From NCBI GenBank assembly GCA_948567375.1, contig OX419761.1:32960243-33024242 (forward strand): a stretch of DNA of 64,000 nt, read 5' to 3'. Each line of letters starts with the position of its first letter. The first letter of the stretch is position 1. This document shows positions 1-64,000 of this stretch, one piece after another. The stretch comes from Lunularia cruciata. Lineage: Eukaryota; Streptophyta; Marchantiopsida; Lunulariales; Lunulariaceae. The position numbers and the translations under genes were made by a program. The notes beneath the pieces are model-generated. The model made no database searches, was not told the origin of the DNA, and saw only the letters and a program-made list of their open reading frames with translations.

Positions 1-1469
1 AAGATGAACTGTCGGTAAACCTTTTTAGATAAGAATTCCCAGGAATACAAAAGATTACAATAGAGGGTTTCAAATTCCAGACTTTCAGAATTTTACGGGA
101 AATGTGGAATCAGTGGAATATTTTATGGACACCCATACTCAAGGTTTGGTTGAAAATTGAATGGTTCCTCAAAAAATTAAGGTTTAGAAATTTAGTAATA
201 AAATCAAGGTGAATAGATTTTAATTTTATTTAACTGGAGTCTGTAGGATCACCCGTAACCCGGAAAAAGCTACGGGTCATGTTTTCACTCTCCCATAGAA
301 ATATGTATGGCTGCGGACATTTACCGTAATAACTCTCCGTACTCCTCCACGCTACCCGAATAATTTTTACATTCTATCCATAAACTCATTTACAGATTCC
401 TGCAGGTGTTCCCGAAATTTTAAAGTTGAAACGCCCTAGTATCTAGCAAAGGATGATTGGGTTCATGGTTATGAGCTGAGACTTCATAAACTTGACTGTC
501 ATCTCCTGATCACTTTATTTAAATATATCCATAATATCTTTAAATCAAAATTCGATCTCGGTAGTTATTTGGTGTGAAGGCAGAATTGATACCGTGGTTA
601 TTAACCCGCTCCTTCTATTCCTCTCGGAGGTTATTCGTCGTCTTAGCGTCCTGCAGCATCCCTTTATCAAAAGATTTGCTATCACCAACATGACTAACTT
701 ATCATGGATCAGAGTCTCTTACCAAAATAAGAAGCTACAGTACTCCAAGTTTAGCATTGCACGTTCGTACGATACCAAATTTCACTGTTCACCTGCGAGG
801 AGTTGTCAAAGAATGGGAGGCAAGTCTTATTTTGGCGTAATCTTATATATTTCGCTTGTCTATTGTGATTATATGGGTGGAGAGCCGATAGTTATGAACA
901 ACAACGATTCAAGCAACTAGTCGCATGATGACATTGACGCCGCACTTACAGCAGCACTTTTTTTCTCCTCTCTCGGCATTTCTGAGCCAGAATGTTGAAT
1001 CCGAGCAAGTTATCCGAGTCAATAATAGTATACCCCGAAGGAAAAGAAGAAGTATAATGGTCGAAAGAATGGTAGCCAGGGAGGTCGATGGTTGCGGAAT
1101 TCGACGTATCTTCCGCTAGATTCACCGATGAATTGCCTGCTACCTCACCGCTGTCGCCTTTCTTCTTTTCCTCACAAACATTGACTTCTGCAAATCATCA
1201 AAAATTGTGTTTCTTCTGCCTCACTGTTGCAGCTTGTAAATAGAATGTTCAACATGAGTGCCTCATTGACCCTCTAAGCATCGGTTACGAGAGGCACCCT
1301 TAATTTCTCCCTTTCTTCTTGTCTTCGATCTTTTGGTTTCAGATCGATTAGTCAGAAAAATAGGTCTTTGAGAATTCAGTTGTAGAGATGCTTGAAGTCT
1401 TTACAACTATGCCTCGAGGTTGGTATTCAATTGGAATGCCATTGTAACACGCATAGGACAAAGAGAAAG
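1..1469. other. Unassigned sequence, no gene recognised
   Basis: Base composition is more balanced than in the retroelement tracts. Two short plus-strand open stretches (594-920 and 925-1119) have no recognisable motif, no neighbouring splice-compatible exon that I could join to them, and no similarity to anything else in the window. A CTGCAG near 400 could be an intron end, but I cannot build a gene from it. This may be ordinary intergenic DNA next to the LINE insertion that starts at about 1.47 kb. Confidence 0.4.
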
Positions 1470-3380
1470 ATGGGAGGACTCCATCAATCCAAACCGAAGG
1501 AGAATAAAACCTAAAAGGCAAAAGGGAGGAAGGACGACTGCGTAGAAAAAAATGAAGGATGGGAAGACCCATCAAGCAGCACAAGGGAGAGATGGAAAAG
1601 GTAAGACGGGGCTAAGCCCTAATAGAGTCTATATGAGAAATCTGCCCCATTGCACCTAAGATATCCGAGCTATGCAAGTTGTGTGGTTTACAAACAATTG
1701 GAGCATCCAAAGAAGCACCTAGTGTGATTGCTCTCCTATGGATTGTACCAGCCATTGCACTCTATAGAGCAACGGACACACGCTGTCTAAAATATGCTAC
1801 AAAGTATGAGAGTGAGAGTGGTACTCCCTAACGCCTAACATGATAAGCTCTCGTGCACTCCTTGACGAATGTGTCTAACGTTGTGTCCACAGCTCCATAT
1901 AACTCCAAGGCTAGAGGAACAAAGAGGTGACCTCGCTGCATGCCTCTATACTTGGAGACCTTGCGACCTGCTGCCGTGCTCACCGCCCATCCAGTGGGAT
2001 GGGTAATCATTCCCTCCAAAATTGTATTTTGCATAGGGTTTGTAACCATGACATCTGCTACTGTAACCTGATCATCTTAGACCAAGTGTAAGTTTGCCTT
2101 GACACGTGTCATCTGCAAAGCATACGAATGCACTCTCCAAACCAAGTATCCACTCTCACGTGCCATAGCAAACACTATGTCCCTAATAGCATCATGGGTA
2201 GCTATGCTTTGTCCGCCAAAAGAGCACTATGTCATATGGACTGCTACTGCATCTAGTGTAGAACTACACTCACAAGTGAGTAATGAAAATACAGATGAGT
2301 GGACCAAACCTAAGCACAACCTCATCATTATAGAAAAAGTAGTTGGTGCAAGTTGGAATACCCTAATGCACGGTTGAGCTAGGATCCAAGAGCTTGCACC
2401 CTTACCGGAGCAAGAGTGAAGACGTGCTCTAGTAGCCTAAGGAATGGATGACTCAACTAAGAGAGAATGTAGCATATGCTCACATTGTTAACCTTTAGTC
2501 CAATCTGACGATAGTGAAGCAAAAGATGGAAAGTTCTCTTGTGCTTGTGAGGATAGACTTTCTCTTGTCGGCCGCAATAACATCCGGAGAGAAAAGGATC
2601 TCCCTTCCACCTTTGTGACATAAGTCTCCAAGACCGGCCTATCACAACCACAAAACAAGAGGAAAGTAGGGATGAGATGGCTAAAGGTAGAATCTCCTCC
2701 ATAGATAACAAGCCAATCCCTCCACGTGAGATCGGCAAAGTTGCCTGTCTATGTGCCAAATCCCCTATCACACATTCAAATGTCCTTGGTCCAATAATAT
2801 CACCAAAGACTCCCATAATCCTCCTATCAAAGGCTCTTGGACGTTTGTCTATGTGCCAAATCCCCTATTACACATTCAAATGTCCCTGGTCCAATAATAT
2901 CACCAAAGACTCCCATAATCTTCTTATCAAAGGCTCTTAGACGTGATAGGAAGGATGAGGAGGTAGGAATTGTACGGATGAGGTAGGACGGTCAATGAGC
3001 AATACTAGAGGAGAGTATACCAAATGCCACCTACGGATCTCCTAGTAATGGAAGGTCATCCACATGGAGAACATCCTCTACAAGGTAGCGTTTAAGAAGT
3101 GTGTGACAAAATCCTCGGATCCTATTGGCACTCCAAGAACACATAGTCCATCTGTAGATGTGATATACCCCTTTGGAAGCTCAAGGTGGGGAGGAATAAC
3201 TAAAGGGGACCATGCCCTACAATGACACCTTGACTCTAAAGCCTACTAGATGTAGCTCGGTAGTCAAGTGGTCAAAGGCCTGCCTAATCTGATCTTAAGG
3301 GGCCACGATATGTGTATCATCTGCCAAGGAGAGAAATACACAACCTGGCATGGCCAAAGTAGTAGATAGGAGAGCTCTAA
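1470..3380 (-). pseudogene. LINE (non-LTR retrotransposon), 3' half of reverse transcriptase and 3' tail
   Basis: Read on the minus strand this is the second part of a LINE reverse transcriptase whose first part lies at 9004-9690 beyond element A. Just inside 3380 the frame carries the RT catalytic motif LADDTHIVAP (about 3300-3345). Further on come QATLPISRGGIGLLSMEE (about 2690-2760) and the C-terminal piece with LFVPLALELYGAVDTT and FVKECTRAYH (1828-2049), typical of the carboxy end of plant LINE-type RTs. Several frameshifts and stops break it. The 3' untranslated tail (about 1470-1830) matches, inverted, the sequence at 9929-10404, which fixes the end of the family. The copy is 5'-truncated and dead. 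It once encoded the enzyme for target-primed reverse transcription. Confidence 0.8.
2747..2946. repeat. Two tandem 100-bp units inside the LINE
   Basis: The unit beginning GTCTATGTGCC at 2747 is repeated from 2847 with only a few substitutions. The duplication lies in the LINE coding region and duplicates part of the sequence upstream of the QATLPISRGG motif, so it would insert extra residues or shift the frame. It looks like a local tandem duplication within this copy. Confidence 0.85.
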
Positions 3381-3806
3381 GGTCATAATATGGAGTTTAG
3401 TGACAAAGTTAGTAAGGAAAACAAAGTAGCAAATAAGACAAATTAGCCTAGAATATTCTAGAAGTATCTAAGAAGCTTCTTGAGCAACTTCTAGGCTAGC
3501 TTAGCTTGCACCTCAAGTAAGTAGCTTCTAAAAGAAAGCTTCTAGAAGCTTCCAACTAGCTTAGCTTGCATGCCAATTAAGCGACTTCTAGAAGGAAGCT
3601 TCTTGAGAAGATTCCTAGTTAACTTGGCTTGCACTCTAAGAAAGCGGCTTGAGGAAGCTTCTTGAGAAGCGTCTCAAGGGCCTTGTATGCTACCTTTAAA
3701 TACCAAAGCCAAAGGTCATGCTAGGCATTAAGAGTTTTCTCTCATTCAAGTGTCCCAATGTGATCTTCCATTCTCCTATTTCTCTCCTCGGTCTTGGACT
3801 TTTACA
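3381..3806 (+). repeat. 5' LTR of element A
   Basis: The start is set by the target duplication TCTAA ending at 3380, the end by TTTTACA directly before the primer-binding site. It is longer than the 3' LTR (8635-9003), mainly because of extra copies of an internal unit of about 65 bp beginning TAGCTTAGCTTGCA and containing AGCTTCTAGAAGCTTCC. One of these gives an alternating TTC-nn-GAA-nn-TTC array (3540-3552), the pattern of a heat-shock element. The sequence before CTATAAATACC in the 3' LTR copy suggests a TATA box. Confidence 0.88.
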
Positions 3807-3807
3807 T

Positions 3808-3819
3808 TGGTATCAGAGC
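3808..3819 (+). other. Primer-binding site, initiator tRNA-Met
   Basis: TGGTATCAGAGC begins two bases after the 5' LTR end. It is complementary to the 3' end of plant initiator tRNA-Met, the usual primer for minus-strand synthesis in plant Ty3/gypsy and Ty1/copia elements. Confidence 0.92.
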
Positions 3820-4199
3820 AAGAATGGGATAGTGGGAATCTATGGAACACCAAATCCACTTCCGCCAAACCATTGGGATTTTTGTGTCCAGATATTACCC
3901 AAGCATCATTTCACACAATTCATTACCTTGCGCTTTGGACAAGATTTTTTGCATATGATCACCTTGTTTGAGGAAACCTTGATACTTCCGGTTGTAACTT
4001 ATGGAGAACGGTGGATCAATTGCATCTATATGTTAATAAATTAGATAAATTGGGAGTAGTGGGATAGAGTAGTCGTCATGGTGACAATATCGGACATTAT
4101 CCTTACAATGTAGTAACAAATTGAGCACCTTACTCGATTGTTGGATGACTGAGACCAACAACAACAAGAATACATAGAGAGTGAACCAATTCGAGACAA

Positions 4200-5030
4200 A
4201 GAAGATTGCAAGGTGTTTGAAGGCAAGAACTTGGCAAGGTGTTTGAAGGAAAGAACTTGGCCCAAGGTGTTTCAAGGCAAGAATCTTCTAGTGGATAATT
4301 TTGTATTTGATTGCAAACGTTATTTTGAAGCCACTAATCTTCAAAATGAACAGAAATAAATTCTCTTGGCTTTTAGCCAATTGGATGGTGTAGCAAAACT
4401 TTGGTGGCAATTTTGAGTGAAGTGAGCTGAACCACAGATTATTGCACCAATTTTGACATGGGTAGAATTCAAGAATGCAATACTTAGCCGATTTCAAATT
4501 ATAAATGCCACCTGAGCCACACAAGATAAATTAGCGGAGTTGATGCAGATTGGCTCTATAAGGAGCTAGATCACACAATTTCAAAACATCATCATGCAAA
4601 TCTAGATATACAAGAAGGTGAAGTTCTAGATTGATTTGTATGGGAATTGAGTCCCAAACCAAATTGGAGGTGACCATGCGAGAACCAAAAAATGTGGAAG
4701 AAGCCATGCAATTGGTTGAGCGCTTTGATTCCTTGGTTGCAATAACATGATCTTGATCTTGACCTTGACCTACACAAAGCCCACCAATACACTACACACA
4801 GGTGGAAGAACCGGCACCAATGGAGATTGATGCTATCCTATAGAGACCACTTGGTACATTGGATAAAGAAAGATTGTGACAAAATGGGGGTTGTTTTTTT
4901 GTCGCCAAGTTGGATATAACATTGTTGAATAATGTCCACTTAGGAATGTGCGACCTTGACAAGTTGCCCAAATGGAGTTTGTGGAAAAAAATGATCAAGA
5001 AAATAAGGAATCCCAATAGGAGATTTTGAG
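4200..5030 (+). pseudogene. gag remnant of element A
   Basis: Interrupted frames give FEGKNL, then ILLAFSQLDGVAKLWWQF, the usual capsid-region pattern of chromovirus Gag (an all-helical domain ending near a Trp-Trp or Trp-Tyr pair). The same peptide pattern occurs in element B at 41.28-41.45 kb. Near 4205-4285 a 28-nt stretch, CAAGGTGTTTGAAGGCAAGAA and variants, is repeated three times, duplicating the FEGKNL segment. There are many stops. No zinc knuckle could be traced with confidence. Confidence 0.7.
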
Positions 5031-5084
5031 CCACCTACTAAGAGCTTGGTTAGTTCTAATGGGATTGAAAGCTCAACCTTTGCA

Positions 5085-5420
5085 AGTTTGCTTCACTTGT
5101 AAGGTACAATATCTAATTGGGGTTGTAGGATTTTGGTTGATATTGAAAGTTCAAAGAATTTCATGTCTATGCAAGTAGCAAAGGAATTGAGTATTCCTAT
5201 CAAGTCGATGATTGGAAGTAGATTGATGATTGTGGATGGTAGAAAAGATTTTGCATTCCATACCTCGCATCCTATTATCTTTAAGATTGCGAAGGAGTAT
5301 TTGGAGTGTATGAGATTTGTAGTGGCACCTCTACACTATGATGCATTTTAGGACTACCTTAGCTTGAACGTCATAAAGTTCAATTTGACTGGACTTGATG
5401 ACCAATTCAAGTACAACACC
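5085..5420 (+). pseudogene. Aspartic protease remnant of element A
   Basis: The frame beginning ILVDIESSKNFMSMQVAKEL corresponds to the retropepsin active-site region, where a working copy would have Asp-Ser/Thr-Gly-Ala. Here the Gly and Ala positions are altered, so the enzyme is dead. The downstream VVAPLHYDAF and LSLNVIKF match the flap and the Leu-Gly-x-Pro-Trp-Leu region in degraded form. The homologous stretch of element B is at 42.12-42.40 kb. Confidence 0.7.
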
Positions 5421-5689
5421 AAGGTATGAATTCTGATTAGGTTGTCTGGCACCTTTGAGTAAGACACCTAAGAATAGTCAGTCCCAAGATAGGAATTTTG
5501 TCGGGAAGGTAGCCATAGAGCATACCTTGAAGGGAGAGGAGTCCCAAGATGGGAAGTTTGCTAGAAAGGCAACCAAGGAGCAAGCTTTGCAGAGAGATGA
5601 GTCCTTAGATGGGAAGTTTATTAGTGAAACAGCCATAGAGCAAGCTTTGGAGGAAGATAAGTTTGTTTTTGTAGTGTGGATCAAGCCGA

Positions 5690-6710
5690 TTGCACAACGA
5701 CATTGGGGAAGGCAAAGAGATTCATCAAGCAATGGTTGATCAGATAGTTCAAGAGTTTGCGGATGTGTTTTCAAATGATCTGGCGAAGGGATTACCCTCC
5801 AATCATGGAATGCACTTCAAGATTGAGTTATTTCCAATGAGTACTCCAATGAGTAGACCAATCTATCGGCTCTCACTAAAGGAGTTGGAGGAGTTGAAAA
5901 TAACACTTATAGAATTTTTGGAGAAGGACTTCATATGACATAGTACCTCTCCTTGGGAAGCACCAATACTATTTATTCCAAAGAAGGATGGAGGACTTTA
6001 TTTCGTATTGATTATTGTGTGCTCAATAAGCAAACAATGAAGAATGCATATCCATTGCCTCATATTGATGACTTGCTTGATCAATTGAGTGGAGCACAAT
6101 ACTTTTCCAAGCTAGATCTTTGTAGTGGATATTGGAAAATCACCATTGATAGAGAGGATGTGCAAAAGACTACCTTTTGCACAAGGTATGGGCATTTTGA
6201 GTAGAAAGTTCTACCTTTAGGGCTCACTAATGCTCCAACAGTCTTCATGGATCAGATGCATTAGGTGTTAGATGGACTATTGGATTGGTACATGGTGGTG
6301 TTCTTGGATGATATCTTAATCTATAGCACGATAGAGGCAAAACACGTGAATCACTTGCAAGAAATCCTAAGATGACTACAATAATGAAAATTTTATTGCA
6401 AGAAGTCAAAGTGCCTTTTGGCAAAAGGAAGTTACCTTCTTGGGTCACAAGATCTCATCAAAGGGGATCAAGATAGAAGAGGAGAAAATCAGGCCATTAC
6501 TGATTGGCCCACTCTAAAGGATGCTACATAAGTACAGGCATTTAATGGGTTGGCTAGTTTTTACCGATGATTCATCCATTATTATGCTCATGTGGCTGCA
6601 CCATTGACTGACCTCTTGGAGAAGGACTCAAGCTTCTAGTGGACCACCAAGCACAAAGAAGAATTCTAGAAGTTGAAACATATGGTGTCTTCAAGATCCA
6701 CTCTTCAACC
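5690..6710 (+). pseudogene. Reverse transcriptase remnant of element A
   Basis: The domain opens with MVDQIVQEFADVF and proceeds through FKIELFPMSTP, SRPIYRLS, the palm segments [20 protein letters not shown] and [11 protein letters not shown], and the catalytic VVFLDDILIYS (about 6296-6330), which keeps the two catalytic Asp residues. It ends with EVTFLGHKIS. Frameshifts and several stops separate the pieces. The order and motifs are those of Ty3/gypsy RT. A working enzyme would copy the genomic RNA in cytoplasmic particles. Confidence 0.88.
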
Positions 6711-6724
6711 AGATGATCCTCAAC

Positions 6725-7120
6725 TACCTTATGTGGTTGATTTTGATGCTTCAAACTTTGCAATTGGAGCCGTGTTGTAACAAGAATTCCCAGATGGACT
6801 ACATCCCATTGCCTTTGTGTCTTGCTGACTCAATACGGCTAAAAGAAACTACTCTACTCAAGATTGAGAACAACCTAGAATGGTATATGCCACTAAGGTA
6901 TGGGGCATTACCTCTTGGGGAAACAAGTTATCATGCATACTGATCATAAACTATTGTTGCAAACCTTACACTTGGAACACATGAAGAGTCAACATCATTG
7001 ATGGGAGGAACAACTCTAATTGTTTGACATCCAACTTGAGTACAAACCAGGTCTGTTCAACACCATCCTTGATGCTTTATCACGACAACCTAATTTGAAG
7101 TCTCTTCCTTTCATCATAAC
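6725..7120 (+). pseudogene. RNase H remnant of element A
   Basis: VDFDASNFAIGAVL gives the first catalytic Asp of the retroelement RNase H, followed by LHPIAFVS and, near the end, LEYKPGLFNTILDALSRQP, the usual linker into integrase. Several stops and a frame change interrupt it. It follows directly on the RT, as expected for the pol order. Confidence 0.8.
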
Positions 7121-7329
7121 GGCAATTACGATGGTGTCAATTGACTCCAAAATGAGTTTCAATCAACTTTACAACAAGATCCCTTCTTCCAAATGGTACA
7201 TGGTCACCTTACAACATGCGACAAAGAGCACAACACCTTCTCCATCAAGGAAGGCCTTCTATTCCATGAGGACCGGATCTATGTTCCAGCCAAAGGTGAT
7301 CTTTGACTTGTGCGCCTTTAAGAAGTCTA

Positions 7330-7990
7330 TGATTTACCCATAGTTGGTCACATGGGTGTGGACAAGACCTTGGGTACCCTCCAACGCCGATGGTGGTGGC
7401 CCAACATGACGCAAGATGTTTGAGAATTTGTCCAATCATATGAGAGCTACCAATGTAACAAGGCCAACAACCAAAAGCCAAGTAGACTCCTTCAACCACT
7501 CGCCATTCCAGTCGCTCAATGGGAGCATGTGAGCTTGGATCTCATCACATCCTTGCCCAAGACAAAGCAAGGACATACAAAAATTGTGGTGTTTGTGGAT
7601 AAGCTTAGTAAGAAAATCCACTTGGCACCAACCTGTGATACCCTGGATGCTCCAAACCTTAACACAAATCTACTTTGACAATGTCTTCAAGCATCATGGG
7701 ATGCCACATGTACTCATCTCCAACCACGATCCTTGATTTACCGAGAAGTTTTGGCAATCACTCTTCTAGATACTTGGCACCAAGCTTGCTTTGTCCATGG
7801 CCTATCCTACCCAAACTGATGGGCAAATTGAACGTGCAAATCATAAATTGGAGGATATGTTGTGTGCTTTTGTCAATGTCCATCATACCAATTGGGATGA
7901 ATGTCTTGTAGCTGCAGAATTTGCCTACAACAATTCCAAATAGGCAAGCACCAGATTTTCTCCTTTCTTTCTCAATTTTGCCAAGATCCA
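7330..7990 (+). pseudogene. Integrase remnant of element A
   Basis: The HHCC-like segment (VGHMGVDKTLGTLQRRWWWP), then EHVSLDLITSLPKTKQGHT with the first catalytic Asp, FHHHGMPH-type sequence with the second Asp changed to Asn (SNHDP), and TQTDGQIERANHKLED with the catalytic Glu retained. AYNNS and STRFSPFFL mark the end of the core. The loss of the second acidic residue and several stops show that it is inactive. Confidence 0.82.
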
Positions 7991-8424
7991 CTTGTTCCAA
8001 ATTCTCTTCTTGCTCCTCTTCCATCTCAGGTTCCTCATACTTCAACATTCTTGACCACTATATCACAATCTCTCCAATAAGCCAAATCTCACCTCCTTGT
8101 TGCTCAGAATTGTCAAAAAAATATACAAACCACCATCATCGTGATCTCACCTTTGAAGTCATGCTATCAAGTCATGCTATCCTCTAGTAACCTCCTTCTC
8201 ACACTTGATACTCAAGTTTGTAAACTTGCCCCTAATAGGATAAGACCCTTTGATGTCACCCAAATTGTCTCTCTTATTGCTTATCAACTTGCCTTGCCTT
8301 GCCTTATCACATGCGTATCTATCCTATCTTTCATGTTTCCAAGTTGAAACCCTTTGTTCCTAACCCCTTTTCCTTTTCCTCTTGAATCCAACTTCCTCCT
8401 CCTCTTGTCCCTATCAATGATCAT

Positions 8425-8606
8425 GAGGAGTATGAAGTTGATCGTATCCTTGCGTGTTGCCATATTCAATGAGACCGTCGACAACATACGGAGTACAAGG
8501 TCCTCTGGAAAGGGTATCCACTTCATGATGCCTCATGGGAACCTCTTTCTCACCTCCAAAATGCACAAACGGCCATCAAGGAGTTCAAAGCTTCACTGGC
8601 AATGAG
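8425..8606 (+). pseudogene. Chromodomain at the C-terminus of integrase (element A)
   Basis: The frame EEYEVDRILACCHIQ, one stop, then EYKVLWKGYPLHDASWEP and LQNAQTAIKEF is a chromodomain with its aromatic positions and the Trp-Lys-Gly-Tyr core intact. Chromodomains of this type direct integration of plant chromoviruses to methylated-histone chromatin. The presence of this module identifies the clade. One in-frame stop breaks it. Confidence 0.88.
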
Positions 8607-8634
8607 GACGTCACAAACTAGTCGTGAGGGAATA

Positions 8635-9003
8635 TGTGACAATATGGAGTTTAGCGATTAAGTTAATAAGGCTAACAAAGTAGAAAATAAGACAAATTAA
8701 CCTAAAATATTCCAAAAGTATCTAGGAAGCTTCTTGGGCAGCAGCTTCACGACTAGCTTAGCTTGCACATCAAGTAAGTAGCTTCAAGAAGGAAGCTTCT
8801 TGAGAAGCTTCCTAGTTAACTTGGCTTGCACTCTAAGAAAGCGGCTCAAGGAAGCTTCTTCAGAAGCTTCACAAGGGCTTTGTATGCCACCTATAAATAC
8901 CAAAGCCAAAGCTCATGCTAGGCATTGCGAGTTTTCTCTCATTCAAGTGTCCCAATGTGAGCTTCTATTCTCCTATTTCTCTCCTCGGTCTTGGACTTTT
9001 ACA
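8635..9003 (+). repeat. 3' LTR of element A
   Basis: It begins TGTGACAATATGG and ends TTTTACA immediately before the target duplication TCTAA (9004-9008). It has fewer internal 65-bp units than the 5' LTR. CTATAAATACC near 8890 is a plausible TATA box. Confidence 0.9.
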
Positions 9004-9690
9004 TCTAAAGTGAGCCATGGAAAATAAAGGTCCCCCTAAAGGATCCGCCTGATGTGTACCAACAGTTGACTCCAAGACAATGACTCCTTCCTATGAACCA
9101 CCATGTTGGTAGTAAAGGGAAGCAAAACACCATGAAAAGACCGCACAAAAGGAATAAGACTCGCCAAGGATCCACCAGCCTCCCTAAGCTCTCTAAAGAT
9201 GCATGCCCATAAGATGTTATTAAAAGCATTTACAACATCCACCTATAGGACGACCCAATCCAGATGGACATCTAGGAGTGCCCTAATGCCTAAAGATATA
9301 TCCTCATATCCTGTAGGTGTAGCTACTCCAAACTGATGTGGATTGAGGTGCTATCGAAAGTGAGAATGATACTGAAGGACAATGATATGATTGACCAAAT
9401 GCAAAAAGATTTCTCCAATAGCAATCAGTCTAATGCCTCCTATATTCTTCTCCATAGTGAGAAATAAACTAGCACTTGACACCAAACTAATAGACATATG
9501 AATGTCTCCTTTTACTATTGTTACAACCATCTAAAACAATTTGGTAAAACTACTAAAAGGATCATCTACTTGAAAGTAATCACTAAGGTGTTCATAAAAC
9601 CTCATGAAGAAAGGCAACAAACCTCATGAAGAAAGGCGAGGAGTAATATACAATACTTGTGCAAAAAGTGAACTATCAAGACATAAAAAA
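9004..9690 (-). pseudogene. LINE reverse transcriptase, N-terminal and palm part
   Basis: On the minus strand this carries KNIGGIRLIAIGEIF, PHQFGVATPTGYED, then VDVVNAFNN (RT motif A with its Asp), FRELREAGG and PFVRSFHG. It finishes at the element A boundary with a motif-B sequence (QADPLGGPLFSMAH after one frameshift). The continuation is at 3380 and below. In this non-LTR family the order A, B, then LADD is exactly what results when element A is removed. Stops and frameshifts make it a pseudogene, and its 5' end is missing. Confidence 0.87.
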
Positions 9691-9701
9691 TTACTTTGAT
9701 T

Positions 9702-9801
9702 GATAATCTAAGATCTCTAATGGTAATCCCTCTAATGCTATAGGATTTAATGATAGTCTAAGATCTCTAGTGGTAATCCCTCTAATGCTATAGGATGTAG
9801 T
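9702..9801. repeat. Two tandem 50-bp units
   Basis: GATAATCTAAGATCTCTAAT at 9702 starts a unit repeated from 9752 with a handful of differences. It lies at the truncated 5' side of the minus-strand LINE, between it and the second LINE piece. No function is apparent. Confidence 0.85.
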
Positions 9802-9858
9802 GATCACACAGAAGAAATAATCAAAATGGAACTCGATACTAAAAGATTTACCCCCATG

Positions 9859-10404
9859 TCCTTGTAGTGCTTGATTGGGTCTTGCCATCCTTCTTGTTAG
9901 CACAAGCGGTCGCCTTCCCTTTCTTCCCTTCCTCTAGCCTTGGAGTTATATGGAGCGATAGACACAACATTTGACATATTTGTCAGGGAGTGCACGAGAA
10001 CTTATCATATTAGGCGTCAGTGGTACCACTCTCACTCTCATACTTTGTAGCATATTTTAGACATCGTGTATCCATTGTTCTATAGAGTGCAATGGTTGGT
10101 GCAATCCATAGGAGAGTAATCACATTAGGTGATGTTTCTTCATATGCTCTAGTTGTGTGTGGACGGTACGACTTGCATAGCTCGGATGTCTTAGGTGCGT
10201 TAGGGCAGATTTCTCATATAGACTCTATTGGGGCTTAGCCCCATGTTACCTTTTTTTCTCTTCCTTGTACGGCTTGATGGGGTCTTCCCATCCTTCGTTT
10301 TTCCTATGCGGTCGCCTTTCTTCTCTAAGAGCATAGTCATGATGGGGTCTTCCCATCCTTCGTTTTTCCTATGCGGTCGCCTTTCTTCTCTAAGAGCATA
10401 GTCA
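9859..10404 (+). mobile_element. Second LINE fragment, 3' end with repeated tail units
   Basis: From about 9929 the plus strand reads the same LINE C-terminus as 1828-2049 (PLALELYGAIDTTFDIFV, then RECTRTYHIRR) and the same 3' untranslated sequence, in the opposite orientation to the first copy. It is flanked by copies of a tail unit (9859-9926, 10262-10339, 10340-10404) built around GATGGGGTCTTCCCATC, which can fold as a short hairpin, followed by CCTATGCGGTCGCC. A LINE ending in repeated tail units, not poly(A), would explain the arrangement. It is a fragment, not a gene. Confidence 0.75.
10275..10404. repeat. Two identical or near-identical 65-bp tandem units (LINE tail)
   Basis: The unit starting TGATGGGGTCTTCCCATCC at 10275 is repeated exactly or almost exactly from 10340 to 10404. 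Each unit holds the GATGGG/CCCATC inverted repeat. Identity this high implies a recent duplication compared with the surrounding decayed elements. Confidence 0.92.
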
Positions 10405-12937
10405 TGAGAAACCAACTTCGGGACGTCTGTCTGTTTCTACTCAATGACCTGTTAAGGGTTCCCGGACCACATATAGCGGCACGAGACCCGCAATATCTTT
10501 GTCGTCAAGTCCAGTAATTCAGAGATGCAGAAATTACTGAAATGAAATCTCGCTCGTGTCGGCGTGGAAAATTCACTCTTTTCATTAGGCTCTATATAGT
10601 AGACAAACCGTGCGATCACAATCGTATGGGTCGTATCTTCCGCTTAGACCAAACAAATAGGATTACTGAGCAGGTAATTTTGTACAAATTTTACAAATAA
10701 CCGCGCCATCACGGAGTAGGGTTGATGAAACATAGGACCCACGTCTTCAAGATCAGTCAATATAACCCCGGCTACAGTTTACCACTGTAGTCAAGATAAC
10801 CTATACCGCCGGTCATGCATTTAGCTAAACCAGCCAAAACAGAGCCAAGCCTCATCTCCGTATTACTGCAGGGAACGAACGCTTTTCCTCCAGGAGTGGA
10901 CTCCACGATTGATTTGAATGTTACCTGACACGGCAGCAGTTTTTACCTTCTTGATAGGTAGACATCCCTTTTCATCCCTCTAGCGGGGCCGCGTGAACTA
11001 CCGTGGAGTGAATCTTACCCTGGTGAAGAACACTGAACTTGCCCTTGCTGACGCCAGTCCTGACACCGGAGGTGAACGAGGGATATCCGGTTAATAGGAC
11101 CCACATTTGAATGGCAGGCCCCAACCCGACTTCCCATGTTCTACTGATTTCCCTTCCTCCTGTGTGTTTCGTTCCTCTGCCTCGCACCTCGGTGCAGTGC
11201 AATGTGCAGTAGAGAGAGCACATCTTCAAATCGTGTAGTTTTTCCGTGATTTCCACTTTATCCATTCCCTTCTTCTTGTGGATGTACAGCATTATGCGTA
11301 TCCTCACTGTTGTAGTTGGACTTTCTCCGCCGGTTGTTATTATCTTCAGATAGGAGAAGAAAGGTAAGCTCATGACTGATTAATGCTGCGTTTCTTGTAA
11401 TCCTTACGGTGCTGCATAGTGTTTAAATGACTCGCACGAGGATAGAGGCTAAGCTGTGGTAGCTGCGGACGGGTAGAAGTAGCAATGTCGGCGTTCGTGG
11501 TACGCACCTGGTTTGTTGTCTGGCTTTCTTCTGTCAGTTACATTGTTTGTTTGTTGATGGCAGGATATATTGATAAAATTGATTTCAGCTCGGGCGTAAG
11601 TCGGACTGAGGATAGAGAGCGAGTTTGCGCGGTCATGCGATGTAACCCGCATTGTTGATTGAGTGCCTCTTTGGAATTTCTGCAGTTGGTTCGGACATTC
11701 TTGGTATGGCGGAAAGTGAGTGCGATAAATATCCTGGAGATGTTTGTGGCAGCATTGTGCACTGCTTTGCCACGATCGACGAGGATGTAGTCGTGGGATA
11801 AGCTTTGGCCCGTTCGTCTTGGAAGAAGTTCTCGTCTGGGTGTGGAAAGACGCCTTTTGGTGAACGCACAGTCGCAGATACTGGAAAAGCAGCGGTGATT
11901 TGAGGGGAGGCAGGACCTTGATGAGTCGCCGATGTACAGAATGGTACTGGTGAAGAGTCCTGGATAGTTCGTTGCTGCTATGAGGGTAACAAGCATGCCA
12001 CTATTTGGTCATTAGCAGACAATTTCAACCAGAGCAGGCGTTACAAAGTGACTGCCTGTTGCATCCTTTTTTGGTGGCATCTTCGTACAGACAAGAATCA
12101 GAAGAAAATTTGAAACACTGCTCGTGACGAAATTTGTGTACAGTTCATTTTTGCAACTACGTACATAGAAGTTCATCAATAGCACCCTTGTGATGAGTGA
12201 TGCTTAGCAGGTACCCGCTTCCGAAAGAAGCTGCGTAAAGAAGTGGATGTGGAGCAAGTCATTTTTTATCTGGCGAACTACTATCGCGTGCTCGAGGTGA
12301 AGCGACAGAAGTATGTGAGAAGCCCACATGGTAGGCTAGCGGGTCGTAAAATCTGAAAGTCCAAGGAATTTTGAGGCTATAGTAAGACTTCGGAAGGTCA
12401 AGGTGTGGTGGAATCTCCATGTGGATAGAGTTTTAGGACGCAATGCGCCGCAGCATCTCGACCTTAAGCAATACCTTTGTCGCACCTTTTGAATGCGATT
12501 TTCGCTCGGGCTCACAGTGCAGGAGCTTACGGAACTCTTGATTCAGGAGGTTCACCTCATGTGAAGGAAGGCCGACAGGATGATTTTCGAGAGACATGCT
12601 AACACGCGACAATCTCATGCGTGCATTTCCGTTCCATCAGCGGCATCATCACGCACATGCGGAGAAGAATTTACATTGTTCACGAACTCGTCCTTCAATC
12701 AGAGTGCACGACATTATTTTGGCTATTAGCCTTTCAATGAAAAGGTGGCTTGCTATAGACTATCTTCGTTTACGAGTGCAACAAAATTGTTGCTGGACCA
12801 GTACAGGTTACGTTTTGAGCTGACTTCGATTTTGTAGAAACTTAACAGGTTCCGACGGCCCCGATTTGCCCCCCGGATATTAGCCTTTAATCTAGCTTGA
12901 CAGTATCTTAGAAATTTGGGACAAGCCGTATGTACCA
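10405..12937. other. Upstream/intergenic region of the glycosyltransferase gene
   Basis: No transposon similarity was found here and base composition is like that of the host gene, so this is probably native gene-space DNA. It should contain the promoter and 5' untranslated region of the gene starting at 12938, but I could not place a convincing TATA box or upstream exon. On the minus strand, 11538-11996 is open for 152 codons, and a second minus frame overlapping it is open for about 110 codons with a Ser/Pro/Thr-rich composition. Another minus frame is open at 10972-11373. None has a recognisable domain, and I do not call them genes. Confidence 0.4.
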
Positions 12938-15900
12938 ATGCGGGAATTAAGCTCTCAAGCCTCTCGAGGAGGTGCTGCATGGAACGACCGCCCGAGCACT
13001 ATGAGAGGCACTGGTCTCGCTTTGAAGCGATCCCAATCCCTCACCCCCGATCGTTCTACAGATCGATCAAGTGTGCAGAACGGGTCTTCCAATGGCTGTC
13101 ATAATCACATGGAGCATGGGGACAGAGAGGCTGTTCCTCTAGTGTTTAAAGGGAAGGGCACTCCCGCTAGGTTGAATAAAACAGAGAAGAACGAAAGCGG
13201 CTGCTTTCGAAATAGCAGACTTGTGCTGATTAGATTGTTGATTACCTTCATGTTAGCATGTTTCGTAGCCTTGACCTTGATGCAAGGTTCCATTATGATG
13301 CTTCTCAAGCACACAGACTTTTTGACAGTTCCTGAAGGTGATAGTTCGAAGGATTCCGAAAGCCTCACAGTGAGGTATACTCACGTAACCGAGGGAAGTC
13401 CCTACTGCGAAAGAGCTGTGTGGCTTGCAACAATTAATTTCACGGAGCATCTTCCAAGAAAGTCGTCTCTGCAAGAGCTATCCACCTTGGGGCGGTTTCC
13501 TCGTCGTCCTCCTCGCCTCGCAATGGTAGTGTAACTAAGCGCCTATTGTGGTGCTAGAACTTCCGGTGTACTAACATCCTTTAAGATCAATACCAGAGAG
13601 TTTCTGAAATTGGTTTGCCTCTGAATCAAGAAGGAAGGTCAAAGTTGATCTCTAGTTTCAGTAATGTGCATTGGGTAGCTACGGGAAAATTTCAGCTTTG
13701 GACTCAGCTGAAGTGGGGGCTAGAATTGGAGACATGAAACATGAAATTGGAGATTAGGGGGTAAAATTTGATTTCATCTATCTCTTTGATTCCGCTTATC
13801 GTGGCTGGAGTTTTGTCTTGCTGTCAACATCGGGAGGATATAAAATGCTTCCATGCCCATTACAGGGGTCTTGCTTCTTTTTTCTCTATCTAGTTTCTGA
13901 GGTGAATACACGGATTACGGTGACTGCAGATTTGCCCCAATCTCGGAGTAATTCCAGATTCGCTCTACCTTATCACAGTTGCTAGGGGCTTGCAATGGCT
14001 TGGTTACGACCTTGAGGTAAGGAATTTCTATCCTCTGTCCTGTGGAGGCAAGTATCATAGTGATCACTTGTGATTGATCGGCTTATTTTAACTAGACCGC
14101 TTATTTTAACTAGACTTATCTGGCGTGAAGAGCTTAGGTCTGCATCTTTTAGAACATATCCTTCACAAATTCCTGAAGGATGCGAAGGTCCTTTGAGTTT
14201 GTATCAGACTTAAAGAACAGTTTACTTGAAATTCTATGGACTTAAAAAATTGGGAGCTCCTAGTACCTGCGCTCCTGCAAGGCCTGAAAACTCAGTAAAA
14301 TATTCCCATCAGCTGTAAAGAATTTAGATATAGTTGAGCATCCAAAATGACAAGGCATCCAAGGTCATTCGTCTGGTTGCTTGTATGTACTATTTGTCTA
14401 AAGGCATTTCTGCAGGTGAGTTCTTGTCTTGCTACAGACGGCAGGAAAGGTTATGACCTTGATTTCTTTGTCTCGAATTAGGTTTATAACTCTGAAGATA
14501 AGGCAGCCATCACGGTTGCTGCCAAAGAGCTCTTTATAAGCTGAATATGGTTTCGTGTGGCCTTAAAGATAAGTCCGGCTGATTGTGTCGTGAGTTTCCA
14601 TGCAGTTGTATGCTCGGCAAGATGGGCACCTGCGATCGGCTTGGGAGGACATTGGTGTCCGCATTAATTTTGTCCTCGAGAACGGGAGCAGCACTTCAGT
14701 AGACTGGTCAAAGTAAGACACTGACCCTTCACGCTTTACTTGTGGGCCCAAAGCTAAATTCCCATCTAAAACTTGCATCTCCAAACTTCTGCTCACAAAT
14801 TACAATGTTCCCGTTTTGGTTCAGTTTTGAAGGAGTTATTGCGGTCTCGCTTGATGCCAAGAAGATTCTTGCGAGGTGAGTTACATGTACATTAGCTTGA
14901 GTGAATCAAAAGCGAATCACCTGAAGACTTGAATATGTCGTCGTTCACGTTTAGTTGCGTCGGGTCTGTCCTCAGTGGGTCCTATGTGGACTTCTGCTCT
15001 CATTTTACCTGTATCATTGTTGACGTCATTTTAGTTCCACTGTTTTTGAAGTGGTATATCTTAGGCTATGGAGTTGAAGCTCTGGTACTTGTCAGGCGTT
15101 CAGCTGTAGTCCTGGAGCAAGCAGATCATTGTGCTGCTCATTTCAAACCCTGTGATGAGCACCAGTGGCTCTAACCTTGACATTGATAATCTAGTAGCTA
15201 ACCGATACACATGTTATCCGCAGTTGAGGAAATTGCATATCAAAGTTGAATCCAGTTAGATGTGTTTCAATGTAGCATTTCTAGGAACATAAGGCTTTCA
15301 AGCGTTGTGCTGAGCATGTTGAGGGTCTGTCAGTCTTGCGCAGGACCCATTTGTAGATATAGCAGTAATTTGGACAGTTCAGGAGAGTTTAGTGCTGGAC
15401 CGAGTTACTGAATTCAATTCAACGGCCGAGCTCAGAATCGTTCTGGATAGCTGGCAAGAAGTTTTCAACAGGAGTTCAGTAGTTGTTTTCCCCAATTACT
15501 ATCTTCCTGTAAGTGAAGACGTCTCAAACATTCTTGATCTTTTTGCAAACGTAACTTCCCTCGCATAGTGAACGAATCGGAGTTGTGCGAGATTGCTTTC
15601 ATGGAAATTGGTGCATCTTTTAAACACTGGAATCAATTTCCTTCCCAAAGTAAGCTGATTAGGACCGGCGGAATTCTCGTGTTGCATGAAAAACAGATGG
15701 TCTATAAGGAGTTTTACAACGAGAAGTTTTACGTGATTCCTGGGTCTCCTTGGGACGTTTGGGAGGCAGAGCAGTATATGATGACTCACCGAAGACAAGA
15801 CGTCCGTGCCAAGTTTAGACTACGCTCTGATGAATTCGCCATCGTGGTGGTTGGAACCCCATGCGTCTACAAGGGCATCTGGATGGAGCATGCCCTGATA

Positions 15901-18900
15901 ATGGAAGCAGTAGTCACCTTAATCTCGTCCGATTCCACCCTGGAAGATGCTACGCAGGGAACTGTACGCATATTTATATTGGGGCACGGCAATTCGACGA
16001 GTGCTTACAAAGATGCCTTACAGGTTAGTTATCAGGAAGCGTTCTCATGTATTTTGCCATTTGTATGATGGTCAAAGTTCTCATGTTATTTTGTATTTCC
16101 TGCAGAACAGAATGTTTTCAGCCTTTAAGGACCGTGAGTCCAAACCTCATAACATAAATTAATGATATAAATGTCATTCAGGTGATGTCTCAGCATGTAG
16201 GACTACCAAATGGACTAGTCCAGCATGTCGGAGTTGAGGAGGATGTACACGGACTACTCTGGATCGCAGACACCGTTGTATATGCATCTATTTTGGAGGA
16301 GCATGCGTTTCCTCCTATTCTCATTCGTGCGATGACTTTCGAACGTCCTATAGTTGTCCCTGAGCTTGGTGTTATCCGTCAACATGTAAGTTATCGTCTT
16401 TCTTCCCAGATAGTATTAAACTCTGTTTGAGGAATGTGGTTTCATAAAGGCCGGATACCCTGAGATAAGTCAGCTGTGAGCTGTTTGAGCAGCAATGAGG
16501 ATTTTGAAGTCGAGTATTAATAAATACATGCATCATACTCGTGTTGCTTTTTAAAAACTGGGTGATAACTGGGCTTTTGAACAGATCGTTGACGGACACA
16601 CTGGTTTTCTATTTCCTGCCGGAGATGAGGAGGCCCTAGGACGAGTGCTCGTGGATTTAAGATCTCATCCTGAGCTAAGCCGCAAAATTGCTTCGGAAGG
16701 CAAGTCTCTCGCACGCGACTTGCTGGCCGGTGATGCCGTTCTTGGTTATGGGCATTTACTGGAAAAGCTGTTGGACTTTCCTGAGGATGCACAATTACCA
16801 CGTCTTACAGAAGACATACAAGCTCTGATTCCCCAAGGTTGGAGATGGGATCTTTTAGGTGAAATAACAACAGTGGTAGAGAACACAACCGTTAAGGATT
16901 TGCTGTATTTGAAGTCGGAAACCGACCTTAAACCTCTGGAGGACGATTCAGACAATTTTGACCTGGAGAAATATACTATGGACGACTTTGATTGGCTTGA
17001 TGAGAAAGATTGGGAGCAGGAGAAAGTAGCTTTTGACTCAGGGTTGGAAGAGCGCGTTGAGGAGGATGAGGTAACCATCTGTGAATGCTAGCACTTTCAG
17101 GTTCCATTACCTTCATAGCTGAGAGCTCCACAAAATTGACAAGTAACATAAAGTAAATGACAGGTACTGACTTACGGAGATTCAGTTATTCAAAATCGAG
17201 TAGTGAAGGTCAAGAAAGAAACTATATCATGCTCCTGGAGGAAAACACTATCCGAACTCTTGATTCTTACTCGTGTGTGACGTGAATTCGTTTGATGTTT
17301 AATAGCTGACGGACAGGATGGAGGTTATTCACACTTCATTCGAAGATGTCAGCAAGTATGTCAAGAAGACGGAGACTCGGCTGCAGAAAGAAGATCACCG
17401 TGAAAGAGATAATTTGGAGGTTGAAAGGGTGGGGCAACCTCTCATAATCTACGAGACTTTCCGTGGATCTGGAGCCTGGAGTTTCTTGCATCGTGAACAT
17501 CTTCTATACCAAGGTCTTAGCCTTGTAAGTTTCCCGATCCTTTTTTCTTGACATTAAATTTAGCCCTCGGGTGGTTGTCATTGAATTATGAATATTAGCG
17601 AACGACGTTTGTCCTGGATAAGGTGACGCTATCACTTACTATGACGAGTTCATCGTGCAGTCAACCAAGGGGAAGAGGGTAGAAGCGGATGACATAGATG
17701 GCCAGGCGCGACTGCCTCTTCTGAATGACTCATACTACCGTGACGTCCTTTGTGAATTTGGGGGCTTCTTTGCAATGGGGAGCTACATTGATCGAGTGCA
17801 CAGGAACACATGGATCGGATTCCAACCTTGGCGTGCAGCCAGCCAAAAGGTATTAAAAGCGAGGCTGTATTTGAACCCTTCTTGGTCAGTGAATCATTTT
17901 GGATTGCGCTTTCTCGTCTTAGAAGCATTTGTATTATTGGGTTGATTGGCTCAATGATCGGGTTTCCTCACGGGGGAAACCGCGTATTAAGATTTTACGT
18001 TTACCCTCGAAGGGAAGGTTTCGGAGCATATAGACGTAGTTGTCTGCTTCTGATGTATTAGTCTGGGACATGTTTCACGCAAGTATGGTCTGCCTACTTA
18101 GATGATTATTTCAATCATAATTGTTTGCAGGTGGCCCTAACATCAGTAGCCGAGACAAAATTATTGCGTGCTGTTACTTTAGGCTCAGATGGCGACGCTC
18201 TTTATTTCTGGTCTCAGTCGGATGCAGAGCTCCCCCAAGACTTTTGGGAAATGTGCGACGCCCTCAATGGTGGCAATTGCAGGTATGTTCTGATGACAGA
18301 GAGATATTGCTTTACGTTTTCATTACAACTTTCAAAGTAGAAGCTGTTAACGAAAAGAATGTCTTCAATTTACGGTAAAAGTTTTTTAATTTAACACAGA
18401 GACTTGGTGGGAACTAACCTGCAGGATCAGTAGATGGGCATCTTTATGTCCTTTTATCTTACAAATTTGTTTTTTAAACCTCTCTATGTGACGAGTGAAA
18501 CAGCGAGCCCTTAAGGCTGTGTGTTCTATTTCTAAATGCATAAGCCTGGATAAGGTTGAACTGTGTTCTATCCTACAGAACGGTTTTCCGGGAAACTTTC
18601 AAGCGGATGTATGGACTTCCAGCAAGTTGGTTACGACTGCCTCCTATGCCAACACATGGAGGCACCTGGTCTACTAGACATTGTTGGGCATTGCCGACTT
18701 CATCCTTTCTGGAATTTGTAAGGTTTGCCAGGTAAGTGTCGAGCCTAGATTCAGTGACATTATCATTTTGCGTCAGCTGGATTAGTTCTGACCTGGCTCA
18801 TACATTTAAGTAGGGAACTGATTGCGTTCTGATCTCTCCTTGTTCATAAAAGAAATCACTGATTTTGCACATTAGTCTGCTCTATCGTCACACAGGATGA

Positions 18901-19760
18901 CTTTTAGAAAACCTCTTTGCAGCGTCTGATGTGTCTATATGGGTATTCAGAATATTTGTAGCTGCTTTAGACGCTGAACATTACGAGGAACACCATGATG
19001 GAGGAATATGCTGTTTGAGCAGGTCTAAGGCTGAGGTACGCAATGTGCCACCATTTCTACTCAATAAGCGAGCTTTTACTCTTACTCGGATTTTTGCTTT
19101 GTGCTAGTGCGCCTTGTCTTTCTCAAGCGCATGCGAATCTTGGCTTCGATGTACTCTTGGACTCTCCTTTCCTATTCATTTCGAAGCACCAGCGGTTCCT
19201 TAGATGTTCAAAAGTGTCCTTGCACTTTATGAGCTCCAGATGTTTTGTAATTGAGACAACTTATCAGTAAACGTGAAAATGGACGTAAGCCTGAGTCTCA
19301 CTCAGAATGTACTGTGTGCATACAGGGTCAACATTGCTACTGTCGACTCCTGGAAGGTCTTGTAAATGTCTGGGCATATCACAGCGCCAGAAGGATGATC
19401 TATCTAGACCCAGAGTTGGGGACCATGCGAGAGCAGCACTCTCTTGAAACTCGCAAAGGTACAATGTGGTATAAGTTTTTCCAACGAGATTTACTAAGAA
19501 GTATGGACGAAGATTTGGCTGAAGAGTTTGACGACGACAAATCGAACGAACGTTCGATATGGGCGCTGACTGGTGAGGTCTTTTGGCAAGGGACTCTTGA
19601 TAAAGAAAGGCAAGAAAGATATCGAAATAAGTTGGAAAAGAAACGTCGGCAGTTAGAAAGGCAGGCTCGTCAGAGCAAGTATAAGCAAAAACCTATTGGT
19701 AAGGCCCTCAAGTCGGAAGGTAAGTCAGGAATTGTAATGAGGAAAATTCGTCTCTCATGA
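12938..19760 (+). CDS. Plant family-1 glycosyltransferase, 14 exons, predicted type II membrane protein
   Basis: Exons by my reading: 12938-13525, 13930-14016, 14606-14712, 14825-14875, 15334-15508, 15697-16023, 16182-16385, 16585-17070, 17306-17524, 17661-17849, 18131-18282, 18579-18731, 18951-19035 and 19326-19760. All introns are GT-AG and keep the frame, giving about 1085 residues. The start is the first ATG after an in-frame stop at 12893. Residues 95-123 form one hydrophobic segment after a basic, Ser-rich N-terminus, fitting a Golgi signal anchor. The middle has EFYNEKFYVIPGSPWDV, VGTPCVYKGIWMEHAL and YASILEEHAFPPILIRAM, the nucleotide-sugar-binding half of a GT-B fold. The C-terminal half has GFQPWRAA, DALYFWSQ, NVWAYHSARRMIYLDPE and SMDEDLAEEFDDD, then a Lys/Arg-rich coiled tail. 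This arrangement matches a conserved plant family of about 1000 residues with unknown sugar and acceptor. The second acidic residue of the EX7E motif is Arg. The exon 1 end could be 13528, and the GTAAGT at 19720 could be a further donor. Confidence 0.88.
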
Positions 19761-22047
19761 CGTCGTTAGTCAATCCTTTCCTTTCTACAAGTGATGCGTA
19801 GTACTGGTCAACACAACAGCCATGAAACAATCGTGTGCGTCGGTCCCTATGTTGATACAAGATGCTGAACTCCGGCCCAAGCCTCGAATGGGACCGCTCC
19901 CTGAGAATAGCCCTCCTCCACTAATTGTATCTCGGCTGTCAATAGTTACGTTGATCATCATTCATTATAGCTGAGCTGTAGTTGTGAGTTTTAGATACTG
20001 TGAAGCCATCGCGTGGCGCAAACCATTTTTGCGTGCCTGGCAAGTTCCTACACCGGCGTCTCCGAAGTGGAGTTAGGCGAAAGTTTATTCCGAGGGATTA
20101 TGCCATGGGTTCTCGCCTAAATGTATCTGTAAATATTGTGTAACATTTTTTGCAGATTGGCTGGAGTCAATCGATGCGAACAAACAAATCTCGTATAGAA
20201 AGCATGTTGGGCCATATGTGGTCAGATTGTTCATAGTATTTGTATCCTGTAGGATCTACCGTAGGCACATCTCATATTTTGTGGAATGGGACAGAAGAAA
20301 CTAAAGTTCTCAACATGCATGTTCTACCTCATGTGATCCTACAAGCATGATTTAATCCGCAGAACGTTAAGCGAAGATAACTTCCCCCTTGCATCGATTA
20401 TTGATAGGCTTTGCGTAGCAGGGGCTTGGTAATGAACTCGTAAGCTACGTACGTGGGTGATGTTGGATAAGTTTCCGAGGTCATAAGGCTACCCTGAACT
20501 TATTCTTACGGTATTGTCATTATACATGGGTCCAATGCCTCTTGCAAGTATTAGGGTGCTTCAGAAATAGTTTTGTCGGATGGCCGCTGGATAAATAACA
20601 AACTTGTGAATTAAGTTTAGTGAACTCTGTAAGGAGATGAGATGATAGTAAATGGATGAATCTTACATTGTGATCCGGAGTATCTAGTGTAAATTATGTT
20701 CATTTATAAGAATCAGACATTATTATTATTATATATTACTGATGTTTAGGTTTGTTATATTGAATTGAACGATTGTCAAGAGGTGAGGTGGTTTTTTGAG
20801 AGGGTTATCTTATTTTTGGTGGTGATTTTTATAGGGTGATTTATGAAATTTTTTTGTGTATCTAAAATGCTGCATTCAGTTATTCAAATTCATCATTTGT
20901 GTACAAATGCTCTTGTTTGTTAGTTAAATTATTGGGTTTTGTAATGTCACATTGGTGTGGTGGTTCATTTTTATAATTTAGTATGGCAAGGAAGATAATG
21001 CCAGTAATGGAAAATGATTTGTGTCGCTTGAGGAGAACCAAGAAATTGATTGAAGGTTGAGGACTTTTACTCCAAAGGATAACAAAATTTAGCAATGAGA
21101 GATTAAGTATCTAAATACGATGCAGATTTGGGTGCCACCAATGGCTAGGGGGCATCGATGTGCATCATCGAGGGGGTTGTAAGTGAAAATTTTATTTAAT
21201 CCTAAATTAATACACTATACCGGGTGGTAAGAGTGGTTGACTAGATTCACCCTAAACTAGACATTTTATTAACTTTAAATTATAATTAGTATTTATCGGT
21301 GTACCATTGGAAAATTCTATATCCTTTATTTTCTACTATCCATATATTATAGAGTTTATTAATAATAAAGAACTTGGCCGAAGATTCATTAATGTGTCCT
21401 TTTCTTCCTCCAACTTGCACTCCATACCAATTTAGTTAATGTTTCAAAAATATACAAAACTTCAAAAAATTATTTCTAAAACCCCCTTTTATTATGGCAT
21501 AAATTCAACATGTCCCATGGATGAACGATTGATTTCTTCCTTGCCTAGTCAGGACACTTCCTGACTATGGCACCCGACATAGACGAGGTCTTTCCAGTAA
21601 AGAAAGCAGTTTCTTGACGCAACTTCTTTTACGCGCTGTCTAATTGCGTGGTTTTAGAGAAACCTGCGTATCTGCACGCCCTTTTGTTTCCACAAATCAT
21701 AAAGTTTGTAATTAGTTATGGACATAGCACTTTCCCCCGTGATTTAACCCTTTACACAAGGGACACGCTCCTGGTCTTGGTATCTTCAAATGAACGCTAG
21801 TCCCCCGAGATTTTCAATCTTGTGAGGAGACTCCACGTTATTGAAAAGAAGAAACTAAAATCTAGAGTCCCCGGATCGATGCATCCCCAAGATTTGATCT
21901 CGTCCACAAAGCCGAAACAAGCTGTACGAGAAATTGTAAATGAAGAATAAGTACCTACTTTTGTTTCTAGGAAGATGAACTAGAAGAATAGAAAACTATT
22001 TAAGTTGAAAGCATGATAATATTTGGTTCTATTCATTACTCATTGAT
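19761..22047. other. Downstream of the glycosyltransferase gene; no further gene recognised
   Basis: The first few hundred bases should hold the 3' untranslated region. No clear poly(A) signal could be singled out. From about 20.7 kb the sequence becomes AT-rich with runs such as TATTATTATTATATATTA. I see no motif-bearing open frame and no similarity to the transposons named elsewhere in this window. Confidence 0.45.
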
Positions 22048-22484
22048 ATCCCTCTTAGGACTTATCCTTGTATTGCTTGATGGGGTCTCCTCATCAAGAA
22101 GAAATCAAGATGATTTTCCTTCTTGCTATCCTATGTGTGCTGTATCCCAAAGTATTTCTAGTCAAATACTAAACAACATTTTATAGCGAGATTAGAATTT
22201 TCGATAGAAGAATAGAAAGCTGTTCAAATTGAAAGCATGATAATATTAGAGGACTAATACAAGTGATCTCATATAAATATAGTGTGGTTAAGGATGGTTG
22301 CTTTCCTCAATGTTTATATATTTCTAATGCTTTTGATTCAACTTGTTTAGTAATTGATCAGAAATCCTGTGTGTGTTGGGTGGTGACGCGACACATAGGA
22401 TAAGGATTACGGAAGATCCTATCTTGATTTCTTCTTGATGTGATCTTCCCATCAAGCCGTACAAAGATAAGTTCTAAAAGGGAT
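22048..22484. repeat. Small inverted-repeat element related to the LINE tail unit
   Basis: The ends are inverted: ATCCCTCTTAGGACTTATCC at 22048 against GATAAGTTCTAAAAGGGAT ending at 22484. Just inside each end is a copy, in opposite orientation, of the same unit: CCTTGTA, then CTTGATGGG with a complementary CATCAAG, AGAAATCAAGAT and CCTATGTG. This unit is recognisably like the LINE tail at 9859-10404. It has no coding capacity. It could be a MITE-like or SINE-like foldback element. No target duplication was clear. Confidence 0.6.
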
Positions 22485-22599
22485 GTAGATTATAAATATA
22501 ACCAACTTTCTATCGGAGCTAGAGTAGAATGAGAGTCATGACTTTCATACTTAACTTTTATAAACAAGAGCTATCAAAATCCTAGGAGGTATAATCTAA

Positions 22600-22946
22600 G
22601 ATGTAAAAAATTTAATATTGGGATATGGATTCTAATTAGGAAATTTATAGTACTATTAAGTTAGTACATGCAAAATATAACTAAAGAGAGGTAGAACTAG
22701 CATATGCATATATGTATATGAATTCTAAAGATATTATAGAAACATCCAAGAAGATCTTTTGCAAGAAGTTTCAATAAAATTTTCTAAGGTGGAGTAACTT
22801 GTATGCCAAATAAAAGGTTTTTTTAGCTTGTACACCAAATAAACTATTAGCTTAATTTTTACTCCATAAAATATGACTTCCAAGAAAAAATTTCTTTAGA
22901 AGTTTTTATTAGGAGTCTTGTATCTAGTTTATCTAGAAATACATAC
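22600..22946 (+). repeat. Decayed LTR fragment of the A/B chromovirus family
   Basis: Collinear similarity to the element B 3' LTR (45.37-45.77 kb): AGAGGTAGAACTAGC, CATCCAAGAAGATCTT, GTAACTTGTATGCCAAA, TTAGCTTGTACACCAAAT and TAGGAGTCTTGTA occur in the same order. Both ends are eroded, and no internal region adjoins it, so it is a truncated or solo LTR. Confidence 0.65.
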
Positions 22947-23996
22947 CCTTCACCAAAGTCTCCAAAATGCTTTTACTCCATTACATTCATGTCCTTTTGG
23001 AAGTCCTTCCACTCCATAAACCTCACACAACTCCTTGGTCTTAGATTTCTCCCTCCCAATCTTGGTGATGAAGGTCAAACATGCAAACCCAAGTCAAGTA
23101 AGCCTCTCCTTTCTCACAATCTCTTGCTCTCAAAAGTCAATAGACATGAACTTGCCTTATGTCCCTTCTCTCCACATAAAAAGCAGTTAGACTCACTCTT
23201 TCCTCCAAGTGGTGTAGGTTTTTGGATCCTCTCAACACTCTCTTCAAATTCTATTCTAAACTCTCTTCTCCTCAAATCCACCCCTATAATCACCTCAAAC
23301 CCTTGAGGAACCTTGCATAGCCTCAATTTCCAATCTTGGTGACCTTCCATGTTCCCAAGATGAGTCCAAACACTCATACATGCTTTTTGTTGCTCTCACA
23401 CTCCTCATACATGAAATCTAAACTCTACAGGATTGATCCTTCCTCACAATGTCATTTAAATCTTGCAATGGAGTGTTAGAGTCCTTTGAAATTTTTCACA
23501 ATTAATAACAGCTCCATGTCGTCCCTCCTTGCAAAATTTAAGATCTTTTCATCGAGCCATTTATTCTAAACATCTTTCTATTAAGCACACATATTTCAGA
23601 TTTGGTCTGAAAACCACCCCTCACTTTAAAAACTTATAACTCTCTGCTCAAGAATGATCTCTGTCTAAATTTTGTCTCAACAGGTAAGATACAATGCACT
23701 AAATATTATTGGAAAGTTTCAGTACAATCCACTGAGAATTGAAGAAATGGAAGACTATGTACAATTTTTAGAGAGCATGCAGTTGCGAGAGCCTTTTACC
23801 CTATCAACTTTTAAAAATTCTAGCCCAATGCGCATAATAGCTCTCATAAAAATTTTAAGTATGCTAACTAAAGGATAACCCAAGCTATCATGTATAGAAA
23901 TTTCCAGTCCAGGTCCCAAACTTGAGATTTTGCCCAAAATCACCTTAATCCCCAAAATCTGCATCTCACCTCACACAATCTCTCCAAATCCTCTCA
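22947..23996 (-). repeat. Left arm of a 1-kb inverted repeat (zinc-knuckle ORF sequence)
   Basis: On the minus strand this arm runs collinear with the plus strand of 24892-25970, from GAGGATTTGGAGAGATTGTGTGAGG at the inner end to GGTGAAGG at the outer end, with substitutions and small indels. It includes the open stretch 23377-23114 (87 codons) encoding GFEVIIGVDLRRREFRIEFE and the zinc knuckle CFLCGEKGHKASSC. The two arms face away from each other around an 895-bp spacer. Transcription across both could form a long double-stranded RNA. Confidence 0.85.
23114..23377 (-). pseudogene. Zinc-knuckle protein fragment (left copy)
   Basis: It encodes a basic fragment with WKLRLCKVPQGFEV, EFRIEFEESVERIQKPTP and a complete CX2CX4HX4C zinc knuckle (CFLCGEKGHKASSC). 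This combination resembles the nucleic-acid-binding part of retroelement ORF1/Gag-like proteins but is not one I can name. The right-arm copy (25543-25970) is longer at its C-terminus but has Tyr at the first Cys of the knuckle. It is probably a relic of a retroelement. Confidence 0.55.
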
Positions 23997-24205
23997 TGTG
24001 TACAAGATGTACAAAATCACCTCAAAGACATCATAATGAACTATAGGGTATAAAAATGGATCTTGATTCTCTAATATATGTTCAACACTCTCCTCTCCTA
24101 ATGTTCTCTCTAAATGAACTCTCATAGCCTCCTTCTGCCTAATGTAAACTTGAACGCGGAACATTATCTTGCCTTCCAGAGAGGTCTTGACAACATAACC
24201 AAAAA
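23997..24205 (-). other. Inner spacer with an unidentified minus-strand open stretch
   Basis: The minus strand is open for the whole segment (ORF 24227-23994), encoding KIMFRVQVYIRQKEAMRV and YPIVHYDVFEVILYI. No family is recognised. It probably continues the coding of the left-arm repeat on its 5' side, a part the right arm lacks because the family-D LTR abuts it at 24891. Confidence 0.45.
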
Positions 24206-24891
24206 TGTGAACAGACCTATCTCTCACTCATGATGAACCTCTGATGGCTATTATGGTAATGCACCATGAACTAAGAAAGCAAGGAACCCTAATTCCATCA
24301 TACTCCTCCAAGGCTAACACTCCAAGACTCAAGACATTACTCACTAGAGAACTCAATGAGAGAGAGATAGTTGCAAATCAAAGGATGATGAGTACCTCCT
24401 CACCCCTTGTTTATATACTTGTGAAATATTACGCACCAAAGTTACTAATTACTAGAGTAACTCAAGTTACTAGGCTAAAAGTTAAGTAAAGTAAAAAAAA
24501 TAAAGGAATATCTACATGGGCATATTCCATTAAGGATGTGATCTTATCTTGACCTAACCACTAAGTCAAGTATTCTTTCACATGGGCTATCCTTGGACTA
24601 TAGAAGAATCCAAAACAAAAAGGCTTGCGGGCGCAAGAGTTCTCAACTCTTTCCTCAAAGCCAAACACCTAGGAATAATATCAAGTCAACACACTAGAAT
24701 CCAAAATAGTGGAGCTCATCTTTTCCACTTCCTCTAAAGTAAGATCCCCTTTATCTTAGCTATGACTAGCTTTAGCTAATAATGATTAATGTAGAACTAT
24801 CCTTTATCTCTATATAAATAATATCTCTCAAGTACTTGTAATACCAAGCTAAATATCACAATACCACACACATGCTCAAATGTGTATTACA
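24206..24891 (-). repeat. Family D LTR, minus orientation, between the inverted arms
   Basis: Similar along its whole length to the LTRs of D1 (25971-26678 and 31854-32543) and D2 (61234-61923). On the minus strand it begins TGTAATACACATTTGAGC and ends GTCTGTTCACA. The flanks (AAAAA and ATACA) do not match, so this is not a simple solo LTR. It could be left over from recombination between copies, which might also have created the inverted arms. Confidence 0.85.
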
Positions 24892-25970
24892 ATACACATG
24901 AGAGGATTTGGAGAGATTGTGTGAGGTGGATTGCAAATTTTGGGGCAAAATCTCAAATTTGAGATCTAGACTTGAAATTTCTACACATGCTAGCTTGGGT
25001 TATCCTTCAATGAGCACACTTAAAATAATTATGAGAGATACTATGCACATTGAGCTAGAATTTTTGAAAGTTGATAGGGTAAACTACTCACACAACTGCA
25101 TTTTCTCTAGAAAATTGTAGAGAGTCTGCCATTTCTTCAATATTAAGTGGATTGTTTTGAAAACTTTCCAAGAAAATTTAGTGCATTATATCCTACCTTT
25201 TGACAAAAAATTTAGAGAGAGAGAGAGATCATTCTTTTCTACAAGGAGTTATGAGTTTTTAAAGTGAGGGAGGGGGTGGTTTTCAAACCAAATCTAAAAT
25301 ATATGTGTTGAATAGAAAGGTGCCTAGGCCAAATAGCTTGATAAAAAGGTTCAAAATTTTGCAGGGAGAGACACCCTAGAGTTGTGGTCAAGTGTGAAAA
25401 ATTTCAGAGGATTGTGACATAATAGTTGAGAGATTTGAGTGACATTATGAGGAATGGGAATGTTGCAGAGTTTAGATCTCATGCATGAGGAGTGTGAGAC
25501 CAACAAAAAGCATATTTCAGTGTTTAGACTCATCTTGGGAACATGGAAGGTCACCAAGAGTGGAAATTGAGGCTATGCAAGATTCCCCAAGGGTTTGAAG
25601 TTATTGTAAGGGTAGATTTGAGAAAAACAGAGTTTAGAATAGAATTTGAAGAGAGTATTGAGAGGATCCAAAAACCTACACCACTTGGAGGAAAGGGTGA
25701 GTCTAAGTATTTTCTATGTGGAGAGAAAGGACATAAGGCAAGTTCATGTCCACTGAATTTTGATAGCAAGAAATTGAGGGAAAGGAGAGGTTTACTTGAC
25801 TTGGGTTTGCATGTTGGACTTTCATCACCAAGATTAGGAGGGAGAAGATCTAAGACCAAGGAGTTATGTGAGGTTTGTGGGGTGGAAGGACTTCCAAAAG
25901 GACATGAGTGTAATGGAGTAAAAACACTTTTGGAGACTTTGGTGAAGGATCTTGGAGAGAGTCTTAGTAC
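24892..25970 (+). repeat. Right arm of the 1-kb inverted repeat
   Basis: The plus strand matches the minus strand of 22947-23996. It contains an AG-repeat run near 25212 and then the longer zinc-knuckle frame. Its outer end, AGTCTTAGTAC, is cut by the D1 5' LTR at 25971, so the arm is interrupted there and the reading frame runs into LTR sequence. Confidence 0.85.
25543..25970 (+). pseudogene. Zinc-knuckle protein fragment (right copy), truncated by an LTR
   Basis: An open frame of about 143 codons before the LTR: WKLRLCKIPQGFEVIV, EFRIEFEESIERIQKPTP, then YFLCGEKGHKASSC where the first zinc ligand Cys is replaced by Tyr. The Lys-Leu-Arg-Glu-Arg-Arg stretch that follows leads to a second Cys/His cluster, CEVCGVEGLPKGHEC. 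The frame ends artificially inside the D1 LTR. It is a paralogue of the left-arm fragment. The family is not recognised, and a retroelement origin is inferred from the knuckle and context. Confidence 0.55.
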
Positions 25971-26678
25971 TGTAACACCCATATGTGCATGTGTGTGGTA
26001 TTGTGATATTTAACTTGGTATTACAAGTAATTAAGAGATATTATTTATATAGAGATAAAGGATGGTTCTATATTAGTCATGGTTAGCTAAGTTAGTCATA
26101 GCTAAAGCTAGTCATAGCTAGGATAGAGGGGACCTTACTTTAGAGGAAGTAGAAAAGATGAGCACCACTATTTTGGATTTTAGTGTGTTGACTTGGTATT
26201 ATTCTTAGGTGTTTTGGCTTTGAGGAAAGAGTTGAGAACTCTTGGGCCCGCAAGCCTTTTTGTTTTAGATTTTTCTTTAGTCCAAGGATAGCCCATGTGA
26301 AGGAATCCTTGACTTAGTGGTTGGGTCAAGATAGGACCACATGCTTAGGGGAATATGCCCATGTGAATGGATATTCCTTTCTACTTTTTGACTTTACTTG
26401 ACTTTTAGTCTAGTAACTTGAGTTACTACGGTAATTAGTAACTTTGGTATGTAACTATTTCACAAGTATATAAACAAGGGGTGAGGAGGTACTCATCATC
26501 CTTTCATTTGCAACTATCTCTCTCTCATTGAGTTCTCTAGTGAACAATGTCTTGAGTCTTGGAGTGTTAGCCTTGGAGGAGTATGATGGAGTTGGGGTTC
26601 CTTGCCTTCTTAGTCCATGGTGCGCTACCATAATAGCCATCAGAGGTTCATCCTGAGTGAGAGACAGGCCGGATCACA
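25971..26678 (+). repeat. Left LTR of D1
   Basis: TGTAACACCC at the start and GGATCACA at the end, aligned along its length with the other three family-D LTRs. Internal landmarks shared by all copies are TTGGTATTACAAGTA, GTTGACTTGGTATTATTC and AAACAAGGGGTGAGGAGGTA. Confidence 0.9.
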
Positions 26679-26965
26679 GTACAACTACAGAAATAATATC
26701 ACCTTCATCAACTAGTTCTCAAGATTAGTGATGGAGATAATCTTTCAACTTATGGATAAACTATCCATGAGATTTGATTAATATGCACTCTAGGATCTAA
26801 TGTTCCTATAGAAATATTAGAGTAACCTGAAACTTTTGTGTTACCTAGGGTGGATTATTCTCAAATGGTGTTAATCATGTATATACTCTATTAGTTATAG
26901 AGTGAGAGAAAAGAAAAGAAGAAAAGAAAAAAAGTGAGAGAAAAGAAAGATAGTGAGGAGTTAAG

Positions 26966-28429
26966 ATGGGGAAACTTCCAATTTTCTTTGGCAAGGATGG
27001 AGAAGATGTGGAGGCCTTTGTGAGAGACTTCAAGAGAACTTGCATAGGAAACAATGAGAGGAGGAAGAATGAGTGGGCCTCATTATTACCATATTTCTTT
27101 GAAGATACAACACTTACATGGTATGAGCCAGAATACCAAAAGAGCGAGAGAAGAGATGTGCAAGAAGAGTCTTGGGAGAGTTTGACTTCAGCATTCATTG
27201 AGAACTTTCTTCCAAATGAGAGTTATGAGAGATTGATGAGTGAGGTTACCTTTCTCAAGCAAGGAGATGGAGAGAAAGTGAGAGTCTATTTGGAAAGAAT
27301 GGAAAAGTTAAAGTTCAGATTTTGCATAGTGTTGAGGAAGGGTGAGGATGATATGGAGACTTCTATGATTGGCATACGGGCCATGCTCACCAAGAATTTT
27401 GTGGGAGGTTTGAGACCACAAATTAAAAGCAAGGTGACATATGAGAAACCTTCTTCCAAGGTTGAAGCTATCAAGATCACAATTTGTATGGAGGAGAGTT
27501 TGGAAAGGGATGAGAGTGATTTGGTGGTGAAGGAGGTTGTGCATCCTCCTCAAGGTTACAAGTATGGTAGAACTTCTGATACTTTGGTGGTAAGGGTTGC
27601 ACCAAAAGTAGTAGTTTCTCCAATTCTTGCGCCTTCACCAAAAGATCCATTTCAAACCATCACAAAACAACTTGCAAATCTCAAGATCAATGTGGTGCAA
27701 CTATGGGAGAAGAGAGAGGTGGATCAGAATATAGGGAGAGGACCTAGGAATTATAGAGGTTATCCATATAGAGGAGGCTACCTAGCTAACAATTTTAATG
27801 ATAGAAATTGTTTTGGTTGTGGAGGAAGATGCCATATCCAAAAGAATTACCCAAATTCCACTTACCATAGAGGAAGGGATTATGAGAGAGCCAATAGAGA
27901 GAAAGAGGGGGGTAATGAAACCAAAGTGGCTCCTAATCCAAACAAAGGTAAGGAGATAACATCTATAGATGTGGTTGAGAGCAAGTATGAGAAGGGAGAG
28001 TGCTCAAACTCCAAGAGTCTTAATTTGGAGCTTTTGGCACAAGAGAAGAAGAGAGCTATTTTTGTAGAGGATGTGCACTCTTCTCAAGGATTTACTCATA
28101 GCAAGGATACTACCATGTCTACTAGGAGCACTCATACGAGCACTTCAGCACCATCAACAACAAAGACTCCAAGAAAGAAGTTGGGGGTGGAGGACTTCTT
28201 GATCTCCAAGCAACAATGGAACTACAATGTGTTGGAGGATGTTGGTAGTCACAAGGCTAACATCACAGTGGGCCAATTGATTGCTTTCAATCCTGCTTTG
28301 AAAAAGGAGCTTAGATATGGTTTGAGTTCTACAAGGAGCAAGAGGAAGAAGAAGGAAAAAGCTCCCATATCAATGGGAGTGGTGGATGCCAAGCCAACAC
28401 CTTGGAAGGCTTGTGAATATGCCTCTAAG
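26966..28429 (+). pseudogene. Gag of element D1
   Basis: A continuous frame starting ATG at 26966 encodes LPIFFGKDGEDVEAFVRDF, then EWASLLPYFFEDTTLTWY and WESLTSAFIENF, a standard retrotransposon Gag capsid. A Gly/Arg/Tyr-rich stretch leads to a zinc knuckle CFGCGGRCHIQKNY, where the last Cys is Tyr, consistent with a single G-to-A change. Downstream are a low-complexity Ser/Thr-rich linker and a conserved-looking LEDVGSHKANITVGQLIAF. The frame stays open to 28495, just past the protease active-site position. The protein would form the particle shell. The damaged knuckle suggests loss of RNA packaging. Confidence 0.85.
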
Positions 28430-29133
28430 ATTGATGTGAGAGTGAATGGTCACAACATCAAGGATGCATTGGTTGATGGAGGATTAGCGCCATGAATGCC
28501 ATGTCAAAAAGGTTGATGAAGAAGTTGAGTGTGATACCCTCAAGACCTTCAATATTTGTGGTGAGCATGGCAAACAAGCAACAAGTTCAACCAGTAAGGG
28601 TGATGGATAAAGTGGTAGTTTCAATTATGGGAGTTCAAAATCTCATGATATTCCAATTCTTATAGGATCCAAGCTATGACTTACTTCTTGGGAGGCCATG
28701 GTTGAGAGCAACACGCACAAGTAATAAATGGCACAAAGGGTACTTGAGGATTGGACCATCAAACCATAGAGTCATAGTTCCTATGACCAACACCACCAAC
28801 ACTTCACATTCAGATACACCATCTTTTGATTATTGGGAATCAGATTCAGAAGAAGGAGCTTCAAGTATGGACACAAGCATGGAAGACAAGATTTCCATGG
28901 TGGAGGATGAATCTGAATCTGATTCAGATGTGTATTCCTTGTGTACTATGGATTTTACACCTAAGCTAAAGGTTTTGAAGGACCCAGATAAATCACCATT
29001 GACACTTGAGGAGATAAAGAGGAGGTTATCTACCCTCAAGTATGGTCCAAATGTTACCAAGAAGGAGAAGGTGAGAGTTGAGGAGATTTTCTGCAAGTTC
29101 ATCCATGTGTTTGCTTTTAGTACAAGGATCTGA
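28430..29133 (+). pseudogene. Protease and linker of element D1
   Basis: DALVDGGLAP (ending in TGA at 28493-28495), then in a shifted frame MSKRLMKKLSV and later YDLLLGRPWLRA is an aspartic protease with Asp-Gly-Gly at the active site and the Leu-Gly-Arg-Pro-Trp-Leu signature at 28675-28700. After it, 28702-29133 is an open acidic linker (SDSEEGASSMDTSMED and ESESDSDVYSLCTMDF) between protease and RT. A stop and a frame change break it. Confidence 0.75.
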
Positions 29134-30517
29134 AGGAAGTCACCTTGGAGGAGCACAAGATAGAGGTGGAGTCACATGCAAGACCAGTCCGCCAAAAGCA
29201 ACATTGCATTAGCTCACCAATTAGTTTTGGTTATGAAAGAGTAGAGTAGAGTAGATTGATAAGCTCAAGGAGGCGGGATTTATCTTTGAGGTGGAGAATT
29301 CAAAATGAGTTTCTCTAATTGTGATTGTGAAGAAAAAAAATTGCAAGCTTTGGGTATGTGTGTATTACAAGAAGCTCAATGTTGTTACCAAGAAGGACTA
29401 CTACCCATTACCATTCATTGATGAGATCTTGGAGAAGGTTGTAGGACATGAGAGGTACAATTTTGGAGATGGTTATAGTAGATATAACCAAATCAAGATT
29501 GCACCAAAGCATCAACAACTCACCACATTCACCACACCTTGGAGAACTTACACTTTCAAGGTCATGCCTTTTGGGCTTTGCAATGCTCCAACCACATTCC
29601 AATGGTTCAAACAAGGTATTTGAACCTTTCAATGGGAAATTTGTGAGAGACTTCATTGATGACTTTTGTGTCTATGGTAGCAAGGAGGAGCACTTTGAGC
29701 ACCTTATCAAGGTTGCACAACTCTTGGATGAGGCAAATGCATCACTCAACCCAAAGAAGTGCATTTTTGTATATGAAGAAGGTCTACATTTGATGCACAT
29801 CATCTCCAAGGAGGGAATAGTAGTTGATTTTGAGAAGGTGAGGAAAATCTCATACCTTCCATTCCCTTCAAGCTTGACAAAGTTACAACAATTCTTGGGG
29901 ATGGTTGGGTACTATAGGGTAAATATCTTCTTTGTTTCCAACAAGGCTTATGCATTGTCCATCTACATGAAGAAGGGTGTAGATTACATGGTGATTTTGG
30001 AAGACAAGGAGGCTCTCAAAGCTTTTGAGGAGCTCAAACAATCCCTTGTTGTAGCTCCAATTCTTGCTAAACCTGATTGGAGTGAGCCTTTCATCCTCTA
30101 CACTAATGCTTTTGATATAGCTATAGGATGCACTCTTAGTCATTTAGACCAAGATAGGCATGATCATCCAATAGCTTATGCTAGTAGGCAGATGGTTTTA
30201 GCAGAAAAGAACTACTCTGTCATGGAGAAGAAGGATTGGTAGTGACCTTTGGTCTCAAGAAGTTTAAACACTACTTGATTGGAGGGAAAGCCACCATTAT
30301 CATAGATCACAAGGCTTTGAAGTACATCTTCAACAAGCCTAATGTGGAAGGGAGACTAGCAAGATGGATGATACTCTTGTTTGAGTATGACTACACTATT
30401 GAGGATAGGCCAGGGAAGAATCATGCAAATGTAGATTTGTTCTCTAGGGCCTATGATGATGATGGAGATGAGCCAATGGATGGTTTCTTTGTAGATGAGG
30501 AGCTCATGACAATTTGA
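29134..30517 (+). pseudogene. Reverse transcriptase and RNase H of element D1
   Basis: The RT pieces are KDYYPLPFIDEILEKVVGHE, IKIAPKHQQLTTFTTPW, KVMPFGLCNAPTTFQW, then after a frameshift VRDFIDDFCVYGSKEEHFEH (catalytic Phe-Ile-Asp-Asp) and LTKLQQFLGMVGYYR. RNase H follows with LYTNAFDIAIGCTLS, where the first catalytic Asp is Asn, then HPIAYASRQM, a stop near 30242, and IIDHKALKYIFNKP. The equivalent D2 region has LYTDAS, so the Asn is a lesion of this copy. Confidence 0.88.
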
Positions 30518-30535
30518 GTCACTCAAGAGGTTCCA

Positions 30536-31850
30536 ATGAAGTACAAGGAGATTGCAGATTTTGTGACAACATGTAACTATCCAGAAGGGATGCATGCTAG
30601 AGAGAAGAAGGCTCTTGTAGCAAGATCTAGACCTTACACAATGGTGGAGGATATTCTTTTTCACCAAGGAGCAAATGGTCTACTTCAAAGAGCAATGAGT
30701 AAGGAAGAGTCTATCCTACTCATAAAGGAGTTTCATGAACGTTTAGTGTGTGGAGAATACTTTACAGGAAAGGGAACTGCTATCAAGATTCTAGATATAG
30801 GTTATCATTGGAGAGGGATTTTCAAGGATTGTCTTGATTATTGCAAAACTTGTCATGTTTGTAAAGCTTTTGCTAGAAAGTCTACATCCACTCCACCACT
30901 TAGATCAATTCCATTGCTAGGACCTTTTGAGAAGTGAGGAATTGATTTTGTAGGTCCTCTCAATAGAACCCCAAGGAACAATCTGTACATTGTGGTAGTT
31001 ACTAATTACTTACCAAGTGGGTTGAGGCTAGACCATTGAGGGACAAGAATGAAGATTAAGTGGGTAGATTTCTTTATGAATGCATTATCACTAGGTTTGG
31101 ATGCCCTTTGGAGTTGGTTCTTGATAGAGGAGGAGAGTTTACAAGAAGCATCACTATAGCCATGCTACAATATTTCTCTATCACACATAGAGCAGCTACA
31201 TCATATAAGCCAAATTCCAATGGCTTGGCATAGAGAACCAATCAGATCTTGTGCATGATGTTGGGTTTAGATGCAAAAATGGAGGGGGCTAAACATCATT
31301 GGGACAAGAGGATTCATGCAGTTTTGTTGGAGTATAGGACAACCATAAAGACTTCCACTGGATATTCCCCATTTCAATTGGTATATGGTATTGAGTCTAC
31401 CTTACCTATTCACTTTGATCTTCCTACCTTCCAAAGCATTCATAGGAGATTGAAGAAAGCATAAGGAGGTGATATAGAGAAGTCAAGGAAGGAACAACTC
31501 ATGGAGTTGGAAGAGGCAAGAGCAATTGCTATGGTTTGAGTGGAGCAAGCCCAAAGGAAACAAAAGGAGAGCTATGACAAGAGGTAAGGCAAGAAGAAGG
31601 TGGAGCCATTCAAAGAAGGTGATTGGGTAATATTGTTTGATTCCATTCGATCACGAGAGTGCAAAAGAAGTTTTTTCCTACATACTTTGGACCTTTCATA
31701 GTGTAGAAGGTGTGGGGCAATTACACCTATGATCTCAAGAAGTTGGGAGGAAGACACTGTGATAGGATTAACCATGATAAGTTGAAGATGTATCATAGAA
31801 GGTAGAGAGACTGTCACTTTGAGGACAAAGTGAAAACTTAGTCCGGGGGT
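30536..31850 (+). pseudogene. Integrase of element D1
   Basis: The HHCC zinc domain is recognisable: HERLVCGEYFTGKG, then CLDYCKTCHVCKAFARK. The core has GIDFVGPL (with a stop just before it, probably Trp to stop), LDRGGEFTRSI and SYKPNSNGLA followed by a stop where D2 has the catalytic Glu. The C-terminal part (31249-31464 and beyond) has WDKRIHAVLLEYRTT, STGYSPFQLVYG and PFKEGDWV before a Tyr-Asp-Leu-Lys-Lys segment. No chromodomain follows. Both nonsense changes in the core show that this copy cannot integrate. Confidence 0.87.
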
Positions 31851-31853
31851 AAA
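31840..31853 (+). promoter_or_regulatory. Polypurine tract of D1
   Basis: AGTCCGGGGGTAAA lies directly before the 3' LTR start TGTAACACC, the expected site for plus-strand priming. The same string is found at the corresponding place in D2 (61924-61937, minus strand). Confidence 0.85.
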
Positions 31854-32543
31854 TGTAACACCAATTTGTGCATGTGTGTGGTATTATAATATTTAGCTTG
31901 GTATTACAAATACTTGAGAGATATTATTTATATGAGATAAAGGATGGTTCTACATTAGTCATGATTAGCTAGATTTAGTCATAGCTAAGATAGTAGGGGC
32001 CTTACTTTAGAGGAAGTGGAAAAGTTGAGCATCACTATTTTGGATTCTAGTATGTTGACCTAATATTATTCTTAGGTGTTTGGCTTTGAGGAAAGAATTT
32101 AGAACCCTTGGGTTTGCAAGCCTTTTTGTTTTGGATTCTTTTATAGTCCAAGGATAGCCCATGTGAAGGAATCCTTGACTTAGTGGTTGGGTCAAGATAG
32201 GATCATATGCTTAGTGGAATATGCCCATGTGGATAGATATTCCTTTATACTTTTTGACTTCACTTGACTTTTAGCCTAGTAACTTGAGTTACTATGGTAA
32301 ATAGTAACTTTAGTGCGTAATTATTTCACAAGTATATAAACAAGGGGTGAGGAGGTACTCATCATCCTTTCATTTGCAACTATATCTCTCTCATTGAGTT
32401 ATCTAGTGAGCAATATCTGAGTCTTGGAGTGTTAGCCTTGGAGGAGTATGATGGAGTTGGAGTTCCTTGCCTTTTTAGTCCATGATGCACTACCATAATA
32501 GCCATCAGAGGTTCATCTTGAGTGAGAGACAAGCCGGCTCACA
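31854..32543 (+). repeat. 3' LTR of D1
   Basis: It starts TGTAACACCAATTTGTGC and ends GCCGGCTCACA, collinear with the left LTR. The base string following it (AGCCA) does not match the sequence before the left LTR (AGTAC), so no clean target duplication is visible. Confidence 0.9.
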
Positions 32544-35500
32544 AGCCAAGGAAATCACAAAATATCACAAGGCAGACAAGGGGTATGCTCATACTAAGAA
32601 GTTCATACTTGTCAAAGAATCATACCACACCATATCATATCATCATGATTAGTAAGAAAGTACCCATGACAAAGGCCAAAATCTTGGTTTCCAAGAAACA
32701 AAAGTGAACTCAAGTTATCAAAGTATTGTGAAGAGAGAGTAAAAGTGGTGGAGCCAAGATACAAGGTAGAAAAAAGCCTCTTCAACCAATGAAGGTCATT
32801 TTGGCTCCAACAAGGAAAAGTAGACCTCCCAAAAAAGAACAAGTCAAACAGTGATGAATTTTTTATGCATATCTTGTCACAAGATACCAACAACAAAAAC
32901 TCAAGGGAAGCAATGAATGACAAAGTATAGTCATCAACAACACCTAAAAAAGTGATTAACAACAAAGGGAAAGCAACAATGGAGGAAGACAATGATGCAC
33001 TCATTGCAATTATAAAGAAAGTATCCATGCATGTACCTATCTTCTTCTTTGAACCTTGCCAGCCTAAGAGTCATATGGTGAATGTTAGGGATGTTATTTT
33101 GGATGCATGAACCAACAAAGCGGGATTGTCCAAACAAGGTCTCATAATAGGTGAGGAAATGCAAGCAATGAAAGTAGAAGTCAAGAAATTGAAAGTAGAA
33201 GATTCCACCATATGCTGCCAATAAGAAGGAGACAAACCCATTGGAGTAGCCAACAAAATTATGTCTAAATGTGTCACAATGGAAAATCTCCTCACAATGC
33301 ACCACAAGCACAATCTTTGGCACAAGAGGATAAGACACATATAAAGGAGGATATTTGCTATCATTTGTACGACAACAATGATTCAATGGCATGGTTGATG
33401 TTAGTATACTTCATACATACAGTGACTCCAACAATAGAACTACTAGAGAATATTATTCCTTACTACAAAGCATTAAAATCCACAATTGACAAGCTAGTTA
33501 AGCTCATAAAGTACCTTCATGAACTAATAGTTTCCTTTGTTAACCATGGCCAATTATGCACTCTTCACTTGACAAAACTATCAAAAGTTTGAGGGGAAAA
33601 TGAAGAAGAAGATTTGAATACCTTCCTTAAAGAGTTCAAGGTAATTTTGGTTGCCAACCAAGAAGATGGTGATGATGATCATTTGAAGATATTTTTGAGT
33701 TTACTACAAAAGAAAGCTTGTAATTGGTATATGAGTGGTAGCCAAGATTTATGGAATATAATAGACTAGCTGAAATTTTTTTATGATTGCATGACAATGA
33801 AGCAAGTGGGATCAAAGTCATGTAGAACTCTTGCAGTTGGGATCAAAGTTGGAAGAACTCATTAAAGAGTTCTCTTGACTTCAAAGTCCAGCTAGTTGGA
33901 GGAAAGGAGCAATGATATCCACATCTTTATAGCCAACCCAACATCTATTGTATAACGTGTGGGAAAATTCAAACATGCAAACATAGAATGTACGAGTAAT
34001 TGTCATACTTCCTTAGTACATCAATTAGAGTGGACTCCTACTTGGAATGAGAAATCATATTACTAGGTAGAAGAGGAAGACCAAGCATTTGCAGTCCAAA
34101 CCGTTGCTCTAAATACAATTCCCACCCCAGCCTTCACAACCTCTACTTTGTACCAAGAGAACAAAAAAGAGGTTCTTGTACAACAATACAACTCCCTACT
34201 CCTAGAACATACTAAAATTGTGGAGTGGAAGGATAATGGGCCTCCAACTGCCTAGAGCCTAGTAGACCAACACCCTATAACCAATTTTATGGAAATTGCA
34301 AAGGACAAGGGCATGTGCAAACTAACTACCACCAATTGCCAAAACCAAACCCCTCGGTAAGACATGTGATTATACCACCAAAAATCTAATGAGGATGTAG
34401 AGGTTCACAATGTCTCTTTTCAAGAACCATGAGAAGGAGAGCCACCACTCTTAGATAACAATAGATGGCTAGATTTAGAATAGAGTAAATACACATGCAA
34501 AAAGGAAAGGAACAAGCAATTCAACCTTGTTAGAGACCAATAGCTTGCTTGTGCCAAAGAGAAAGCGGGGTTGCCCTAGGAAAATTCTTTCCAAATAGGA
34601 GTTGAAACTTTTGGATAAGATCATAAAAAGAGAAGACCAAAGGTAATAAGAATGACCCTTGAAGTAGGAGAAAGTATAAGATGAGGAATCCCTTGCAAAA
34701 TTGGCTATAGCTTATCCTCCAGACATACAACAAGAAGTTTAGGATTTAATAGAAGAAGAAGTATTGAAAGTACATCCATAAAGACATTGGTCACCATAGG
34801 ATGGTTGTCTCACCTCCCAAAAATCAGAATACTTCAGCACAAAAAGTAATGATCACCAAAGTCAAGTACTTGATCACCAAAGGAGACCCATAAAGTGCTA
34901 TTGGTGTTGCCATGCCCAAAACACCCTCCTACACTATTGGCCATGCAAAAAATTCATCCTCAGCCAATGAACCAAAAAAATGAACCAAACCAAGGAGCAG
35001 CTCATGAGACTAAAAAAGAAAGTGTTGAGTCTATGAAACATCCACTCCCGATGAGCCTCCCAAAAAAGAAGTTACAAAAGGCAAGATCAATGTTTGGAGT
35101 CACAATGTACAATATACTTGCCAATTTGGGATCTTCCAAAGCCAATGTAACTTTCAAGCAGTTGTGGGAAGACAAAAGGTTGTACAAGAAAAAAATCAGC
35201 AATAGCTCTTAAGCCTATACAAATCAGACAAAAATTTGATCTCCTTGATATTTACAAAATTGAGCTTCAAGACTTAGGATCATTAGAGGTAGAGATATAA
35301 GTCAATAGCTACATCATCTCATCTATTCCAATTGACTCATGCTTTGGGGTAAATGTCATGATGGAGAAAACTGCTCTTAATCTAGGGTACATTGATTTTA
35401 AGCCTACCCTCTAAATTCTAAGGTTTGGATACCAAAAAAGGCACAAACAACTTGGCATGCTAACCAAGGTGCCTACTACAATTAGTGGGATGATGTTTCA

Positions 35501-36720
35501 CTTAGACTACATCATTATTCATCCAACCAAAATGGGTTACCCTTTACTCATCAAGAGACCATGGTTGTACAAGGTTTGCAAGGAGGTTGACTAGCATCAA
35601 TACAAGTTGAACTTCCAAAATATAGAATCACAAGATTCTTAACCAATAACAATATGCTCAAAGAAAATTCTCCACTTAGGAGAGACTTTGTCCTCTAAAG
35701 AGGATGATATAGATGAATTGTCAAATGATAATGATGATTTCTCCTTATTAGATGATGATGTCGTCAACTACCTTGAGTGTTACAAAATTGAAAACAAGAA
35801 TGAAAGGAGTGATCAATCCAAATGTTTTGCATTTTTGGGAGTGAGTTAAGTAAGCTCCGTGGGAGGGATAGTCAATCTAGATAATTTCTAGGATGTGGTA
35901 GTTGCAAAAGGAATATCATTGAGGATCTCCAAGTTTATAAAAGCACATGAATACAAAGCTTATACCTCATTATTCATGGAGTACCAAGAGGTTTTTTCTT
36001 GGAAGATAAAATAGATGCTAGAGATACCTCCAAAATTCAAGGAGTATTGAATTGACTTGGTGGATGATGCATTACCAGTCAAGCAAAGGTAGAATCATCT
36101 CAATCCAAAATACTTGCTACTCATTAAGGATAAGATAGATGAGTACCTAAGTGCTATGATTATATTTCTTGTGTTTAGTAGCATGTGGGTCTCAACTGTA
36201 GTAGTGGTACCCAAGAAGAAAATTGGTAAGTTTTTTATTTTCAAGGTGTAGGTTGGATGGATCCAATCTCATAGTGGGAATGTTGGGAGTTGCAAAGGCA
36301 AGGGAGGTGATGGTACAGTCCTTGCACGACAAGTTGTTTATTTGGCTTGAGGAGGAATTATAGTTTGGATTCCCATAGCTAATTGTGATTCCACTAAGGG
36401 ATAGGAATCTTGCATGGACATTTATCCTTAAGGATAGCTCAAGGATCTATCACCTCCACAAACCTTTTGGCCTTGATGGTATGTCACTTAGTGATTTAGA
36501 AAACATGTATGAAGGTAGATTCCTAGTACAACCTTCTATTTATTTGATGAGTGCAACAAGCAAACAAGGAGCATTGATTCACAATACAAGGCACATAGCA
36601 ATCAAAGAAATTGCACTTCAATATTCACCATTTACCCAAGCTAGGAAGTTAGGAAGGAAGCTAGAAGTTGATAATTTTATATTAAGCCCAAGCCACATCA
36701 ACCTTAAGGCATGGGAGTAA
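32544..36720 (+). mobile_element. Element F: decayed Ty3/gypsy gag-protease-RT remnant
   Basis: The gag is visible around 33612-33770 (DLNTFLKEFKVILVANQEDG, ending KKACNWYMSG). A degraded knuckle-like NCKGQGHVQTNYHQLP is near 34290-34340. A protease has IDSCFGVNVMMEKTALNLGY near 35330 and YPLLIKRPWLYKVC near 35540. The beginning of an RT has EYQEVFSWKI, then LNPKYLLLIKDKIDEYLSA and WVSTVVVVPKKK near 36090-36220. Stops are frequent. The RT palm, RNase H and integrase were not found. The open stretch 36385-36720 (111 codons) is in the right place but matches no RT motif I know. No LTRs could be assigned, so the limits are approximate. Confidence 0.65.
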
Positions 36721-37400
36721 CAATATACTCTTATTATAGAAGGGTGGCCAATTCCTATAGCACTCTAGTCAGCCCTTCCCAAAGGTAGTACAATATCCCT
36801 AACTTACATCTTCCTATTCCTTGTGGAACCCTCCAATTTCATGCACTAGGATTCAAGATTACCCTCACAAAGAGGAAAATCCTCTTTAAATTCTGCCTTT
36901 AAATTCTGCCTACCTAAAAAGACATTCTTTTCCTAACCTTATCATTATTTGAATGCGGCTGCTGACTCTTTTGCAACTTGCACCCAAAATGTTAATTAGC
37001 TCTCCTCCCTTAGATAATTCTAATTTAGATGCACATAACCTACTTTGTCAATATGCCATTGTAGTCTTTAATTACTATTGTCTTAACTACTTTACATGCA
37101 TGCACTTAGCTTAGCTCGTAGGCCCTTTTCTCTCATACAAATATTCCTTGTATTCTCTTGTAATAAAATTTGTCTAGCACCTAGTATTCTTGCAAAATTC
37201 TTTCTTCTTGCCCCACAACATAGCCCTTTTGCAAATAGCTACCTCTTCTTCTTGCTTTTGTTGGCATAAGGGAAGAATTGGGATCATATCCAATAGAAGA
37301 CTCCTATAGAATCTTTCTCTTTATAGTTCTTAAAGATGATATCCTTGTACATCAAGGAATCTATCCATATGTGCTAACTCCAAGGTTCTTCTAAGGCGGC
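36721..37400. other. No feature recognised
   Basis: AT-rich sequence with a C/T-rich plus strand, without a motif-bearing open frame. It contains AATTCTGCCTTTAAATTCTGCC, a short direct duplication near 36890. It may be a non-coding end of element F or of the minus-strand relic to its right. Confidence 0.3.
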
Positions 37401-39000
37401 AACACCACATGTTAGTTTGTTGAATAAGGTAGATGAAGATGGTGTTCTTGATCTCCTAGTGGAAAGGACTGAATGCACTTTCTTCCTTAATGACGTTTCA
37501 ACTCAATTGGTGGTACAATTGAACAAAGGTTTTAGAATATATTGTAGTTTAGAAAACTACACGATCATTAGTGGATCACTTTCTTACATGTTCATGGTCT
37601 CCCACACTCCGGTAGGATAGAGTCATACTTTTGGCAAATAGTGCAATTTCTTCCTGTAGGAGAAGTGATGAATTCCCCTTGAGCAGAATACCTCCACATC
37701 CAATCTTTCTTTGTGTGCTCCTCTTAGACCTCAAGGTAAGGCATCTAATAGTGTGGGTAATCTAATTATTTCCATATCAATAGTTGGTGATTATTAGGGT
37801 CGGTCTTCATAACCCCAAGGATAGCCAACACAACAATGTGTTGGTTGGGACCATCAATCCCACATAGTCTTAGAACCAAATAGATATATGAGGGATTTGG
37901 TTGTGTCTAAGTACATAACTTAAATCCTCATGTACTACATCAAGGAGTACAAATCTTCTTACAATAATTTTCCAATTTGGATGGTAGGCTATGAGAAGTC
38001 CCTTAACTATGGGCTTGCTTGATTAAGGTAAATATGGGACAATATCAACACAATCAGAACCACTCAAATCAGGTTCTTCCTCATTGAGGTCCACATCTTG
38101 ACCTCATAATACTTGATCATGCAAGAAGTCAATGCTTTATAGGTCATGGAGTATTTGAAATCTTGACCCTAGGAGGTTTACACCCATTTTTCCAAGGCCA
38201 CCAAGGATAGGCCTACTAATTGGGCAAAGTTTTTTTGGGTCCTTTCCTCCTAATCTTAAAATTGCTCAAGAGAAATTTTAAGCTTTTGAATCACATTACT
38301 AATTTGGACATTTTGTGATCCAAGATCATTGCTGATGGAAGCATTGTAGGCACTCTACAGCCTAGTGTCCTTGTAAATTTGAGCAATTTTTTTATTGCTT
38401 GCTTGGGCTAATTTGATGTATTCTCATATAGGACATACATGTGCTTTCAATGCCAACCCATGATTACCAACTTAACAAAGTCAACCATATATCTTAGGGT
38501 AAAACAAGGGAGACTTGTTGTCATGTAGGTCAATTCATGAGGATTTGCTAAATAGATATCTCCTTGCAATACTATGTTGCCTGCCACCCATTTTGTCCTC
38601 TTGAGTTTCCAAAATTTGACACCATATACTCATAACATGGAGAACTCATTTGTTCTAATTATTGCTCATAGAGAAACATGGTGGTAATTGCCACTGTTGT
38701 ATTGAGGAAAGTGAGGTCAAAATAGTAGATCTGTTCAACTAAGGTAAAAACTAATGTTTCTTGTTGTGACTAATTGAAAGCAACAAAGATCTCCTTCTGC
38801 ATATCTTGGGTTAAGTTTGGCCAGGGGGAGAAGGGATACCAAACATTCCTTATCCACTCTATAGAAGAATTTTGTAGGTTCCTTGACTTGATTGATGTTG
38901 ATCACTCCCAAGGAACAAAACATCATGAATAGTGGAAGTGTGGTGACCATAATAGGGTTATAATTGGACCTATGGTAGGGAGGGATTATCAATTGTAGCT
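37401..39000 (-). pseudogene. Unidentified minus-strand coding relic
   Basis: The minus strand has several open stretches of 50-85 codons in a row separated by single stops, more than expected for this AT-rich sequence. Examples are the 85-codon stretch 38992-38735 with KFFYRVDKECLVSLLPLA, and a stretch near 38620-38440 with KWVAGNIVLQGDIYLANP and SLPCFTLRYMVDFV. I recognise no catalytic motif or family. It reads like a decayed protein gene or retroelement ORF. Confidence 0.3.
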
Positions 39001-40099
39001 ACTCTTGGAATTCATGAGAGTCTTGGGGGACTTCTCTTACCCGCTTTGGGATTAGCAAGGCTTCTTGCTACATTTCTCTTATGGCTTTTGTTTGTCATGA
39101 GCAACTCGTTAATCCCTTTATATTTTTCATATTCAAGGCAATGAGTACCTTATCTATGGGGTGGTCATGGGGTTTTGGGCATGTAAGATAGTCATGAACT
39201 ATGGGAATTCCTCTTCTAGAACAATTGTACTCATTACCAATTGCTTGACTAGCTCTACTACATCTTGGGCTAAGTGTATTCCTCCTTGGTTTGATATCCT
39301 AAAACCCAAGGCTTCTTGCACTCCTTCTTCTTCTTATATACAACTTTGTTGGAGATCTAGAGCCTTGTGATATTACCTTGTCTTGGATCCACTTCCATTC
39401 CTTGATTCTTGTTGATGACATCAGGTCTCATGGATGGCCCCATGACATCTCTTGAATCATGACATTTCTCTCTGTTCCCTCAAGGACTTAATCAACACAT
39501 CACTTCCTCTAATAAATCTAGCATGGTAGCCTCCTTTAGATTTTAAGGCCCTTCTTCCCTTACTTGTTTGAGCACATCTACAATACGGGTGCCTTCCATG
39601 GTGCTTCCAATATTCTGATACTTGATGATAATTAGACCTTTTGTTGTTAGCAAGCTTTATGTTCCCTTACTTTTACTTCTTATCAGACCACCACTCCTCT
39701 CTTGGGATGTCCTTCCCATTGCTTCTTGGTGTACATGACTACTTCTCTTATCTTCATCCTGGGCTTGGTTACTTCCTGCTTTCTTCTTAGGAGAGGACTC
39801 AGATTGCCTTCCCATACTTGAAGGAGTGATTGGCCAAGATGAACTAGAGGTAGAGGATTTGCCTCCTACAGAACCACCTTTTCTTGGTAACTTTGTTCAT
39901 CTTCAAGGTTTTTCATTGAGGTTCACCATCTGTATGCCCTTCAGTTTTGCTGTCCTTGTTCTCCCTATCTTCCTATACCTCAGAGTCCTCATCCTCTCTT
40001 GGTGTCTCCAACTTGTTATGGTTGATGAGCCGGAGCAATTGGTTTACCCTCTATTCTAGTTTAGTTGTATCATGAGTTCACTTTGAGACTTTTATTAAG
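39001..40099. other. No feature recognised
   Basis: Short open stretches at 39161-39370 and 39826-40059 have no recognisable motif. The T/C-rich plus strand continues from the relic to the left and leads into the copia RT fragment, so part of it may be the decayed 3' side of that copia element. Confidence 0.3.
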
Positions 40100-40634
40100 C
40101 CTCTACCTCAAGTTGTTCTTCCTTTCTTTCCATGCATATGAGCATATACATTGAACTATCAATAGTACTAGCATAAGGAACATTGGAGTTAATCTTCTAT
40201 CCTCCTTATTTGATAGATATTGCACTAATAATATCCTTAAATTATTTACACTTACATTACTCAATGGTTTGACACTCTTTTTACAAAAACATGCGAGTAG
40301 TTTTTCCAAGTACCTCCTTTGAGATATCTAAATTTTTCCCTTGTTCCTATCCCAATGGATTTCAATCATAAGTGTGCTTATCAAAATCCTTACCCAAATA
40401 TGCTTTTAATTTCTCCACCTCAACCATTTCCTCTATAGCAATCAAGATATCATTCACATATTAGACCAAGATAATCAAATAAAAAAAATCTTAGTCCATG
40501 TTACTTATTGATGTACAGTCAAAAATCCAATGAAAGCATCAAAAATTTCATGTACCATAGTCTTGTAATCTACTTCAGTCCATGTAATGATTTTTATGAC
40601 CTATAAACTAGGTTCTCCTTCCTTGGTACCCCAA
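40100..40634 (-). pseudogene. Ty1/copia reverse transcriptase fragment
   Basis: On the minus strand, with several stops and frame changes, the order is GFGVPRKENLVYRS, then a Tyr-Met-Lys-Phe segment, the degraded active-site region YVNDILIAIEEM (Val-Asn-Asp where copia has Val-Asp-Asp), VEVEKLKAYLGKDFDKHTYD, and finally YLEKLLACFCKKSVKPLS. This is the thumb-proximal order seen in copia RT (catalytic Tyr-Val-Asp-Asp, then the Lys-Val-Leu and Ala-Lys-Pro segments). The 5' side is cut by the element B LTR at about 40635. This is the only copia trace seen in the window. Confidence 0.75.
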
Positions 40635-40856
40635 AACCCAATGCAAGGTAAATGGATAGCTTAGCTTGCACTCCAAGTAAGGCAGCTGCTAGAAGGAACC
40701 TTCCTTGGAAGCTTGGTAGGAGTCTTGTACCCAAGTTGCTTATAGATACCAAAGCTGAACTCAAGCTAGGCATTTGGAGCTCACCTCGTTTGAGTGTTTC
40801 CAAGGTGATTTCCATTTTGATCTTCCAATCTCATAGTTCTTTCCTTGGTCTTTTAC
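40635..40856 (+). repeat. Truncated 5' LTR of element B
   Basis: It matches the last 220 bp or so of the B 3' LTR: TAGCTTAGCTTGCACTCCAAG, ACCAAAGCTGAACTCAAGC and TAGGCATTTGGAG, ending TCTTTTACA. The first half of the LTR is absent, replaced by copia sequence. Confidence 0.82.
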
Positions 40857-41279
40857 ATTGTTACCAAACTAAGAATGAGATGGATGGCATCTATGGACCA
40901 CCAAATCTATTTCCTCCAAATTATTTGGGATTTCCACACCCATGTATAACCAAAGTATCATGTTCTCTAATTCATCATCTCCCACTCTGGTCAGAATTTT
41001 CTAAATACAATCAACTTGTTGAGGAACCCTTGATTGTTTTGGTGGTAACTTACAAAGAGCAATGGATGTGTTGCATCTATGTGTTAATTTAGGTGGTTAC
41101 AAGAAGGTAGTTTAATAGAGTTGTAATCATGATGGAAATGCCCAAAGTTATCATTGCTATGTAGCAACAAATTAGGCACCTTTTTATTATTGGACAAGCA
41201 AGATCATGATGTGCAACAAAAAAACAATAGCAAGTAGAGTGAGCAACATTCCAAGAAGAAGAAGATCAAGTTAGGTTTC

Positions 41280-42410
41280 CTAAACCTAAGCCATTTGAAG
41301 GTAAGAATTTACTGGGTGCAGTAGAGAACTTTGAATTTGATTTTGGATAGTACTTTGAAGCCAAAAGTTGTCTAGATGATTGAAGATAAATCCTCTTATT
41401 TTTAAGTCAATTAGAAGGAGCAGCTAAAGTATGGTGGTACTTTTGGGTAAAGAAGACTCAAAGATAATTAGTTGCACCAATTTAGACATGGGAGGACTTC
41501 AAGAGTGCAAGAATTAAGAGGTTCTACAATGAATGGTGCATAAGTTACAAGAGATTGACTAGGAAAATTAAGATAGGTTGGCTCTATGAGGAATTACACC
41601 TCTAAATTCAAAAATGATATTGATTCTAGAAATACATGAACGCAAAGCCTTAGGTCAGTTTATGAAAGGCTTGAAATCATATACCAAATTAGAAGCAACT
41701 ATGTGCAAACCCAAGCATCTAAAAGAAGCCATGTAGATGATTGAGCGCTTTGACTCCTTGGCTATTGTAACTTGATTTGACCTAGACTTGCACAAAACCT
41801 ACAAATGCACTAAGCAAGTATGGAAGAGCCAACACCAATGGAAATTGATGTCATTCAATAGAAACCACTTAGAACAACAAATTGACAATGGTTGCAACAA
41901 AATGATGGTTATTTCTATTGTCACCAGATTGGTCATGGTATCATTGAACGTCCAAGCAAGAATGCAAGCCCTTGACCCATTAGACAAATGGAGTTTTGGA
42001 ATGTGATGATCAGTCCCAATAATGGATATTGAGCCAGTTATTGAGAACTTGATTTGTTCAAATGGTATAAAAAACTCAACTTATGCAAGTATGATTCACT
42101 TGCAACTAATGAAATCCAATCATGGCTATAGGATTTTGGTTGATTGTGTGAGTTATGAGAATTGCATCTCTATGCAATTAGCAAAGGAACTAGGTATTCC
42201 TATCAAGCCAATATTTGGTACCAAATGATGATGGTAGATAGTAGAAAGTGTTTTGCATTAGATACATCACACTTTATTGCATTCAAGATTAGGAAAGAGT
42301 ATTCAAAGTGCATGAGATTTATAGTAGCTCCTTTACACTATGATATCATTCTATGTCCTCCTTGGCTTGAATGTCATAATGTTTAATTTGATTAGGCCCA
42401 ATAAAAAATT
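41280..42410 (+). pseudogene. gag and protease remnants of element B
   Basis: gag: PKPFEGKNLL, ENFEFDFG, ILLFLSQLEGAAKVWWYF and APIxTWEDFKSA (x is a stop) correspond to element A position by position. Protease: GFWLIV-type sequence near 42125, then LCN-QRNxVFLSSQYL in shifting frames and YSKCMRFIVAPLHYD followed by CPPWLECHNV (42300-42386). The active-site Asp-Ser/Thr-Gly is no longer readable. Confidence 0.65.
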
Positions 42411-42689
42411 CAAGTACAACACCAATGTAAGAATTACCAATTAGTTTGTCTGGCACCTCTAAGGAAGACACTTAAGAGTAGTCAATCCCAAGATGGAAAG
42501 TTTGTCAACGTAGTGGCTATAGCAAAATTTTTGGGAGAAGATACTCTCATTTTTTTTATGTAGATCAAGCTAATTGCACAAAGAGAATTTGATGAGGATC
42601 AAAAGCCTCAACAAACAATGGCCAATCAAATAGTTTAGGAGTTTGTAGATGTGTTTCAAGATGATCCTCCAAAGAGGTTTCCAAAGGAA

Positions 42690-43870
42690 GGCATTCCTTT
42701 GATTGAGGTATGCACTTCAAGATCAAACTAGTGCCAAGTAGCATTCTAATGAGTAGACAAATCTATTAGCTCTCACCAAAAGAGTTAGAAGAGCTTTGAA
42801 TAACATTGACCAAGCTGTTAAAGAAGGATTTGGTATGACATAAATGTTCCATTACTATATACCGTTACTTGGGAAGCACCATTACTATTTTTTCCAATGA
42901 AAAATGAAAGACTTCAATTCAATATAGACTATAGTGGTCTCAATAATTTTTGTTATGAAGAATATGTATCTCTTGCATAAATTGATGACTTGTTAAATCA
43001 ATTGAGTGGAGCTCAATACTTCTCAAAGTTGGATCTTTGAAGTGGCTACTATCACATTCCAATTGATGGAGAAGATGTGTAGAAGACCGCCTTTTGTACA
43101 AGGTATGGACATTTTGATTATGGAAAGTTGGAGGTAGAACAAAAGAACCATGTTTGAGAAGTCTTCAAAAGACTGCAATTTATGGAAATTCTATCATAAG
43201 AAGTCCAAGTGTGCTTTTTGGAAAAAGGAAGTTACCTTTTTTGGCCATAAGGTTTCAATGGAGAAGATCAAGATGGAAGAGGAGAAAATCAAATCCATTA
43301 CCACCTGGCTTACTCCTAAGGATACCATAGAAGTTTAGGGATGCAATAGACTAGTAAGTTTTTACCAATGGTTCATCCATTATCTTGCTCATATGGCTGC
43401 ACTTTTAATTGACCTCTTTGAGAAGATAAAGAGCTTCAAATGAAATACCAAGCAAGAATAACCATTCAAGAAGCTTAAGGATATGGTGTCTTCATGACCC
43501 ATCCTCCAACCACATAATCCTTAACCACCTTGTATGGTTGATCTTGATACTTCTAACTTTGCCATTGGAGTGGTGTTACAAAAAGCATTCTCAAATGGAT
43601 TGCATCCCATAGCCTTTGTATCTTGATGACTAAATGAAACATCAAGGAATCAGTCCACTTGAGATCAAGAGCAATTGGCAATGTTGTATGCAACAAAAGT
43701 ATGGTGACATTAGAGAAACAAGTGATAATGTGCACCAAAGAGCAAATACAATTGTTTGGCTTCAAGCTTGAATACAAATCAGGAAAGTTCCATGTCATTC
43801 TTGATGCCTTGTTGTCACGATTTGATTTGGAGACTCTTCTTGAATATCTCATAATAGAAGTAATTACCAT
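42690..43870 (+). pseudogene. RT and RNase H remnants of element B, palm deleted
   Basis: MSRQIYxLSPKELEEL, then [26 protein letters not shown] and TRYGHFDYGKLEV (about 42740-43130). The sequence then jumps directly to EVTFFGHKVSMEKIKMEEEK at 43225, so the Pro-Phe-Gly-Leu-Thr-Asn-Ala-Pro and catalytic Asp-Asp region is missing compared with A. RNase H is visible near 43530-43620 (VDLDTSNFAIGVVLQ, HPIAFVS) and KLEYKSGKFHVILDAL leads to integrase. Confidence 0.78.
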
Positions 43871-44049
43871 AGTTTCAATTGACTTAAAGGTCCACATCAA
43901 GTTTAGGACTACTTTACCATATGACATTTTCTTTTAGTAGATACAAAGTTGTCTTGTAGCACATAATAAGGATAATAACACTTTCTCTTTCAAGGAGGGT
44001 CTTCTATTTTATGAGAATTGGATCTATGTTCCAGCAACGGGTGATCTAT

Positions 44050-44870
44050 AGCTTGTGCTACTTCAAGAGGCCCATGACTTACTGATTGCTAGTCACACGG
44101 GAGTAGATAAGATCTTGAGTATCTTACAACATCAAAGGTGGTGGTCCAACATGGCATGAGAAGTTTGAGAGTTTGTTTGATTTTGTGAGAGCTACCAATG
44201 CAACAAAGCCAATAATCAAAAGCTGAGTAGGCTCCTTCAATCATTACTAATTCCATCTTCCCAATAGGAACATCTGAGCTTAGACTCATAACAACCTTTC
44301 CAAAGATGGACCAAGGCCATACAAACACTATAGTGCTTTTGATAAGCTCAACAAGTTGATTTATTTGGCACCTACCATGGCAAAAATCAAGCTCTAATGT
44401 TGGCCAAGATCTACTTCAACATGGTCTTCAAGCACCATGGGATGCCAAGTGCTCTCATCTTTGATTGTGATCCTTGCTTTATTGGTAAATCAGGTAATTT
44501 TCAAACTCTATGGCACCAAGTTTGTGTTGTCTATAGTCTATTTTCCTCAAACTAATGACAAATAGAACAAAAAAATTGTATTTTGAAGGATATATTACAT
44601 GCCTTTGTAGACATTCACCACTGATTGGGATACTGGTTTTGCCGCTGCCTAGTTTGGCTACAAAATTCCAAGCATGCAAGTATTGGCTTTTCTCCCATCT
44701 TCCTTAGTTACAGGCAAGATCCACTTGTTCTAGATTTCCTTCTTGCTCCTCCACCATCTTTGGTTCCTCATACTTATACTTTTTTGTCCAAGCTATTTAC
44801 ATCCTTACTTCAAGCCAAGTCTCATCTTATTGTTGCTCAAAATCAGCAAAATCAATATGCCAACTAACAT
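44050..44870 (+). pseudogene. Integrase remnant of element B
   Basis: SHTGVDKILSILQHQRWWSN, then YQCNKANNQKLSRLLQ, FKHHGMPSALIFDCDP (second Asp region) and the end of the core near 44650-44720 (FGYKIPSMQVLAFLPSSLVT in disturbed frames). The catalytic Glu region is replaced by NDKxNKKI-like sequence. Stops are frequent. Assignment rests on collinearity with element A. Confidence 0.72.
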
Positions 44871-45144
44871 TGTTGTGATCTCACTTTTCAAAGAAGCAAT
44901 AAGGTAATGCTTTCTTCTAGTAACCTTCCTCTCCCGCTTGACACCCAAGTTCATAAAGTTGCTCCCACTTGGATAATTCTATTTGATATTACTCAAATCC
45001 TTTCTCCTATTGCCTACAAACTTGCAGTTCCAATATACATGCATATCCATCTTGGCTTCTATGTTTCAAAATTAAAACATTTTTTCATCTAACCCTTCTT
45101 CCTTTCCTACTCATATCTTTCTTCCTCCTCATCCAATTCCTATT

Positions 45145-45330
45145 CATTGTCATGAAGAATATGAAGTTGACCATGTTCTTGCTTGAAGAAACATCCAACG
45201 TGACCGCCAATGAAAACATCAAGTGCAAGGTCATTTGGAAAGGATATCTCCTTCATGAAGCCACATGAGAACTTCTTTCACATCTCCAAAATGCCCAAAT
45301 GGCTATCTACAACTTTGAAGACTCAATGGA
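45145..45330 (+). pseudogene. Chromodomain remnant of element B
   Basis: CHEEYEVDHVLA, a stop, RNIQRDRQ, then after a frameshift a KVIWKGYLLHEATWEL-like reading and LQNAQMAIYNFEDSME. It is the counterpart of the A chromodomain at 8425-8606 and has more lesions. Confidence 0.72.
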
Positions 45331-45364
45331 AATGAGGATGTCACCACCTAGTGGTGGAGGAATA

Positions 45365-45772
45365 TTTAATAATATGGAGTTTGTAGATGAGTTAATAGAA
45401 GCTAATGAGTTAGTAGCCTAAGCTATATATAGCAAAAGGAGGTAAAACTAGCTTAAGAATGTTCTAAAAGCATCTAGGAAGCTTGTGAGTGGAATATTTT
45501 GAAAGCATCCAAGAATCTTCTTGGTGAGAAGCTTTAAGGAATGTTTCAAGGTTAGAGTAACTTATATGCCAAGCTAATGGCTAGCTTAGATTGCACTCCA
45601 AGTTAAGCAACTTCTAGAAGGAGCCTTCCTTGGAAGCTTCTTAGGAATCTTATACCAAAGTTGCCTATAAATACCAAAGCTAAGCTCAAGCTAGGCATTT
45701 GGAGTTTCATCCACTTGAGTATTTCTAATGTGATTTTCATTTTGACTTTCCGTTCTACTATTTTTCTCTACA
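45365..45772 (+). repeat. 3' LTR of element B
   Basis: It begins TTTAATAATATGGAGTTTG, aligned to the start of the A LTR, and ends TTTCTCTACA. GCCTATAAATACC near 45662 is a plausible TATA box, shared with the A LTR. Confidence 0.85.
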
Positions 45773-45986
45773 CACAAGGAGGGAGAAATCAAAGAGATTT
45801 GCAAAGGGAGGAAGAAATTAAAGAGAAATTGAAAAAAGAGAGGAAGAAATCAAAGAGAGACTAGGGTGAAAGTAGAGAAAAAGTTCAAAGAGGTTTGTTG
45901 AGAGGGAAAAATCATGGAAAAACAAGTTTTTGAGGGTAAAGAGGTTTTGAGAGACTCAAGCGTTGAGAGGGAGAAATTAGTGTAGC
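45773..45986. repeat. Purine-rich tract, left half of the site where element E inserted
   Basis: A run of imperfect repeats of GGGAGGAAGAAATTAAAGAG and related strings. The same type of sequence (AAGCAAAGAGAGAAAGCTTGG, AGGCAAAGAGGTTTTAAGAG) resumes after element E at 52550. It ends in the target GTAGC (45982-45986). It may be a purine-rich leader of an older element or simple sequence. No coding is seen. Confidence 0.55.
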
Positions 45987-46682
45987 TGTAATACCAAGAG
46001 CTAGCCATATGATCTAGATGTGAAATTTGGTTTTGTAACATCTGGAATGATGTTTTATATATTGGACAAAATAGATCAGATAGAAGTATTACCAATAGAG
46101 TACTTCTACAAATAGAGTAGAAATCAAAATAGACTTGAAAACCTTAGAACCAATAGCTAGCTAGACATATGATTTAAAGGTGAGAAATGATTTGGTAACA
46201 TCTAGAAGAATGTTACACAGGATGGAATACATAGATTAGAAAGAGATATCACCTAAAGGTGACTTCTACTAATAGAGTAGAACCAAAATATGCTTGAAAT
46301 CTTTGAAGGCAATTTTGGAGGCCTAAACGGATGAATTAGGCCTCAAAAATATGCAAATCCTCCCATAGAGGAAAGGCTATCCTTCCCCCCCTGGTTTGTC
46401 TTGTCAAGAGCTTTCCAATGGTACCTCACCCACATGATTATGAGATTCCTACAAGGAGATTCTATAAAAGATTTCTTCCAATCAAAGCTTGTTTGACCAA
46501 CCAGATATGATCAGGACCAACATGTCACCTATCTATGTGCCTAATCCTATGGTGGAGCTTCCTTGGAGGAGATCTTCTTTGTCTATATAATAAAGAGAAG
46601 GTGCTTCTTTGGGGCATCGGAGTTTGAGTGTGAAACTTGTGTTTGTGCGTCTATGTTTTCCTACTATCCTCGCAACATTACA
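45987..46682 (+). repeat. 5' LTR of element E
   Basis: TGTAATACCAAGAGC to CGCAACATTACA. A tandem-like pair of segments, each with AGCTAGCCATATGATCTAGATG or AGCTAGACATATGATTTAAAGG followed by GGTAACATCTGGAA or similar, makes up the first 280 bp. TCTATATAATAAAGAGAAGG near 46575 is a plausible TATA region. Confidence 0.9.
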
Positions 46683-46683
46683 A

Positions 46684-46694
46684 TGGTATCAGAG
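46684..46694 (+). other. Primer-binding site of element E (initiator tRNA-Met)
   Basis: TGGTATCAGAG follows the 5' LTR after one base and is complementary to the 3' end of plant initiator tRNA-Met. Confidence 0.9.
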
Positions 46695-46817
46695 TAGGTG
46701 TTTCAATCCAAGAGAGTGGATCACCCCTCTTAGAAGAACATGGGCTATTGAGACTGAGTAATTTTGGAGTGAAAATGCGTAGAGAAATTAATAGGATAGG
46801 ATTGTTTTAGAAAGAGG

Positions 46818-47246
46818 ATGGGATGGAAGCTCCTAGAGGACATTTCATGCACCATTTTTTCCATTTCTGAATTTGTTTCACATCAAGGTCATGTACATTC
46901 AGCAAGAGCAAGTGAGAGTATACCTTGTTTACCATTTTGGAGTAGAGTTCATGGACATAGTGATGAATTCACTAAACCCGATGATTATACCTTTAGTGAT
47001 TTACAATAAAGAGTGGGATTTGACAATATGCATTTTGTTGTGATTGATTTGAATGTCCTAAATCCTCTCCCTTTCAACACTCAAGTAGAAATTTGTTATG
47101 TAGTGAGACCAAAATTGATGTTTAGAGATTTCATGGTCAGAAATTTTGGCAAGGAATACTATCAAAAAGTGATAGCTTTTGAGGTCCCAATAGTTGTCCC
47201 AATAGTTTGTATCCACTCCAGAGTGATCATATTAACTCTCTATTGA
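46818..47246 (+). pseudogene. Unidentified ORF in the leader of element E
   Basis: Between the primer site and gag lies a frame of 63 codons, one TAA, then 77 more codons in the same frame. It includes SVRVHG-like sequence (FWSRVHGHSDEFTKPDDYTF) and MHFVVIDLNVLNPLPFNTQV followed by FRDFMVRNFGKEYYQKVIAF. Composition is protein-like, and it is not Gag or any retroelement domain I know. It might be a captured piece of a host gene or an accessory ORF of this family. No function is proposed. Confidence 0.4.
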
Positions 47247-47299
47247 AGTAGACAGTAGCAATTGAGTGTTGTAGGAACCATGGATCTATAGTTGCAGGA

Positions 47300-48260
47300 G
47301 CTGGTGCAATGAATGTAGGGGATGTTGAATAAATTTTGAGAGATTAAGATGACCATGGAGGCATTACAAAGTCAAGTATAGAACCTCAAGAATGATCAAG
47401 CAATGCAAGAAGAAGAGCCGTCTCAAAACCCGGTACCTACAATTGAAGGACTTGGAAAGCCACCCGTGCCTATGAACCTGATCAACAATGAAGCCACATT
47501 GCTATTCCAGATGAAGAAGACCTGCAATATCAAGCCTTACAAGGGGCAACATATGATGGGAGTAGTGGAAAACTGGATCTCAAGAATGAATCAATATTTC
47601 TGATTGTTCTCAACAGAGTTCACCAAGCATACCATAGGCATGTTTTCATATGGGTACTTGACCAATAAAGCCCTCACATGATATGATGCTTGGGAACAAT
47701 CGATGTTGGCAAAGAGAAGGGAGATCATGTGGACATCACTACAAGAAGGATTGTTGAGGAATTTCTAATCAATGGATTCTGTGCAGATGGCCCAGATCCA
47801 ACTATGGGGATTGAAACAAAAGAACAATGTACAAGAGTAGTGGAGGCATTTCTGGATCTAGAAGTTGTAATAATTGACATGAGTCCAACAGAGGCTCTCA
47901 ACAATTTCAAACAAGGGTTGAAGGAGTGGATTTGCCAAGAAGTCATGGTACAAAATCCTAGCATGGTATTTGAAGCCATTGCTTGTGCAAAGAGAATAAC
48001 AAGGGCATTGGGTGGAGGTGAAGGAGTAGTTCCACCTCAACATTATTGGGCAAAACTGCCACACATGGGTGGACAAGTACCAATGGAATTGGGAAATGTT
48101 TGGCTTTGAGACCAAGGAGCATAACCGCTTCAAGGAAAGCAGGGACGAGTAGAAGAACAGAGAGATAGAGTCCCACGAGGAGAAGGAACTCAAGGAGAAA
48201 AGCACCATTGTTACAATTTTGTGGTATTGGGCACATATCTACCAACTATTGTGCTCATCT
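47300..48260 (+). pseudogene. gag remnant of element E
   Basis: Two frames are used: ENWISRMNQYF then EFTKHTIGMFSYGYLTNKAL before 47690, and MSPTEALNNFKQGLKEWICQ with PSMVFEAIACAKRI after it. This is the normal capsid pattern of chromovirus Gag. A degraded zinc knuckle, CYNFCGIGHISTNYC, lies at 48208-48252. At least one frameshift and several stops are present. Confidence 0.78.
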
Positions 48261-48356
48261 CTCTAGAGGCCCTTGGCCTTCATACAAGAAATCTTTGAAC
48301 AACTTGGAGAGATGCATTGAAGAGGAGGAGGTGGAAATCACTTTGAAAAATGAAGA

Positions 48357-48854
48357 TTGCCAGTAAATGTACCTTGTAGCCTTACTGGCTCAATAAGGAA
48401 GCAAAAACGCAAGGAAAGGAAGAAGACAAGCGTGCAAAGGTCCCAAAAGGCAACCTCACAATTGATTGTCATGGATAGAGTACTAAAAGGCAATCAAGTG
48501 AGAGTATTAATGGATCCAAAAGCAATAGAGAATTTCTTGTCTTGCTCTATTGCAATAAGATTGGGAATGGATCTAGAGAGAGATGAGAGCAAAGAAGTAG
48601 AGTTACCTAATGGGCAAATAGAGATGTTTGAATCATTACCTAGATGGGTAACACTCTCTATAGGAGAATACCAAGAAGCAATTGAGTGGCAAGTGATACA
48701 ATTAGCTCATTATGATGCAATCTTAGGCAAACCATGGATGGAACATTACAACTCTATGGTAGATTGGAGGAAAAAAGAAGTGAGAACACACCAATGGTCG
48801 ATCATTGGATTAAGGAAAAATCACATAGGCAAGAATTACCTCTCTATGTCATAG
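48357..48854 (+). pseudogene. Aspartic protease remnant of element E
   Basis: An uninterrupted 165-codon frame. RVLMDPKAIENFLSCSIA occupies the place of the retropepsin active site, whose Ser/Thr-Gly is changed to Pro-Lys. ELPNGQIEMFESLP, LAHYDAILGKPWMEHYN and VDWRKKEV follow, matching the flap and the Leu-Gly-x-Pro-Trp signature. The frame is intact, but the enzyme is inactive because of the altered centre. Confidence 0.8.
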
Positions 48855-48879
48855 GGGCAACAACTATTTATAAGACCAA

Positions 48880-50310
48880 TAGATGTTTCATGGGTCTAAT
48901 ATGAGAAGTCTAGAGTGCATAACTTGATGGACAAGTTCCTAAGAAATTGAAGGATGTGGTAAATGAGTTTCAAGATAGTGTTTCCTTGAAGTTCTACTAT
49001 TAGGATTACCACCAAAAAGGAGAGTAGATCATAAAATCGAGACACTCTCGGGGAAGATAGCTCCTTGTAAGGCCTCATATCGGCTATCACCTCATGAATT
49101 GGAGGAGTGTAAGATTCAAATTGAGGACATGCTACAAAAGGGTTCATCCAATCCAATGTATCCCCATATGGTGCTCCTGTCTTGTTTGTGACGAAGAAGG
49201 ATGATACAATGCGCATGTGCATTGACTATCAAGGTCTCAATTAGCAAACAATGAAGAACAAATATCCATTTCCTTGCATGGATGACTTGTTTGATCAACT
49301 CAATGGAGCAAGACACTTCACCAAACTGTACTTGCAAAACGGTTACAATCAAATCCAAATTGCAAAGAAGTATGTGTACAAAATTGCCTTTTGAACTAGG
49401 TATGGCCACTTCGAGTATCTCGTGATGCCTTTTGGCCTCACCAATGCACCTCCCACATTCATGAGTCTAATGAATGACATATTTTTTCCATATTTGGATA
49501 AGTTTATTATTGTCTTCTTAGAAAACATCTTAGTATACAATAGCATGATGATGGAACAAAAACAACATCTACGAGAAGCCTTCCAAATTCTAAGATAGAA
49601 TTGATTGTACGCCAAAATCTCAAAGTGCAAGTTTGGCAAGTTTGAAGTAGACTACTTGGGGCATAGAGTAAGTGTAGAGGGTATTTAAGTATTGATAGAT
49701 AAAATAGAGGTCATTCAAAAATGGAGTGCCCAAGAAGATCAGACTCAACTCAAGAGCTTCTTGGGGTTGATATGATTCTATCATCAATTTTTTAAGGACT
49801 TCTCCAAGGTTGCACAACCTTTAAAGACACTACTTGGCAAGGGAAAGAAGTGGACGTGGAGAACTGCACAAGAGTTGGTCTTTAAAGAATTGAAAGCCGC
49901 CTTGCTACATGCACCAATCTTGAAGTGGTATGATCCAAAACGTCCAATCAAGTTGGCTATATGCATCATATGTAGCAATAAGATCAGTCCTACAACAAGA
50001 GTTGCATGACGGATGACATCCAATTGCATATTTCTCTCAAAAGTTGTTATTGGTAGAGCGTAACTATCATACCATAGAACAAGAAGAGTCGGCCATTGTC
50101 CTTGCAACCAAGCATTGGAAGCACTATCTAGGTGTGAAGGCATTTATAGTAGAGACAAACCATAAACCTCTAGTCTACCTCAAGATGTAGAAAGATCTAT
50201 CTCGTTGCCAAATTTGGTGGGCAGAGTGGCAACAATACTTCAATATGACAATCACCTACATGGAAGGTAAGAAGCAACTTGTAGATGCATTCACCTACAT
50301 GCCAATGGTA
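48880..50310 (+). pseudogene. RT and RNase H remnants of element E
   Basis: [76 protein letters not shown], then [12 protein letters not shown] in place of the catalytic Phe-Leu-Asp-Asp (both Asp changed). FGKFEVDYLGHRVSVEG and the FLGL segment follow. RNase H (49900-50250) is broken by frameshifts, with IAYFS-like, HKPLVYLK and MPMV-type sequence. The loss of both catalytic Asp residues is unusual for simple decay but is explained by a few transitions. Confidence 0.85.
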
Positions 50311-50429
50311 AACAATTCGGTGGCAAAGGTTACAATTAACCCTAAATTCTGGCCATAGATTTTGGCTGCTACAAAAATTAATCCATAGATTGTAGGAGTG
50401 TGATCATCCAAAGGCATCACTAGCACCCA

Positions 50430-51260
50430 AAGACTCACCTTTTGTGATGCAAGATTATGGATCCCAAATGTCCTAAAATTATGCACCACCATTCTAGTGG
50501 AATGTCATGATTTGGCCATTGCAAGTCATGTCGGAGTGGAAAAGACTTTGGATGCAGTCTAGTGCCATTACTATTGGCCCAAGATGAGCAATAATGTGAT
50601 GGACTACGTGCACAACTACTCACTCTATTAATAGAACAAAGCTTCTAATCAAGCTCCTGTAGTGCTCCTTCAACCTCTCCCCACTCCTACACAATGTTGG
50701 GAACAAGTGAGTATGGATCTTGTCTGTGAATTACCCAAGACCACCTCAAGGTTTGACTCCATTGTGATCTTTGTGGACCGGCTCAACAAAATAATTCATG
50801 TATGCCCTACCATCAAGGATGTGACTGCTCCAAAACTAGCTCAATTTTACTTAGATATAGTCTTTTCTCACCATGGCTTGTCTTGAGTACTCATCACCAA
50901 TAGAGGCATTCAATTCACCAGTTTGTTTTGGCAAACACTCTTTGGTTTCTTCAAAACCAAGTTGGCCATGTCCACAACTTACCACCTACAAATAGATAGA
51001 CAAACAAAGTGGGCTAATTGCACTATTGAAGACATCTTGGGCGGTTTCACCTTAGAGGAGCAAGAGAGATGGGACCCTACTCCCATTGGTGGAATTTGCT
51101 TACAACAATTTGGTGAATGCATCCACCCGTGTCACTCTATTCTTCCTCATGTATGGTGAGCATCCCTTCACACCTTCTAGCTTGATGAAGATCCGTCTGG
51201 TGGCTACCAAGGTCGACGCAACCAACACATTTGTTTCTAGAATCCAACAAGGTGTAGAGA
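50430..51260 (+). pseudogene. Integrase remnant of element E
   Basis: SHVGVEKTLDAV and CHYYWPKMSNNVMDYVHNY (zinc domain), WEQVSMDLVCELPKTTSRFD (first Asp), FSHHGLS then LITNRGIQFTSLFWQTLFG (second Asp is Asn), YHLQIDRQTKWANCTIED (catalytic Glu is Lys), and FAYNNLVNASTRVTLFFLMY. Two of the three DDE residues are replaced by G-to-A type changes. Confidence 0.85.
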
Positions 51261-51584
51261 ATGCAAAGCACTGATTTCAGATTGCACAAAATTGACAAAA
51301 GCAATATGCCGATGTACACCGTAGGCACATGGAGTTCAATGTTGGAAATCAAGTGTAGCTATCTACAACCAACCTCACATTAGTTGGCCCTCGTAAGCTC
51401 AAACCTCATTTTATTGGGCCTTTTTCTATTCTTTGTCAAGTTGGCACTATGGCCTATCTATCACCTCAAGCTACCACCACACATGAAGATCCATCCAGTG
51501 TTCCATGTTTGCCTATTCCATAGATTTTCTCCCTGATCGGGCCATTGTCATTCCACACAAGATATTTGACCTTGTCTAACACTC

Positions 51585-51790
51585 ATTGATGGCACAGAGG
51601 AATATGAAGTGGAGCGTATCCTCCAAAAATGCATGCATGGTACTTGCTATCCATGAGTGGACTATCTGGTATGATGAAAAGGTTACCACCTCTATGAGGC
51701 AACCTGGGAGTCCGCTGCCAATTTGACACATACACTGGTATTGGTGCAAGGGTTTGAGCAACAATTGTACAACGAGGACGTTGCATCTTA
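51585..51790 (+). pseudogene. Chromodomain remnant of element E
   Basis: The frame EEYEVERILQKCMHGTCYP, stop, VDYLV, two stops, KGYHLYEATWES is a chromodomain with its Lys-Gly-Tyr and Glu-Ala-Thr-Trp-Glu core. It sits at the C-terminus of integrase just before the 3' LTR, as in A and B. Confidence 0.8.
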
Positions 51791-51804
51791 AAAGGAGTGA
51801 AGTT

Positions 51805-52544
51805 TGTAATACCAAGAGCTAGCCATATGATCTAGATGTGAATTTGGTTTGCTAACATCTGGAATGATGTTATACATGATGGAAAAAATAGATCAAATAC
51901 AAGTATCACCAAAAGAGTACTACTAATAAGGCAGAAACCAAAATAGACTTGAAAACCTTAGAACTAATAGCTAGACATATGATTTAAAGGTGAGAATTGG
52001 TTTGGTAACATTTGGAAGGATGCTACACATGATGGACTAAATAGATCAAAACAAGATATCAACAAAGGGGATTTCTATTAATAGAGTAGAACCAAAATAT
52101 ACCTAAAATCTTTAAAGGCAATTTTGGAGGCCTAAATAGATGAATTAGGCCTCAAAAATGTGCAAATTCCCCCCAGAATAAAGGAAAAGTTGTCCTTCCC
52201 TCCTCCTTATTTTGTCTTGTCAAGAGCTTTTCAATGGTACCTCACCTATGTGATTTTGAGATTCTCACAAGAAGATTCCTTAAAAAGATTCCCTTTGGTC
52301 AAAGCTTGTTTGACCAACCAGATAGGACCAGGACTGCAATGTCATCCATCTAACTAAGTAATCCAAGGGTGGAGCTTTCTGAAATGTCATCTATCTATGT
52401 GCCTAATCCTATGGTGGAGCTTCCTTGGAGGAGATCCTCTTTGTTTATATAATAAAGAGAAAGTGCTTCTTTGGGGCACCGGAGTTTGAGTGTGAAACTT
52501 GTGTTTCTGCATCTATGTTTCCGTGCTATCCTTGCAACATTATA
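51805..52544 (+). repeat. 3' LTR of element E
   Basis: TGTAATACCAAGAGC to TGCAACATTATA, followed at once by the target duplication GTAGC. It is slightly longer than the 5' LTR because of a local duplication near 52340-52420 (CATCCATCTAACTAAG and CATCTATCTATGTGCC). Confidence 0.9.
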
Positions 52545-52549
52545 GTAGC

Positions 52550-52650
52550 ATATAGTGAAAGCAAAGAGAGAAAGCTTGGAAGGTTTGCAAAGAGAAGTAG
52601 AAATCATAGATAGATAGGTTTTTAAGAGGCAAAGAGGTTTTAAGAGACTC
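52550..52650. repeat. Right half of the purine-rich tract interrupted by E and C
   Basis: It resumes the sequence type of 45773-45986 after element E and ends at AAGAGACTC, where element C begins. A similar GGTTTTGAGAGACTC occurs at 45942-45958, so the tract itself contains a duplication. Confidence 0.5.
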
Positions 52651-52656
52651 TATGTT

Positions 52657-52759
52657 GTGCGTATATACATCGCTACACAACATACATCGCTGTAAGCATC
52701 ATACACTATAGAAACACAACTCACACATAAGTCATACATAGACTCTAAAGTGCCACAAT
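52657..52759 (-). repeat. Outer copy of a 103-bp direct repeat at the 3' end of element C
   Basis: Collinear and without indels against 53215-53317. On the minus strand both begin ATTGTGGCACTTTAGAGTC and end at GATGTATATAC. The intervening 455 bp (52760-53214) has no coding. Either the C LTR is about 660 bp with matching ends, or its LTR is only about 100 bp and the pair bounds a miniature element. Confidence 0.85.
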
Positions 52760-53214
52760 AATCAGATTTCTTAACATTCTCAACTCAACTCAACTCAGAT
52801 CAATACTTGATCTGTCACTCTATAAACTGCCAACAACTGGGCACTGATTACAGTCAAGCCACACCCACTCAAACATAGAGAATCCAGGTGACGCTCGCTG
52901 GCCTCTGTCCACCATAGCCAGGAACTCGAAGGCTCAACATCAGAGAAGTGAGCTCTTTGGAGCTCACTTTGAAACTATACCCCCCTGGACTCGAGCTAGC
53001 ATTGGAACCCTAACGGTCCCGCTGACGGCATACTTGACGGTGCAAATGGTGCAAAGTGACGGTGGGCCTCACCGTGAAGTCAGTACCCCGAACACCAAAT
53101 CAGACTGTCGGAAAGTAGTCCCTGAGAAACTACTAGAATAACTCTAACTACTATCACTGGAACTCCAATGTCCGAGTAGGTAGATGCGGAACTACAAATG
53201 GCGTGACAGCTGTC

Positions 53215-53317
53215 GTGGGTATATACATCGCTACACAACATACATTGCTATCAACATCATACACTATAGAAACACAACTCACACATAAGTCATACATAGA
53301 CTCTAAAGTGCCACAAT
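53215..53317 (-). repeat. Inner copy of the 103-bp direct repeat, probable start of the 3' LTR of C
   Basis: Directly after the polypurine tract AGGGGGGCG (minus strand) the sequence TGTGGCACTTTAGAGTC starts, as an LTR should (TG after a purine run). The remainder of the LTR is uncertain because the other LTR of this element is lost to the D2 insertion. Confidence 0.7.
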
Positions 53318-53326
53318 CGCCCCCCT
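53318..53326 (-). promoter_or_regulatory. Polypurine tract of element C
   Basis: AGGGGGGCG on the minus strand immediately before TGTGGCAC. It lies about 160 bases after the PHD finger stop codon. Confidence 0.7.
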
Positions 53327-53484
53327 AGCTGGCGGTTAGGTCCCTCTAACTCCAGATAGCCATCTACTCTAAGTATATGGTATACCCTCTAATGGGCAAA
53401 GATCAGGAGGCCGGGTGCTATGGAGCCCCATCGTTAGTCACCTATCTGCAATCTATACCATATAAAGAATGAACTAGCTATAGG

Positions 53485-53640
53485 TCAAGTACATCTAGGA
53501 CATAACCACTGTCCCTGAGGAACCACCGTGAGGGGAGGAGTCATACATGCCATATGCCATCCTCTCGAACAGCTATCACACACTAACATAGTAGCAACTC
53601 CACCAAAAGAGCCACATAACATACACCTCAAGCTTGCACG
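53485..53640 (-). pseudogene. PHD finger at the C-terminus of the element C polyprotein
   Basis: In the last open frame of the element (stop at 53485) the minus strand reads LRCMLCGSFGGVATMLVCDS, CSRGWHMACMTPPL and QGQWLCPRCT. The ligands fit Cys4-His-Cys3 of a PHD finger, including the Trp two residues before the final Cys pair (WLCPRC) and the aromatic before His (GWHMAC). PHD fingers often bind histone H3 tails. Here it occupies the place of the chromodomain in chromoviruses A, B and E, downstream of integrase, so a role in integration-site choice is the obvious inference. It is continuous with the sequence upstream to 53961. Confidence 0.9.
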
Positions 53641-54906
53641 TACAAGTGCCAAGCTTGGGTCCATAGTACCATCAATGTTTGGAAGGTGGCATGGCGCACA
53701 ATTGCGCACATGATCCTTCCAAACAACACCATCACGTCCTTCTAACACAAGGACTCCGGATGGCAAAACCTCACGCACTCTCAAGATAGTGCGGCCTGTA
53801 GAAACATCAAGTGTCGTCGGTGCTATCTGCTGTAGATATACATAGTTGCATGGATGAAATCGACGGATCGAGGGTCTATAACCTCCTCCTTGAATGGTAG
53901 CATAGCGTAAAGTATCTCTATGCTGAGCAATCGCCAAGTTCTCAAAGGCCATCGGCATCACTCTTCAAAAAATCTCTGCCCGCTGAGAACATGCGCTCAT
54001 CCATACATCGGGGTCATCCAAGTCCAAAACTACAGTAGCATCTTGACAAATGGCTGCAAGTAAATCTGGATCTCATCCAGAGAGTAGAAAGTATGGAGAG
54101 AAGGATGCTAAGGAGGCTTGCCGGCTGAACCGATAGCCCATGGCCAACCAAGGTAACTGGAGATCCCAATCTCCCAAGTGGCCTCTCTACAAACCATACT
54201 TTTGCAATCCTCTCTTCACTGTCTGAACCACTCTCTCTGCTAAGCAATCTGCCTCAGGGTGATTGCGGGATGTAGTACGATGATCAATCAAAGCCTTGTC
54301 ACACAAGACCTGAAACTCTCCCAAGAACTCTGTACCCTGATCAGTCAAAACCTCAGCTGGTGCACCAAAATGACTAAGAACTCGATCTGGGAATGAGTAA
54401 GCTGTCCCTTCACTAGACTTGTCAGGAAGTGCCACCAACTCAATCCACTTGGAGAAGTGCTCCACCATCACCAAAACATACCGATGATGTCTCACAGTCA
54501 GCGGTAAAGGTCCGGCAAAGTCCAAACTCCAACAGTAATCCAATCCCATGATAGGTAGTGGGTGTAACTGTGGCGTAGGAGCATTGAATGATGCTCTAAC
54601 TCGGTCACAAACCATACATCTGGCAACAAATTGCTATACCTTGGTCTGCATACCACGCCACCAATAATGACTCTGAAGTAAGCTATATGTACGCTTTACT
54701 CCAAAATGTCCTAGCTCCTCATGAGCATGATAGACCAACTGTGGTCTCTGTGATGGAAGTGGTACTACTCGCACTCTACCATCCTCCCATACACGCAAAA
54801 GGTGTCTACCCTCCAATCTGAACCGTCTGGCTTGGTGAAGAACACAGTCTCTCTCCTTGGCCCCAACTGTGCCACCCACAACACTAGTGCAAAGATAGTC
54901 CATCAC
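53641..54906 (-). pseudogene. Integrase of element C
   Basis: The zinc domain has HAHEELGHFGVKRTYSLLQS, HYWWRGMQTKV, a TAG, then QFVARCMVCDRVRAS. The catalytic core has LDYCWSLDFAGPLPL (Asp), EVLTDQGTEFLGEFQ (Asp) and SRNHPEADCLAERVVQ (Glu), so all three acidic residues are present. WDLQLPWLAMGYRF and an RFHPCNYVYLQQ beta-barrel-like C-terminal segment lead into the PHD finger. In-frame TAG after GLQKYGL and two TGA codons interrupt it. All look like single C-to-T changes from CAG or CGA. Confidence 0.9.
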
Positions 54907-55530
54907 TAAGACATCATCATGAATGTCTTGCTGAACTGTACCAATATCTTCACTCTTTGGATCTGTGACCTCAATAACTCCTCATGTATGCGTTGAGAGA
55001 GATACCACCAAAGTCTCTGCAAATATACACAGAAAGGCCGATGCATGCCAACCTGGCACCATCTCCTCATCTGTCTCACCATGCCAACGTGCTCCGGTCT
55101 GATCCTACTGGCTGGGACATGGGTTTCTACTCAACCCATCTGCATCACGGTTCACCACTCCAGGTCTCTGAACAACCGTGAAATCATACTCCTGTAAAAT
55201 CAGAGCCCATCGTGCAAGCTTCCATGAAAGCTTGTCGGACTCCATCAACCACTTCAGCGGCTGATGATCAGTGATGAGAGTGAAGGGGTTACCAAATAGG
55301 TAACATCGGAAATGTGCTACTGCCCAAACTGCTGCCAAGCACTCTCCCTCATATGAACTATACTTCGCCTCTGTTGAATTGTTGGAGCGACTAGCATAGG
55401 CCACCACAAACTCCTTCTCCTCATCATCATGTTGGGTGAGCACCGCTCCAAGCCCCAACATACTCCAATCAATGTGAACTTGAAATGGTTGTCCCTTGAT
55501 CGGTCTCCTCAAAATAGGAGCAGATGTCAA
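54907..55530 (-). pseudogene. RNase H of element C and linker to integrase
   Basis: FQVHIDWSMLGLGAVLTQ (first Asp), FVVAYASRSNNSTEAKYSS, YEGECLAAVWAVAHFR (catalytic Glu), FTLITDHQPLKWLMES (Asp) and LILQEYDFTVVQRPG form a complete retroelement RNase H. NRDADGLSRNPCPSQ then a TAG marks the end of the open stretch at 55105. A linker with one more TGA joins it to integrase. Catalytic residues appear intact. Confidence 0.9.
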
Positions 55531-55578
55531 CCTCTCCTTGAGCTCTACAAAAGCTCTCTCTTGCTCATCTCCCCAACA

Positions 55579-56580
55579 CTACTCCTGTGTAAGCTTGGTT
55601 AGCTTCGTCAAGGCCTTGGCAATGGCACTAAATCCTCTAACATAGCGGCGATAGAAGTTTGCCAACCCAAGGAATGCTCGCACTTTGCTCACATCCGTAG
55701 GCCAAGGAATACGTGCAATAGCCTCCACCTTGGTCTGCTGGACACAAAGTCCTCCGGGGTAGATAGTGTGACCCAAATACTCAACCTGCTCGTGGAAGAA
55801 CCTACACTTCCCAGGATGTAATTTGAGTCCATGAGATCTCAACCTCTCAAACACCTCCAACAACTGTCTCTCATGTTCCTCCACAATAGTGCTATAGACC
55901 AAAATATCATCAATATAACACCGAGCAAAATCCAATCCAGCTAGGATCTTATCCATGACCCTCTGGAACTCAGTAGGAGCATTCTTCAACCCAAATGGTA
56001 AGAACCTCCACTGATATAACACATCCTTGCCGTGAGGATCAATAGCCCAAAATGCTGTCTTGGACTTATCCTCCTCCTTGATCAGCAACTGATGATATCC
56101 CGCTTGAAGATCCAAAGTACTGAAGACCTTTGCATGCCCAATCGCATCAAAAATCTCCTCCGGTGTAGGCATGGCATACCGATCAGCCCTGGTCTGTCGA
56201 TTGATAGGATGGTAATCTCCACACATCCGCCTATCTGTATAGTTGCCATGCATATCCTTCTTGGCTGGCATCACTGTCGCTGATGCATACTCTCCATGTG
56301 AAATCTCCACCAAACCAGCCTCAAAAAGGTCACTACTCCGGCTCTGAATCAATGTCCTCTCCATATCACTATATCGATAAGGACGTTGGAAAACAGGTGT
56401 GTCGCTAGTCAGCTCAATCCGTATACCAGGTCCCTTCAGAGCACCCAAATCCTTCATACTAAAGGCAAAACAACTCGTGTGACTCCTCAAGAACCTCCAA
56501 ACCCTCCGTCTTTCCTCTCCAGTAAGCTTGGGTCCAAGATCTGGCTCCCAAGTATCCTCTGTAACTATAGTAGGAGTAGA
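55579..56580 (-). pseudogene. Reverse transcriptase of element C
   Basis: A long open frame (from about 56580, ATG at 56490) with PDLGPKLTGEERRRVWRFL, IRIELTSDTPVFQRPYRYS, VMPAKKDMHGNYTDRRMCGD, KVFSTLDLQAGYHQLLIK, WRFLPFGLKNAPTEFQRVMD, CYIDDILVYSTIVEEHERQL (catalytic Tyr-Ile-Asp-Asp) and FLGLANFYRRYVRGFS. All RT motifs are intact. The frame ends with a TAG at 55579, after which the RNase H continues. The methyltransferase lies directly upstream in the polyprotein, an unusual place for an extra enzyme. Confidence 0.93.
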
Positions 56581-56899
56581 AGACGTACTAACTGGCTGCT
56601 ACACTGGGCCCTTGGGAGCAATAGTGTCATGCTCCCGACCACTAGAGGTCCCAACCTCTGTGTGAAAAACTCCCTCCACTCTGGCTGCAAGCTCCACACG
56701 TCCTCTGGCTGCATCCTATGTGGACCAAGGGTGTAATCCAAGCAGCCCACGCTCACCTGGATGGACTCCAAGTAGACCACTCTCCCTAGTAGCTACTAGA
56801 TGTGTCCCAAGAATACCATGTCCACTCGGTCCATCGCCCCCAGCATGTGCCTGAATTGTCTCGATAGGCATAGGGCTCACAAGTGTCCGAGTGGTGATG
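56581..56899 (-). pseudogene. Linker between methyltransferase and RT in element C
   Basis: A Gly/His-rich segment (GLLGVHPGERGLLGLHPW; 56830-56720) and a frame with SVGCLDYTLGPHRMQPEDVW lead into RT. The first part consists of short repeats of LLG-x-HP and may be a flexible spacer. No catalytic motif is seen. Confidence 0.6.
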
Positions 56900-57990
56900 C
56901 CTATCAAGCGCATCCTACGCTGCTCTGCCAAACCAAGGCTCACAATCCAGGTCAAACAGTTCAGGTCCATAGCTTGACCTAACACTTGACACCTGGATGC
57001 CTCTGACATTGCTGGAATAGCGGTAATACCAGTGTGAAAACCCATCGCCCGCTCTCTCTCATCAGCATTGGGCTCCACCAACTACTGTAACTGTGAGTCC
57101 CAAACAAGTCCAGGTCCTCCTTCTCGAAAAGCATGAGAGCCTGGGAAACTCATGAGTGTGGGAAATGCAACTCTAGGCTGTCCAACTAGGTTCACCACTG
57201 CCATAGGTGACCTATCAGCCACTACCACTGTCTGAGACTGACGTCCAACATCCAAGATATCATCAACAAGAATGTGGTCTAGTTGCTGAATCCCATCATA
57301 ACTACGCTGTAAAACCTCTCTGGGTAAGAGGTTTGTCCACCAAAGACAAAGACGATGAGCCCGTGATCCCACTCTGGCTGCATCTAACAATACAGCAAGT
57401 CCCATGATGTGTACTCGCCACCACTCTAGTGCAAGAATCACCCATCAATGGGACGTTCTCCAAAAGGTAAGCTGGAGAAACAAACTGATGAACTTGGAGA
57501 TGTCGTAGTATCCGTAACATCTCCCAAAACACACCAGAATGAGGATCCTAAAGACCCAAACCATGGCCCGCACGTGTATGTCCCTGACATGGCCATCCAG
57601 AAATCACCAAGTGAATAAGCCCATGTCTCTCTAGGTCATGCGCCCCCAGTAAGGAAATGTCTCCTGGTAAGGCCTTCTGGTAATCTCTGACTGCTGACAT
57701 TGGTAATAACTCCGGATACCGATAGGCCAAGTGTGCCACATGATGTAGAGAGACTCGCCTAGCAGTCTCATCTCTCTCTACATACATGTACCTTTGTACT
57801 TGGATACCCGCCTGTAACACCGCAGCTAGTCCGGTGCTAATCCCACCAAACAACTCCAATAGGCATATCCCCTCTACTGGGTACTGCCAAGCAATGAGTG
57901 TGGTATCCAGAGGTGTCAAAGCAATCACCTATAGAGGCTCATCCTCACACCCATCCCCTAATGGTACAAAGGCTCCACTCCAAGCCTGTT
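56900..57990 (-). pseudogene. C5-cytosine DNA methyltransferase domain, DNMT3-like, inside element C
   Basis: Minus-strand motifs in canonical order: I, CLLELFGGISTGLAAVLQAG (S-adenosylmethionine site); II, YMYVERDE; IV, VISGWPCQGHTRAG with the catalytic Cys codon at 57587-57589; VI, AYLLENVPLMGDS (Glu-Asn-Val); VIII, RVGSRAHRLCLWWTNL; IX, PNADERERAMGF; X, LGQAMDLNCLTWIVSLGL. Motif I followed by GIQVQRYMYVE, and SRAHR before the WWTN segment, look most like DNMT3, not MET1/CMT or the rearranged DRM. The enzyme would transfer a methyl group to cytosine C5. TAG codons follow GHGLGL and DSQLQ, and one frameshift lies near 57440, so this copy is dead. It sits between protease and RT, in the same orientation and register as pol. 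Confidence 0.92.
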
Positions 57991-58084
57991 GCACCAACTG
58001 ATCTGCATGTTGCTACAATGCCTCCTCTGAACTCCACAATGGAACATCCAAGGTGGATGGAACAATCCCACTTGTACTCCAAAG

Positions 58085-58440
58085 TCAAGTGATTTCCTCT
58101 GGTACTGGAGTATCCTCTGCATGGGCGTTCCCCTCTAACAAGTCACCAGGCCAAGTAACTGCACCGCTGAAAGCTAAAATTGATGCTGCCATGGTCTCGG
58201 ATTGTAGTGAGCCAAGATTGCCACTACTGAAGCGTACTGGTAGGCGACATACCCGTCCCTCACCAGACTGCCAACCAGGTCTATAAGAGGCTGTTTCCTC
58301 CCAATAGTCAATGCTGAAACCCATGGGGTATAAGACTGCTCCCCCAACTAGCACATCATATGACTCAGCTATTGTCGCAATAGCCTGAGCTCTCACCACT
58401 GAGCTATCAGTCGGATGACCAGGCTGAACCTAGAAAACAA
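58085..58440 (-). pseudogene. Conserved-looking module between protease and methyltransferase in element C
   Basis: The open stretch 58399-58085 contains IAESYDVLVGGAVLYPMGF, SIDYWEETASYRPGWQSGEG and RVCRLPVRFSSGN. YDVLVGG resembles the Leu-Gly region of retropepsins, so the first part may complete the protease. The Trp/Tyr-rich part after it is not part of a standard protease and is not known to me. One TAG precedes it near 58432. Confidence 0.6.
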
Positions 58441-59464
58441 GCTCTCCATGTGTGATGTACTGTGTTGAACCACCACCAAGAGATGTCTGGATCTGAAATG
58501 GACACCTCTCCACATCGGTCTTCCATAACTCCAGACCGACAATTGTAGCCTTCCCCAACATAAGGGGCTACGCACCAGAGTCTAACAAGACTCTGTGTGG
58601 TGTATAGACCTTCCCTAAAGGTCCCACCAAACAAAAAATCCCCCTTTGGTTATCCAATAGGACAACACCAGGTGTAAACCGTGCTCTCTCAAAGGCCGGT
58701 CTAGCTGGCAACTCCTCCAGTCTAGCCGTTGCTGCTTGCCATAAACCACTGGTCGCTGAACGGATCCCATGCTCCTCAACCAAGTCAGATCCACTACCAA
58801 CCACCTCTGCTCTAGTAGTAGGAACTGCACCATCCCTACTCTCACACAACGTGGCAGCCAACCGGAACAATAGGGTTGGGTCAACTCCCAATGTAAACAT
58901 ATCATTGGCTGAAAACAAAGGATGCCGCATAATCAGCTGAGCCGCCCCCAACATCATGCTAGACTCAATCTGTGTAGTAGCAGGTGGCTGACTAGCAGGT
59001 ACTCCATCAGGTACTCCATCACCACCTACCACACCTGCACTGGGACGTCTAGGAACCATGGATGTCGTCTGTAATGCCTTAGATAGCGTGAAAGACTGGG
59101 GAAGTCTGACCTGTCTCCCAACCTCTCCTCTCTGTGGGTCCAACTCCACTGATGCTCCTCTAGGCTCTGGAGCACATACTGCACTCCTAGTCACTACTGC
59201 AGATGCATCCACCTGTGCTGCTCCGCACATGAAGTCCAAAGCATCTCTATCACCAGCATATGAGGTGGAAGCCTCAGCACCCGAATCTGATCTCCTTTGA
59301 GCAATAACCATACTAGCCAATCTCTGCTCCAACTGCTCAATCCGAGTAGCCACAGCTATGTCAGAAGTAAGGGCAGGTACTGCACCCCTACTAGGTATAG
59401 ATCCTCTACCACCACCTCTACCACCTCGTCCTCCATGAACTGGAGCTCCTCTACTACCTGCCAT
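58441..59464 (-). pseudogene. Gag C-terminal/linker and aspartic protease of element C
   Basis: The frame 59464-58568 begins with Gly/Arg-rich GGRGGRGGGRGS (an RGG-like RNA-binding box), continues with a coiled segment RIEQLEQRLASMVIAQRR and a long low-complexity linker. It then reaches VLLDNQRGIFCLVGPLGKVY and HRVLLDSGA, whose Asp-Ser-Gly-Ala is the retropepsin active site, at 58568-58590. A TAG follows immediately, then PLMLGKATIVGLELW in frame, so the protease is cut right after its active site by a probable CAG-to-TAG change. Confidence 0.82.
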
Positions 59465-59662
59465 AGCAGCCCTACCACTCCGTAACTCCGGGTGTAGGTC
59501 AAAACACCGGTCACTAGTGTGACCAAATCTGTGGTAGTGCTCACACTACCTCTGTGTTGGCTGTGATGCACCAGAGGTATCAGGTCCGCTGCCCTGAGTA
59601 CACTCTCTCCTATGGTGAGGTCCACCACAAGTCCAACAAGCAACACCACCACTCACTGGCTG
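59465..59662 (-). pseudogene. Zinc knuckles of element C Gag
   Basis: Two Cys/His clusters on the minus strand: CWTCGGPHHRRECTQG near 59640-59590 and CEHYHRFGHTSDRCFDLHPE near 59535-59480, separated by a TAG. The second resembles the Cys-x2-Cys-x3-Gly-His-x4-Cys knuckles of plant retroelement Gag proteins, although its second ligand is His here. Such knuckles package the RNA genome. Confidence 0.75.
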
Positions 59663-60817
59663 CTACTGACCCAAAAATGAGGGTAAGGGTCTAACTCCAC
59701 TAGGCCCTCCACTCGCTCTATAGGATCTGGGCTGTCCACCCTGTCCTCGAAAACCAACTGGGCGTGGTGCACTCTGCTGCACTCTAGAAGAAGTCACAAC
59801 CGTGGATGAGGTCTCTCTACCAAATCCAGCTGTCATCACTCTCTCCTCCACCATGTTGAGCTCGATACACTCAGCCAAACCAAAGACTACTACCAAAGTC
59901 GGCGGAGTAGCCTGCAACAACGTAGCATCACGAACTCTACGTCGCAACTCCCTGTCCAATATCCCATACCAAAACTGGACTGCTTGGGCCTCAGTAACTC
60001 CCTGAGTGAAACTGATCAGCTGCCTCATGTGAGTATATGCCTTGCGTAGGCTCTCTCCAGCCTTCCGCTGGAACTCCTGCAAGCTCCTCAGCTTGTCAGT
60101 CCGCACTCCCTGGTAGTTCTACCTCAAACACAAGAAGAACTCCACCATGGGGTTAAACCCCGGTACCACACCACCTCCTGCAGCAGTACCTCCACTCATA
60201 GTAGCACTATCTCCAGCTAGTGCACCTCCACTAGCTCCACCAACACTACTCGAGCTAGAACTCGTAGGTACAGCCGATCTACTCCTGGCCACCAAGCCTA
60301 AAGTGATGGAGACATAGTGTGGAGACCAATACTATCTCCATAACTCAATCTCCTCCAAATGAGCTCTCCTGAACTCATGGTAGTCATCCATCGGCAGACC
60401 CTCCAAATGCTGAAACAACCCCTTCCATGCCATGAAGGGTGTGAACAAAGTCGGGTTCCGCATCTGCTGCTGATCACACCAACTATCAAACTCCTGGATG
60501 AAGTCATCCAACTCAATGGTACCCACTGTACCAGAGTAATGCCTAGGGCCTTTGGAGGCCCCATAAATCTCGTCCATGTCCCACAACAATGGTGCGGACA
60601 CACCAAGTGCGCTCTCAACTGAATCAGCTCTTGTGTCAAACTCCAACTCAGAGTCAATCTCCTCCCTCACTGGGACCTGAGATATAGGCTGATACCGAGC
60701 ACCACTCAGAGTAAACCCACAGCATACTACAGGGCTAACTCCTCTAAAATCTCCAAAGAACTCCGTCGTGACCACGTAACTGCAACAACAAACCCAAACC
60801 ACCAACTGCAACCGCAA
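59663..60817 (-). pseudogene. Gag capsid region of element C
   Basis: The first part (60817-60332) includes VGTIELDDFIQEFDSWCDQQ and LEGLPMDDYHEFRRAHLEEI, a Gag-like helical region. After TAG codons the second part (60106-59663) has SLQEFQRKAGESLRKAYTHM, RQLISFTQGVTEAQAVQFWY and ELRRRVRDATLLQATPPTLV, the standard capsid C-terminal pattern. An Arg/Gly/Pro-rich tail leads to the zinc knuckles. The true start codon is not certain. Confidence 0.82.
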
Positions 60818-61165
60818 GTCGCAACTGCAAGTGCCCCACCAAGTGCCAACACCAACTAGACACCACCCACTAATGTAACTCTAACCAAGATAACTACACT
60901 AGGGGAAAGGCAACCTGTAACCTGCCATCATAACATGCACTCTCACGGTCTGCATGTCATCACTTCCTGCCTCACCAAAGAGAAACAAAGGTAGTCTGAC
61001 TGGTCATCACTTTAGCCTCACCACCGAGAGCACACCAGAGCACCAACGCTCAAAAGTCAGGGCACCTCACACAAACATGGTGCACAAACAGGAAGTAGAG
61101 AATGGAGGGGATCCAATCACAAGAAATCTAAACGAAAACCCTCCATCTCATAACACAACACGGGA
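60818..61165 (-). other. Leader of element C
   Basis: Between the primer site and the first gag open frame there is no motif-bearing ORF. The minus strand is G-rich. An untranslated leader carrying packaging signals would be expected here. Confidence 0.5.
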
Positions 61166-61182
61166 CTGACTCTGCCACCATT
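61166..61182 (-). other. Putative primer-binding site of element C
   Basis: On the minus strand TGGTGGCAGAGTCAGTC follows AATGCCAAA, which looks like an LTR end (CA plus a few bases). It begins with TGG, complementary to a tRNA CCA tail, but it is not the initiator tRNA-Met site used by elements A and E. I cannot name the tRNA. Confidence 0.5.
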
Positions 61183-61233
61183 TGGCATTTGACATAAGAG
61201 CAGTTCGTATCTAAGTCCTAAGCTACCAGGATC
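61183..61233 (-). repeat. Remaining end of the 5' LTR of element C
   Basis: About 50 bases between the primer site and the D2 LTR. On the minus strand CAGATCCTGGTAGCTTAGG leads to ATGTCAAATGCCA. No match was found in the 52.65-53.32 kb region, so it cannot be confirmed as LTR from this window. Confidence 0.4.
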
Positions 61234-61923
61234 TGTAAGCCGGCCTGTCTCTCACTCAGGATGAACCTCTGATGGCTATTATGGTAGCGCACCATGGACT
61301 AAGAAGGCAAGGAACCCGAACTCCATCATACTCCTCCAAGGCTAACACTCCAAGGCTCAAGACATTGCTCACTAGAGAACTCAATGAGAGAGAGATAGTT
61401 GCAAATGAAAGGATGATGAGTACCTCCTCACCCCTTGTTTATATACTTGTGAAATAGTTACGTACCAAAGTTACTAATTACCGTAGTAACTCAAGTTACT
61501 AGACTAAAAGTCAAGTAAAGTCAAAAAGTAGAAAGGAATATCCATTCACATGGGCATATTCCCCTAAGCATGTGGTCTTATCTTGACCCAACCACTAAGT
61601 CAAGGATTCCTTCACATGGGCTATCCTTGGAATAAAGAAGAATCCAAAAGAAAAAGGTTTGCGGGCCCAAGAGTTCTCAACTCTTTCCTCAAAGCCAAAC
61701 ACCTAGGAATAATGCCAAGTCAACACACTAAAATCCAAAATAGTGGTGCTCATCTTTTCTACTTCCTCTAAAGTAAGGTCCACTCTATCTTAGCTATGAC
61801 TAACTTTAGCTAACCATGACTAATATAGAACCATCCTTTATCTCTATAAATAATATCTCTTAAGTACTTGTAATACCAAGCTAAATATCACAATACCACA
61901 CACATGCACAAATGGGTGTTACA
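61234..61923 (-). repeat. 3' LTR of element D2
   Basis: On the minus strand it begins TGTAACACCCATTTGTGC and ends GGCCGGCTTACA, aligned in full with the D1 LTRs and with 24206-24891. It is inserted into the 5' LTR region of element C, so D2 is younger than C. Confidence 0.92.
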
Positions 61924-62865
61924 TTTACCCCCGGACTAAGTTTTCACTTTGTCCTCAAAGTGAAGGTCTCTCTACCTTCTATGGTACATCTTCAACTTAT
62001 CATGGTTAATCCTATCAAAGTGTCTTCCTCCCAACTCCTTGAGATCATAAGTGTAATTTCCCCACACCTTCTCTACTATGAAAGGTCCAAAGTACTTAGG
62101 CAAAAACTTCTTTTGCACTCTCTTGAATCAAATGGAATCAAACAACATTACCCAATCACCTTCTTTGAAAGGCTCCACCTTCTTCTTGCCTTGCCTCTTG
62201 TCATAGCTCTTTTTTTTTTTCCTTTGGGCTTGCTCCACTCGAACCATAGCAACTGCTCTTGCCTCTTCCAACTCCATGAGTTGATCCTTCCTTGACTTCT
62301 CTGCATCACTTCCTTGTGCTTTCTTCAATCTCCTATGAATGCTTTGGAAGGTAGGAAGATCAAAGTGAATAGGTAAGGTAGACTCAATACCATACACCAA
62401 TTGGAATGGAGAATATCTAGTGGAAGTCTTCATGGTTGTCCTATACTCCCACAAAACTGCATGAGTCCTCTTGTCCCAATGATGTTTAGCCCCCTCCATT
62501 TCTGCATCTTTGGCCAACATCATGCACAAGGTCTGATTGGTTCTCTCTGCCAAGCCATTGGAATTTGGCTTATAGGATGTAGTTACTCTATGTGTGATAG
62601 AGAAATGTCGTAGCATGGCTGTAGTAATGCTTCCTGTAAACTCTCCTCCTCTATCAGAAACCAACTCCAAAGGGCATCCAAACCTAGTGATAATGCGTTC
62701 ATAAAGAAATCTACCCACTTCATCTTCATTCTTGTCCCTCAATGGTCTAGCCTCAACCCACTTGGTAAGGTAATCAGTAACTACCACAATGTACCGATTG
62801 TTCCTTGGGGTTCTATTGAGAGGACCTACAAAATCAATTCCCCACTTCTCAAAAGGTCATAGCAA
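61924..62865 (-). pseudogene. Integrase catalytic core and C-terminal part of D2
   Basis: The frame has PFEKWGIDFVGPLNRTP (first Asp), VVVTDYLTKWVEARPL, LVSDRGGEFTGSITTAMLRH (second Asp), YKPNSNGLAERTNQTLCMML (catalytic Glu), YSPFQLVYGIESTLPIHFDL and KKKVEPFKEGDWVMLFDS. A stop follows near 62127, then QKKFLPKYFGPFIVEKVWG-type sequence and DKLKMYHRR in frame. No chromodomain. All three DDE residues are intact. A TGA just before PFEK separates it from the zinc domain. Confidence 0.88.
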
Positions 62866-64000
62866 TGGAATTGATCTAAGTGGTGGAGTGGATGTAGACT
62901 TTCTAGCAAAAGCTTGACAAACATGACAAGTTTTGCAATAATCAAGACAATCCTTGAAAATCCCTCTCCAATGGTAACCTGCATCTAGAATCTTGAAAGC
63001 AGTCACCTTTCCTGCAAAGTGTCCTCCACATACTAAACCTTCATGAAACTCCTTTATGAGTAGGATAGACTCTTCCTTACCCACTGCTCTGCGAAGTAGA
63101 CCATCTGCTCCTTGGTGAAAAAGAATATCCTCCACCATTGTGTAAGGTCTAGATCTTGCTGCAAGGGCCTTCCTCTCCCTAGCATGCATCCCTTCTGGAT
63201 AGTTACCTTTTGTCACAAAATCCACAATCTCCTTGTACTCCATTGGAACCTCTTGAGTGACTGAGATTGTCATGAGCTCCTCATCCGGGAAGGAATCATC
63301 CACTGGCTCATCTCCATCATGATCATAGGCTCTAGATAATAAATCAGCATTTGCATGTTTCTTTCCTGGCCTATCTTCAATGGTGTAGTCATACTCAGAC
63401 AAGAGTATCATCCACCTTGCTAGTCTCCCTTCAACATTAGGCTTGTTGAAGATGTACTTCAAAGCCTTGTGATCCGTGACAATGGTGGCTTTCCCTCCAA
63501 TCAAGTAGTGTCTAAACTTCTTGAGACCAAAGATCACTGCCAACCCTTCTCTCTCCGTGACAGAGTAGTTCTTCTCTGCTGAAACCATTTGCCTACTAGC
63601 ATAAGCTATTGGATGATCATGCCCATCTTGGTCTAATTGACTAAGAGTGCATCCTATAGCTACATTAGAAGCATCAGTGTAGAGGATGAAAGGTTTACTC
63701 CAATCAGGTTTAGCAAGAATTGGAGCTACAACAAGGGATTGCTTGAGCTCCTCAAAAGCTTTGAGAGCCTCCTTGTCTTCCAAAATCACCATGTAATCTA
63801 CACCCTTCTTCATGTAGATGGTCAATGCATAAGCCTTGTTGGAAAATGAGAAGATGAACCTCCTATAGTACCCAACCATCCCCAAGAATTGGCGTAACTT
63901 TGTCAAGCTTGAAGGGAATGGAAGGTCTAAGATTTTCCTCACCTTCTCAGGATCAACTGCTATTCCATCCTTGGAGATGATATGCCCCAAAAGTAGACCT
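62857..64000 (-). CDS. End of RT, RNase H and integrase zinc domain of D2 (partial, continuous)
   Basis: A 377-codon frame without a stop, cut by the window edge. It starts with GHIISKDGIAVDPEKVRKIL and LTKLRQFLGMVGYYRRFIFS (RT thumb), then RNase H with PFILYTDASNVAIGCTLSQL (first Asp), HPIAYASRQMVSAEKNYSVT, EREGLAVIFGLKKFRHYL (Glu) and ATIVTDHKALKYIFNKPNVE (Asp). The zinc domain follows with KEFHEGLVCGGHFAGK and CLDYCKTCHVCQAFARKS. All catalytic residues are present, and the polyprotein would act in reverse transcription and integration of the D family. The TGA at its end may be a single G-to-T or readthrough site in an otherwise functional copy. Confidence 0.88.
   Translation of the reverse strand, partial: GLLLGHIISKDGIAVDPEKVRKILDLPFPSSLTKLRQFLGMVGYYRRFIFSFSNKAYALTIYMKKGVDYMVILEDKEALKAFEELKQSLVVAPILAKPDWSKPFILYTDASNVAIGCTLSQLDQDGHDHPIAYASRQMVSAEKNYSVTEREGLAVIFGLKKFRHYLIGGKATIVTDHKALKYIFNKPNVEGRLARWMILLSEYDYTIEDRPGKKHANADLLSRAYDHDGDEPVDDSFPDEELMTISVTQEVPMEYKEIVDFVTKGNYPEGMHARERKALAARSRPYTMVEDILFHQGADGLLRRAVGKEESILLIKEFHEGLVCGGHFAGKVTAFKILDAGYHWRGIFKDCLDYCKTCHVCQAFARKSTSTPPLRSIPLL

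Follow-up and report, generated by a model that had tools for sequence, protein, structure and literature searches.

Chromoviruses are Ty3 elements that carry a chromodomain, a chromatin reader at the C-terminus of the integrase. Split direct repeats in the layout A-coding-B-A-B are typical of PAT/DIRS elements, and to our knowledge these tyrosine recombinase elements have no DDE integrase, no TG..CA ends, and no 4-bp target duplications. DNMT3-like methyltransferases (MTases) within retrotransposons are known from an alga and from dinoflagellates, as described in the accessible part of PMC5890265, where purifying selection was also reported for the algal element, KnitGypsy-Dnmt3. Land plants such as tracheophytes were said in 2019 to lack such transposons (PMC6338049, available in part), and the accessible sections of PMC12344493 treat streptophytes in general. 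In a literature search that lay mostly outside subscription journals, no bryophyte report of MTase-bearing retrotransposons was found beyond PMC5890265. Among the papers listed, searches combining split direct repeats with either Gypsy or a DDE integrase, or a PHD finger with an integrase and Gypsy, likewise retrieved nothing beyond that paper.

The stretch of DNA analysed here (the window, 64,000 nucleotides) derives from a liverwort and contains the remnant of a Ty3-like element. The element belongs to a family present in many copies, some of which have an open MTase frame. The family has relatives among bryophytes and green algae, a predicted DNMT3-like fold, and TG...CA ends with 4-bp duplications. 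The anatomy of the family is A1-leader-[Gag-PR-MTase]-UAG-[RT-RH-IN-PHD]-purine tract-B1-A2-B2, in which PR is the protease, RT the reverse transcriptase, RH RNase H, and IN the integrase. The parts recognized in the window are listed below, with motifs numbered I-X in the usual way; L032 is a distant relative described further on.

52653..61233, minus strand: whole remnant of the Ty3-like element; blastn homology to other copies begins at about 61233 and extends to the element 3' end at 52653
59600..60880, minus strand: Gag region with CCHC zinc knuckle (motif at 59600-59638), frames broken
58571..58588, minus strand: aspartic protease motif LLDSGA
56944..57868, minus strand: DNMT3-like C5-cytosine MTase, motifs I-X, from motifs and protein matches to another copy
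57806-57868, minus strand: MTase motif I
57761-57790, minus strand: MTase motif II
57566-57610, minus strand: MTase motif IV (GWPCQG)
57455-57472, minus strand: MTase motif VI (AYLLEN)
57322-57384, minus strand: MTase motif VIII (SRAHR..WWTNL)
57037-57066, minus strand: MTase motif IX (ERERAMGF)
56944-56994, minus strand: MTase motif X
56593..56601, minus strand: in-frame UAG (56599-56601) followed by CAG CCA, between MTase and RT; readthrough-type context
55579..56598, minus strand: RT (PF00078, E 1.7e-30)
55903-55917, minus strand: RT motif YIDDI
55105..55578, minus strand: RNase H (E 1.9e-85 to another copy)
54187..54981, minus strand: DDE integrase, zinc-binding region and core, in two pieces (PF00665, E 1.2e-12; motifs LDFAG, LTDQGTEF, PEAD)
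53491..53625, minus strand: C-terminal PHD finger (PF00628, E 2.1e-10)
53317..53330, minus strand: polypurine-like tract AGCTAGGGGGGCGA directly 5' of B1; similar tract in L032
53211..53316, minus strand: repeat B1, from repeat comparison
53202..53216, minus strand: B1/A2 junction ACGACA-GC-TGTCACG; identical 15-mer in L032
52759..53208, minus strand: repeat A2, from blastn against other copies; A1 is lost here and present in other copies
52653..52758, minus strand: repeat B2, with ..CA at the element 3' end, from blastn against other copies

The order PR-RT-RH-IN together with the DDE integrase assigns the element to Ty3/gypsy, and a tyrosine recombinase profile was not detected among the ten window pieces scanned with Pfam. 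The window copy is dead. According to blastn against other copies it is truncated at the 5' end, with loss of repeat A1. The Gag pieces 59663-60118 and 60332-60880 resemble the start of the open ORF1 in copy L009 and have no Pfam match of their own; for the protease, the retropepsin profile PF13650 was obtained with the relatives P0017 and P0092. In the MTase a frameshift separates motifs I-VI, which share one frame, from motifs VIII-X, which are in the RT frame, and further stops are present. When three of the broken MTase pieces were compared alone with Pfam, nothing appeared at E<=1, and kinship is therefore shown via other copies. Four pieces cover residues 1-110, 112-159, 160-270, and 272-327 of the 327-aa domain of another copy (E 2e-65, 4e-25, 5e-64, and 9e-30, respectively), values at which the motifs are not there by chance.

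The initial annotation had recognized MTase motifs I, II, IV, VI, VIII, IX, and X in canonical order on the minus strand between protease and RT motifs, and this was confirmed. Its claim of a single register fails in the window copy, due to the frameshift between motifs VI and VIII, and holds for open copies, where gag, PR, and MTase are in one frame. The MTase does lie within a polyprotein between protease and RT, but an in-frame UAG separates it from the RT segment and leaves it with Gag-PR. The suggested extension of such elements to land plants stands with the liverwort host. That first reading did not recognize the split repeats, the UAG, or the C-terminal PHD finger.

Elsewhere in the window, gag, protease, RT/RNase H, and integrase pieces mark four other Ty3-like remnants at 26957-30934 (+), 62131-63999 (-), 48354-50883 (+), and 5944-7675 (+), none of which gave an MTase match. 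The frames at 25554-26009 (-) and 61885-62295 (+) start with near-identical residues (ISQYHTHA.MGVT), indicating another repeat shared within the window. By eye, a frame at 16555-17088 (+) resembles a segment of a glycosyltransferase, for which Pfam returned nothing at E<=0.01; the region around 11-20 kb of the window is possibly a host gene region.

When the 565.8-Mb genome was searched with profile PF00145, 123 scored matches were obtained from 2,161 candidates. Most cover about positions 48-120 of the profile, open frames reach 1,428 aa, and copy L006 scored 33.8 bits at a cut-off of 22. Copies were also counted with 28-mers derived from a set of 21, of which 20 had first been detected by their MTase. 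Allowing up to three mismatches, MTase motif IV was found at 4,094 places genome-wide, and the RT and PHD 28-mers, whose counts are independent of MTase presence, at 4,920 and 5,462 places, respectively; reversed-pattern controls gave 0 in each case. Since the MTase places amount to 83% of the RT places, these numbers suggest that most copies of the element have the MTase, and the reservation in the initial annotation that it could be confined to this one copy does not apply. Copies L009 and L010 contain a single frame of 1,428 aa spanning Gag-PR-MTase, and L013 and L014 a frame of 1,037 aa spanning RT-RH-IN-PHD. Many copies are decayed, and some of them retain an open MTase frame. None of the 20 copies examined has both long frames intact, and recent activity of a complete element is not evident from them.

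A single in-frame UAG, followed by CAG-YYA, divides Gag-PR-MTase from RT-RH-IN-PHD in 21 of 21 copies, the window copy included, and L032 has UAG-CAA-UCA at the corresponding place. CARYYA is the readthrough context of Tobacco mosaic virus and works in many other cases, especially in plant viruses, as stated in the available part of PMC4132726. We infer readthrough from this context, and the MTase is situated on the Gag side of a probably leaky stop.

The ends of the element do not conform to canonical LTRs with two complete identical copies; the arrangement A-coding-B-A-B was found instead. At the 3' end, B1 (106-107 bp) is followed by GC, A2 (about 450 bp), and B2, and at the 5' end A1 stands alone. 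This layout was observed in 13 copies read at both ends, with A1 seen in L012, L014, L018, and ten further copies. Copies begin with TGTCACG and finish with ACGACA (TG...CA). Perfect 4-bp target duplications flank 12 of the 13 (3/3 and 9/10), the remaining one differing at one of the four bases, and a 4-bp duplication is also present at L025, a shorter A-coding-B copy. In ten copies compared, A1 and A2 diverge by 1.3-7.6%. The B/A junction is the near-palindrome ACGACA-GC-TGTCACG, and the 29-mer surrounding it has 2,238 matches genome-wide (up to three mismatches; control 0); for the joint of A1 and leader, 2,674 matches were counted (control 0). L032 has the identical 15-bp B/A junction about 100 bp past a purine tract, as in the window element. 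Conventional LTRs were not apparent within window positions 50,000-64,000, where the longest direct repeat has 107 nt. Self-BLAST of 20 ten-kb stretches detected B...B in 18 (not in L017 and L025) and a short A in one (L010), besides some unrelated or neighbouring repeats. The 77-bp A of L010 was rejected as a true 5' end, being rearranged by comparison with other copies; the start of L016 was also rejected, and a search for the 5' end of L017 was unsuccessful.

Some further details of the repeat regions were noted. Repeat B (B1 53211-53316, B2 52653-52758) has GTATATAC shortly before its end, a sequence that resembles a TATA box. At B/A it would start transcription inside A; integrated copies are without B before A1. 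The leader after A1 contains ATCAGAG, presumably as in an initiator-Met primer site, a match too short to claim. In element orientation, copy L019 has tandem B-A-B units at 8442-9942 and copy L013 is adjoined by a second related 5' leader at 9040-9611, which suggests tandem or neighbouring insertions.

With motifs I-X in order, including PCQ and ENV, the enzyme belongs to the C5-cytosine methyltransferases. The DNMT3-like identity proposed in the initial annotation was upheld by profile and structure searches, in which DNMT3 was nearest (the structure comparison covering solved structures only), and motif I comes first, in agreement with the claim that it is not a rearranged DRM enzyme. The DNMT2 profile matched far more weakly (2e-4). 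The best structural alignments of the predicted fold were with DNMT3A-B, at 23-26% identity. In an alignment of 22 relatives, motif VI always retains EN, and motif IV has PC in at least 90%, with P0027 and P0056 as exceptions. The host itself contains a DNMT3-like gene (L001), which has at least two exons and is sister to MpDNMT3b. It also has a DRM-like gene (L002) whose motif order is rearranged, unlike that of the element MTase. The exons of the host DNMT3 share 61% identity with Marchantia, 59% with Riccia, 55% with Calypogeia, and 44-48% with the mosses listed, which points to a liverwort as host. In the tree that the initial annotation had called for, 32 of 32 element MTases are on one side of a branch with 100/100 support, and nine plant DNMT3 genes, including that of the host, on the other. 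The element branch measures 1.09 changes per column in this tree, for which rooting is arbitrary, the bootstrap is not settled, and long-branch warnings were given. The tree shows the element enzymes as a deep, separate retrotransposon lineage, apparently not captured from the DNMT3 of the present host; recent capture from that gene is disfavoured.

A bacterial origin was also considered and rejected. The only GTDB match is L032, a 9.3-kb contig of a cyanobacterial MAG (AVDCRST_MAG81) that carries an entire retroelement, most likely as eukaryotic contamination or carry-over. Its MTase/PHD element looks complete and forms a closed loop in which the ends overlap by 57 bp; P0031 is likewise filed under a MAG, of Candidatus Obscuribacterales. 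Phage methylases were below 60% identity to the element MTase in all 413 records, with 22.9-31.8% in the 12 rows listed. Two viral contigs, L033 and L034, gave weak matches (27% and 32%), and L034 has a methylase frame of 417 aa.

Relatives of the element were searched by scoring, per search, the 8,000 candidates sharing most words. Named relatives are from Marchantia polymorpha, Calypogeia fissa, three Sphagnum species, Closterium, and Monoraphidium, and many metagenome proteins were found in addition. Two architectures are apparent. In the bryophytes, Closterium, and L032 the MTase precedes RT, and a PHD finger is present in the window family, L032, and P0028 of Marchantia. In the second, seen in Monoraphidium and in 17 metagenome RT-RH-MTase polyproteins, the MTase follows RNase H and precedes the integrase; a PHD finger was detected in 16 of the 20 such proteins with an integrase, and the other four stop no more than about 15 residues away from the integrase match. 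In an RT-RH-IN tree, from which L032 was left out and in which some architecture labels are based on fragments, the second architecture forms a clade (100/99, 16 rows) and the first is not resolved as one. A single capture of the MTase followed by relocation would be the simplest reading; two separate captures may also have occurred. The Sphagnum element P0093 groups with Marchantia elements, with the host copies outside (99/97 in the RT-RH-IN tree; 96/86 with Calypogeia in the MTase tree), in conflict with the species tree. Either horizontal transfer or old sublineages may account for this placement.

Between the host elements and several Marchantia proteins, identity is 64-73% for the MTase, 69-79% for RT over at least 200 residues, 78-80% for RNase H, 59-62% for Gag, and 46-62% for PR. 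Pooled dN/dS values, calculated from stop-free copies only, a restriction that favours low values, are 0.465 for the MTase (11 copies), 0.454 for RT (8), 0.225 for RNase H (10), 0.655 for the integrase (9), 0.286 for PHD (20), 0.254 for Gag (5), and 0.350 for PR (20). Judged by these ratios the MTase is conserved to about the same degree as RT, and within the family its value of 0.46 is mild.

The liverwort family encodes a DNMT3-like MTase and a PHD finger of its own, and from these data we consider a scheme with dosing by readthrough, methylation of cDNA, targeting by PHD, and ends restored at the junction reasonably probable. Most ribosomes would stop at the UAG, so that the MTase would be made with Gag in large amount and packed in the particle, and the minority passing it would produce RT-IN-PHD. 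The MTase could then methylate the new cDNA before or at integration, and the copy would land already marked. The nearest solved relatives of the PHD finger include CHD4, KMT2D, DPF2/3, KDM5B, and PHF21A, several of which read unmodified H3K4; its ligand, the H3 tail, is our guess. On the integrase, the finger might direct insertion toward nucleosomes whose H3 tail is unmodified, much like the chromodomains of chromoviruses. Finally, the internal B/A junction would restore both ends, which the DDE integrase would join to target DNA.

For the role of the MTase, self-methylation of cDNA appears likeliest, as part of a scheme in which a Gag-borne enzyme would methylate cDNA or target and PHD would guide the integrase. 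A footprint of extra methylation is not seen, as the element shows no depletion of CpG or CHG in comparison with window 1-52000 (observed/expected ratio 0.44 versus 0.35 for CpG and 1.17 versus 0.52 for CHG), which counts against a methylation role. KnitGypsy-Dnmt3 did not methylate DNA in yeast, a result its authors regard as inconclusive in the accessible text of PMC5890265. This result, the RNA role proposed there for LINE-borne DNMTs, and the link of the MTase to Gag would fit a domain that has switched to RNA as its substrate (genomic RNA or primer tRNA) or that contributes to the structure of Gag, catalysis being of secondary importance. Such a change is quite improbable in view of the conservation in motifs IV and VI and of the closer match to DNMT3 than to DNMT2. 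It is somewhat unlikely that the MTase acts in trans, with host chromatin or the insertion target as substrate in place of cDNA, by which neighbouring chromatin would be compacted, host silencing competed with, or the rate of the element damped. The PHD chromatin reader accompanies the MTase in both architectures, and insertion-site effects and a damping role are raised for the algal case in the part of PMC5890265 at hand, but in the window family the UAG separates the two domains, most MTase would therefore be without PHD, and a place next to Gag rather suggests work inside the particle. That the MTase is a passenger, acquired from host DNMT3 recently or by chance and without a role for the element, would agree with the broken window copy and the many decayed ones. 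It is extremely improbable considering the separation of all 32 element enzymes from plant DNMT3 genes at 100/100, dN/dS and cross-species identity resembling those of RT, and MTase places in the thousands.

The route to the integrated form was weighed in the same way. In LTR elements the plus-strand primer is before the 3' repeat and the minus-strand primer after the 5' repeat. Here the purine tract is directly 5' of B1 and the leader directly 3' of A1, so reverse transcription should yield B-A-coding-B-A, from which the integrated A-coding-B-A-B differs by a shift of one B. The same shift would result if a two-repeat circle were formed and the integrase opened either B/A junction at random, with no end completion, and L032 was indeed assembled as a closed loop, although repeats alone could produce such a loop. 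Random opening predicts A-B-A-coding-B as often as A-coding-B-A-B. Among the exact matches listed (44 B/A and 100 A1-leader sites, sites with any changed base being outside the lists compared), none of the A1-leader sites has B/A within 1.2 kb upstream, and in 29 pairs B/A follows 5-16 kb downstream, 23 of these at 8.82-8.94 kb. Moreover, the 16 bases of the A2/B2 joint are identical in 10 of 10 copies, unlike end joining. Random opening is therefore improbable, and we prefer that the cDNA ends would be completed on the internal B/A junction, followed by ordinary integrase action.

Thousands of MTase places persist in the liverwort, and relatives occur in Marchantia and Sphagnum, both in use as models for laboratory work or genomics; why a transposon bears an enzyme of the kind that silences transposons becomes testable in a land plant. 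The element may write its own epigenetic mark, and the reader-writer pair, the dosing on the Gag side, and split repeats with a DDE integrase lead to concrete, separable predictions. Tentatively, and with more doubt than confidence, we suggest an ancient clade of green-lineage retroelements, a Ty3/DIRS hybrid combining a DNMT3-like writer (here dosed with Gag before a leaky UAG), a PHD reader on the integrase, and a split-repeat cycle, adopted in place of ordinary LTR replication, in which the conserved palindromic B/A junction ACGACAGCTGTCACG would restore both ends for the DDE integrase.

Among known systems, KnitGypsy-Dnmt3 of Klebsormidium nitens shares the Gypsy domain set with an unrearranged DNMT3-like MTase in the polyprotein, as far as described in the accessible part of PMC5890265, and a DIRS-like arrangement of repeats, noted by de Mendoza and colleagues in the legend of Fig. 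4 there. This likeness is one of description; the searches for relatives gave no match named Klebsormidium. The liverwort element differs by its land-plant host, its thousands of copies, the readthrough-type UAG, and the demonstrated 4-bp duplications, target duplications not being mentioned for KnitGypsy-Dnmt3 in the available portion of PMC5890265. It also has a C-terminal PHD finger; the words PHD and protease are absent from the main text of PMC5890265. SymbioDIRS-Dnmt3 of dinoflagellates also has a DNMT3-like MTase in a retrotransposon polyprotein, with domain orders differing between two forms (PMC5890265, same sections), but is a tyrosine recombinase element, whereas the liverwort element has a DDE integrase. 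DNMT3A-B of animals are nearest to the element MTase by profile and fold; they and the host DNMT3 are stand-alone genes, and the element MTase is on a separate branch of the tree, preceded by PR and followed by RT. With DIRS/PAT elements it has split direct repeats in common, and it is unlike them in the DDE integrase, the TG..CA ends, and the 4-bp duplications. In comparison with chromoviruses, a PHD finger replaces the chromodomain and a writer enzyme is added. New as far as found are the land-plant host and the scale, the PHD finger, the context of the UAG, and target duplications combined with a conserved B/A junction.
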